A stretch of DNA of 64,000 nt. It comes from Thuidium tamariscinum (Eukaryota; Streptophyta; Bryopsida; Hypnales; Thuidiaceae). Shown piece after piece: positions 1 to 64,000 of the stretch; position 1 is the stretch's first letter; each line of letters opens with the position of its first letter. Position numbers and translations under genes: made by a program. The notes beneath the pieces were generated by a model. The model was not told the origin of the DNA. It saw only the letters and a program-made list of their open reading frames with translations, and ran no database searches. Location of the stretch: the NCBI GenBank assembly GCA_947034885.2, contig OX344749.2, forward strand, positions 29,341,501 to 29,405,500, read 5' to 3'.

Positions 1-919
1 AAACTGAATTCTAGAGGTGAAACATCTTGAAATACTTTTCAATACATTTTCCTTGAAAGACAAGTAGAATTGACATCTAACCCAAATTGTTTCATATCTT
101 TTGCAGCTTTGTGGAATTAGTTATAAAATTTTGAAGTTGAAATGACATAGGGCTCTAAAATTGCCCACCTCCTAAAATATACACCTTTTGTACATTGCTG
201 CAGGCTATGAAAAAAAAACATGTACAAATAGTATAAATTTAAGAAGGTGGGCCATTATAAAACCCACATAGTTTTCAAACATTTTACCTTATTTGAGTTA
301 TTTGTAAAGCCCCCCCACTTTGGACATGACTTTTTTGCAAGTTGAGAAGGCAACTATAGTTGAAGTGTCAAAATTTTTTGCAAGATACTTATGTCACATG
401 ACTTCAAAAGTGGGGACCAAACTTTTTTAGGCACCATTTTGATGGAAAAATAAGTTTCATACCCACTTTTATTTCGACTTTTTTAACTCAACCAGCTTTT
501 TCACAAAACTCATGGGTTTAAACCCCGATTTAGTGTACTTTACGAATAACTCAATTATCCTCAGAATATGTAGTGAATCAACAATTCCATTCACTAAAAA
601 TGGGAGAATATATTGCCTAATATTCCCTCAAATTTCTCTCGTGAGCAAAATATCACTCAAACAACCCCCATTGCTGGTGAAAACTCCTCACGGATATGTA
701 CCGAGCTTGATATTATAGAAATCTACATATTGGTGAAGATATTTGCCATGTGGACAAATAAAAAAGCCCAACTGTAAACTCGAGCAATCCAAGGGAATCG
801 CTCGCCTTATCCACCTCCATCTCTTCGTCATCTTCCTCTTTCTCGTTCTCTCTCCGGCATCCCCTTCCTCAAGCAAGCTTGCTTAGGATTTCCAAGCACG
901 AAAACAAACAACTGCTGCA
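1..919. other. Upstream spacer and leader of the plastid GIY-YIG-like gene
   Basis: No coding frame is convincing here. Positions 1-700 are AT-rich with short runs of C (for example near 311). From about 790 to 919 the plus strand is pyrimidine-rich (CTCTTCGTCATCTTCC-like) and ends just before the ATG at 920, which fits a 5' untranslated leader. The promoter itself was not identified. Confidence 0.5.
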
Positions 920-3900
920 ATGGTGCGTCTCTTTCCATTCTGAAGCATTTTTATTCTTAAGTTTCGGAGGTATTCTGTTTTGGAGGCATTGTGGTTGTGA
1001 GGCATTTGTAGTTGTGCTCTCACGAGGATTATATTTCCGAGAGCATCAATTTGTGAGTGCGCCAGTTGGTCGAGCTTGGCAATTCAATGCGGAAATGAAT
1101 GAATGGATGAAAGAATGAATGGTTGACGTGAAGCCATAGAAGAGCTTGTCGCTGTTTTGTGTGGGTTTCGAGTGTGTCGTCGTTTCGAGTCCTTTCTTGT
1201 TTGTTGGTGTGGAAATTGCGCATGTCGGTGCATTCACAGTCCAATTTCAATTTATGAAATTAGCTCTACTACGCCCATGGACATTGGGTTGATTTGAGGG
1301 AAGGTACACAACAAAACGTTTAGGAATTCGAAGTCAGCAGTGGTGCTATTCGTGGTTTTGAGTCGAATTTCATGTCTTTGGGGATTCTAGCTATGTATTG
1401 AATTGCATTTCTTTTTTTGAAAAGCGACGGAATGTGAAGGTCAGTTTCTATGATAATGTGGTGAATGCAGGCATCAGCCGCGTGCGCTGCGAGCAAGGTG
1501 ACACCCCTGTCGCAGTTGGCGTCCACTAGCTGCTCGGCTCCTTCAACCCCCAAGGGCTCCACCACAAGGGTGACTCTTACTCGTTCCAATTGCCGTAATT
1601 CAAGCTTCTACGGGGACGCCATCAGCACGGAGTCAGGGTTTAGGCCGTCAAGGTCTTCTGCTCGACGGCAGGGTTTAAGCCGTGTTTCACGAAATGGGAT
1701 TGTGGCCACGGCCACAGACACGGCCACCGAGATTCCCAGCCTTGGCGACCTTCCGCTCATCAACTACATCAATCAACAAGGGCGCATCCAACCTCCCGTG
1801 GAGGCGAACACGGCGGCTTCCGTCTTTGCCATTTGCGATCAGAACAAGAAGATCCAGGTCTGAATTGCAACAGCGTTGATGATGGTGGGAATTTTTTTTG
1901 TGAGAGGCTATAACCCTAATTTGATGGATTAGGAGTATTGATTGTTGGAATGTTTATTTGTTTTTGTGGTGTTTCAGTATATTGGATTCTCGAAAGATGT
2001 GCGAAACTCGCTACGATTGCTCATGGGCAGGCGACCGGATGTTTGCCATTTTTACAAGCTGTACAATTTGAATGAGTTGGATCAGAAGCAAATGCTGGCG
2101 TGCCGGACGTCGGTGAGCCTCGTTTATCTTTTGCATGTGTCCTTTCGTTTCATATAGTTTAATGTTCTCAATGTGTCAGATGTGTCTTTTTTATGTTTTG
2201 TGTGAATGGTTGGCTCCAAGGTAGGGTATGAGTGTATTTTACGTTCCCGTGGCTAGTGGTTCCTCTTATTACGGTGAAGTTTCTTCATATTCGAGAACCA
2301 GATTAGGCATCACTTGGATATTGTATGAGTAAGTTATGAATTTTTCAAATTTGAACTCAATAGGGGAATGCGACAATTGGTTGGCACTGATTTTTCCACT
2401 GTTCTACATAGCCATATACACGAGGATTCTAAATTTTCACTTGAAAGGAGCATTTTCTCCACTTATGGCCTACCTAGGGCAATACGTCTTGTATGAGAGA
2501 GGGTTCACTACATGAGCAAGGGTGTGCTACTACAGATTTTTCATTCACTGCTATAAACAGAAATAGATTAGAATTACCACACGGCATTGAATTGTGGCAT
2601 TTGCTTTGGCAGTGGTTTTCAGAGCTTGGATTGACCCCTCCAGGAAACGCAGACCCAGTGCAGAGGGCACTGTGGGAACAGCCCGGTGATGCAGGCTCGA
2701 TTTCAGAAAGGGGTAGGGTCGCAGCTGCAACGTCCTTGGCAAAAGTAAATTTACAAATGATGGTTGATCGAGGCTTGAAAGAGGAGGTGAGCTGCATTTC
2801 TGATTCTCTGCTTTTGAGGCATGACATTCATTAACATCCTCGGAATGTTGTTTACTTAAAATATTCAAGTGGTGAATATGCCTAACTTCGCAACTTTACA
2901 ATTTTAGCTTTACAGGGGTATGGGAAGATTGCTATACATGCGTTACTTTCACATTTTTTGCCCTATACGTGTCGAATGCAAAAGGGCCCCCGATTGTTTT
3001 TGATAAAGAATATTATTCGGTAGTTCTTGTATGAGACTACACTGATAAATGGTTTCCTGGTTTTGTTTTGAACTTCTTTGTATTCTTTGTGCAGATGGTA
3101 TATGATCCTCAATTACTACAGGCCGGCAAGTGCGATGTTTTATCGGTATGTGCCATTTTGGTGTTTACTTGGAGGTTTCTAGAATGATCTTTAATCAGAA
3201 TATTTCCTTCTAGGCTTTGTCTTTTTCATGGGTCTCAGGACGAGGATTCCACGGATTGTTTGATTTGCTTCACAGATCTTTCCTATTTGAAAATTTTTCA
3301 ATGCAATTTCCTAATCAGACTTCCTGCACAAGCGTTCGTTGCCCATTGCCAATGATGTACTCTTCTGTGACTCCAACTGCAGTCAGAGGATCAGACTAGC
3401 GAAGAATTGGCACAGGCCGAGAATGATCTTGCCGAGGCCGCAGCAAGAAGAAGGTTGTGCACTGTCGCAACCCCTAAGGGCGGAGAGATCGTTTTTGAGA
3501 TTAATATCGAAGACAAGTGGAACACAAATGGAGGATGGATTTTTGACATTCGTGTTAGCAAGGACGATAGAGAAACAGTGTAAGTCTTGCCTGTCCTCAT
3601 TTCAACTCAGGACTCTGATTTCGCATTTGAGGATGAGGTCGCGATACCAACCCCAGGCGAAGCTGAGATGGCCTTATTCGTTGTTAATACGTCCGGTGAA
3701 ACTGAAGATTTGAGTGGAAATTTTGCAGCCATCGGGTTATAGTTGGAAAAATCTATCCAGTTGCAGTGAATATGAACGAGGATGACTTTCTAGAAAAAGT
3801 GATCGGTTTCCTACTGGTACGCTAACTAACCTTATCTACTCTTTTGTGTAATATTTACTGTTCAGTCGTTTTTAGAGGCTTGTATTGCTACAATGCAGAC

Positions 3901-5198
3901 TAGACCGTTGGTACTTGCTGAAATTTTATGAATTTCACAACTTTTGTTATGTCCAGTTTACGCCCATGAACTGAAGTAGGAACCCATTCCCGTCGCTTTC
4001 ATCTGTTTTGAGTGGTCCCCATTATTAGAATAGATTTTTTGGCATCTTGTCCCTTAACGCACTGAAATATGTATTATTTGAATTGGATATCTTGTCGAAG
4101 GGTAAAGTAGTATGGTCCAGTCACAAGCCAAGACTACTCTTGAAAAATAAGTAGTGCAACTACTGATTATCTCAGAGAAACATGTTTGTGTAGGATAGGA
4201 CCTCGAAATATTTCATTTTATTAGATGTTTTTATGACACTTGCAAATGTAAGTGAGCAACTTATCAACCCACGGGAAAAGACCCCACGCAATTGGGTTCC
4301 AAAATTAGGGGTTCTCAGTTCTCTAGTTCTATATATCTCAACAGTACCAGTGTAGATGAGCATCCCCACCAGGCTGTTCCCTTTCCCTATCCCTATCTAA
4401 GCTTGGGACGTCATATGGGGATGAGACCTCGCCGCTCCTCGCGAGTTCCCTAAATGAGCCTCTGGATAGGGAATTGGAGCAAAGTTTTACAGAAATCCTG
4501 TATAATTTAGAGACACAGGTTGTGTGTAAAGGTTGGTGCGGTGAGATTCCTGTATCTCTATCTGCATGTGAGGTCCTCTCCCTAAACTTTTAGGGATAGG
4601 GAACTCACTGGTGGGGATGCTCTTATTACTTGGTACTTTAAAACTGTTATGATTAAGTAATTGCAACCCGTTTTAGAACCTAAAATGTACAGCCTATCTT
4701 CATGTGAGCCTACTGTCGATATTAGGTGCAGCACTGTGAAATCCATAGTGTATTCATAAGGTGCCCAAAGAAAGCATGCTGAGAGAATCTATAATCCCCT
4801 TCTGACTCAGAGCAAGATCCAACAACACAGATATAGAGAGATCAATTATAGGAATTGCGCTCATTAGTTTGTGTAAAGAGCTTATTCGTACGATTCTAGG
4901 TGTAATTTCCTTGCATTATGAAAACCGGGAAGGGAGATTCTGGCTAATTCTGCCTTCACTGAACCTGCAGTACAAGAAGGTTCCAAGGCACACCGAAGGC
5001 TTGCTCACGGGCGACATGTTCCCCATCAACTACTTCTCCGTGTCTGAAGTGTCCCAACAGTTCACTGATTTCCAGAACTGGTTTACCGCGGAGCTTCCGG
5101 ACAGCTACTGGCGTTTCAACAAAATCCATTCCTACGGCGCTTCCATTGATGAGCCTCCTCTACTTGGACCTGCCTTCTCTGGATACAACGACCCTTGA
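920..5198 (+). CDS. Probable plastid protein with a GIY-YIG-like domain, 8 exons
   Basis: Exons: 920-922, 1471-1857, 1978-2112, 2613-2786, 3095-3145, 3383-3579, 3729-3816, 4971-5198. All introns are GT-AG, phases agree, and the product is 420 residues. Exon 1 is only the ATG, followed directly by GTGCGT; an in-frame ATG at 1465 lies in the acceptor of intron 1 and is the alternative start. The N-terminus (MASAACAASKV, then Ser/Thr/Arg-rich) resembles a chloroplast transit peptide. Residues about 110-190 (VFAICDQNKKIQYIGFSKDV, later WFSELGLTPPGN) resemble the small GIY-YIG proteins of cyanobacteria, recalled from knowledge of that family. The first triad is degenerate and the usual catalytic Arg/Glu are not evident, so nuclease activity is doubtful. 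The C-terminal half (exons 6-8) is conserved-looking but I cannot name its domain. Intron 7 holds a MITE. Confidence 0.88.
4358..4622. mobile_element. MITE-like inverted-repeat element inside intron 7
   Basis: The left end GAGCATCCCCACCAG at 4358-4372 is matched exactly by its reverse complement at 4608-4622. Inside these, further pairing continues (TTCCCTATCCCTA-type sequence on both arms). The element is about 265 bp with no coding capacity. No target-site duplication is clear. It sits wholly inside intron 7 (3817-4970) of the GIY-YIG-like gene and does not touch the splice sites. Confidence 0.75.
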
Positions 5199-5910
5199 GC
5201 TTGTGAGGAAATGATCCTGTCTTCCTCCACTGGTCTTAAGGTGTCTTAATCTCTTCTTGCAATGAACGACAAGTTGGAGGTTAATGCAGAGCTTCCTCCA
5301 TCCTGATATCACTCACACTACTAGTGGGGGTAAACAGATTCCCTACTTTTGACGTAGTGGTGCAGGTATTTATTTTGTAACCTGTATGAGGGTTTCTTCT
5401 TCAAGTGTATCTGGTTATTTGTAGAGTTCACCTGAGGCTTGTAAGTCCTTGGAGATGTGAGGTAGTTCTGCAAAAGTGAAAGTTTTTTTTTTCTTGACAG
5501 TATGCTAGAAGCTTACAACCTAACTTGAGTAGATTGGTTTCAATGGGTATAATGAGTAAATCTACTTCCACTTGACTTTGGCTCCTCTGTTTGTTTGTTT
5601 GTTTGTTTTTCTGAAATTTTGCTTATGGTTCATGTTATAATGGGAAAAATATGGCTGACGCTTTCCTTTCACCTTCTCATGGCGACGGAACGCAACACTA
5701 TTCAGCAAGGCACAAGGTTCTTCTTGAGTTCACGAATTTGAGATAGAATAGTTTGTAGTTGTCAATCATTGAAAATGCAATAAGTAGATAAGGGTGGTCA
5801 ATCATCATGCACTAGAGATTATGTCAAACATGTGTTTAAAATTTAATGGAGTAGTATGACATTACCTTACTCTATTGAAAGGGTGGTCTTAGGGCATCAA
5901 GAATTAGAGT
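5199..5910. other. 3' flank of the GIY-YIG-like gene
   Basis: Contains the presumed 3' untranslated region after the TGA at 5196-5198 and a (TTTG)n microsatellite near 5590-5606. No other feature seen. Confidence 0.5.
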
Positions 5911-6013
5911 TACAGTCAATCCTCGATAAGTGTTAGGGGTTGGGAGCATACTTTTAGCTAACACTTAGACGCTAGTAACACATAACACTTATAGAAGGTG
6001 ATGCTGATGATTT

Positions 6014-6317
6014 ATAACACTTATAAAAAATAATACTTAGAAGAATTAAAAAGGTAAATACATAATATTTATAGAAAAAATGGATGAAATTATAAAATAT
6101 TGATTCATTATTCATCTAAGTCTGTCAAAAGAATGAATCAATAGTACTTTGGCAAGTTTCTAAATGAATCATAACACTTATAAAAAATAATACTTAGAAG
6201 AATTAAAAAGGTAAATACATAATATTTATAGAAAAAATGGATGAAATTATAAAATATTGATTCATTATTCATCTAAGTCCGTCGAAAGAATGAATCAATA
6301 GTACTTTGGCAAGTTTC
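6014..6317. repeat. 157-bp tandem duplication inside the pogo-like element
   Basis: Copy 1 (6014-6170) and copy 2 (6171-6317) both run from ATAACACTTATAAAAAATAA to GGCAAGTTTCT and differ at only a few bases. The duplication repeats the last coding piece of the transposase remnant, so it arose after or during decay of the element. Confidence 0.9.
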
Positions 6318-6458
6318 TGCTACACGCCAAGATTCTACTTCTTTTTCTAGCACTTTGATATTCCTAATAGATAACATGGTGTCATTAGGTCTTTGCTCCA
6401 AAAACTTGTTCAAAGTTTGAAGAGCACTACCTACATCTTAAAAGCCTACAACTTCTTC
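6273..6458 (-). pseudogene. C-terminal remnant of a pogo/Tigger-type transposase
   Basis: Reading the minus strand from 6437 to the stop at 6273 gives 54 codons that include ALQTLNKFLEQRP, LEKEVESW and the ending CQSTIDSFFRRT. This layout (a helical segment with FLEQ, a short coiled stretch, then a TxIxSFF end) is what I know from the C-termini of Tigger/jerky-type transposases. An in-frame TAA at 6438-6440 separates it from upstream EEVVGF codons, next to a 31-bp tandem duplication. No DDE catalytic core remains, so it is non-functional. Confidence 0.65.
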
Positions 6459-6501
6459 TATTATATAGTTGAAAGCCTACAACCTCTTCTATTATATAGT
6501 T
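6441..6501. repeat. 31-bp tandem duplication in the transposase remnant
   Basis: AAAGCCTACAACTTCTTCTA at 6441 is repeated from 6472 with one change; both copies end in TTATATAGTT. It lies within the decayed coding region. Confidence 0.85.
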
Positions 6502-6646
6502 TCTAGAACGGACATCTAGAGTCACTTTGCGACTAGAAACTAGTACTTTACCTCAAAATTATCTCCTTCTAAGCGAGACAACTTATCACTTACCGAGGTA
6601 AAATTAACAAAGTCAGGAGCGCGACATTGCGTGACATTTAACACAT

Positions 6647-6794
6647 AACACTTACTAGTCTTAATTTTAAGGGAGCGGAAATCTCCCTAACACATATAGA
6701 GTTTTAGCACTTATCGAGGTAACACTTACTAGTCTTAATTTTAAGGGAGCGGAAATCTCCATAACACATATAGAGTTTTAACACTTATCGAGGT
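6647..6794. repeat. 74-bp tandem duplication near the right end of the pogo-like element
   Basis: Copies at 6647-6720 and 6721-6794 each run from AACACTTACTAGTC to CACTTATCGAGGT. The unit contains the subterminal CTTATCGAGG motif, so the right inverted repeat has been locally multiplied. Confidence 0.9.
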
Positions 6795-6808
6795 AAGGTC
6801 TGACTGTA

Positions 6809-9286
6809 CATGCCTTGTGCCTACAAGTTCCACATTGGCACTATTCCTTGGTGTCCAAGGACGGCCCTTTCAATAGTGCTATATGGTCAAATTTTGTTTA
6901 AATTGTGTGTATTTTTGCCAAAAGTGGCTTGATTGGATTAGGGTGATGTGAACCTCTCAAAGTTTGAAGTTCAATTTTGGTATTCCCTTATTGAATGCAA
7001 TTTTATTTTTATTGATGACATACAACTTTCAAGGGTTGCAACAAGGATGGACATGATACAACATCTATGGCAACCAAAAATTTCAACAAGAATTATGTAC
7101 AAGAAGCTTCCCTATTAGGACATCAAAGGAGGAATACAAACACCACCACTATGTGAGCAATGTTAGCACAGGGAATTGAGCAATGTTAGCACACAGGGAA
7201 TTGAACTGGCAACGTCACCCAATATCCACCTATACCATCACTCATGGTAGTTTATGATCATTTCAGACCAATTGAACGCAACCTTCAAGTACATAGTTGC
7301 AAAATGGTCTTTTTGGTCACTTATCTCTTCTATATTCACTTTAGATGGGTAGTTGCATTCTTTGTCTCTACACTTTTTTAGAATGCCATTGATTGAACAC
7401 CTTTAGTCCTTTACATCTTTATTGCATTAATGAATAAATGACCATTTTCATTTGAATCTCAACCTTTTTTTCTACATCAATTACTATTACAAACAATTTA
7501 ATCTTGTTTTGTATTAATTTTTGTAAAAATGATTATTATTGAATCATATTACAATTGATACATTGAATCTTTATACTACATTAGCTTCTTAAAATAAAGT
7601 AATCTATACAATGATAACTCTTGAATCCAATGTAGGTATTGACTTCATTTTCTACTTTTATTTGTATAAACATTCAATATAAATTGCCAATTCCATACGA
7701 TTCTACAATGCTTAACCACTATATAAACAATTATTCAAAATAACACATTATATTTATTGAGAAGACTTTTGAATGTACATTTCCACATCACAATATAGTA
7801 CATGTTGACATAGTTTTCTACCACCTCCATTTGGATTAAAACTTCATATAAACCACCAAATCCATGCAACTATACAATGCTTGTCTACCACTAAACAGGG
7901 TGCTTTTTTTGGCGATTTGGTGCAAAATTGCACCAAATTTTTTGGCTTGGCACCAAGCCTATAGGAAAAAAACAATAAAATTTTGGATGAAAGCGCTAAT
8001 AAACTTCAATTTTTTTTAAAATAGTTGATGAAATTGCCAAATAAGGGATGAAAATACAATGATACACATATATTATATGCTAATATGATATTTTCTATCC
8101 AATATATAGATGAATGTTGAGATTTTGAGCTCCACAATAAAATGAAATATTGCCACTTTGGCAATTCATAGGAAATGAAAAAAAAAACTACCACTAAACA
8201 AGCATGCTAACAAGCATTGTTAATACTTCTTGAAAGTTCAAAAGTATCCATATTCACCCATAACAATGTTCACCTATTTGTTACATTTCTTTGTCAATAT
8301 GGAAAAGCAACATGAACAAGAATGGAACTAAGGTGGTTTAATAGAATGAAGCATTGGCTCTCAAACAAAATAGGAAAAAGACACTTTAATACATCCTTAC
8401 ACACAATGTTGTTAAGGTGAAATGTACATTCATTTCAAGACAATTCATTAAATCCTAAATGACATAGGATTTCAATGGTCACTACTTTGCTAGAACCATT
8501 TCTTAGTCAATGAATACACAAGCCTTTTGCTGTACAAGACAGAATCATCTTTAGAATTAGGGGTGGAAAAGGAAGATCTTCTACAATTCTTCAACTTCAA
8601 ATGTGCATTTTTGGATTTCTTAATTCCAATGATTCCCATGGTTTCACAAAAGATGGTTTCCTGGATCACCTCCCACATCGGGTTAAAGACATATACTTGC
8701 AAATGAATAATGTTTTAGTCAGACATGAATTAGCACCTCAAATAATGCAAGAAATTCTCATTCTCTTTCACAATAGAGAACAATGTGATTAGAATGCATA
8801 CAATCATACCTTGCTCCCCAGAAAATACAAGTTAAATACAAATTCAAACGCAATCTAGCAATAGAGGCATATGTAGGACCAAAGAGAGGTGACTTCATGA
8901 CTACTTGGATAACTCTATAATGCCCAACCCATTTCAAGAGCCAAACTGGAACTGAAGGCATAGATAACAATGATGTAATTTTGGGACTCTAAAATGTGTA
9001 CCCTTCATACAAGGACATCTGAAGGGTGAAGGATCTGCAGTAAAGCAATCAAACGCAAGAACACTTGCAGTGACGATCTCTACTCACACGAATAGTACAA
9101 GAGCTCAAGCCGAAATTTCATTCAGAAAATATTTTGCAACCTTGTCAATAATATGGAAAAGACATTGTGACCCTAATTACAGACAAGAAATACATATAGA
9201 GGGACAACAAATAAGATTTGTGACACGTTGGCTGAAGCTCCAATGCTCTCACATACAGCTTTACAAAACAGTGTTCAGAAACACTG
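6809..9286. other. AT-rich spacer without recognised genes
   Basis: Only short chance frames are present. One pair of adjacent perfect hairpins lies at 7915-7959. The last few hundred bases before 9286 are the presumed 3' untranslated region of the minus-strand macro/CRAL-TRIO gene. Confidence 0.5.
7915..7959. repeat. Two adjacent short hairpins
   Basis: ATTTGGTGCAA pairs with TTGCACCAAAT (7915-7938), and GGCTTGG pairs with CCAAGCC around a CA loop (7944-7959). A T-run and an A-run flank the pair. No gene is adjacent; function unknown. Confidence 0.6.
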
Positions 9287-12200
9287 CTACCGAGAGCTCA
9301 GAAGGGTTCTGTTCGCTATAGCTCGGGGTCTGGAATCAACACCAAGAGGCTTACCCCCATGAACCTCAACATCATGCCTGTGTCACGGGATTAACAAACA
9401 TAATTAATCCCAAATGCTAGGTGAAACACTTGCAGTTAATCTGGAAAAAATCAAGAGGCCCTGAAACGGCTTCATAGATTTTTGAAACACCTTCGGGTGG
9501 GTCACACGAGGGCTTTCTTTTATTCATTTTATTTTATTTTTTTCCTCCTGACCAACACATACAATGATCTCCACTGACACTACCAGAATTATATTTTCTG
9601 CAACATGATCATTCAAAATGGCCAAAACAAACACATAAAATCCTGGTCCTTAAGGAGTTAACAACGCCGCCTGAAAATTATGGCACGATAGATCATAGAG
9701 CTCCTGCAGAACTACAGAAATCTAGCAGGCTGTAATTCGAAAATACACATACAGAAGCTCAACGTCCACCAAAAAACAATCAAGAGAAAGACAGCGAGAC
9801 TTACTGGAAAACGAAGTCTGGAATGGTTAACTGCTCCCGGGGTACGTATCTGAAGAGATCTGGCAACCTCTCTACGTAGATCACCTTCTTCCAAACCTGT
9901 TAACAGAAAAATAGATAACACACTGCAATATAAGAAGGCAAGTCACAGGTTTCAATTAGGGTTAGCTCAGAAATAAACACAATAAACAATAAAAATAGGG
10001 ATTGCATTTAGATAACAAAACCTACAAGAACCTCAAAAAAGCCTACAACAAGAGGATGTAAGAATCCAACCTCAGGTTCCACCAACAAACTCAACGCCAT
10101 CACCATTGCCCGCAAACCAAGAGTAGGATGCAATATATAGATTGCCTGTTAAAGCCAAATACAACCAGGGAGCACGTCGTAAATACTCTGATACATTGCA
10201 GTGCCTGACATTGCATTCGTTAACTTCCAAGTCGAGTAGTATAGTGGAAAAGGTAGCTATGAAAATTTATCCATCTCTGAAATATCTCAAGCCAAGTAGA
10301 GATGTACATACATGTAAATTATGTTTGTGCCTCCGACCTAAAATCTGATGTAGGCGCTTCACCCATCCCAAATCTGGCTGTCTGTGACCAGGTCGAAGCA
10401 CGTGTTAAGAAGATTCGGACAATGACTGGACACAAATCACAGCGATAGTTTCAACAGAGGGAGAACTCGCACGCTGAAAAGTTAGAACAAACTGCTTTCT
10501 TTTTAAGGCAGGAACTTACATTATTGTCACTCAAACTAACTTCTCCCTCAGAAAACTAGTCGGTTAAAATGCAAGGAAACTCACAATGAGAGTGCTGCAG
10601 CTGAATGAAAATATACAATCGAATAAGGCCTGTTGATGAGTGGCTCCATCTCCTGTGATACAAGTTGGGCAAGTGAATTGACAGCTACCACTCAAAGTAG
10701 AATACCTTTCGAATTCATTAAGAATTTTGCTGACGCACCTCCTTTAAAAAGCACTGAGTACCAAAAGGATGCAACCAGAACTAGAATAGCAATAGCAAGG
10801 ACAAAATCACTGTGCCGTATGAAGTGAACAAACCTTGACAACATAAAGAACAAAACGCTCCAGGTCAAGACAACGAAGGAGAAAATGAGCCCCAACAACA
10901 ACCATGATTGGTCGCCCATCCACGTCCACTCCGCCCCGGTACCTGCAAATACTTCGGAAATGAAAATTTGGCAGCTAAGGGGCTGTTGTATCTATTGCAA
11001 ACAATAAACTCCCAAGTGTTAAATGACGAAGATGGGAAAGAGGAAGTACAAGATCTTCATTTCTGCAACTTCTGTGAGATTCACAGCATTAGCTCTCGCA
11101 AGAAATCGACCATGAAGAGAATCTTGTTCAGTGGAAGAGAGGGCAGGGGCCCCTAAACCTCCAAGACCTAACCATCTACCCCATGCCCAGCCTCCTTGAG
11201 ATTGTGCAGCTTTCTCCCACTGCTCTTTCCGTCTCTGATCAGGATCTCGAGTCATTGACATGAAGGCCGGGTCCACCAGACCATCAATTGAGTCATGCCT
11301 ACATCCATACAAGTTCTTTAAATTCAGAGATTGAAACATCCAGAATCGAGACATATAAACAGGAAATTTCCCTAGGAACAGAGTCTATAAAAGCGAAAAA
11401 AGGCAATCAACGTAAAGCACTAAGTGATCAAGAGGTTTACAAACACAGGACAAAATCACAATAAATCGATATAAAAGAACGTAAAGTCAGAACAGCCGTG
11501 CTTCATTTATCCAAGAAGGATCCCACATCACATAAGTTTGTATGGTTAATCAGTATATTCAAGATCTACCTTTTCATAACAATTGGTCGATAAGGAGTGA
11601 CATCTCCTGACACGGACTGTGTGGATGGAGGGGAGCCATCTGTCCCAGGTAACGCTGATATTCTGATCTTGCGTTCAGAAATAACTGTTTCTCCATTTTC
11701 ATCCCCTACATCACTTGGTAGCTTGGCAGCAGCAATCTCCTCCTCATACTTGTCCCTTGGAAAATACAACGGAAGCAATCTGACCAGCCACCATACTTTA
11801 TTAAGTCTGATGACAGAAAACTTCTGAAGTAAAAAAGATGATTCAAATGGCAGCAAGTCATGATCATAAGAAACTAATTTCAAGAACAAGTTCTGATTTA
11901 AGACCAAACATTTAAAAGCTGTCAAATCGTTCCTAAGTGAAGCATCCCGCACATCCTTCATAGAACTGATATGAATTAACTGACCTTTTGTAGATGTCTG
12001 TATCAGTAGCGTTTGATATGCAAAAGACAACAGCACTGATCTTATCCTTGTGCTTCTCCAAGAAACGCCTGACAGTCCCTGTTTGAATTTGAACATGAAT
12101 TAAAGACAGATGCAGTCACTTTAATAAGCTTCCAGGCGCAAGGAGACAGTTGAAAGTAACAATGATATTGAAGGTCTCGTTTGAACTTACGTATGGCAAC

Positions 12201-14888
12201 ATGAGCTGCAGGTTCCCTCGGATAACCTTTGGCTTCTGTGTAGATGCAGCCCATTGCAATGCTAATGAAACAACCAAAGCACAGTTGAGCAACAACTAAT
12301 AAGAGACTTAGCATTGACAACGGCTAAAGAGTGCCAAATCCAAGTTCTTGCTTCCAAGAAAATCCTGGAGAGATTTTCAAGCTCTAAATATAGGATGGAA
12401 TCTTGATAGACCATGCAGCTCATCAACAAGAGGCATCAGCACAACGTGTACCCGGCAAGAGTGGTAAACAAACAGTAGATTGGTTCCACAACAAATATAG
12501 GCGAAGAATGAATTAGAAATCTAACCTTGTAAGTTCTTGTTCAATAAGAAGTTCCAGGCATGAACGATAGCAATGACTAAGTGCGTTCTCCGCAGCTGTG
12601 TGGTACCGCACCGCGTATCTAGGCCCCACTGTGTGAATTACACGCCTGCAAAGCAACCAATCCCATCACCGTTCTAACAAACTCTCCTTGTCAGGCTACA
12701 CATTTATGAAATCTTGTAGAAGGTGTAAAAATGAATCTTCCTAAAAGTATAGCCTGATACAGAGGTAGGCAATTATCATGAAGATTTTAGCTAAAACACT
12801 TACCTCGCAGGTAAATCATAGCCGCTTGTGACTTTGGCCAGTCCAGTTCTGCACCCTCCCTGTAAAATAGTGAAATCAACGACAAGTTGTGATTATGCAC
12901 ATACTGTAAGCACTCAGATGTAAATGAAATATTTCCAAGGCGTATTATCAAGTTCCATAGAATGAAGTCAATGAACATCGATGTAATGCCAAAGATATGC
13001 TCCAACAAATTTGGTCGCCTACACTGAACTGCTCACTGACTATTACATAAAACCAGAAACGTGGTATGCATGTAAATAGGAAGACAACAACAACAATCCA
13101 AAAAGTAAGTACCTAAGAGAATTCCACTATTGACATATCGCTAGTAACAAAGAAGACGATCTCCACAGAAGACACCCTTTCACACACCAAATAAAGAATT
13201 TTAGCTCAACGCTTACCAGAGTTGCACACTCCTCTGCAAGCCCAGGTCCAGCTGCTGGATGCAAGCCCGGACTGCTATGAGCTTCATCCAAATTCTGTAC
13301 AGCACGTAGAAGAGGTTAAACAGAGGAACAGATTTGAGAGAAGAGGCAGGAAAGGGATGTAATTCTATTTAGACTTGGCTACTCAAGCTTTGCACAGTCA
13401 TTTGACTTTGAGCAAAACACAGAGCAATTTACCTCATTTGAAGAATTGACAACAGCGTCAACTTCCAAAGCCCATGGGGAACCACGCCAAAGATAGAGCT
13501 TCGCATTGATGTCATGGTCGACATGAAACTTAGAAGTCGTCCCATACGCAGATCCCCCATTTTCAGACCCTGACAAAATTAATGGGTAATAGCTTGAATA
13601 CTGCAAGGACCACCTCGGTCAACTTCCCTCCTCGACTTAGAAGCACAACTGACTCTCAGAACAGTGTCTGGTATTTCTGTACCCCTGACTAGGCACAGCG
13701 GACATAGGAACTAAGTAAGTTCCCCCCTCTGATGGTATATTCTGTACTACACGTCCTGTAAAATTAGAGGTACCGGTAAGGTGTATAAGCATTAAGATTT
13801 CAATGTTGCTGTACGCTAAGGGGAAAAATTTGGCAGGTGACTGTCAACATTGTAGCTTACAATTGTAGGCTCACCACCACACGACTGTCCGGGGCTCCAA
13901 CTCAAAACGATACATTCCAATGTTGAGGTCACCCACAACAGCGCAACCTTGACCCACAACCATCTGCTTCTCGACTCAATATGATGCGCAATTTACAGAA
14001 GCCTTCAAGAACAGCAGCTTCTAGTGTTTAAGTCACTACTGGACACTACAACGTCTACCATACTGACGGTAATAGGCCAGCTTGAGCGATTCCAGAGAAC
14101 CTAAAAAAACGAGAACACTATTCTTGAGTTTCTAAGAACTGCATCTTACGATGGATCAAGGGCCATAATCAAAGGTTAAAACACGAGGAAAGATGACTCA
14201 ACGAAGGAGCACAAATGCTATTATGTGAATCTGCAAATTTTCGAAAAATATTTTCACAGACCACACTACATAGTCACTCAAGAACGAATGAATAGAGATA
14301 CACAAAGATAATTCATTCACGTGGGCAAAGGTTCCAGTCCAATCATCCAAGCTCAGATAACCTGCTTCCTCAAAGACAACAGAACGCTGGTGTTCTAGAG
14401 CGAACAACTTTTCTGAGACGATCGGCACTAGTCTCCAGGTTGTATACTAACAACCATTTAATTAAGGTACAATAACAACCTGCAGGCCCGGCCGCGAGCA
14501 CGGTCGTGCGAGATCACGCGATTCTAAGTCATCACCATTACGAATGTGGAGTCAAGGAGGCACACATCGTTGACCTAAATTTAGCTCCCCATTCAAAGCG
14601 CTGAAGAGCTCCCTAAGCTCATCCATAACTCTGATTCTAAAGTAATGAAGTAATCGCTCCAAGGTAAAATAACATCCCTCAACAAAACCAACGGAAATTT
14701 TTTCCTTTTAAGTGAATCGTACCTGCGAGTGATGTCAGAGGATCCACAAACCCCCTATCCGAAGTTTCGCTTTCACTATGGCTCGCGGACGGCGACAGCG
14801 GCTCCTGCTCGATCCATCGCGGCACCTGTTCCAGCCTCACAACATGCTGCTCCGTCGTCCCACTCCGGGTGCTCAACTTGCCATACAT
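9287..14888 (-). CDS. Macro-domain plus CRAL-TRIO protein (GDAP2 type), 15 exons
   Basis: Exons, 5' to 3' on minus: 14888-14723, 13569-13433, 13294-13217, 12859-12804, 12645-12526, 12261-12191, 12078-11985, 11779-11570, 11298-11050, 10942-10834, 10652-10585, 10381-10312, 10145-10071, 9896-9805, 9377-9287. Every join is GT-AG and in phase, giving 561 residues, essentially the length I recall for the Arabidopsis homologue (At1g69340). The macro domain covers about residues 75-245: LYLWRGSPWALEVDAVVNSS, then GLHPAAGPGLAEEC, RVIHTVGPRYAV, SIAMGCIYTEAKGYPREPAA and the PLYFPRD end. The C-terminal part from about 380 (GGVDVDGRPIMVVVGAHFLL, RPYSIVYFHSAAA, LFRYVPREQLTIPDF) is a CRAL-TRIO lipid-binding fold. 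Macro domains bind ADP-ribose or derivatives; the plant protein's role is unclear. No signal peptide or membrane segment is seen, so a cytosolic location is likely. Confidence 0.95.
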
Positions 14889-15703
14889 CCTTGGCCGCTA
14901 CTACTACTCTCATTCCAGTCTTCCAGTCCTTCAATCACACATTCCCATCCTCCTCCACCCAAAAGAGATATACTTTTAAACTACCATTCCACAAGCACTC
15001 CCTCACAACCTTCCGATCGAACACAATTGTCCACCACCGCTTCCTCCTCCAAAACCCGCCTCGATTTCCACACAGAAAGCCCCCGCAATCCAAGTGAGCT
15101 CGCGCGCCCTTAGAGCGCCAAATCCGGCGTTGCAAGAAGCTCCGAATCCACGCCAACGTCCACCACGCTCTCCGACCACCTCACAATCCTCTAAACCATA
15201 CAAATCCTGTCAACAAAAGTAACAATCCCCGTGTAGGAGGAGCTCCTGGTTACTAGCAATCTGTGAAACCCTAAATGCTTGTTGGAGGGTCCGTCACTCC
15301 GTCTCCGTCCCGTCCGCAGGGGCCGAGGGCCCGACGAAGGGAATGAACGAGGCTTGCCTCCCACTGGAATTGGTTCCCACGATTGGTCCCACAATTGGTC
15401 CCACAGTTGGTCCCTGAGATTCGCCTTCTGACAATCATGAACGACTTGAAATATCTCAAAGCGAAGTTTTAAAATTCTTTTTCAGGTGGGAGAAAGGAAT
15501 GCATGCAGGAAAGGAAAAAAATGGATAGAATCAACTATGTTTGGAATCTCTTTTGCAAGTACATGTACCTTACTAGAGGTGGAGTGTGTTCCTTGTGAAG
15601 TTGAGCTTTTTGCTCTCAATTTTTTTGCACTGGGAAAAATGCAACAATTTATTATCCTCCTGTGAAGATAAGTTGTTTGTTTGTTTGTTTGTTTGTTACG
15701 TTG
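14889..15703. other. 5' leader and upstream region of the macro/CRAL-TRIO gene
   Basis: Read on the minus strand, 14889-15200 is purine-rich and probably 5' untranslated leader. AAACCCTAAA lies near 15268 and a GGTCCCAC(A/G)-type short direct repeat near 15375-15412. Open frames on the plus strand here follow the skewed composition and are not believed. Confidence 0.45.
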
Positions 15704-16019
15704 AGATCTCCCGGACCGTGAGTCCCTCAGGTGCGTGTTTGGTACCGTTGGAAAGCCCTCGGCGAGGAGGGGTGCACGGGCTTTGATTCATGGTGTTCCA
15801 ACATACAGCATGAAAGTTATTGAATTTTGAAGTTTTTGTACATTAAAAAAATTAGAAAATTTAGATCTCCCGGACCGTGAGTCCCTCAGGTGCATGTTTG
15901 GTACCGTCGGAAAGCCCTCGGTGAGGAGGGGTGCACGGGCTTTGATTCATGGTGTTCCAACCTATGGCATGAAGTTATTGAATTTTGAAGTTTTTGTACA
16001 TTAAAAAAATTAGAAAATT
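15704..16019. repeat. 159-bp tandem duplication with GC-rich core
   Basis: Copy 1 starts at 15704 (AGATCTCCCGGACCGTGAGT), copy 2 at 15863 with the same start. Each contains GTTTGGTACCGT, GAGGAGGGGTGCACGGGC and ends with the AT-rich ACATTAAAAAAATTAGAAAA. The copies differ at few positions, so the duplication is recent. No coding frame spans it. Confidence 0.9.
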
Positions 16020-19000
16020 ATTATTATTATTATTTTTTCAGACCATGGCAACGACACGGGCCACCCTAGTTTACTATTAAAGATCGATTGAAAATTCATA
16101 TTGCTTTGCAACTACAATAAGGTAGGTACACCAAAAATGGCACCTGACCTTAAAGCACCATCTACAACATGCATACATTTCTAAAATCAATCATGTACCC
16201 AAACTGTAGATGGCGCTTTCAGAAATAGACTTTGACTGCTAATAACTTTTGCATACGGGATCCAAATCCTTTGTTCTTAGGTGGGTTGAAACATGCTTTC
16301 ACTCACCAATAAGATTGTATAAAAATCTGAAGTGCATGATAATAGTACCTAGACACAATAAGAATAAGTGGCTTTTTTAGGTGTATCCACCTTAGAACCT
16401 CTCTTGTTAAACCCTCTTTAGGTTGATAAACCTCTATAACTCAATGTGTCAGAGTGGTCCCAAACTGAGCCAAATTACAATGGATGTGAGTAAATTCGAC
16501 CCTCTCTAAATGAATAAACCTCTGTAATTCAAAATGTCAGACTGGGTTGGGACCAATTGAGATAAAGAGGTTCTACTATAATGTGGGTACCTCCAAATTT
16601 GGCAAGACATTAAATTCTACCATCAAAGGTGGGATTTACCTTGAAAAAACAACATGAATTTTTTATTTTTGTGCAAATTTTGAATTCATATTTGTAATCA
16701 AAGATCTCAAATTAATAAGGAGAGGTTGAGAATACAACCTAAATAGGTCCAAAAATAGAGGTCTTTTTTTCACTTTTATTCAGAGAATCCAAAGTTTATC
16801 TTGTTGGGCCCACCTTCAATGGTAGGATTTAATGTCCAACCCAATTTTGTCTTTGATTGACAACTACCATCATCATTCCATATACATTTCCAAAATCACT
16901 ATATATCTATGAGGAAGAAAAGATTTTAGAACATCTACCAAAAACTTTCCACCATTCATAGCTTTTGCATACAAGATCCAAATGTCAAATTGTTCTTTGG
17001 TGCCTTTGAACCTCTTTCCATTTGTCAACTTGATAATATGAAAATTTGACCAATGTGGTAATATTAAATAGGCAGAATACCAAAAAATAGTACTTGGGGA
17101 GGTGCCTATCTTAATGATGTTTTACTTGGTCAACACACTTGCTTCACTTAAAAGTCGTTCTTTTTTTGCAATAATTATAAAGTTGTTGTTTTTTGCCAAG
17201 GGAACAAAATGAATAGTTACATTTTGAAATTAGAGACTCTAAATTAGAAACTACTACAAAATTGGAGTGTGACCTTTTATCTTGTTACTCTTGGAATTGT
17301 GCATTTTAGCTTTGGACATCATGGCCTCAAATTTGGTAAGTCATCTATACAAAACACAAATCTGAACTAACATTGAAAACCTAAATGAAAATCTAATTTA
17401 AAGGCCTACAATTTCAAAAGCTAAGGTCTATAATTCAATAACTTGTATTAATTAATGATGGAAATTGTCATAAATTAATGTCAAGTTGTGTCAATACAAG
17501 TATAATGATTGAAATGAATATGTAACCCTATGTTTAGGTTACTTTTGTAAATAATTTGGAAAATTTGGAAAATATCTAAAATTATAAAAATTGTGTGACT
17601 AATTTTGAAAATCTAAAAAAAAATTCATTTTTATAATTCTACATATCCAAAAATCAATCTTGAGAGAATTTAGAAAAGAAATAGAAATAGAAAGAATCAA
17701 TCTAAAATTAGGTATGTCCAAAAATTAAAGAGAACAAAGTGCCAAAAATCCAAAAATCTACATTGAATTGCTGAATTGTCTAAATTCTAAAATTACATTA
17801 TTTCAACCCATTAAACTTGCTAAAGCACTCAAACTTGAATATAAAGTACGTAGGAACAAAAAATCTATAAATGCTTTCAAAGATCAAGACAAAAAGCTAG
17901 AGTCACCACTATATGGTAGCATAGATTCTATAAAGTAAGTACTTACCAATTCCATCTTAGTTTAATCTATGTACAAAACATTTCAATCTAGACTATGTAT
18001 AGTAACATTTGAATCTGCAAATCTTAGATGAATGTATTTAAAGAAGGAAATTGGAAAGGGAATATTTTAGGTTTATTTTTAGTATATTACATACTTGATA
18101 ACAAACTAGTAAAGAAAAATGCATAAATGACTTTAAGCATTGCTTGGCTTAGACATTGACTCTTGCATTCAAAGAAATTCCTTACTTTAGTCATTTGGCC
18201 CCTAAGACTTAACACTCAAAGGACAATTTTGTTCATGGCAAGGCAACCAAAAAGAATCTTGTATTGAATTTTAGGATATAGGCATGAATACTTAAAGAGG
18301 TAAGTAAATAATAAAATGGGAGTCATCAAACCAATCAAAGGCAAGGAAACAAGGAGAATTTTTGTTCAAAATTGTATTATTGATTGCTACTCTCTATACA
18401 AGTAGTGCCTCTAGACTTTCACATGATCTAACCTTTGGATCAAACAACCTCTCTTATACAAATCAAAAAAGTAATTTTGTCTTACATTAATGCACCATAT
18501 ATAATCTTTACACAAGCACAAATATAACACTATGTTGACAATTTTGATTATTCCAACACAAGAATGTTTGAAGAGCTAGAAAAGTCCTTTGGGGATAAAA
18601 ACTCATCAAACTACATAATTTTAATTGTACATTACCTACTAAAATCTAATTGCACAACATTTACATGCCAAGTTATAAATATGCATGAGAATAATGATAG
18701 AAGCCTATGATGCAATGTCATTAGAGAGAATTGAATTTTCAATTGGTTTCATAACTCTTATATTCAATGAAGTAGGTATTGTAAAAAGTTTCCAAATATG
18801 CATCTATAATATATATGGTTCTTGTTATTTCTCTACAAGAACCCATGGTTTTTTGTATGCATATGTAAGGACATCCACCTATTTTCATGTTAACAAACCA
18901 TCAAATGTAAAATCTTAATGCTCATTTCAAACAAGAGGGGCTCATTTAGCAACTAGGTAACAATTTGGTGTAAAGTAGAGCAACACATTGTAGACAAAAG

Positions 19001-19446
19001 ACCTATTTCAAACACCTAAAAAATGACCCATTCTTTTTAATTTCTTAAAACCCTAAATAACTTTAGAGTTGCGTGACCATAGATGAACACCATGCCCCAA
19101 ATTACCTTGATGACACATACTTTGAAATAGTCTTTGAAACTTGATAAGTGTGACTTTTGACACATGAATGGTCAAACTTCTAGGAAAACGAATAAAACTC
19201 AGGGACCACATCTAACTTACAGAGTGGATTTCTCATGAATTGAAAGTTCCCTCAGAAGTTTGATGGTTCTGTTAAAAATTCTCTAGAGAGCTACATAAAT
19301 GTGGGTATAAATCAAGCTTGCAACGCTAGCCTGCAATTTGTGTATACAAGTATTTAATGACCTCTGCGTAGAACTTTAGTAAACCGCTTTAGAACTGTAG
19401 AACTTTACACATTCAACCTAAGCTTATAGAGTGAAGGAGAAGAAGT
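16020..19446. other. AT-rich spacer with decayed repeats
   Basis: No gene recognised. A small pogo-like element lies near 16391-16577. Diverged inverted arms containing AGACATTAAATTCTACCATC and its complement lie at about 16597-16640 and 16805-16850. Diverged direct copies of a segment with CTTTTGCATAC and GATCCAAAT lie near 16240 and 16965. Bases 19100-19446 are presumed 3' flank of the minus-strand phosphodiesterase gene. Confidence 0.45.
16391..16577. mobile_element. Small pogo-like non-autonomous element
   Basis: The left end carries TTAGAACCTCT and the right end AGAGGTTCTACTA; the two are near reverse complements. The interior has further copies of AAACCTCTATAAC and AAACCTCTGTAAT and a GTGGTCCCAA motif. 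Ends of the TAGAACCTCTATAA kind are familiar from plant pogo-like elements. It has no coding capacity, and its boundaries are approximate. Confidence 0.5.
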
Positions 19447-22400
19447 CTAGGAGAACCCATATTGTGCACATTTTTGCCTTTCAGATCCCATCACCCGTTG
19501 AAGCAACCCAGGGATGCTTGTAACTATTCCATCTACTCCAGACTTGAGCATGTGAATCATGGCGGATTCTTCATCCACCGTCCAAACGTGTAATTTCTTC
19601 CCCGCCCTGGAAGGCACAACAACAACAGGCAATTTTCTATCAGTGGAAAATCATGCTCAAGCTGAGCACTCTCAGTTATGACACTAAACACAGATATTTA
19701 GTTTGCTTGAGAAACACTAGCAAGGAAGGGAATACTAAATCCGTTAGGCACATGATCCTGTCTCCTATTACCAACAGAAATCCATCTGTTCACACACTTG
19801 TTAAGCCTTCAATTAGCAAGTGGTGTATGCATTACTAGGGTAAATGTCTATGACCACTAATGAGTGGATGGAAAATGGGTTAGTCTACTGTCACTAATTG
19901 ATGTCAACAATCTCCCACTACGAAATTGCTTGAGAGATATATACATGTGATAAAAATCAGGTCTCCACAAGATTTGGCTCTTGTACACAAAGTGATCCCT
20001 CCACAGCTCTATAGTGATCTCCAAAATATCACACTCCTACGTATTGATTACAATGCGTAAAGCGTATCCTCTACCTTAGAATATCGTTAATGCTGAAGAC
20101 ACAACACCGAAGTAACTAAATTATTCATCACAGGGTCTACGTAAGTACCTATGTGACCAAACCCTTTCCAAAACAGTTTCTTGCCCGTAACATTTCCATA
20201 TGAAAGAATCAGGGATAAGCTGTTACCTATGAGCAGATTTGACGAGTTTACTGGTCACAATTCCGTGAAAGGCGCCAATGATCCCAGGTCTTTTCATCCG
20301 TAATGAATCAGTGACTTTCCCAGTCGCCTTGTCTCTCATCACAATGTAGCCTAGGGACTGCTCAAACACATTCTCTCCATAAGCATCTTCAGATGAGTTG
20401 AATCAACACAATTTTCAGGAACCAGAATTCAAAACAATTACGGCTATCGCTGTTTTTCAAACCATGATTTCGGAGAAGGACAATCCAAACTTTGAAGCAT
20501 TTGTCAGGACTACTGAAATCATCACTATCGACAAAGTGATGGTGATGATATCTCACCTCAGGATATGAAGACAAGAGCGCGAAATCTTCAACAATACTGT
20601 CTGATTTAGCCCACAGCACGCAGTTCCGACAGTCAATACTCTTCATCTGGCAACAAGAGTTTCAGCACTCTCAGTCAATTAGGACTACTGAAAAACTTGA
20701 AATTGATATGAATTAAGCCTGCGAGCATCAGGGCTCTGGAGACGCAACAAGTGGTGGCTAGAAACATCGTCCTGATATAATCATCTAGAATAATAAAAGA
20801 CAACAGCCTTACAAATGATTTGTGTTCTTAGAGAATCTTACCACAGAGAACAAGTCGATGGCCATGCCCTCCTCGTATTTGGGAGGCCCCTCTTTTGCAT
20901 CGATGATTATTTTCTTTACATATGGCATCACATACTGAGATAAGAAACCAGAAACAAACACTATGTCAGATCTTAATATCTTGTCTGGAAAAAGATGCAT
21001 TTAACCAGCTCTAGATTTTAGGTAAAGAGTGAGTGGCTAAAAACTGGAATTATCCACATTAATACCTGTAACATGTGGTCTATACAGCACTATACATGAT
21101 ATATCTACTGTCTTTCACGCTCAGCAGAGGAGTCACTTGCGTTTTCAAGTAGGAGAGGGTTATATGACATAACCTAGCAATTTGTTGTGGACCCTACGAT
21201 CACTCAAAAAGTGAGATGTCAACCTCTACAATTTGCGTGCATATCAACTGGTTATGTCCGATAACCGTCCAATTATCTAGTCCATAGAATGGAAACAGCA
21301 TCACTACTTCTCACTACTGAATGTCACCAAGGTTTCTCTATTAGTCTAACGTCCAAATGAACACATGGCCAACTTCTGATTCGGAAAGGTGCGTTGCAGA
21401 AACAGTTGCATACCTGGATTGCAGATTGTAAAGTGGGAACATGCTGCTCATGAAACTTTTCAGCAAATCTTGCACCAGGTTTGAGTTCTTTAATCTGTCA
21501 GAAAGAACAATTTGAGAAAATAATTGAACAATTCAGAACCTTGCATGCGACACCTTCACTCTGGCCATCACCAGCAGTCCACCATATTGGGCATGGTTGT
21601 GTATGAATTCAGAGGGATCTATTTCAGACTTAAATACAATTTCGTATTAAGTACAGGGAGACAGACAGGTGTACCATGCACCCACAGACAAACTGTAAAG
21701 GTGGAATATGAGTTAGAAAACAGATCACCTGAGAAAAATTAAGGTCACCCACGTGCACATACTCGTTATCAGAGATAGCCTGCAGGTCCCTGCCCTCAAG
21801 AATCATAAACGATGGCCCCAGAAACCATTTTCTTTGATTTCGGAATTGAAGTATTACACTCCACAAATATCATAAGCTTTTTTAGCAATTGAAGCACTTC
21901 ACCCTTTCTATTTACATAGGCAAAGACACTAGACTGACAAGGTACTGTTCCTGCTTGGTTTGGAGTTACTCATATGGAAACATGTGCATCTATGCTTAGG
22001 TCATGTTACTTTTTGGGCATCCCCAACCTTTCTATCGTCAGGGGTGACAGGACTAGCCTGAGTTTTGGCATTCCAAAACTCTAAAAGGAAGTTAGTAATT
22101 TGCAACTAGCTTGGTAAAAAAACAAGATATTGTGGAGCAAGAACTGACAAACCAGCTGTACCATTATAAAGAATGACAAACCTGCTGTACCTTTATAAGA
22201 ATGAGAAAATGAACATCATGAATACCCAAGATGACAAACAGCACAGAGCCTAAGTTTTGCAAAATTCTCGCACGATTTCATAACTAAAGACGTGAGGTGA
22301 ACTTATACCGATCATGGAGAGCAACTAGTACACCATCTTGAGTTCTTGAAGCATCGATCTCTATGCAATCAACTTGGAGATCAAGAGCTAAACGATATGA

Positions 22401-23643
22401 TGCCTCCTGCCCAAAAGGAATCAGAGTGAACCACTCAGTTTGAGTCCAAACAAGGAAAATTGTTTATTGTTTCTCACAATGCAACATTTGCTGCCCAAAA
22501 TTATTTTGGGAAAAGCTGCATCAATGCATGTTCCAAGCGAGAAGCAAAAATGTTTAGAAACCACTGACAGTGTTGGGAGGAGCTTTCGACGAATCTCCTC
22601 CATGAGCGCAAACAAGGGGTGGGTTACTTAGCCACTTGCAATCCCTCTCTCTACTCTGCAGATTCCCACAGCCACAACTCATAAGCGTGCATTATCTTTC
22701 CTATGGAAACCAATGACGACACTTGGGGTCTGAGTTGCAACGATGGAACAAATTCGTGTCAGCTATAAGGCAGAGGCTTCTATATCATTAAGAAGCCTGA
22801 TCAAGTCACCTATTGACTGACCCCTGTTACAAACAGCAACTCAGCTCTTCCAATACACTTGGTCGGCCTTCAATTAGCAAGTCGTGTAAGCATGATTTGG
22901 CTGAATGTGTATGGCTAAATGTGTATGGCCACTGTCTTCATTGGGAATGGGGTTGCCTACTGTCACTTATAGTGGTCTGACACAACCACCCCACTTGACA
23001 TAAGACATTCATAAAACGAGATAAAAGAAAAATTCTCAATACATTGGGCTCATGTACGCAAAGATCTCTCCACAGCTCTGTGTTGATTAACCAATGAAAG
23101 CACTCACCTACATATGGTTAAGATTTTGAAGTGACGCAAATAGTATCCTCTACTTTATGCTCCTAAGAACTACCGCAAGCAACGTATGACGACATTTACA
23201 TCATAGCTATACCTCCATTTCAAAGTCCTAGAGGGATGTATCAGCAACTGAGCATTGCATCGCAAGGTGATTGTAGGTTCACAAACGGTATGAAAGAGCC
23301 AGAATATCACTAATAAGACTTTTAGAGGAAGATTACAGAGAAGAATTGAAACCCTAATTCCAAGAGAAAGAACCATAACTCCTTTAGAGAAATTTACAAG
23401 ATAGTCAGTGTCCACGGATCTCTTCCCTATTTTCTGACTTTGGTTGAAGAGGAGACATCAAATTAATGTAATTCGCACCTGATTGACGAACACCTTGCTG
23501 TGAAAATACATCTGCGTGGAGATGATGAGAAAAACAACGAGCAGCACAATCCATAAGGCATTGCGGTTGAGAGCTTTGAAAAGGGACGCCGCAGCGTGCC
23601 CGCCTCCACGTCGACGCACTCTCGCAAATCGCCTCGGCTGCAT
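19447..23643 (-). CDS. Membrane-anchored glycerophosphodiester phosphodiesterase, 9 exons
   Basis: Exons, 5' to 3': 23643-23479, 22655-22569, 22406-22309, 21789-21729, 21494-21414, 20934-20842, 20646-20557, 20357-20227, 19606-19447; all GT-AG and in phase, 321 residues. GDPDs hydrolyse glycerophosphodiesters to glycerol-3-phosphate and an alcohol. A basic N-terminus (RRFARVRRRGGG) precedes a hydrophobic segment at residues 28-47 (NALWIVLLVVFLIISTQMYF), so a type II membrane anchor is likely. The catalytic region has AHGGDSSKAPPNT (His73), CIEID (Glu100, Asp102) and LHDR (His115), later IIIDAK and VWTVDEES. The Arg of the usual HRG motif is Gly here; as I recall, this HGGD variant also occurs in Arabidopsis GDPD4, so this is probably a GDPD4-type enzyme. 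Its activity may be altered. Confidence 0.93.
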
Positions 23644-26600
23644 TGTTCCCCGATCACACCATAGCTACCGTTCCTCCAATATTAATTTTACTATACACGT
23701 ACCCCGGCATTTCCAAACACCACACATGATATCGCTTCTTCCCCACTCAGCGTCGACACTAAAATTACTTCAAAAACTCTGCATCATTCAAATCGATTAT
23801 CACAATTCAGAGGCTTCCACAACTCAAAAACTCCCGCGAATTGTCACATCAAAGCCCTAATACACCACAACAAATTCATGTACCCACAAATACACGCAAC
23901 ATTAAACATCTCTCTCTCTCCAGAGCTCAATCAACGACCTACAATAAACTCGATCTCGCTAACATTCGATTTCCAAAACCTGACCAATCAAAAATGAAAA
24001 CTGACCACAAATTCAGTTTCATCATTCTCTCTCCGTAGCAATCGATCACAAACGAATGCAACTGCAAATTAAAACCTTCATTAATTACTTACGACTGTAC
24101 CGGTATTATCGAATTCTTGACAGCGATGATAAATACTACCTGTCATTAAGAAAATGTTTCTGAAAAAATGATGCGAGTCCTGCATTTGGTGATTCCTCGT
24201 AGCAGCATTGTGAAGGATCGTGTCAACCCGAGAGTTGGAAGTCGATTGATCGCGCCGACTAAGTTAAGAATATGCCTGCCCCAACAATTAAAGGCAAGAT
24301 TCAGTGCACTCTTCAGGTTAACGAAGTTTGTAATTAAGAAGAAGGAGGAACGGCATTGAGCGATGGCGGAAGGGAAGAAAGAGATTTTGCAAGTTTGGAA
24401 AAATAGTGCGATCGATCGGTTGATGAAATTGCGGGGAATTGCTGTAAGTTTTGACTTGTCTGCAGGACGGGCGGGTCCTCGGTCCTCACGCCTTTGCATG
24501 ATTGGCTTGGTTGCGCACCGTGTCACCGTGATGGGCACCGGTCACCCATCACCGTGTTAGGGTATGGGATTTAACCCCAAGTGACCATTTTCTGGTCGCT
24601 GCCCCTCTTTTCATGAGCTGCCCTTTCTCAAATTTTGAGCATTTGTTTTCAATAGAAATTATCACTAAGAAATTGATTGCTATATGAATCCAATGGTTGT
24701 AGTTTTATTTTATTTTGAGGTAAACTCCACCTTACAGAGTTTCTTAAGGTTGATCGGTGTAATGTAGTTTATAGTTTAAATGTTTTTTGATTCAATTTGG
24801 GAATGGACTAAAACATCAACTATCTAATGAAGTTGTTGCCCACCTCAAAAAAGGTAGATTTAAGGAAAGAAATAAGTGTGTTCAATCTTGCTTTTCTTAA
24901 AAACACTACTCTCATTTTAGTGACCAATGAGCATTGTATACATTAGGACATTAGATGGTTTAATTGGGGCCTCTCCATTCCCTATTTGTTGTTGATCAAG
25001 TGCTCTCACTTTTTTTGTCCTTGACTTCAACTCAAGTATTCACTTAGACTATGAAGTGGAATCCAAGTGTTGGATGAAGCAAAAGTCTTCACCCTTTTGA
25101 GAACTCTAGTTGAAGATTTTCCTTTCTATACCTAGATGCTCCTTCTTGGTTGTGGCTCATTGTTTTGGATGGGGTTTGTAGCATTTTTAAGTGAGATTTT
25201 TCAATTGTTCAAGTTTTCTCAAGATTCCAATTAAATTTCCATATCTTTTTATATTGTCTGTAAACTATCTAACAACAGGATCAAACTACTATAAAGATCA
25301 TAAAAAAGATAAATAAGGGTTGACATTTACTTTAGTTTATATTGTATTTTTTCAAAACTAGTTTGAAAATTATTGTCCTCATTTGAAAAATATCACTTGA
25401 AAATATGACTAATCCTTATTAAAACAACTATTGTTACAACTTCCAAAAAAGATCATGTAGATAGTAGATGAAAATCTAGAGCTACAAAATTTAAAAGGTG
25501 TAAAGACTTCAACTTCATTCAACACTTCCATTTCTACTTCAAAATTTGAGTGAAATTCTAGGCTAGAAAAGTGAAAATGCCTAGGCAATAACTAATATAG
25601 AATAGAGATAACCTTGGCCAATGAATGCAACATGCCCTCTTATCCTAGCTTAACTCCTAAAGGACCATTGTTCATTTAGTAGACAAATTGGATTTTGAGC
25701 ATGTTCTTATGGTCTCAATTTATATCATGGTTTTTTGAAACTTTTTTTGAAGTTAGAAAAACTAAATAGCTTCATGAGAATATAATTTTTTTCTTAAATT
25801 GGTATCTGGGAATAAAAATTATGTTCAAATAAGTTCAAAACAAGGGAGATTGGGCAACAAAAAAAATTTCAAAATTTTGAGATTTTTCTTAGACTTTTTT
25901 TCTCTTAAAGATTATGTTTTTGTCTACATGGAAAGCTTTGATTTATTTGCATTCAGTAAGTTATGTGCAGTTCTGGATACTCTTTTTTGGTGGGCAATCT
26001 AAGCATCTTTTGAAAAAATACTTGTGGGATTCATTTTTATATGCAATTTTTATAATTAAAAATAAATTCCCCATAATTTAGCTTTTTTGCTAGAACAATC
26101 TCATCATTGGGATTATTGTGTTTTAATTCCATCTTAGAGATATTATTGATTTAGATCTTTCTTCTATTTCATACCTACTTCTACTTAATTTTTTTCTTAA
26201 GAATGAAAATTAAGTTTTTTTGAATTCAAAGTCAAAAAATCTAATCTCACAATGTACTAAAAAAAACTTGTTTTTTTACTTTCAATGCATATATCTCATC
26301 ATTTGTACAAGAAATTTTCTTATAAGTTTATTCCACACATCTTTATGCAAATTATGTGTAGGATTTTATGGTTAGATATTCAAAAATAATAATTTTCAAT
26401 TTTTTTTACTATTTGCAATAGAAATGGTAGTTTCGAGTGTTTTTGGCAAAAAAAAAAGCCTTGATCCTCTAGAGATTGAAACATTGGATTATAAAATGTT
26501 GGATAAGGTGTATATTTATAAAAGAACTTTCAAAAAAATTCAAATTTTCATAAAAAATTTGTACCTTAACCCATTAACATCTGAGGTCGATTTGAGGGGC

Positions 26601-28850
26601 GGTTGTAGTTTTGTATACAATTCTAAAAAAGTGCCATTTTGTACCCTTTCAAAAGATGTAATTCTAGATCAAATTGAATAAATAAGTTCCATAGGATAGT
26701 CCTTGAACCACACCAAAAATGAAAGTGATATAATGGTTTACATCTTTGTAATTACTCTTCAAAAATTGATGTATTGTAACACCCTTCAATACTAGTGCTA
26801 AATAGGATTTGCTACAATTGGGTGTAAATTTGAGTATATGGTCTTAAAATTGATTAAAAACCTTTGGACTAATTCCTTCACACTATCTATGGTGATTGAT
26901 GAATCATGCCACCTCTACCCCCTACCTCCCACCCATTTCCACCCATGCCAAAAATCAATGGCCATCCAATTGAAATTCAAAATAAAAGGTCCCACTATTT
27001 TAGCCATTATTCTAAAAAAAACATGAACTGCTCATGCCCAGTGAATCCGTGAAAGGATTTGAACTATTTCTTATTTCTCCGCGACAATTAGGCAATACAA
27101 TTTAGTATTTCATTGTGTTGAATCCTCTGTGAGCGAGAGGCATGACGGGGCGCATTTTGGATGAAGGTTCTTCCCCAATTGCAATTCAGTTTCAAGAACT
27201 TCAATTACATGTTGCGTTAATCAAATTCAAATATTTTGCATTTCAAGTTTTTCAATATGTTTTTGACTTTTTGTGTTCAATATGTTTTTGCATATTGAGT
27301 TAGATGTTCTTCAATGTTTGTTCAAGCATCTCAATATTCAAGGTGTCTAGTGCTCATATTTTGGCTGGACAAAGATGAGAGCTCTTGCAAAGTTGATGGA
27401 ATGTAAGAGCTAAGAGACGGGCATGTAAGTGAATGTAAATTCTTCACTTATAAATTTAATATGTATTTCTTTCTCAAACTAAATTTAACATTCAATTGAA
27501 TTTCTATTATTGTAATGCAATCTTTAATGTCATTTTTATAAGAGATAAATCTCAATTAAGATGTCTTTGTAAATTCCATTTCCAATTTTTACAATAAATT
27601 GTAGTTTCAATATGATGAAACTTCAACCCTAAATTTAAAAGATTAATGCAACTTCAATGTCATAGTATACATTAATCATATTTTTTCTCTCCATTTCAAT
27701 ATAATCTTCAAAATTCATTGTTGAATGCGCTTAAAACTCAAAAATTCAATGTGAAATTCACTTTAAATGTTGAAGTCACGGACCTACAATACAGTTTAAA
27801 GAAAACTTTCACAGTGACTACTAAATCATTTTATGTTTCAATTATCCATGTCATAGAATCATAGCGGTTACTTTAGAATTTATTTGTAATTGACAACAAT
27901 GACGATGATATTCAAGACCTTGTACTATCACCGGCATGCATGACCAAAGACACAATTGAGCAATCTTCCCATTCAATTGAGTATGTGATATTTACACTTG
28001 TACTCTCCGTTGATTGTGAAATTCACAAGAGCTTAGTAGTGTAGAAATCACATGATGCTCCTACATGATTAAAATATTGCACTTGTAGGTCTTGAATGTA
28101 GAGAACATTGAACAAACATGAATTACACTTTTGAAATTGTTAAAAAAAATGACAACTAATAAAAAATGACATGTGTATTTACTATAATATTTTATATGTA
28201 AAACCTAATATGACACTATCCACTCTAAAGACAAACTACACAACATATACTTAATTCCGTCACACATATACATAGCTATCCCCTACATAAAATATGCATT
28301 TTTCATTGAAAATTCCAATATGAAAGGCTAGGCCATTTCAAGTTTAGACAAGCACAACTCATTCATTTTTGCACACATTATCTTGAAATTGGTTTTGTTA
28401 GAAGTGTATGAAGACATTTTAATTATTCAGTGGTCGACTAGTCCTTAACCCTAGACCGCCCAAGGGGACAGAATGTGGCCACTGAAAATTAGAAATTGCC
28501 TTGGGCGAACTTACATTGAACTGAAATCGAGGGATCAAATGCGGAATGGGGAGATGAGTAAATTTGTAAGGTAGTGGTAGCTTTGCTGAAGTCATCGGGA
28601 TATGGAATTGTCAAGAATGGAGGTCAGAATTAGGCATAGCAAAATATGGAACATGGTAGTTGAGCCAAAATGTCCAAGAAGAGACCAAGACAAGCTGGTG
28701 GGAGATTGTTGTTTGGATCCATTCATTAGAGGGGATTGAGGCCTCCAAAGGGTTGTTTCAGGGTTGTTCCTTGAAACTATTCCTGTAACTGTTGGTCGCT
28801 ATCATGCTAGATTTACCCCAAAAAAAAAATGAATAAAAATTTGGATCCTA
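23644..28850. other. Spacer: divergent promoter area, then long AT-rich DNA
   Basis: 23644-24360 is the upstream region of the phosphodiesterase gene and of a possible plus-strand first exon at 24363. Beyond about 24600 the sequence is AT-rich with no convincing coding. Near 28569-28739 a 45-codon frame (start at 28603, MELSRMEVRIR) is followed 118 bases later by a run of 24 A, which could be a retroposed transcript, but I recognise no family. Confidence 0.4.
24363..24443 (+). CDS. Possible first exon of an unidentified gene
   Basis: An ATG in good context (GAGCGATGGCG) opens 27 codons beginning MAEGKKEILQVWKNSAIDRL and ending at a strong donor GTAAGT. I found no believable second exon; the nearest acceptor (CTGCAG at about 24464) leads to an early stop. 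It may be a truncated gene sharing an upstream region with the divergent phosphodiesterase, or chance. The product is not recognised. Confidence 0.25.
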
Positions 28851-31690
28851 AAATATGAAAAAAAAAAAAAAAAAAAAAAAATTCTTTTTGCAAAAAAATA
28901 AAAATTTATGACGCGGCACTCTCTTGACCACGTAGGATTTCTGTTCACGCGACAGAAACTGTGTTTCAAAAATCCTCTAATGTTACGAGGCGGGGACAAA
29001 ATTCTCATTTCGAGGCTTTAGGTTTTTGCACAACTCGTCCGTAGTGCTAGAGTGAAGTACTCAATTTTAATTTGGTGCTGGAGGAACTTTCGACCAATTT
29101 TGATCTTGTTGCAGCGTAGTATTGTTCAGGTTTCAGAGGCTCCGTTTTCAGAGTTTAGAACTATGGCTGCGTTTTGCAGTGTACTCCTTTCTTATTTTTG
29201 AGATTTTGAACTTCGATTGCTTATTCCATCGCCCAGTTATAAATCAGTTGAATTTGAATGAATTGTCACGCTCTATATTTGTGTTACGGTGTTTGTATGT
29301 TTCTGATCAGGCGCTCTTCGACATGTTGAATGAGGGAGGTTTGATTCTTGATTCTGTCTGTATTATCAAGGATTCATGCTCTTCATCTCTTTGGATGCAT
29401 TCACCGCAAGTACGTGGTTGCGCAACGTCCCTTCTTTGAGTTTTGGGCAACTGTGATCAAATCGGCAATACCCAGTTTCATCGCAAGAAGGTTCCGGTTT
29501 ATCCCGATCACCCATCAACAACCCGTCGCCTTCAATTTCTTACCCTTTCGTTGTTTTGAAATGTATCGTGCTTGTTTCTGCACCACCATGTTGCTTCTAT
29601 TTTCTCGGTAACATCCTCATATGCTTGATCCAAAACAATGTTTGTATTTGCCTAAATTGGTTGGAATCAAGCTGCAATACCCCAAAACCAATGTCGACAA
29701 TGAGCGCGTCCATGTTCATCAAGTGCTATAATCTTCCGATTTGATCATTCAATTTTGAGGTTTGCAATAGATCTTGCATCGTGGTTGGATTCACTCCCGT
29801 AGGCAACGGTAGATTGACGTGAGTGCACGTAGATCACAAATGAAGCACCGATTCTTCACTATGGGTCTTCGAAGCGTGTGTTTGAACCAGGCTGAGTCTA
29901 GGTGGTCTAGGGTTAATGGGTTAACCCTTCAAGAACTAAAGGGACATAATGTGTCTTCTTCAAATTTTCAATGGCAAATTCTCAATAGGGTGGAACAAAC
30001 TGAATTGGGTGGAACTAATTTCAATATTTTATAAGCTTCAATCTTGTCAAAGTAACAAGTTTACATATTTGTTCCACTGTCTAATTTACAAAATTTGAAT
30101 GTAAATAGTATTTAGAATTTTATTTAGAAAATGTGGTCTATTAGAAAAAGTAAGCAATTATAATATTTTTTCAATGAAAAGAGTAGTAGAGATAGAAAAA
30201 ATATTTTCTTGGAGATTTTTAGTCTCTATTCTTTACAATTTTATTCCAATTTTTTTTAGTAATTTCAAAAATAAGAGGTTCAATCTACAATGGTTAAGAA
30301 TACTAAATAATTAGAATCATTTCAAATTTTTTTGAAGCTATTCCACAAAATTTGATAATAATAACAATTGTTAAATTAAAAAAATTTATACATATCTAAT
30401 TTTTTTTAAAAGGATCTGATTTGGTCAATTTTAGAATTCTAATCCTTTTGTTTGAAAATGTGTACAAATTTTAGGGAGTCTTTTATTTTCTTAAATTTTA
30501 AATAAAAATCACTACATTTGCCTTAGACTCAAAAAAAATTAGAGGTGAGGGGTGGAGGTAGGAAAGCATTATTCATCTTTTAACAAAGCTTTTACTGCAA
30601 AATCTGCATTTTGGCCTATGAAGTTGATCATCTATAATTGTTACAATCTAAAAATTCAACGATCAAAATTTTCAACAATTTAATTTCATGTATACTAGAC
30701 AAAGTAGTCTTTACTTTCATGTTGTTGAAATTAAAAATTTCAAGCATATTTAGTTGTGCAAAAAATATCAAAGTGATACAATTCACTGAAAAACTTCATT
30801 ATCAAAAAGTCATTGGACCTTGAGGGATTAATTCTACAAAGAAGCAAAAGATTGAAAGAAATTCATGAATGGCTTTCAAAAAAATGAACAATGAAACTAT
30901 GGTAGAGATACCTATTATTGACCCCCCACACCATTAACAACCAATAGGATATCCTATTTCAAAGAAGATTAGAATGGATTTCTGTTTTTTCCTTGGATTG
31001 TGTGTCTTTGTACTTTTCCAAGGTTTGGACCAATAAAGTGAATGACACATAAGTGAGCATAAATGTAGGAAGTAATTAGTAGGAAATTATTCTTGAATGA
31101 TTGAAATTGGATGACTCTAGATGTTGGTTATAGGTCAAGCCCAACTTTTGCCTTCCAAAATTCATAGTAATTTTGATTCATGAGATAAAATTACCAAATT
31201 TTTTGCAATCCCTATTATTTCTATCAAAGCATCTCTTGAAAATATTTGCTTTGCCCTTCACTACCTTAGATTATATCCAAATGTGCTTATTTTATTGGTT
31301 AAGGGAGAAACACCCATTTCCGTCCCTATACCTATTCCTGGACCCTAGAGTGTCACTAAATCTGCCCATAAGCATTCATTAAAGTGTCCGACAAATGTTT
31401 AATTCTGATTTGCTGACGCAATTGTAAGACACATGTATAATTTTCATTCATTGACAATTGATTTCAGCGGAGTTCAGTTTAGGGTACACCTATAGGATGG
31501 TTCCAATGGTCTAGGGAGCCAATACTTTGAAAATTTATAGAAATTACATACTGATTCCGAAAAATTTGATTTTTTTTTGGAATATTCATGATTTTCACTC
31601 ACTAATACTTAAAAAAATATCATTTAAAAAAAAAATGCCTCCAACTATGCTGAATTCCTTATTTGCACGGTTTTAGGTGTTTGTGATAGT
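28851..31690. other. Unassigned region with A-tract and mixed composition
   Basis: A 24-base A run lies at 28858-28881. Between about 29000 and 29850 the sequence is less AT-rich and has open frames (for example 29348-29611 on plus, 87 codons), but I recognise no domain and could not build a spliced model. 29931 carries a TTAACCCTTCAAG end-like fragment. 30000-31690 is AT-rich; part of 30990-31090 recurs at 47160-47240. Confidence 0.35.
31017..31075 (+). repeat. Dispersed repeat, copy 1
   Basis: Contains TTGGACCAATAA and CATAAGTGAGCATAAATGTA; the same order of motifs recurs in the same orientation at about 47177-47230. Identity is high over roughly 60 bp and then fades. No coding content. 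Confidence 0.7.
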
Positions 31691-32340
31691 TTATTTAACC
31701 CTTAAAGGTCGATGCTGACATGTGACATCCAATGAATGACAAAACAGTCTATCCGTTGTACAAAACTTCTTTTTCATTTTATTTTTTTTCAATCATAATC
31801 CTGCAGATGTGCATGAGCATTCAAGCGCTGAAACAACATCATTTGTTGTACTGTCAATTTCAAGCATCTGAAATTGTTTGAAAATGGCATGGAGACAATA
31901 ATAGAACCATACTAAGTTACCCTTGCTGCAACTTCATTCAAGGTAGCTTGGAATGAGGATTTTTGACAAACACAATAAGGTAGGAGCACCCATTATTTTC
32001 ACTGTCCCCATTGTTCATTATTTAGTAGAGTTCAGTTTCTTTGAAAATGTCCTTCATGGTACCTTGAAACCATCCCCATGTTTAATTGTGGTTGGTGGGT
32101 TCTGATTTTTTCAGATTTTGATGTGAGAAACAAGGCAAATCTACTAGACTACAAGATTTAGGAACTCTACTCAATCTAATTTTGAAAATTCATAGAAAAT
32201 AGATGCCTTATTCAAAAATTCTATTTTTTTTTTGAAAATTCATGATTCTCAATTGCCTATACCAATTGCAAAAATATCCTTTTGAGGGAAAAGTGCCTCC
32301 AACTATGCCTCCAACTATGGTGAAATTGCTTAAATTGATT
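31530..32340 (+). repeat. Pair of diverged direct repeats
   Basis: Segments at about 31530-31650 and 32180-32310 share AAAATT(C/T)ATAGAAA, a long T run, ATTCATGATT and TGCCTCCAACTATG in the same order. They are about 650 bp apart. They could be decayed ends of a larger element, but no clear interior remains. Confidence 0.5.
31695..31750 (+). mobile_element. Fragment of the small TTAA-ended element
   Basis: Starts TTAACCCTTAAAGG and continues with GACATCCAATGAATGACAAA, which matches the left part of the element at 32856-33091 (GGCATCCGTTGAATGACAAA). The right part is missing. Confidence 0.5.
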
Positions 32341-32855
32341 GTAATGGGGGCTTCTAGCTTAATATTACTATGAATAATGCTTCCACCTCCAGTTAGCAAT
32401 GAAGCCTCACACTATTCACAACCCACAGTTATGAGCCTGACGTTTAATCTTGAAACGTCTCAATTCTTTTTTGAATTTTTGCACATTTTGGCTTATAAAT
32501 TGTACAAAAATATCATTTACTAGAATTAAATGAATTTGGTCATTAAGGAAGGTTGTCTTTCCTAGATTCAAGTGTTACCTTTGATAAATGAGAAGTTAAT
32601 AAGATGAAACAATGCCTTAAAGCCCTTTGTTCATTGTCCAAAATATGGATGGCAGAACGTTCAGGATTAAAGGTTAAACCATTTTTTTGATTTCACATAC
32701 TTTAATTTGTGTGATTTTTTAATAAGTTGAATTTAAGATTGAAGGATTTCCTATAGTCTTACCAAAAAGCCTATTTACAAATTGCACTATTTATAAAAAT
32801 CTAATCAAATAAAGTACAAACCAACTATGAATGTTCATGCATAGTGTTATTGACA

Positions 32856-33091
32856 TTAACCCTAACCCTTGAATGACGCCGCAGACGTTTGGCATCCGTT
32901 GAATGACAAAGAATCTTTCCTTCCAGGAAAGAAATGCAACTTTTCATCCTCGATATTGGGGGTGGAAAGGAAAAATCTTCTACATCACTTTGACTTCCAA
33001 TGCATATATTTGGCTTTTCCATAGTAGGTGATGTCACACGGTATCAAAATGCATGGTTTCCGCAGCCACTGGTCCGTCCTTCAAGGGTTAA
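32856..33091 (+). mobile_element. Short TTAA-bounded inverted-repeat element (copy C)
   Basis: TTAA at 32856-32859 and 33088-33091. The left end (CCCTAACCCTTGAATGAC) and the reverse complement of the right end (CCCTTGAAGGACGGACC) share CCCTTGAA-GAC. A related copy in opposite orientation lies at 53228-53459. The interior is non-coding. The termini resemble those of the larger elements at 55920 and 59451. Confidence 0.65.
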
Positions 33092-33773
33092 ATACCATTA
33101 TCAGCAGTAGTAAAAATATAAAGAGACCTTCATTTGTCAGCAATTATTGGTAGAATACAATAACTGAAAATATGCAAAACCATGATGGATTGACAAGCAA
33201 AAATCTGGTCACGATTATTTTTCAATTGCAATTTCCCAACCGGGTTTTCAATTTTTTCAGAAAAAAAATTCTGAACTTCTAAGAAAGTTCAACTTATAAA
33301 TTCTCACTTTTTTTTGCTCTGGGTTTCATACAAACTCTACTTTCATGTAATTCTATAGCCCTTCCAATTTCAATGAAAGATTTTGGAGTTGAAACTAAAT
33401 AAGCACAAGCTGCCCAGTGCCCACCCAAAAAACTGCATTGTACTGTACAACTCAGGCAAGCATTTACACCGAAGTGTTTGAGATTCAAATTCTCAGCCCG
33501 CAAGTGGCCTTCCAACTTCCGAGAGACAATATTCTAATTTGCTACATTAGGAGCTACAGTAAAGAATCCCCAAAACACCCTCCCCACTGAATTTGATGAC
33601 TATCAAAAAAAGAGAAAAATTACAATGACTACAACACGAAAAAGAGATCGTTTCCAAAGGCATACCTTTCCAAACAATCATGCGACTGCCTACAATGATA
33701 ACATACGATCCAATCTAGTACCAGAAAATTATACATTCGCCTATCATCAGCTCATGAGCTAACAAGACAGCAT

Positions 33774-36700
33774 TTAAGCAATTCCTTTCCCTTTAATTTC
33801 CAACGTCCGTATACTAAAATGACACAAGAGCTTCGAATTCCGGTGCTGTCCCTTCTTGGACTCCAACTTCACAGCACGAATTCCTTGCCTGAGTTGAGTC
33901 ACGGGTATGCAAGATTGGCCGACCATGTCATCTCGTAAAAACTTGTCATGCTCTCTCACTTCCAACCTCAGAATTGCAAGCTCCGGCGCTGAAAAAACCC
34001 ACAAAACTCAAATCAAATCACTGGATCTCCACCGTATAATAGATTCGACCATATACAACATGCACCCTTTCCGTTGTGCACAAAAAGAATTGAAGAAACT
34101 GGCCCAGTGTTGAGTATTTCAATGACTCTAGACCAAAGGGGGCGGAGGCTTTGCATTGGCAAAAGCTACATCTACAGTGAATGCAAAAGGACGTTTTTCA
34201 GGTTGCTACTCGAAAAGTAAACCAATGCTAAAATACTGTCAATTCTAAAAATACAGGGGCACAGTCTCACGTAGCGTAGCATTTGGCAATGCGAAGCCAT
34301 CCCTTTGGATTCAGAGTCAATAAACGAATCTAACGTGAGTCACTCCCATCTTTGCAAAAATAACATGAGTTCAAGATTGGGCACACAAAGAATCTGGATT
34401 CCTTTGAGTTTCCTTGATTTCAGGGGTGCTCAAGCAACTCCTCAAGGATGTTATGAAATGCAACCTAAAATAGACGATCATAGACTTTTATACCCAATTT
34501 TACAGAAGCAACGATTGTCAGTGGCCAAAAAGATTTCAAATGGTCAAGTAGAAAACAACTGCACGCTCACCTCGAAGTGGAAATACAAACTCCTCATGCT
34601 CCCAATGAGGTTCCCGAGACCGTTTTATCACCTTGGTATGTTTCTTCACTTGATCACCAATCACGCCATGAATTGCAACCTGAAAGCCCAAATATCCATA
34701 AGTGTAAATCAACTTGCAACAGTATTTTCAATGTTCTCATAAATTAAGGAAGTTGGTCTGATTCCTGGGCGACTCAAAGCTACTGATAAACAAAAGTAAC
34801 CTACACGACCAACAAACCATCAGCCTGATAAACCACTCAGGACTATTAAAACAATAATAGAGGTTTTAGCAAAATTAGATTGATTCAAAGACTTTCAGGC
34901 ATCATTTGGTTGCACTACGGTCTCCCTTTGATTACGAACCATAAAGAGACCATTCTGTGTATCATGGAGAAGGTATGTTCTATGATGTTGTCTAAAATTT
35001 TCTAAAACAGTTTAATTTTACTGAAACCCTTTAATTAAATCATTCTCCATCACGGTCAATCCTAAAACATCCAGATTAAGCATATATTTGCCACAACTGA
35101 CAGTAACCAGTAGGTGCAACGGTGGAGCAAAAGTACAGCACCTTCACAAAATAGTCCGGCTTCTTGAAAACATCATAGTTTCTATGCCAGTCAGTTCCAA
35201 GCAACACTTTCACCTGGAAAAGTACAACGAACAGAGGTTAACATAATGCTCCTAAATGGAGACATTCGACCAGAAAATTCATTTACAGACACCTTGGCAT
35301 TTGCCTTACTTAAACGAAAGGATTGCCATACTGATGTAACTCACTCTTAAAATTACAACTAGGAGAGGAGTTCCATCATAGAAAATGGAACGCTGCACGC
35401 CAAAGAATAAAGCCTGAGAATTGGACTACAACTTGGAGCTATCCACAAAACGAAATGTGAAGGCTAACCTTCAATTCCAGCTGCGGTTCCAAGCTCGCAG
35501 GGTCCACGTTGGATCCAGGAAGGAGAAAAGCAGGCTTCTTGACATACCCGCAACCATTATTCCTACTGAAGAAGGCTTTGGAAATCCACACAGGCCGATC
35601 ACGACCTTGTGTATTCACGGCTGCAACTTGAAGCCCGTGTCTCCATGCATCCATAGGATCTGCGTTTGAAGAGTCGAACCGAAGTCCAAATGGATACATT
35701 CTACCCATATTGGTCTTTGCGAACCTGCTCAACCATTTTCATACCCCACAATGTTAGAATTAAAGGCACCAAGCCCTGTCATTCAGATTAATATCTTCTC
35801 TTAAACAGCAGAAGGTAGTCGCAAGTATCCGGGAATTACAACTGCATCTTTACAATCGCAGTGCAGCCAAAATTGCTTCACCAAGTGTCCCAATTGCCAA
35901 AAGTGGACACTTCCATATACATAGGAATTGAGATAAATCATTTATGCAGCTTCCGGGAGGGTGAAAGAAATTAACCAGTAAAAAAGAAGACATCAAATCC
36001 TACATTCTCGAAAGATATAAACATGTTTGAGATTTGCTGTATTGGAAAATGAATTTCCAAAATGAACTTTTCATTTTTAGTGTTAACGACTAACTGAACC
36101 AATAGAGTGAATAAGAATTCATACTCTATCAAAGATTGTGGATGTTTCTCAATAAGATGATCGAGTTGAGATTCACTCAAATTTGCCATCACAGCACGTT
36201 CACCAGGAATCAGTGGGCCGCCTTTCACATGCCGATCCGCCATCTCTGAAGGCTTCTGACAATAGATGTACAGCAACTCCTCAAACTCGTGAATTTTGGG
36301 TATGGCCTTCTTGCCATCGTCGCCAAATTTCATTGAGGCCACTTGCTGTACCATTCTCTCAGCAACTTGACTTTGACGTCTGTGCATCTTCCTCTTGCTC
36401 CGAGAAATCCCATTCATCGATGAAATGCTGTCATCGTCCGAGCTGTCGTTCTTAATTGGCAACTTGTCGGCAGCGTTGCATTCTTCTGAAACCTGCAAAA
36501 GAAAAATTATAAATGATGGCAATCAGCAACTTGCCAAGATGGAAGTGTTTCCTAACCTAAAACATCACAATATGAAGGCGTTGCAGAGAAGAGGCAGTTG
36601 TACAAGGGATAACTTAGCACAATATCAACTGCAGAGTACACTGAGTGCTAACACCCACTCTACCCCAAGGAAGATCAAAAGTAGAGAGTTCACTCTCCAG

Positions 36701-38777
36701 AGGTATTCTAGAAGACTTGGCCACGTTACAATTGGCAGGGTTTAATGTGGATAGATTACTTAGAATACCTCGGGGTGCGTGGGGTGGGGTGTCTACTAGT
36801 GATGAAATCGGTACCTGGTCAGGGATTGAATCACCCGGAGGTTTATCAGAAATTATAATTTTATGCTTTAACTCCTCAGGTGACTTGAAGGAAACGGGCG
36901 GTCGATCACCGGCATCAGGAATGAACATCATGTCACCTAATATTTCTTTCAAAATCTGCACTCACAGAATCCGAGGGGAAATTAAAAGGATTTTATAACC
37001 GTATCAGCACAAACTTCAAGAAAGAAAGCAGTGAGCAGTGCATAATCAGGTGACTACCAACAAGAAATATTACCACAGCTGCATTCTTCTGGTGCTCTTG
37101 CGATAAGTGGCTTTCAATGGTGATGATCACGGGATAATCAGACGCCACAAAAGCATTTGCTTGGATGTCCTTAATGCAGTCCTCGAATGCAACTGCCTTT
37201 GTCAAAGTACTGCCAAGTCCGTCTGTAAAGTCAGTAATACAGCACAAAGATTTTTCAACCTTACCCTGGAAGTCAAAGAATCCAAACCATAAAATAACAG
37301 CTTAACCCCTCAATGACCAAAGAATCACGGTTATGAAACAACCAATTCCGTTGATGGAATTGTGAAAAATGGAATTGTGAAAAATATAATGCAAATGGGG
37401 CCAAGTTTTAATTCAGCGGAATCAGCAAAGAACATTGCATACGCTGGTCAAACAATAAATAAGTTGGAAAAAAGAGAAGTTCCAATATGACCTACTCAAA
37501 CTGCCCCAAAGCCTTAAGAATAGTCACATTTGCTTCGGTTACGAGCCTTCAAATCTTTAACGGAGCAAACCCCACAACAATCCCCCAACTTTAAGAAAAA
37601 AGTAGTCACGATTGGATTCGTACCCGCCATGTAGAACCTTGATTTTGCCGTTTTTCCCATCCCAACAATCCAGCTCGATGACACGACATCCACCGCGGAG
37701 CGCTTCCACAATGGGGCGAGTGCTGCACTTGGATGTCAACTGGTTACCCGTTAAGTATGAATTGTGGCTCGAAAAGATGTAGTAGTGCGGTAGCGGCGCC
37801 GTCATATCCTCTGTAGGCTGCTGTTTCAAACCCTGTTGACACACATTCCAAACACTCAGTTCGTCAACACAGAAACTGAACGACGTAATAACCACGTCTC
37901 ATATTCTCACTTCATTCAAGATCGTGATTAAGGCAGAGAATATTGTTTACGCGACATTAAGCATTCGAATATTATGAAGAGCGTGCTTTCATTGAGAGAT
38001 TACTCAACAGAGATCACTGGAGAGCCAATCTGTTGAGATCAAATACTTATTGCTACGTGAGAATTTCTTATGCAATTTCAAAGTGCGGTAGGTTGTAGAC
38101 CACTATTGAAGAGACTCTAGGCAACCTCGTTTTTATTCACAGTTTAGTGGTTATAGACATGTAGCGAAACCATGCTAACACCACTTGCTAACCAAGCGTA
38201 TGAATATATGAATTACTGTTGGGAACATGGGTGAGAATACGAGACAGGATCGGATCCGTCAGGGTTTAGTATCCTCGAGAAGTGAAAATTAGAAACATAA
38301 CGCTTAAAAAGAGAAAACAGATTGTGAGAATTAGGTACCCACCGAGTTAGCAGGCGCATCTCGGTGTCCATTGAGCTCCGGGCTCAGCAGAAGCTTAAGA
38401 AATGCAGGAAGCTCAAGAGTAGCAGGCGGCTCATGCTTCGACAACGAAAGATCACGCCTCGAGTGATGTTTGGAGCGCTGGCTCCTTTGGCTCCTATGGC
38501 TCCTTTGGCTTAGCCCTGGAAACCGCAAATGGCGGCCACTGTTCTTCGTCTTCGTAGACAAGTAGAAATTCGCGATCAACGAGCCCGCCTCCTCCTCCGT
38601 CACATCTCTCTCACCCTGCACGGTCCTCAAAAAAGTAGCCAAATCCGCGGCATTCATGACGCCCTTCCTCCCTGAGCACTTCTCAAACGCTTCCAGAACT
38701 AGGTTTGGCGGTGTGCACACCGCGTGGAAGGGGGCCACGCTGGGCGGGAGGCAATGCGAAAACATCTCGGTGGCCAT
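33774..38777 (-). CDS. Phosphoinositide-specific phospholipase C, 9 exons
   Basis: Exons, 5' to 3': 38777-38343, 37832-37624, 37209-37074, 36955-36815, 36492-36125, 35724-35469, 35213-35142, 34679-34571, 33988-33774; all GT-AG and in phase, 646 residues. It hydrolyses phosphoinositides to diacylglycerol and inositol phosphate at the plasma membrane. Order: N-terminal EF-hand-like part (about 18-70), a Ser/Arg/His-rich stretch (SQRSHRSQRSQRS), X domain about 158-300 (HYYIFSSHNSYLTGNQL with His168; VIELDCWDG; VLHGGTLT with His213; PVIITIESHLS), charged linker, Y domain from about 430 (MYPFGLRFDSSNADPMDAWR), and C2 domain from 516 (VKVLLGTDW to FSIRTLEIKGKGIA). This is the standard plant PI-PLC layout without a PH domain. 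The first ATG of the open frame is at 38777; upstream in-frame codons start only with TTG. A 5'-untranslated intron is possible (a good donor lies at 39059). Confidence 0.95.
36648..36797. repeat. Imperfect inverted repeat in PLC intron 4
   Basis: AACACCCACTCTACCCC with AGGTATTCTA on one side is mirrored by AGAATACCTCGGGG with GTGGGGTGTCTAC on the other. A similar right end (AGAATACCTCTGGGG ... TTCTACTA) lies at about 51722-51755 in an intron of the GH9 gene, which suggests a small dispersed element. Boundaries are uncertain. Confidence 0.4.
37302..37330 (+). mobile_element. End fragment of a TTAA-type element in PLC intron 2
   Basis: TTAACCCCTCAATGACCAAA resembles the left end of the elements at 32856 and 59451. 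Only the end is recognisable. Confidence 0.35.
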
Positions 38778-41288
38778 TGCTCCCAATCTTCTTTGTTATC
38801 TACAACCCCCTAGAGAAATTACCGAGAGGGAATGCAATCAAAACCTTTTATCCTGAACTTCCCGACAATGACATTGCGACACAAGTAGTACCGTCTTGTT
38901 ACAGATTCATACTACGAGAAACCTGGGACATCAAGTGGTGAGATTAAAGAGGTTTAAGTGTAGAGCGAGTCCACCAACGTTGGACCCTGCATGAAAGTTC
39001 GCTAAGCCTCACCACTGGTACAAATCAGAAAGGGATTCTCTCGCACGCGCGTGCTTACCTGTTGTCTCGTCTCCAGAAAACGCACTCAATTGTGAACTCA
39101 GTGTTCAAAATTCCACACTCGCAAACTGTTGTCGCACCAAACTAGTCAAGGCAGTACTACAACCAAGCTTGCGGGGTGAGAAATCTAATATAGGACGTTA
39201 ACATGACGAAGGAAATTCAGTAAACAGTTCTCCAAGACGCTGTTGGAACAGTGCTCTTCTTCTTCTTCTAACTGAAATTCACAGAACTGTTTAAGCTTTT
39301 GACGCCCGTTGGGTAGGTATGGCCCTTACTTCTCTACTGTAGATTATGACGCAAAGAAGCAAAAAAAAAACTGAACCCAAAAAACGCGTCAAAGAAAACC
39401 TCGCCTCAATCCTCGATAGATTGACCACGAGGGAAGCGGAAGGAGACACGAACGTCACAGACTAGGTTGATATACTGTATACTACTCGAGAGATGCATTT
39501 GGAGGGATTGCTTGACCAACTACGTCCAGCACACTCCCAGAAAGTACGACAGCGTGCAAACAAACCGCTGGCAGAACAGACAACTGTGGGCGACGACATG
39601 GCGAGTGGCACTCAAGGCAAACCACTCCACTTCCTCCACTTAGATCTCCGCGTGACCGCGTCCCGGTTTGTGAGGACACAAAGGTCAACAACCACTACGG
39701 TACTACTGTACTAGACTACAAGTGCCTTTGGTTTTGCTTCAAAAGGAGACATAACTATGATAAGCGTTTCATATGTTTCAAAAAAAAAGGGAGACTTAAG
39801 CCTACGTCACTGGAAGAGCATAGGTTCTTGAAAGAAGAGCCGGGGATGTAAGCCCATCTGCAAGTCAAGCTGCGATTCCTGCGAAGGTTGCGCACGACCT
39901 ACTTTCTGTACTGGTCAACTTTGCAGTAGGTAGGGTTAGTGGAAGAAGACTGACAGGTTGTACGTGAGCAGCTGATCAGGTCAGTTGTGCGAGTAAGCTT
40001 AGAACCTAAGTAACTTAAGGCGAGGGATTTCATTGACGAGTGACGGAGCGCCCTCTTTCTTTTTCGCACAGCTCGAAAAATCAACTGCATGACGGAATAA
40101 AAAGATGAACACCCACATCAACAGGAGGGATCTTTTTGAAGCGCGTGGGGCCGCATCGGCAACGGCACTGCAAGGTGAACGCATCCACCATTCCACCTTT
40201 GCTCTACTAGTGCTGTAGCGGCTTTTCAGATCCTTGCACTGTGCGCGAAGAGCTCTATCTCTTTGACCCCTGGTACCGTATTTCTAGCTTGCGTGCCGTT
40301 TTCTAAGTTCCAACTGTTTCAGTAGCGACCGGGTCGCTTCAGTTCATGGCGCCGGAACATCTTTCCTTGCTCGTCTAGCACTCACCTGATCGAGGTGGTG
40401 ACGAGCCCCTGGTCGAAGCCGCGATTGCGGAACCCTATGCGCATTACTGTTTAGGTCTGAACCCTAGGATATGCCTTGTTCAAAAATCTCGTCTACCGAG
40501 TCTCGTCATCACCACTATTCTTCGCGAGTTCCTCTGCACACCGCATACCGCTATACTCGTGCTCACAAACAAGAGAGAGCATAACCCTACCACAGCAAAA
40601 GATGACTGTAGAGTCTCTCCAAACCCTCCCTGTATAGTACATCGGTTGGGTGGTCGCCATGTAGAAGCGCCTTTAACCATAAACACATCCATGGCAAGCA
40701 ATACTCTCACAAACTCGAGAAAAATGATATTTTCTGAAGTTGAGCTTGGACCTTTTGAGAGTTTAGCAAGTTCGGGTTTACGGTTGTCCACTTCTTTCTT
40801 GTCTTTCCGTATGTCAATTGTTTCTAGGGAACTGCCTTTGGGCTTCTGCACTACTGTTCGAATTCGCTTGGCCTTGCAGCTCGTTTAGGGTTTATATCTA
40901 GCTTTGCTCAACAGTCGAACATTGTGGGGTACTTCCTCAGGATCTCTTTTCACTGATGGTTGCACAAAATTCTTCAATCACGTATTGAAGTTTCTACCAA
41001 TCTAATGCAGGTTCCGAGAATGAAGCCATGGTCTCTCACTGCACTAGTTTGCAGAGCTAGGGTTTGACACAGGCTTTCTGGAATCGCGAAAGAAGCAGAC
41101 AAACCGTGTGTTCGATGCTAAAAACTTTGACGGATCATCTTCTATTTTACAAATGATTTAAGGAAGCACATCTGTTCACGTCAATAGTCCTACTAATTGA
41201 GCAATGTTTCGCGAGCTAATTGAATTGCCTTCAGCAGTGTCGTGATTTCCCGGCCGTAGGAAGTGCGACATAACGTTACTGCCCGTAT
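38778..41288. other. Spacer between PLC and the first U2 gene
   Basis: 38778-39100 is the PLC leader and upstream region. 39100-41280 has mixed composition with several short open frames on both strands (for example 40480-40851 minus), none with a recognisable domain. AAACCCTA-type motifs occur near 40890-40910 and 41060 (reversed). No gene could be supported. Confidence 0.4.
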
Positions 41289-41336
41289 TTGCCCCATACA
41301 GTTTGCGACACTGGAGGGGAGTCTGCGGGTATATAG
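41289..41336 (+). promoter_or_regulatory. U2 promoter, copy 1 (upstream element and TATA)
   Basis: TTGCCCCATA at 41289-41298 starts 72 bases before the U2 start, and TATATAG at 41330-41336 starts 31 bases before it. A second shared block GTTTGCGAC lies at 41301. The spacing fits a Pol II-type plant snRNA promoter. The upstream block differs from the angiosperm USE consensus RTCCCACATCG but is conserved with the second U2 gene. Confidence 0.75.
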
Positions 41337-41360
41337 CCCTCGGGGTTTGATTGATGAAGC

Positions 41361-41553
41361 ATACCTTTCTCGGCCTTTTGGCTAAGATCAAGTGTAGTAT
41401 CTGTTCTTATCAGTTTAATATCTGATACGGGGGTCATCGACTCCCATGATATTAACCTAATTTTTCCAGGGTGCGGGGCCGCCCGGCAGCTTGCTGCCCG
41501 GCCCCGCGCGCGTCGCCTTGGTATTGCACTACTTCCTTGGCTGGCGCAACCCT
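41361..41553 (+). ncRNA. U2: U2 spliceosomal snRNA, copy 1
   Basis: Starts ATACCTTTCTCGGCCTTTTG and carries the conserved 5' third, including the branch-site recognition GTAGTA at 41394-41399 and the following stem-loop IIa region. An Sm-type site AATTTTTCC lies at about 41459-41467, and GC-rich stem-loop III pairs CCCGGCAGC with GCTGCCCGG. U2 pairs with the intron branch site in the spliceosome. About 96% identical to the copy at 63765. The Sm site has one C where copy 2 has T. Confidence 0.97.
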
Positions 41554-43566
41554 CCCCCCCCCCTCTCCGGAGGGATCCAACAAAACCCTAAACAGGACGT
41601 CAACGTGAATCCTTCATACACTCCCATGTAATGTAACGGTGTATGAGATACTGTTGTTAAACTAGACATTCGGACATCGTGAATCCTTGGATAACTGAGT
41701 CGCGTTTTGTTAAAGATCACTGAATACATATAGTTTGACAGCGACTAATCTGTAACTCTCAATTGGTATCAGAAGTTCCCTGCGGTGTCGGACCATTTGC
41801 TGTTGTTATCCCAACGTGAGGATTATTGTGGAATTTGCTCTGCAGAGCCAGATTGATGCGGAAGGGGTGAATTTAACTGAGGTTTTGATACGGAAGGGGT
41901 TTGGGGTTTGGGATTTTTTTTTGTAGGATTTAGGGTTATGGCGCTGTGAGACTTGCGGTTTAAGAATTGCTCTGGGGCACTGCTGACGAGCTATATATGC
42001 TGAGGACAATGATCCAGCTGCTTTCGGGACATCGTTGAGATCCTCATGTTCTTGGGTGAATCTTGGCCGTGTAAAGAGGAGCTTTCTCTCTAAGAGCAGT
42101 AAGTCGCAAGCATGTTGAGATGCGCGGCTTATTAGTGCAGTTGTAATCGCCACACAGGCTGGTTTGTATACCAGAAGCGAAATCCGGGTCTTTGGTGCGG
42201 GGCTCGAATACATGAACTCTTGATTGATCGATGCTGGTGTTTAGTTCTTCCCCTCTGAGGGCTGGAGAAAAGATAAAATTTTGTGAATCAAAACTCTTCT
42301 GAACCAAATTCTGAACTTGACTTCCGTTTTGAACGGGATGGAGTGGAGGGTTTTGCGCCTGGCTTACTGCCAGACCACCACCTGCTAATCCGTCTTGTGG
42401 CTTTGCTTGCTCTTTGAGTATGTGTCCCCTCTCTAGCTCCAAGTTTGGCCACACTACTGTCACCAAGTCTAGCTATATTGTCTCCCCATGATTTCGCACC
42501 TGGTCTGACCTACAGAATTCAGGTCGCCAATTAGAAATGTCAGCAATATTATTGTCGCTGGACTGAAATACCTCCAGACAGGACTTTCCGCAATGACGGA
42601 GCAATTCCTCCTCAGGCCTAAATAGAAATAGAAAACTAGCATTGACAAAGAGCGGATGAAAACGTGGAGTTCAAGTTATGATAAAGATACTAAGGGAACA
42701 TTCTAGTTCTTCCAGCTTACAACGAACACAGAGAAATTCAATCAATAGAAAGACCTTACCATCCCTCAGCCGTGATCGAGAGTTGTTTCTGACCGCACTT
42801 CCTGAACATAACTAAACCAAGAACATGAACAAAACGAAAGTGCACATCTGGGGAGTGAATGCTTCATCGGGTCCTCTATCCTGGTCATTAACTCCACACC
42901 TTTAGCAGTATCAGTCGTGACGTTCGTGAACAAAGCTCTGTGAGCAGCGATCTGGAGCTCCTACGGGTCTCCTCTCCAAAATTGGCTGAAAGGAAAAATT
43001 GCTGAAAATGGAAATGAAATGTAGTTTGAGTCCGTTTGGAGTAACTCAACACCAGTGGGCAACAAACCAAGCTGCTGACAATGCAGGCAATTGATAACAT
43101 GAATCTTCCATTTGCATCCAAGAAGATCTGGACCTTCTCAGGCGAAAACCTCATAACAATCTGTGTTATTCTTATCCACATCCCGCAACCTCCCTCTTGG
43201 CTCTCAGATAATTAGCACCGCACAGATGAAATCTTTATTTGCAATCAGTTCACATCAGAGACCATCCCTGTAGCAAATTTGCCACCTGATCAACAAGACT
43301 CGCCACTTCAATTATACCGGTACTTCCTAAGCTGAATCCTCAAAACCCACACCCTAACTCTCGAATCATCAAAGTGTCTCCCTCCTGTAGCTGCTGCTCA
43401 CATTCTATGAAAGAAAATGCAACCAACATCACCTCTCCAGTCACCTATAAAGCCATCATACAGTAACAACCCACATGCAAATTGCTCAAATCTTTGCTAC
43501 GCCATCGATCTCCAAGTGAACTCCAAGACCCCACTGGATGTGCTTGCTAGTGCTGGTCCTTGAATG
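41554..43566. other. Spacer between U2 copy 1 and the F-box gene
   Basis: A block CCGGAGGGATCCAACAAAAC followed by CCTAAACAGGA (41567-41596) is shared with the 3' flank of the second U2 gene and may serve 3'-end formation. Overlapping minus-strand frames at 41806-42466 (135 and 140 codons) are polar, lack known motifs and are not supported as genes. The part up to 43566 may include F-box 3' untranslated sequence. Confidence 0.4.
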
Positions 43567-44901
43567 TCAGTAAACCATTGTTGGCTTCCATGTCTTCGTA
43601 CTACGGTACGACATCGAACTTGACCTCCACCAAGAAAGGTCCTGCATAGTCCTTCCTGATCGACACCCCCCAGTTCTGAACCACGTAATCCTTTTCAGGA
43701 AAGCTGTGCCAGGACTTGGTCGGCATGTGGAAACCTTCAGAACAGTCCCCACATCAATGCCCAGGACTCCAGAATTCAGCTGAGCGTCCGGTTTGCACAG
43801 GTAAGGTAACTTGAAAATGAGAACGACCACATCGTTCATGACACGAAGGCAAGTCCATGTCCCCTCCGCCTTCGGACACTGGCAGACGAGCTCCCACCTG
43901 TCAAAGGTCGCGAAGTTCTTGCGCCAAACTCCATGCAGCCCTCCTTGAGCGCCAAGCTTGTACAAATCCCCTGTGACGGCATGAACGGAACGCGCGATGT
44001 ACTCCCCATCGCAAAAGTCTCCATGGGATGAGTAGAGGTTATAGACCTTGACACATTTGGCCTGTGTGTAGAAAGTGGCAATGTTTTCGTAGAAGGAGTT
44101 TGACGACATAAAGTGCATGGTGAATGCTTCCCTGTCATTCAAAAGAGCCATGCTGTCTTCCTCGTCTCTGCTCCATCGGTTCTCCACCGAATCGTAAACG
44201 TCCCACGACATCAAACCTGCCACGGCGTAAAGGAATGTGATCGTGTACCCACCTTCCGGCACAGTATCCATTCGAACGAACGAGGGCAATGTGGGCATTT
44301 TGCTGGGGTGGGGGAGTGCACGGCGAACGCCAGTCACCACATTCATCACGAAAACCCGAATCTCAAGCAGCTCAGGCGAGTTTGAGCTCGATTTTGTTTC
44401 ATGCTCAATGACACACACCAGCCCATTGACCGTTGCTGCGATGTTAGATACGACCTCGGGGCAACGCGCAATGCCAGGCCGGAAACACTCCTGCCCATCG
44501 TCCTGAGTCAGGAACATGGTCCCGTCCACCTTGTCGTGCACCATGAGAGCGATTCTCACCAAGGAAGCTCCTTCAAATGCAGCTTGGAAATGCGGAGATG
44601 TAATGCTCGACCTCCAAGTTTTGTTCAAGGACCGTATCCGGAGAATGTCCTTTACTGGTAGTCGTGCAAAAATCTGTAGCAACACTTCCTCGGGAAGTCT
44701 GCTCCAGACCTTGGGATTCAAATCCAAGCCACGAGGAGCTACATCCTCCGCCTCAACTGACGCAAACTCCTTCCGCAATCGAGTCTTGCCTTCAAATGGA
44801 TCTTTAACAATGATAAGGCTTTTAGAGCTGGTCTTTTCCGATGCACTTGCCGCCATGCTGACTGTTGTTAATTGCCTGAGCAAATTGCCATAGCCGAACA
44901 T
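43567..44901 (-). CDS. Intronless F-box protein with a late frameshift
   Basis: ATG at 44901 opens 444 codons with no intron. The F-box is at residues 66-105 (WSRLPEEVLLQIFARLPVKD then ILRIRSLNKTWRSSI), which would bind SKP1 in an SCF ubiquitin ligase. Residues 110-380 resemble the C-terminal substrate-binding region of kelch-like F-box proteins. The last 60 codons look non-natural (STCRPSPGTAFLKR). A neighbouring frame reads FHMPTKSWHSFPEKDYVVQN and WGVSIRKDYAGPFLVEVKFD and stops at 43601-43603, which is the expected ending of such proteins. The switch lies at the CCCC at 43747-43750 (GGGG on the coding strand), consistent with one missing base. It could be a true mutation or a sequencing error. 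Confidence 0.9.
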   Translation of the reverse strand: MFGYGNLLRQLTTVSMAASASEKTSSKSLIIVKDPFEGKTRLRKEFASVEAEDVAPRGLDLNPKVWSRLPEEVLLQIFARLPVKDILRIRSLNKTWRSSITSPHFQAAFEGASLVRIALMVHDKVDGTMFLTQDDGQECFRPGIARCPEVVSNIAATVNGLVCVIEHETKSSSNSPELLEIRVFVMNVVTGVRRALPHPSKMPTLPSFVRMDTVPEGGYTITFLYAVAGLMSWDVYDSVENRWSRDEEDSMALLNDREAFTMHFMSSNSFYENIATFYTQAKCVKVYNLYSSHGDFCDGEYIARSVHAVTGDLYKLGAQGGLHGVWRKNFATFDRWELVCQCPKAEGTWTCLRVMNDVVVLIFKLPYLCKPDAQLNSGVLGIDVGTVLKVSTCRPSPGTAFLKRITWFRTGGCRSGRTMQDLSWWRSSSMSYRSTKTWKPTMVY

Positions 44902-47900
44902 TTGGGGGTTAGTGGAACAATTTCTAAGAAGAATAAAACATTCCCATCTCTTGCAAATTGTTTTTATTACTCGGTGGACATACTTTTTGTTGATGATCTA
45001 GAGTTGTTAGAAATTGTGTGAGCAAACTGCCATAGACCGAAGCTTGGGTCAAGAGTTGCAAAAAAGAAAATTAATATAGCCGTTTAATTCACAAATTTGT
45101 TTGAGTAGCTTGTGTGTTGTGAGCTTTTGTCCTTAACTTATAAGAAACAAGCTATCAAATAACCTTTGATGGAACTTTTGAAATAGCACTTTGAACAACC
45201 CTTTCAGAACCTAATTGACCACATTTCTCTTCATGGCACTATTCATTGATCTTTAGGACTACTTAGATAGCAATGAACTTTCCTTCTATTAGTTTTTTCA
45301 ATTAGATTGTTAAAACAGAAAACAATAAAAGATGAGTGGTGATACTTACAAGATTGGAAGTGTTTGCGCCAATAGCAAAAAAATAACCACGAAGCACTCC
45401 GATTGTAAGCACATGAACAAGCAAAAGTCTTAAATCTCTTCAAAACAAAAACTATCAATACAAGTTGGATCATACAATGGTTGGATGCAAAAGAAGGTCA
45501 ATCATGCTACCTTTGAGATGAAGAAGGTAGGGAAAGACCCTCTACACTCACATACCTCCAATCGGGGTCAAGGTGCTATGGAATGAAAACCCTAAGGGAA
45601 AAACCCTAACGAAGAAAACCCTAATGCTATTGGTATGACACCTTTCACGACATCATTGATGGTAGGTTGACCGTTCTTTTGTGCCTTCATTTGACCAAAG
45701 GCTTGAATGGTTTCTTCAAGATATTTTCATAGTTATAGGACCTTTAGTAATGCCTTGTCTTTTCATTGAATGGTTAAGAATTTATTTATCACTTGTCCAT
45801 GAAGATAGTCTTTAAATATTTTTGAAGACCTTTTCATTGTCTTTACCTACAATAATTTATTTCTTGAAAGCCTTTGGTAACACACATATATATTCTACAA
45901 ATTTTTATAAAGATTGAACTAAGCATAAAGATTTAAAGTGTTATGATTAGTAATTATTGATGCATTACTAATAAGAGTTTGTAAGTTACATTCAATGCCC
46001 ATACTAATGTACATTGAACTTGGAATAGACAAAATTATTGAAAGATTGGAACTAACCAATAAAACTGACTAAATGATTCTTTCCCAAAAAAAATGAACAA
46101 TGTGTGTGGACTCCAAAGAATCACCTACAAAACAATATACAAATTTGGTACTTTGACTAGGAATGGCGACATTGGAGCATTTTTGGAAAGAATGTAGTCA
46201 AAGAATTTAAGAAGTTAATTTTGTATCTATTGACAAATTTTTTAATTATTTTAATTATAAGGATTTTTAATACACTAAAATTTAAAAGTAGTGTATATAG
46301 TGCCTTTGGGAAGAAGAATATATACATTTTTGTTTTTATATGATCAACATTTGGATTTTTTTATATTGAAGAAGATGCTCAAATGTTTTTTTTCTAAAAA
46401 GTACAGAAAATGTGATAAAGTATACAAATTGTAGTATAAGAGTCCTAGTATTCCATCATAAAATTAGGAACTCACTTACTTTGGGGGGATGCAATCACAT
46501 TTATATTCATTATAAAAAATAGTGAAATTAGGTTGCTTTAACAATAAGGTTGTCTTACTCCCCAAAAGTTACTTTACAAGCCATCAAAGTCAATAATTTC
46601 TTCTAGAATATTTCCAATTGTATACATGGAGGTTCATGAGTCCTAAATTCAACAATACAGTCAATACCTAATTCAAAAAAAGTGCATTCTAGTACAATAG
46701 CAATAAATTTTTATAAATCATCAAATGTTGAGAATTTAGTGTAGGAAAACTTAATTTCATTATTTAGGATAGATATTCGACACTCTTTTAAACCACTGAA
46801 AAAAAAACTAATTGGCTAATGATTAAATTTCAATTGGAGCTTCAATGAAAAAAATATGTTATATTGATGAAAAAATCTTCTTACTAAATGTAAAAATTGC
46901 ACTCTCCAATGTACAAGTACTCTACATTTGAGGAAGTGGTCAATTTAAGAGTCTTTGAAATTGAACTTTTTTCAACTTCAAAAATTTGTAATTGATTCAA
47001 CAAAAATCCAAAAAATATGAAACAAATTGGGTTAAATGTTGATTCCATTTTTCTTTCGATGAAAATTTGTTGAAGTTGAAAAAAAGTGTAACACTGGATT
47101 ATATAATAATGACTGTCACATGATTGACTCCGATTAAACACTTTGTGTAGAATAATATCGTATCTTTGTACTTTTTCAAGGCTTGGACCAATAAGTTAAT
47201 GATACATAAGTGAGCATAAATGTAGGAAGCATCTGTGGTCATTAAAGCAATCACCTCTTGAAATTTGTAGATTTGGTACATTGAAAAAAGCAAAATGTAT
47301 CTCTAAGTCATGTTTGCTTTTAAATGCCCGCTCAGAATTTGAACATCCTACCTTACTTATTATTTTGATACTTTCTTGTTGCCAATTAAACTCTCAAAAG
47401 GAGGTTCCTATCCATCAAAGAACGAGGCACTTGGATATGAGAGTTAATCGTAAAGTGTGTGCAATGGGGGACCAAGAGCTGAATTTTGGAAAAAACACAA
47501 GACAAAACTCCTTGGAGCACCAAAACTGAGGTCTAAAGGAGTTTGGTGTCATGTTTCTTTCCTACTATTTTCAATTATACCTCCCTTTGACACCCCTTTT
47601 CAAACTAGGATTCCTTTTAGGATTAATTCTATTGTATGCAAAAGTTAAAACTAAGGATAAAAGCTTTTAACAAGTAGAGGTTCTAAAATAGTTTCTTCCA
47701 TATAAGTACATATTGATTTTGAATATGTACCTCAAGTGATGATGATGGTTTTGAGTTGGTGGCACATTTGGAATGCCACCCACCTTAGAGTGTGCCAGAT
47801 CAACATGCTGTGAAGTCTAATTCTAGTCTAACTCTAAAGAGTTGGAGGAAAGTATTTTAAAGTAGGTGATCTATAATCCAAGGGAGTTCTAAATGACTCC

Positions 47901-48460
47901 TCTATCTAGGCCAAAATGTCATGTTCCATTAGAGAAAATCTGAACTCTCTAGAGGGCCGCTAAGAAGTGGCAAAAGGGACCTTCATTACATTTATTTAGT
48001 ATGAAGCAGAATTTTTCCCCTATAGCTGTGACGGACAAGTGTCATGTGCTCAACAGTGCAGCCAAACGTCAGAGCTTCAAAATACGAGCTCTTCACCTCA
48101 TTGGACGAAAGCTGTAAAAACTGACATATTCTACGTGGCAGTGAAGATATTCACACAAGTTGAACCGCATCTCCTGTCAGAAATCGGGCACTTTATACAA
48201 AAATCAAGCTTACACAGAATTCCTTATATAGACTGGCTTGTCAAAGTTAGACAGCCCTCTGGAGAGTCGATATTTTCTCTAATGCCTAGGATAAGTTGGA
48301 CAATTTGGACCTCCTACTTCTAGAACTAATGTTAACTTGGTTTCATTGAATGTTTGTGTTGGAAACAAAAGCAAAACAAGCTGTCTGGAAACTCATGGCT
48401 TGCCTGCCGTGCAGACAAGAGCATCCCCACTGCAGGGCACCAAGGGACTCAAAAACGGCA
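44902..48460. other. AT-rich spacer between the F-box and GH9 genes
   Basis: The first few hundred bases are upstream region of the F-box gene. The rest is AT-rich with scattered stops in all frames. 47177-47230 is copy 2 of a dispersed repeat also found at 31017. No gene recognised. Confidence 0.5.
47177..47230 (+). repeat. Dispersed repeat, copy 2
   Basis: Shares CTTGGACCAATAA and CATAAGTGAGCATAAATGTA with 31017-31075, in the same orientation. Confidence 0.7.
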
Positions 48461-48567
48461 CATGGGCGGGCCAGAGCGAAACGTGGGCGGGCCATGCTGA
48501 AAATAGTCCGCGTGTGACCACAATAGTCCCCGAAACTGCTCAGAACACTCAAAATGCTCGGTATAAA
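48461..48567 (+). promoter_or_regulatory. GH9 promoter: duplicated GC box and TATA
   Basis: CATGGGCGGGCCA (48461-48473) and CGTGGGCGGGCCA (48482-48494) are 21 bp apart, two helical turns, in the same orientation. TATAAA at 48562-48567 lies about 220 bases before the start codon. The ACGTGGGC core resembles G-box/ABRE sites. Regulatory function is inferred from position. Confidence 0.55.
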
Positions 48568-48591
48568 ACTCAAACGTTTCCCAAACATTGA

Positions 48592-52619
<4,028 letters not shown>

Positions 52620-53227
52620 ACTGACCCAATCAAGTCACTCAGGTGGAAACAAACAAAGAAGAGCTCTTCATTCAATTCTCACACATTTTACAGCCACCCA
52701 AAGGTTCGAGGATCCTCGCCTCCAAGCAGGACCCTTAGCATTCATAACTGATATTATAGCATTACTAGATTCATAAGACGAAGCTGCAACCATGTGACTT
52801 AGTGAATTCACTAGCCATGGCTGACCCTGCTTACCCACACCATGATCATAAACTGCGTTTTATACTTTAAGTTCTGTTTGAGAACTTGCTCAACGGAAAA
52901 TGCAGACGATGTAGAGCAGGAGAACTGTTTTCCGTGCAAGAGATGATGCAGAACTCTGTCGTGAGCGACTACTTGAGTCGTCCTGGAAGCATTCGGTGAA
53001 GCATTTCATCCGGCCAGTACATGCTCAGCCTTATAATAAAAGTGACTGTACCACTAGACCTGAACAAGTGTACATTCTTGAGTCCACACAAATTTTGTCC
53101 AACGTCGAACCCCGGCAAGGCGTTCAGAATTTCTGCCAGAATCAAAATATTGCTCTTTGACAAGCTTAATCAAACCACTATAATTTTGACCTTATTAACG
53201 AAAGCCTGCAAACTAGTTCTCCTTCAG
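52620..53227. other. 3' flank of the GH9 gene
   Basis: Presumed 3' untranslated region and flank. Open frames at 52969-53275 on both strands have no recognised content. Confidence 0.45.
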
Positions 53228-53459
53228 CTAACCTTGGAAGGACGGACTGGTGGCCGTGGAAATGATACATTTTGATACCGTGTTCAACATCATCTACTTT
53301 GAATAAGCCAAATATACTCATTGGAGGTCCAAGTCATGAAGAAGGTCTTCCCTTTCCATCCCTAATGTCAAGGGTGAAAAGTTCCTCTTCTTTCCTACAA
53401 GGAAAAACTCTTTGTCATTCAAAAGACGCTAAACATTCACAGTGGTGTTCAAGGGTTAG
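53228..53459 (-). mobile_element. Short TTAA-type element (copy D)
   Basis: Inverted relative to copy C (32856-33091). It shares GGAAGGACGGACTGGTGGCC at the left, and GAATGACAAAGA plus CCCTTGAA at the right when read on the minus strand. The flanking tetranucleotides are now CTAA and TTAG, each one change from TTAA. Non-coding. Confidence 0.6.
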
Positions 53460-55919
53460 ACAAGAACGAGTAATTCATGAGCATTGATTTGACATCAATC
53501 CATCTTGTATTGCATAGGAAAACAATCAATTAGAAATCAACTAAGTTAACTAAGTAGGTTAATGAAGTATGTAATTAACTAGGAAAGAAGAATATTATTG
53601 ATATGGTAATGAACATCAAAGAGTAGTTCCTTAGGAACCTATCAACTTATAGTTGTAATAGGATAGAAGGAGAAGTAAAGAGAAGGTCAAGAATGCTTGA
53701 ATGTTTTGTTAGCTTCTAAGAAACAATCATGTTCAAAATAGAATGCATCCATCGTAACAAATGAACTATGAACTTGTGTAATATTGCATATTGCAAAGTA
53801 CAATGTTGCACATGATGTAACTAAAGTATTGTTTTGCAATTAGAAAGCTAAAGTCTTAACAAATGAAGTACATTATTTTCTCATATCCATCGAATGAAAA
53901 TTTATATTACTTATCAAATTGTATTGTAAGGGCACAAATAGTAGACTAATCAGTTTATCTACATTGAACTAGAAAAGAGGTATTCAATCCAATTTCTCCT
54001 TTGTTTCCTTCACCTTCTAGATTGCCACCTTAGTGGCCCTCTAAACCTTGTCAGCTATGTAGTGAGTGCCTTGAACTTTCTTCTTCTTAACCTTCTCAAC
54101 AACTTTTATTTGTATCTACTTCTACATATCAATATTTTTAAAAATAGAAATTTGTTTTATTTTTATTTTCATATATTATTCCAAAATTTGCAACTCGATT
54201 TTCACAACTTTAGTGAAACTAACCAAAAAGGAGAAAAGTTGTATGGTTGTTCATGGTTATTCATCATAGAGATTTGTTCAATACGTTATTTATGACAACA
54301 ATATAATATTTTAGCTCTTCTATTATTATAAAGACCCTTTTATCTTTTTGAATAATATTATTAAATTATATTTTATTGATAAAAATATTTTTAAATTTAT
54401 GCAAAAATTACTAAATATTATACATTTTGAAATATACTTATGAATGATCTTTCAAATTTTACCAAAGAATCTCTATTCATAATGCATGATATAATCTCTT
54501 TAAGATAATAGCTCAAAAATATTGTAAAAGAATACTTTACAACACTTCTAAGTTTTGTCTAAGTATACAAGAGACCTTCATTCATTAGGATTTTAATTTT
54601 GTAGTGACAAAACTCTTTGCTAGTAAAATATTTATATTAAAATTTTACAAAAACATTTTTTGCATGTCTCTACAAATGGATAGATCAACTATTAATTCTG
54701 TTTAGTAAATTACATATATATCTTACAACTTGATGAATTTTCTAGCTTTTCTTGAATTCAATTGAAAATTTATGAAGAATTTTCGTGAAATATATACTTT
54801 GTTTTTCTTACTCAATTTCTACAAGAAATTTAAAAAATCAAATCATAAGTTTGTTTTAGAAATTTGTCTCCTACTTTTTGAATTCAATATTCCATTGCAA
54901 AAGCAGATCCTCAAAAAATTTAGAGCAAAATTTTCTAAAATAATCCTAAAGTCTCAAGACCTTTTTATATAAAAAAAAAACAATTCAAATTGCCATCTCT
55001 ATTGCAAGATATAAAAATGCTTTAATTTTTTTCATATGTAACCTTAGGGTCTTGCGCTAAATGAATATAAGAATGTGTAGGAGAAATTTTAGAAACTTTG
55101 ATAGTGCAAATTGCCAAATATTTTTATTCAAAATGAAGAAAACAACTTTTTTGCACTTGGCATGTTGAAATGGGTGATTGCAAGAAACACTTGTACTATT
55201 TTTCTTCACATGACATATAATAATTTGTTTTTTGGCCATGATTTTTGTGTTTTGACTCTAAATGACTCAAGATTTATAGGAAAGGTATTCATGACTATAA
55301 TACACCTTGTCTAATTTGTTAGTAATTTTTAAATAATTAACTATTTAAAAAAACAAAAAACAATTGAATGTCACTCTTGCCAATTTAGAAGTTTTAGTAC
55401 TATATAGCACTACAGAAAAAGAATTTTGAGCTGAAATTTAGAGGAGATGGTCTTCTAGTAGACTTATAGCTAATGGCTAAAGGAATTTTTAAAATAATTA
55501 TTTTTATGTGGTGTAGAAGCCCACAAAGTGAACCTCTTTCTGCTTGCATTTTGAAACATCTAAAAAATGATTTTGGTGAGTTTCTTGAAGAATGGTCATT
55601 TCCATAAAGTTGTTGCAAATGAATAGTTTTATATTATTTAAAGTTTTTTTCCTATATTTCCCTAATTAAAACATCAAAGCATGTATTTTCTTGAGATTTG
55701 GCACTTTTCAAGTTCTCCTACTTAGGGAATTTTTCAATACATTCCCTTTGGTGGTTACCTTTGTCTTAAAAGTGTATACATTAGTCAGATATTTTATAGA
55801 TTATTCTTCTAATTTTAAAATACTTCTAAAAAATCATGAAAACACAATGAATGGTACAAGTGTTTCTTGCAATCACTCACATTTTAATTTGTAAAAAACA
55901 AAAAAAACAAAATTTTTGA
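53460..55919. other. AT-rich spacer
   Basis: Very AT-rich, with only chance frames of up to about 80 codons composed of F, L, I, N and K. No feature supported. Confidence 0.5.
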
Positions 55920-56575
55920 TTAATCCCTAAATGCCTAAGGCACTAGAATCAGGTGTTTGCAAAACTTTAAAGTTAAATAAAACCTAACCAAGTTGCTATT
56001 TTTAATAGTTTATGTTTTTGAAAAGTTCTTTTAGAAGTCTAGTTTTAGTGTCAAAAATCCAATCTAGAAAATGAATGATAGTGACGGGGATAGTGATTTT
56101 TCTATTCAAGATTTTGTGCAAGGGTACCCATTGCAATCTTGACTTTCTGTAGTGTTGAGAGTTGTAGAAAATGAGCCTCAAATACGTTAGATCTTGGAGA
56201 AAAAATCACATTCAAAATTCATTTAGAGTAGATTTTGAGAAGCCACAAATTAATTGGAGTTATGCATGTTTGGCCCTTTGACCTCATATTTTTATGGTCA
56301 CCAACTTTTCAGATTTGGCTTGCAAAAAGAAGATAGAAACACTTTACATCACTTTTATAGTTTTAACACTTTTATGGTCAAACATTCTAATCTTTCACTC
56401 TATAAGTGATATTATTGTGTTTTCTCTTACTATGCAATCTCTAATATGTCTAGTTTGAATTTGTACGGTTACAATTCAAAAAAAATTGATACAACTTATC
56501 AAAATATTAGCATTTTGTTCAACTTAGAGCAAATTCCAGAAAGCTCAAAACAGGCCTTGGGCATTTAGGGATTAA
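55920..56575 (+). mobile_element. TTAA-bounded inverted-repeat transposon, copy A
   Basis: TTAA at 55920-55923 and 56572-56575. The left terminus TCCCTAAATGCCTAAGGC and the reverse complement of the right terminus TCCCTAAATGCCCAAGGC match at all but one base. The 648-bp interior has no open frame of note, so the element is non-autonomous. Copy B at 59451-60097 is a reversed relative with shared order of internal motifs throughout. Confidence 0.8.
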
Positions 56576-58526
56576 AACTAAAAATTGTCCATTTAGGAAG
56601 AATTGATGGTGATGGAATTTCACAAAAAGAATAATCTTAGAATCATCATTAGTGTTCAAAAATTTTGCACAGTGGGAATGCTATTTGCACTCATGTGGAG
56701 GACATAAAATAATGTATTTCAAGATTTTCTTTGGTGGAAATATGCTTTCCTACTATGCTAATATACCATGAAAATCTTAGTTCTAATTCATTAAATTTGA
56801 GGACTCCTAATGTAGTAAAAACCCTACACTTGACATTGTGACAAATTAACCCCTAAAGTTCCTTGACTATGTTTTCTCCCAAAACACTTAAAAACTGCCA
56901 TTTCTATTGGAAAGAGGAAAATAAAATTTGAAATCAAGTTTTGCCATATCCAACCATAGGATCTTGTAGTAGGATAGTTCATTAATGTATGTTATTTTTT
57001 CGGGAAGGTTTGACCGTGTGGATTGCAAGATATTAGTGTTTAGGATGATGAAAACACTATTTTTAATGCTTGAAAATTGTGGGCAGCTGCACTTCACAAG
57101 GTCTATTTCATCCTAAAAATGACCCATGTCACTTGTGCTTCTCTGGATTCATTGTTCATAGTAAGTAAGGTACATGCTCCAAAAATTTCAAGTCATTTGG
57201 GATTGTACAACATATAGCAAAAAATTGAAATGTGCAAACATGTTTGTCCAATAAGCCATACAAAGGCAAATCTTTAGAAGTCCATATTTTTTGCAAAAAT
57301 ATTTTTTTTCAAAAATTGAATATTCATCACCTTCTAAATGATGTTCTCCATAATAGGAAATTTTTTCAATCCAAAATACTAAAATCTCACCTATTTAGAA
57401 AAGAGATTGAGGTATACAACCGACTAGTTCTCAGGGCAGGCTAAAAAATGGGTTACAAGTATCAAGAATGTCGGGTCTATGACCTGGCCCCTTGTAAACC
57501 CCCGATTTGTCACCGTGGACTCACGGGTTCTTTTTTCAGATTCCTACACCATTCAAGGCGTAATTAGGCCTGTAAAACCCACAAAAGAGTATTAAACTAG
57601 TATTGGCATTACACATACCAATGTGCCATTTGGTCATTAGAAGGGATTTATGATAGTTTGCATCCAAAAAGGGTCTTGTCTTGGCTAAATAGATGTCAAA
57701 CTGATAGTGATGTGTAGGATTAGGGTAAAAAGCCTAAAAAGGCCCGACTATCCAAGTTGAGAGGCTATTTAGTCTTTTTAATCCTTATTTTAGATTGCAT
57801 TCAAGATTATATCATAGTTATAGGTTAGAAAGTCTTCATGGAGGAATCTAAGAAGAACCCCCTTCTCCCTATAGCATCAAAGAAAATACGGGCGCAATAC
57901 TAACCTTGAAATGCAGGTATCGGACGGTTTCCTAATTCCAGGAGCACGCAGTGAGGATGCAAGTTTGCATCCATGTGGAGGGATCCCATGGATGGTCCCC
58001 TCCAAAGTTTGGGAATTTTCCAAGATAGTTTGGATATTTTCCCAAGCGGTCAACCGCAGCAATCTTTGGGTGGGAATTCGAAAGAATATCCCAAAGTGCG
58101 GTAAAATCCTACTAAAAATCCGGCAAGGCGGTCTCACAGCAACGGAGCGCTTCCCAAGTTTCAAGACAAATCGATAGGTGGAAGACCCCGAATCGGCGAC
58201 ATCCTTCTACAATTGACATTTAAACGATGGTATTGAGAGGATTCTTTAAGATTTAGGGCATAGTTTCAAGGCGAAGGAGTTCCTCGTAAACTAATTATGG
58301 CCTCCCGGACCCAATGGCGCAATCCGTTTGCCAATCGGAGCTAAACTCCAAAAATTAGCCTTTTGGGGACAGCACATGGAGGAGAAAATGGGGTTCAAGG
58401 CTCCCCAATGCCAATTTGGAGAGTTTGGGCCCCTATGCCTGTGAGGAACGTGTAGGGAACGCATGAGGAACTCCGGGCACATGTGGGAGCAAGTACCACC
58501 TCAAAAAGTTTGGTAATTTTCTATTG
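56576..58526. other. Spacer with mixed composition
   Basis: 56576-57450 is AT-rich; TTAACCCCTAAAG at 56847 is an isolated element end. 57450-58500 is less AT-rich, with short open frames on both strands (for example 57911-58177), but no motif is recognised. It may be a decayed larger transposon; I saw no long terminal repeats. Confidence 0.35.
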
Positions 58527-58624
58527 ATACAATTCAAAAAAATTGATAAAATTTTATCAAAACGGTGCCTTTTTGTTCAATTTAGAGCAAATTCAAGGAA
58601 ACTCTAAAAAGGCCTTTGGCATTT
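58527..58624 (+). mobile_element. Right-end fragment of the copy A family
   Basis: Carries GATACAATTCAAAAAAATTG, TTAGAGCAAATTC and GGCCTTTGGCATTT in the same order as the right 100 bp of copy A (56488-56567). It stops before the terminal AGGGATTAA. Confidence 0.65.
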
Positions 58625-58631
58625 CAACAAT

Positions 58632-58864
58632 GCTAGTGTGTGAATATGAAAATGTGAGCACATGAGCCTTGAGTATATATATATAAGTAGAAATATTATC
58701 ACCAATGAAGGTACTTATAATATAAACACCTATTATATAGGTATTTATAATATAGTTGCACCTTGGTTATAAAAGATTTTTACAATATAGATTCCTATAA
58801 AATAGGTGTACAATGTACATTCTTTTAGGCTCATGAACTCATATTCATGTGCTCACACAATAGC
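58632..58864. mobile_element. Palindromic MITE
   Basis: The left arm (GCTAGTGTGTGAATATG ... GAGCACATGAGCCT) pairs imperfectly with the right arm (AGGCTCATGAACTC ... GTGCTCACACAATAGC). The centre is made of TATATA and AATATAG repeats. About 233 bp, non-coding; no clear target duplication. It begins 8 bp after the truncated end of the copy A-family fragment. Confidence 0.6.
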
Positions 58865-59450
58865 AACTTCCTTAGCCATTTTGGAGTAAATAAAAGGATC
58901 CTTAGATCCTATAGTTGAATTTGTTCAAAAATAAATGTAGAGAAAGTTTTTTGCCTTGCTTTGAAGAGCGGTATTTTGAAGCAAATGTGTGTCTCTAAAT
59001 ATGAAAAAATCCTAAGGATTCAAATTCATGTTTACTACTTAAAAATTTAATTCACATCAACTAATTAAAAAATTGATTCATGTTTCTTCAAAACCTTCAA
59101 ATTTCTGTTTGATAAAAATTAAGCCCCCTTGTTATAATGAGCAAATTTATTTTTACAATCAAGCTTCATGTATACTATTAAAATATTTGATTCAAATCTA
59201 TTGTTCATAAAATACTAGCCTATTGAATTTTATGAAAAGTCAAATTTTATAAAAAGATTATGGGTTGATCTACTTCACATGGACAATTTCCATTGACTTC
59301 ACAATATTTTTGTCGACTAAATGTCAATTGACACAAGTAAGTTGCTCTCATTTTGTTGTGAAAACAATATGTTCCATTTATTTAAAAAAATAAAGTATCA
59401 ACAATATAGTATTATAATTCATGAGCTTTGTTCCATTTATTTAACCCTTG
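58865..59450. other. AT-rich spacer
   Basis: No gene or element recognised between the palindromic MITE and copy B. Confidence 0.5.
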
Positions 59451-60097
59451 AATGTCCAAGGCTTGTTTTGAGCTTCTTCAAATTTACTCTAAGTTGAACA
59501 AAATGCAAACATTTTGGTAAGTTGTATCAACTTTTTAAAATTGTAACTGGTCAAATTCAAAGTAAACATGTTAAAGATTGCATAGGAAAAAATACAATAA
59601 TACCACTTATGGAGAGAAAGATTATAATGTTTGACCATAAGAGTGTTAAAACTAAATGAGTGATGTGAAGTCTTTCTATCCTCTTTTCACAAGTCAAATC
59701 TCAAAAGTTGATGACCAAACAAATATGAGGTTAAAGGGCCTAACATCATGCATAACTCTAATCAATTTATGGCTTTTCAAAATCTACTCTCCAATTTTTG
59801 TCAATGAATTTTGAATGTGATTTTTTCCTCAAGATCTAGTGTATTTAAGATTCATTTTTAAGAGCTCTCAACACTACAAAAAGTCAAGATTGCAATGGGC
59901 ACCCTTCGGCACAAAATCTTGAATAGAAAAATCTCTTTCATTTATTTTCTAGATCGAATTTTTGACACTCAAACTAAACTTCTAGAAGAACATTCTAAAA
60001 ATGTAAACTACTAAAAATATCAACTTGGTTGGGTTTTATTTACCTTCAAAGTTTTACAAACACTAGATTCTTGGTGCCTTGGGCATTTAGGGGTTAA
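59451..60097 (-). mobile_element. TTAA-bounded inverted-repeat transposon, copy B
   Basis: TTAA at 59451-59454 and 60094-60097. The left terminus CCCTTGAATGTCCAAGGC and the reverse complement of the right terminus CCCCTAAATGCCCAAGGC match at most positions. The 639-bp interior matches copy A in reverse orientation, for example AATCTTGAATAGAAAAATC and ACTTGGTTGGGTTTTATTT against their complements in A. Non-coding. Confidence 0.8.
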
Positions 60098-61839
60098 AAA
60101 AAATTACAGTAAGTGATGAGCATTCATTGTTGAGAAGGGGGTGAGAATACATCAACCTGAGCTGTTCAGGGAGAGTAAGTTACGTTTTGGAGTTGCTACA
60201 GCTTCCCTGGATACCAATAAATCCAATGACTAAATGTATTCACTCACTATTTTGAGAACAAAATCTGAGGCGCGCAAAAGTATTCCATACCTAGGGTGGA
60301 TTTTTTGTACACCTATCATATTTTCATATCTCTGTAAGTTACCATCACAATATATAGTAGCCTTAACAGATATTTCATTAAAATGGCGGTATTCACACGC
60401 CATTTTTCCATTCATTTTATAGGACTGGCATAGATTTCAGACCTCAGGACCTTGAAATCCTGGAGAGGTATACATTTTAGACCACATGGTCTAAACCTGA
60501 AAATGCCAAGTTTGTGGCATACCGCAATTTTAACGAAAATAATATCCGTTCCTTCCTTCTTCATGCAAAAAAGGAGTTAATTTGAGCCTCTCGATCATAC
60601 TCTCATCCTTCCTGCCTACATGCAGTCCCTCAGAAAGTTCAGTCTAACAACAGAAACGGAGAGTCATGCGCATGCTTTATCATGATCCGAAATCTTTAAA
60701 AAAGAATGACTGCTGCAGATATGTGAAATCAATGCCTGCTTCGCAAAAAGCTAAATTATACAGAGTATCATTCTACGCCGTCCCAGCCTGTGCATATTTA
60801 CTGTATATTAATCTTCGACTGGATGAGCCATTCAAACTTATCTGTCTGATCAATGACTATTTCCTATGTTGCTCCAGCCTCTTGGACTCCTGGACTCATC
60901 GGCTGCTTGCCTTGATTGAGGAGAGCGATTGAGGTATTCCCGATTTGGAGTCTCTACATGTAGTACGTGAAGCCCTTCACTTGCATATATAGTCCGCACT
61001 TCACCAGTTTGCAATTCTTGCTCAGACAGTCTGGTGAGATCAATCGGTATATATATACCGAGTTCAAGCATCTTGCATGCGCGCAGGACTTTAGCAGGTA
61101 CGTGAGCCGGCCTTACTACCCCCTGTCTGTATGATTTGGTTTAGTTTCTGATGCAGGCACTGGTCTTGAATTCATGATATGCATGAGTAGATTCTGCTGC
61201 CGGGGCTCGAATTCCTGTCGCAACTGAATGCACTTCATCTAGGATAGATATCGTCAAATAATTTCGTTGAATTGGCACGATATATTCTGGCGCTAAAAAT
61301 TGTCAGTGATCTGGCTATCTTCACGAAGGTTCAAATTCAAGCCACCATTTAGGTGGGCTGATGTTTCAGAATGGGCGGCCGTCCGGAAACGTGCCAAAGT
61401 ATTGAAATACCGTGCCGGAATGTGTTGAGGGTGCCGGAATTGACGTTCGTTTTTCCTGTTGAAATTCACGTTCGAAGCTAGGTAGGTGCGTTTGCAATTT
61501 GACTCCCAGATACGGTACATAGGACATTCCTCTGTACTGAATACATAGAACGTCAGGTTTTGCATTGTCAAATTCATTAATTGGCGAAACTTCAAGAGAA
61601 TTTGATGCTCTGAAACGTGTACTCCACATCGATCGCCGCTGTAAGTAATTAACGTAATCGATGCAAACCTTTGAGTAGGTTGTAAGTGATGAGTGGTTGA
61701 ATTCGTGGACCGATAAATTTTAGATGAATTCATTAATGCAAGCAATGAAGTATTTAATTTCGTAATAAGTACGTCTACAGTGATAATCCAATCGATCTGA
61801 GCATGCATGCAGGTTCCATCCAATTAATTTCCACCATAT
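60098..61839. other. Spacer upstream of the MiAMP1-like remnant
   Basis: Several open frames occur (for example 60666-60932 plus; 61293-61823 minus, 176 codons) without recognisable motifs. A perfect 16-bp palindrome CGGTATATATATACCG is at 61045-61060. ACCGTGCCGGAAT-like sequence occurs near 61411. Confidence 0.35.
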
Positions 61840-62156
61840 ATGGCCGCACCGATTGGCGCGATGGTGGGCGCCTCTTGTGGTGGTGGTGGCGATGCTAGCT
61901 GGCCGTCCCTCCGATGGAAGCCAGCAGTTTCGTGTTCTACACGGGCTCTTGCACGGGGTGCGCGGCCATCCTAAATGCCTGTAGATGCAGCACCATCCCC
62001 TCGAACACCCACGGGTGGTAAAAGTTCACCTACTCTGGTCAGTCGACAGCGGCCTACAACGGAGCCGGCTGCACGGGAGTGGCGTCCACGCGATTCTTGG
62101 GCGGCACCCAGCAGTACTCTTCTGTAGGCTGGCGAAGTGTGTTCATTCAATGCTAA
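61840..62156 (+). pseudogene. Broken MiAMP1-like antimicrobial peptide gene
   Basis: One frame ending at the TAA at 62154-62156 reads FVFYTGSCTGC, later YSGQSTAAYNGAGCTGVAST and GWRSVFIQC. These match the MiAMP1 family of small secreted beta-barrel antimicrobial peptides known from Macadamia, conifers and some early land plants, including the closing SxFIQC. The mature frame has an in-frame TAA at 62019-62021. Upstream, a hydrophobic signal-like run (LVVVVAMLAG, 61874-61903) is in a second frame, and the ATG candidates at 61840 and 61861 are in a third. So at least two frame changes and one nonsense codon break it. I found no splice sites that would rescue it, and judge it a pseudogene unless the assembly is wrong. 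Confidence 0.75.
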
Positions 62157-63692
62157 CTGAGCCATAACTTAATTATAACTAATCGATCTCCGATCTCCAT
62201 CAATGGAAACATGGAGTTGAAGTCTGTTGATCTTGAAGACATTCTACCACTTCTGTCATTTCAAGCTGCTTAACTACTTGTTCACAGCTTCATATGATTT
62301 CTTCATAAGAAAGCATAACTATCTTTGTGAGTGGCACCAAATGAATGGAGAAATAAAATGTGAGGTACTAACATACGTATTGGACATTAGCACGTGCTTT
62401 TCGAATGAGCGCTAAAAGCAAAGAGCTACACTGATTTGTCCTAATATACAGTTTGTGTGACACTGATTTACCAATGTGGGTCACTCTATTTTGGATTTGA
62501 AATATGATTGTATAGTATCTGCAATTTCTCCATATATATATATCGTGACAGGTGATGCTAATTTCCCCTGGACTCACTGACAACTTTCTCCATTCTTTGT
62601 AAAAAAGGTAAGTACAACCCCAATCTTAATACACTTTAGGTCTGTGTTAAGGCGGCATTCTTAAGGGAAAACTTCGTCTACAACTGGAGTGCGTCCACAA
62701 TTACAGTTTTCATTAATTACCGAGCCTTCGTGGAAGGCCTGGTGGAGGGCGGAGCAGGATGCTGGTGGTGGTAGGAATGGTGGTTCACGCAGTGTCAGAG
62801 GACAAGGCTGAGATCGATGTGCATAACAGAAGTCGCCGTTCTAAAGAACGTAACGCGCGTCTGTGACACCGACTTCGTGACGCACCTGATCACGTAGTCC
62901 GCCCGAATCCGACGCCTTCGTTGCCAAGGCTGAGATGTGCAGTCGATGAGAGCAACCACGAGCACCAACACACAACAACAGTGTCTGCGGAATGTTGAGA
63001 TAACGACCCCAGTCAACTAAAGTAAAGTGAGACTTAGGTTAAAGTAAAAGTGATACTCCCACTACTACGTCCACCAATTAGCCAGGAACCGGACCTAAAC
63101 ACTTCCAGTCCACAAACTTCCCGGAATTACGTGTGTCGATGGCTGTTTATATTGATGTACAGTAGCTTTATGCACCTTTGAATTGAAAATGTGGAAATAC
63201 GAAACTGAGGAAATGTGGGCATTCAATCAAACATCCCTGCAGTACATACCCGACTTGACCCGACGATTTGAATAATACCGTGCCGGCTCTGAAGCATGCG
63301 GCAAGAACACTTAGTTCGGCACAAGCATCAAATCCACAAGCGCAAATCGATCCGAGTACCGCCGGCCTCTCTGCGCGCACGGCTTTCGTTAAGTTTGCGG
63401 CGGATTTCCTTCGCATGAGCTAGTCAGAGGTTCCGACTGGCTAGGTTCTATTTTGAACTCAACCGAGCAGCTTTGGTTTGGCGATATATATATCCCTGGC
63501 ATGCATGGCAGGAAAATAACGTACGTTGGTATTTGCTCGGCTTGTGCTGGAGCTAAGAGCTCTGAGCGATTACTCCCAGTACTGGGAATGCTTGGCTTGG
63601 ACCACCTCATTGTGCTTAGTGATCGAACAATTGAAGGCAGAGGGGGTACGTGGGAACTGGGAGCGCGAGACTCACAGCAGTACTGGAGTACG
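62157..63692. other. Spacer between the MiAMP1-like remnant and U2 copy 2
   Basis: A short plus-strand frame at 62760 (MLVVVGMVVHAVSEDKAEID) looks like a signal peptide but ends at 62868 without a recognisable mature domain. 63389-63760 has open frames on both strands without known motifs. Confidence 0.35.
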
Positions 63693-63740
63693 TTGCCCCA
63701 TAAGGTTTGCGACGGTGGAGGGGAGTCTGCGGGTATATAG
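63693..63740 (+). promoter_or_regulatory. U2 promoter, copy 2 (upstream element and TATA)
   Basis: TTGCCCCATA at 63693-63702 (72 bases before the start), GTTTGCGAC at 63705 and TATATAG at 63734-63740 (31 bases before the start) repeat the layout of copy 1 exactly. GGAGGGGAGTCTGCGGG between them is also identical in the two promoters. Confidence 0.75.
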
Positions 63741-63764
63741 TCCTCGGGGTTCGAGAGATGAAGC

Positions 63765-63957
63765 ATACCTTTCTCGGCCTTTTGGCTAAGATCAAGTGTA
63801 GTATCTGTTCTTATCAGTTTAATATCTGATACGGGGGTCATCGACTCCCATGATATTAATCTAATTTTTTCAGGGTGCGGGGCCACCCGGCAGCTTGCTG
63901 CCCGGCCCCGCGCGCGTCGCCTCGGTATCGCACTACCTCCTTGGCAGGCGCAGCCCT
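63765..63957 (+). ncRNA. U2: U2 spliceosomal snRNA, copy 2
   Basis: The same 193-nt gene as at 41361, with GTAGTA at 63798-63803, Sm-type site AATTTTTTC and the same stem-loop III. About eight substitutions separate the copies, all in the 3' two thirds. It lies in the same orientation, 22.4 kb downstream of copy 1. The 3' block starting CCGGAGGG at 63966 is also conserved. Confidence 0.97.
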
Positions 63958-64000
63958 CCCATAATCCGGAGGGACCCAACGAAACCCTAAACAGGATTGT

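Follow-up and report, generated by a model that had tools for sequence, protein, structure and literature searches.

TTAA-bounded miniature transposons with shared C-rich ends, probably of piggyBac type, in a 64-kb window of plant-like DNA

The piggyBac transposons form a superfamily known mainly from animals. Their terminal inverted repeats are described as 12–19 bp long, with a CC[C/T]T motif and TTAA target-site duplications (PMC2872659), and a second account gives CCCTT as the most conserved 5′ motif (PMC10813416). A preliminary description of the locus considered here, which proposed a piggyBac signature for a pair of TTAA-bounded elements, took the superfamily to be one not normally reported as common in plants. 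This needs softening, since PiggyBac is one of the seven superfamilies of angiosperm MITEs in a 2023 review (PMC10004981), and a repeat table for ferns counts 1,230 PiggyBac elements (PMC6890710). The elements reported below would thus belong to an already known kind, unless genome-wide data differ.

The window, by which we mean the whole 64-kb stretch of DNA that was analysed, holds two principal elements, copies A and B, which on balance we take to be non-autonomous cut-and-paste MITEs that insert into TTAA and duplicate it, belong to a wider group with shared ends, and are probably mobilised by a piggyBac enzyme. Like the piggyBac-type MITEs described from corals (CMITEs; PMC2872659) and in animal families (PMC10813416), they have TTAA boundaries, C-rich termini of the CC[C/T]T type, short inverted repeats and a non-coding interior. 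When a piggyBac-type end (CCCTTTAACGCCC; PMC2872659) is set by eye against the end found here (CCCCTAAATGCCC), 10 of 13 letters are alike. There are also differences: A and B measure about 656 bp, compared to about 100 bp for the CMITEs, and CMITEs as described in PMC2872659 keep their interior and vary their ends, whereas the elements of the window share their ends and differ inside. Compared to known piggyBac MITEs, the CC[C/T]T motif is shifted by one base at three of the four A/B ends, some ends in the window carry CTAA, the gene surroundings appear plant-like, and no autonomous partner was seen in the window. The features of the A/B family are as follows.

55920..56575, plus strand: copy A, a full-length, non-coding miniature element of 656 bp including both TTAA
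55920..55923, no strand: left TTAA of A, putative target-site duplication
55924..55941, plus strand: left terminal inverted repeat of A, TCCCTAAATGCCTAAGGC
56554..56571, minus strand: right terminal inverted repeat of A
56572..56575, no strand: right TTAA of A
58528..58624, plus strand: third, truncated copy, 97 bp, equivalent to positions 551–647 of A
59441..60097, minus strand: copy B, full length, 657 bp, of the same family as A and opposite to it in orientation

Copy A is laid out as TTAA-TCCCTAAATGCCTAAGGC...GCCTTGGGCATTTAGGGA-TTAA and aligns end to end with reversed B at 86.4% identity over 640 aligned columns, with 33 gap columns (82.2% over 673 columns by BLAST, gaps counted). The 62 transitions and 25 transversions between them correspond to a K2P distance of 0.153, a divergence that suggests this pair last moved long ago. 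On both sides the similarity breaks off at TTAA, and only 34 and 28 of 100 positions match in the 100-bp flanks. Including TTAA, the inverted ends match at 19 of 20 positions in A and at 17 of 20 in B, and the terminus CCCTAAATGCCYAAGGC, allowing up to three mismatches, occurs four times in the 64 kb, compared to a mean of 0.21 in shuffled sequence, with none of 100 shuffles reaching four. No ORF of at least 70 aa was found inside A or B. The third copy, a piece of the right end, matches A at 82.7% and is without the final 9 bases, i.e. the terminal GGG and the TTAA are missing.

Much of the preliminary description therefore stands, namely the TTAA at all four ends of A and B, their opposite orientation, their lack of coding capacity and the presence of a truncated third copy. 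Its coordinates for A are right, while the left end of B had been placed at 59451, which is 10 bp too far in (the TTAA is at 59441). The 18-bp inverted terminus it ascribed to both copies is exact at the right ends of A and B; the left end of A has one change and that of B is diverged (CCCTTGAATGTCCAAGGC).

A reading of A and B as the long inverted ends of a single 4.2-kb element (55920–60097) was dropped, since A and B each carry a separate pair of inverted repeats and are bounded by TTAA on the inner side too, and since the four ORFs of at least 70 aa in the interior have no Pfam match above the cut-off. Two further structures lie close by. An inverted repeat at 58631–58865, with 39-base arms that are 74% complementary around 157 bp, starts 6 bases past the third copy and is perhaps linked to the lost end of that copy. 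A MITE-like stretch of 703 bp at 55174–55876, with a perfect 22-bp inverted terminus (GTGATTGCAAGAAACACTTGTA) within 27-base arms, stops 43 bases short of A, and its target duplication is not clear.

Elsewhere in the window there are elements and isolated ends with termini of a similar kind.

8448..8686, plus strand: element F, 239 bp, a diverged member of the C/D family, bounded by TTAA on either side, its end motif degenerate
29921..30831, plus strand: probable element G, 911 bp, ends TTAACCCTTCAAG / TTAATCCCTCAAG, single copy
31695..31755, plus strand: left end E of the C/D family, TTAACCCTTAAAGG..., with no right end of its own found
32862..33091, plus strand: element C, 230 bp, second family, ends CTAACCCTTGAATG / TTAACCCTTGAAGG
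37302..37315, plus strand: lone end-like motif, TTAACCCCTCAATG
53228..53459, minus strand: element D, 232 bp, C family, both ends CTAACC when read inward
56846..56859, plus strand: lone end-like motif, TTAACCCCTAAAGT, between A and B

The second family (230–240 bp; C, D, F and left end E) was defined by its ends and by BLAST matches outside A and B. Elements C and D are identical at 181 of 230 aligned bases. Element F, found by BLAST and the most diverged full-length member, agrees with C at 148 of 208 aligned bases, with a score of 29 compared to a maximum of –16.5 in 200 shuffles; for left end E the score is 25, where the maximum of 500 shuffles is 1. Element G is probably a third family, present as a single copy: 14 of 20 bases match between its ends, a pairing drawn from the termini only, and the right end of C is a slightly better partner for the left motif of G than is its own right end (12 versus 11 of 14). 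For the lone motif at 37302 no TTAA-bounded partner was found; the best candidate is GTAATCTCTCAATG at 38003, which agrees at 11 of 14 positions, is GTAA-bounded and would give 702 bp end to end, and a weaker, ATAA-bounded candidate lies at 40895. Within 5 kb of the motif at 56846, the only listed partner is the right end of B.

One further possible element with TTAA and CCC is an inverted pair of 1,472 bp at 28445–29916 (TTAACCCTAGACCGCC / TTAACCCTAGACCACC) with an internal poly-A run. By number such pairs do not exceed chance, as it is one of 12 TTAA pairs that match at 12 or more of 16 positions, where control words give up to 14 pairs. Another MITE-like stretch, of 231 bp at 16606–16836, has 28-base arms starting GACATTAAAT and CAA just outside both ends.

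The families of the window differ in their interiors and have the end TTAA-YCCYTNAAKG in common. Written as TTAA-[CT]CC[CT]T.AA, this end occurs ten times in the window, with two further occurrences after CTAA, a count that is biased in that the core was derived from ends already seen. With the preceding bases left free, the core [CT]CC[CT]T.AA is found 52 times on both strands, those 12 included, and any other 4-mer precedes it at most twice. By comparison, 300 second-order simulations in 4-kb blocks give a mean of 0.22 TTAA-preceded cores and a maximum of 2. When 55920–60097 is masked, 45 cores remain, five of them after TTAA and two after CTAA. The pattern TTAAYCCYTNAAKG, allowing at most one mismatch, occurs 15 times compared to 1.03 expected, and none of 100 shuffles reaches 15.

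Common ends combined with unrelated interiors point to recognition of the end by a single transposase, or by several closely related ones, supplied from elsewhere. In the mechanism we propose, a transposase acting in trans, most likely of the piggyBac type, would bind the YCCYT or YCCYTNAAKG ends, excise the element at TTAA and reinsert it at another TTAA. Since such an enzyme would read the ends, families whose interiors are unrelated could persist.

How closely the ends follow the piggyBac form varies. The CCC-type termini of the preliminary description are borne out, with 5′-YCC...GGR-3′ at all four A/B ends. By eye, CC[C/T]T directly follows the 4-base boundary at seven of the 15 named ends (B left, both of C, both of D, E and G left), and so at one of the four A/B ends. 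The motif is displaced inward by one base at both ends of A and at G right (TCCCT), and at B right and both lone ends (CCCCT); both ends of F are without it. The proposed piggyBac signature thus holds in part: the termini fit piggyBac better than Kolobok and the end is common to other elements in the window, whereas the motif is directly adjacent to TTAA at a single A/B end and no transposase is listed for the ORFs of the window.

A target duplication of another length had been named beforehand as an objection to the piggyBac assignment. At six end pairs (those of A, B, C, D and G, and the questionable 28445–29916), with the left edge of D placed one base inside and F left out, any direct repeat outside the boundary is at most 1 bp long. 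A duplicated target would therefore have to fall inside TTAA, and is likely to be TTAA or its inner TA. The objection keeps some force for the C family, where four of seven readable ends carry TTAA and three carry CTAA (C left and both of D). Read as direct 4-mers, the flanks of D are CTAA and TTAG, which show no duplication unless two bases have changed. The CTAA ends would be accounted for either by mutation away from TTAA or by duplication of TA at YTAR sites, and a few piggyBac elements are reported to have target duplications other than TTAA, CTAA and TTAG among them (PMC10813416). As TTAA is a palindrome, duplications of 4-bp TTAA and of 2-bp TA share one empty site wherever the neighbouring bases are T and A.

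The C-family CTAA ends, together with the single A/B end with a direct CC[C/T]T, give a TA duplication some standing, and the elements might be Tc1/mariner-type MITEs that duplicate the 2-bp TA and whose ends begin AYCCYTNAAKG, with TTAA only a preferred YTAR context. Elements C (CTAA/TTAA) and D (CTAA/TTAG) would fit this without mutation; A, B, F and G are compatible with it since TA is the centre of TTAA, and the elements resemble Stowaway and other Tc1/mariner MITEs in being small and AT-rich with TA at the target centre. At all 12 core-motif ends TAA is preceded by T or C, again in line with a TA duplication. However, T dominates, giving TTAA at 10 of the 12 compared to a window background of 30% T (P = 0.0002), and at 6 of 8 when the ends of A and B are left out (P = 0.012), which favours TTAA as the duplicated unit. 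In addition, F has TTAA at both ends despite being the most diverged full-length member of its family, and the AYCCYT end is unlike the Stowaway terminus, CTCCCTCC. On balance a Tc1/mariner origin seems unlikely, and a 4-bp TTAA duplication the more probable.

The joined flanks of A, B, C, D and G were compared with the window, and no convincing empty site was found there. The left flank of B has an exact 16-bp repeat (59370–59385 and 59429–59444), one of five such 16-mer pairs in the window. The site at 59370 was rejected as a paralogous empty site of B, its right side being mostly an A-run; the score of that side is reached by 140 of 2000 random stretches and by 131 of 424 A-rich ones.

Membership in another superfamily that duplicates TTAA seems improbable. 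The two candidates are Kolobok and Sola3, and Sola3 duplicates TTAA on insertion. Kolobok likewise has TTAA duplications and occurs in chlorophytes and rhodophytes, but its termini are given as 5′-RR and YY-3′ (PMC9587614), in contrast to the 5′-YCC...GGR-3′ of every A/B end, which makes piggyBac the better fit of the two. Tourist-type MITEs of the PIF/Harbinger superfamily have a 3-bp duplication of TAA or TTA (PMC10004981), both contained in TTAA. This origin is very unlikely here, for a 3-bp duplication would leave an extra base at one end only, whereas the inverted repeats of A and B are symmetric through all four bases of TTAA. Just as hard to credit is a TTAA that belongs to the inverted repeat itself, in elements that insert without duplicating their target: no outer duplication was found and both ends of D read CTAACC, as expected of an inverted repeat, but transposons without target duplication are rare and a palindromic TTAA makes repeat membership and duplication look alike.

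For the piggyBac reading, the enzyme would have to come from outside the window. No transposase is listed among the Pfam matches of any of its 160 ORFs of at least 70 aa, which for 140 of them holds among the best 25 families listed (E up to 0.1). The matches below 1e-3 are of host type, namely F-box, F-box-like, GH9, PI-PLC X and Y, EF-hand-like and C2; it is from the F-box, GH9 and PI-PLC domains that the gene content appears plant-like. Two U2 snRNA genes lie 22.4 kb apart on one strand (41361–41554 and 63765–63958), both with a TATA at –31 and neither with RTCCCACATCG, the plant element motif looked for, in the 130 bases upstream. The window also contains near-identical tandem duplications at 6007–6318 (155-bp units, 97%) and 6646–6793 (74-bp units, 97%).

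Wider searches used collections without plants. The 17-bp terminus matched three stretches in viral contigs; match L001 was rejected, since TTTA rather than TTAA precedes the terminus and it looks like chance. A 20-bp internal word of the element gave no matches in the viral contigs and the 21-bp TTAA plus terminus none in the genome contigs, results that say little given the absence of plants from these collections.

Taken more broadly, the presence in 64 kb of two sure families and a probable third leads us to propose, tentatively, that this genome holds a diverse and long-lived piggyBac lineage, in one family of which the target specificity would be relaxed to YTAR. If so, it would represent, in plants, a well-populated branch of a mainly animal superfamily, and if following the ends were to reveal a piggyBac transposase in this genome, the lineage would be native to the host and rich in families. 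It would then bear on how widely the piggyBac superfamily has spread and might provide plant-adapted enzymes for traceless excision. Even without the transposase, TTAA-YCCYTNAAKG offers a cheap handle for finding and classifying such elements genome-wide.
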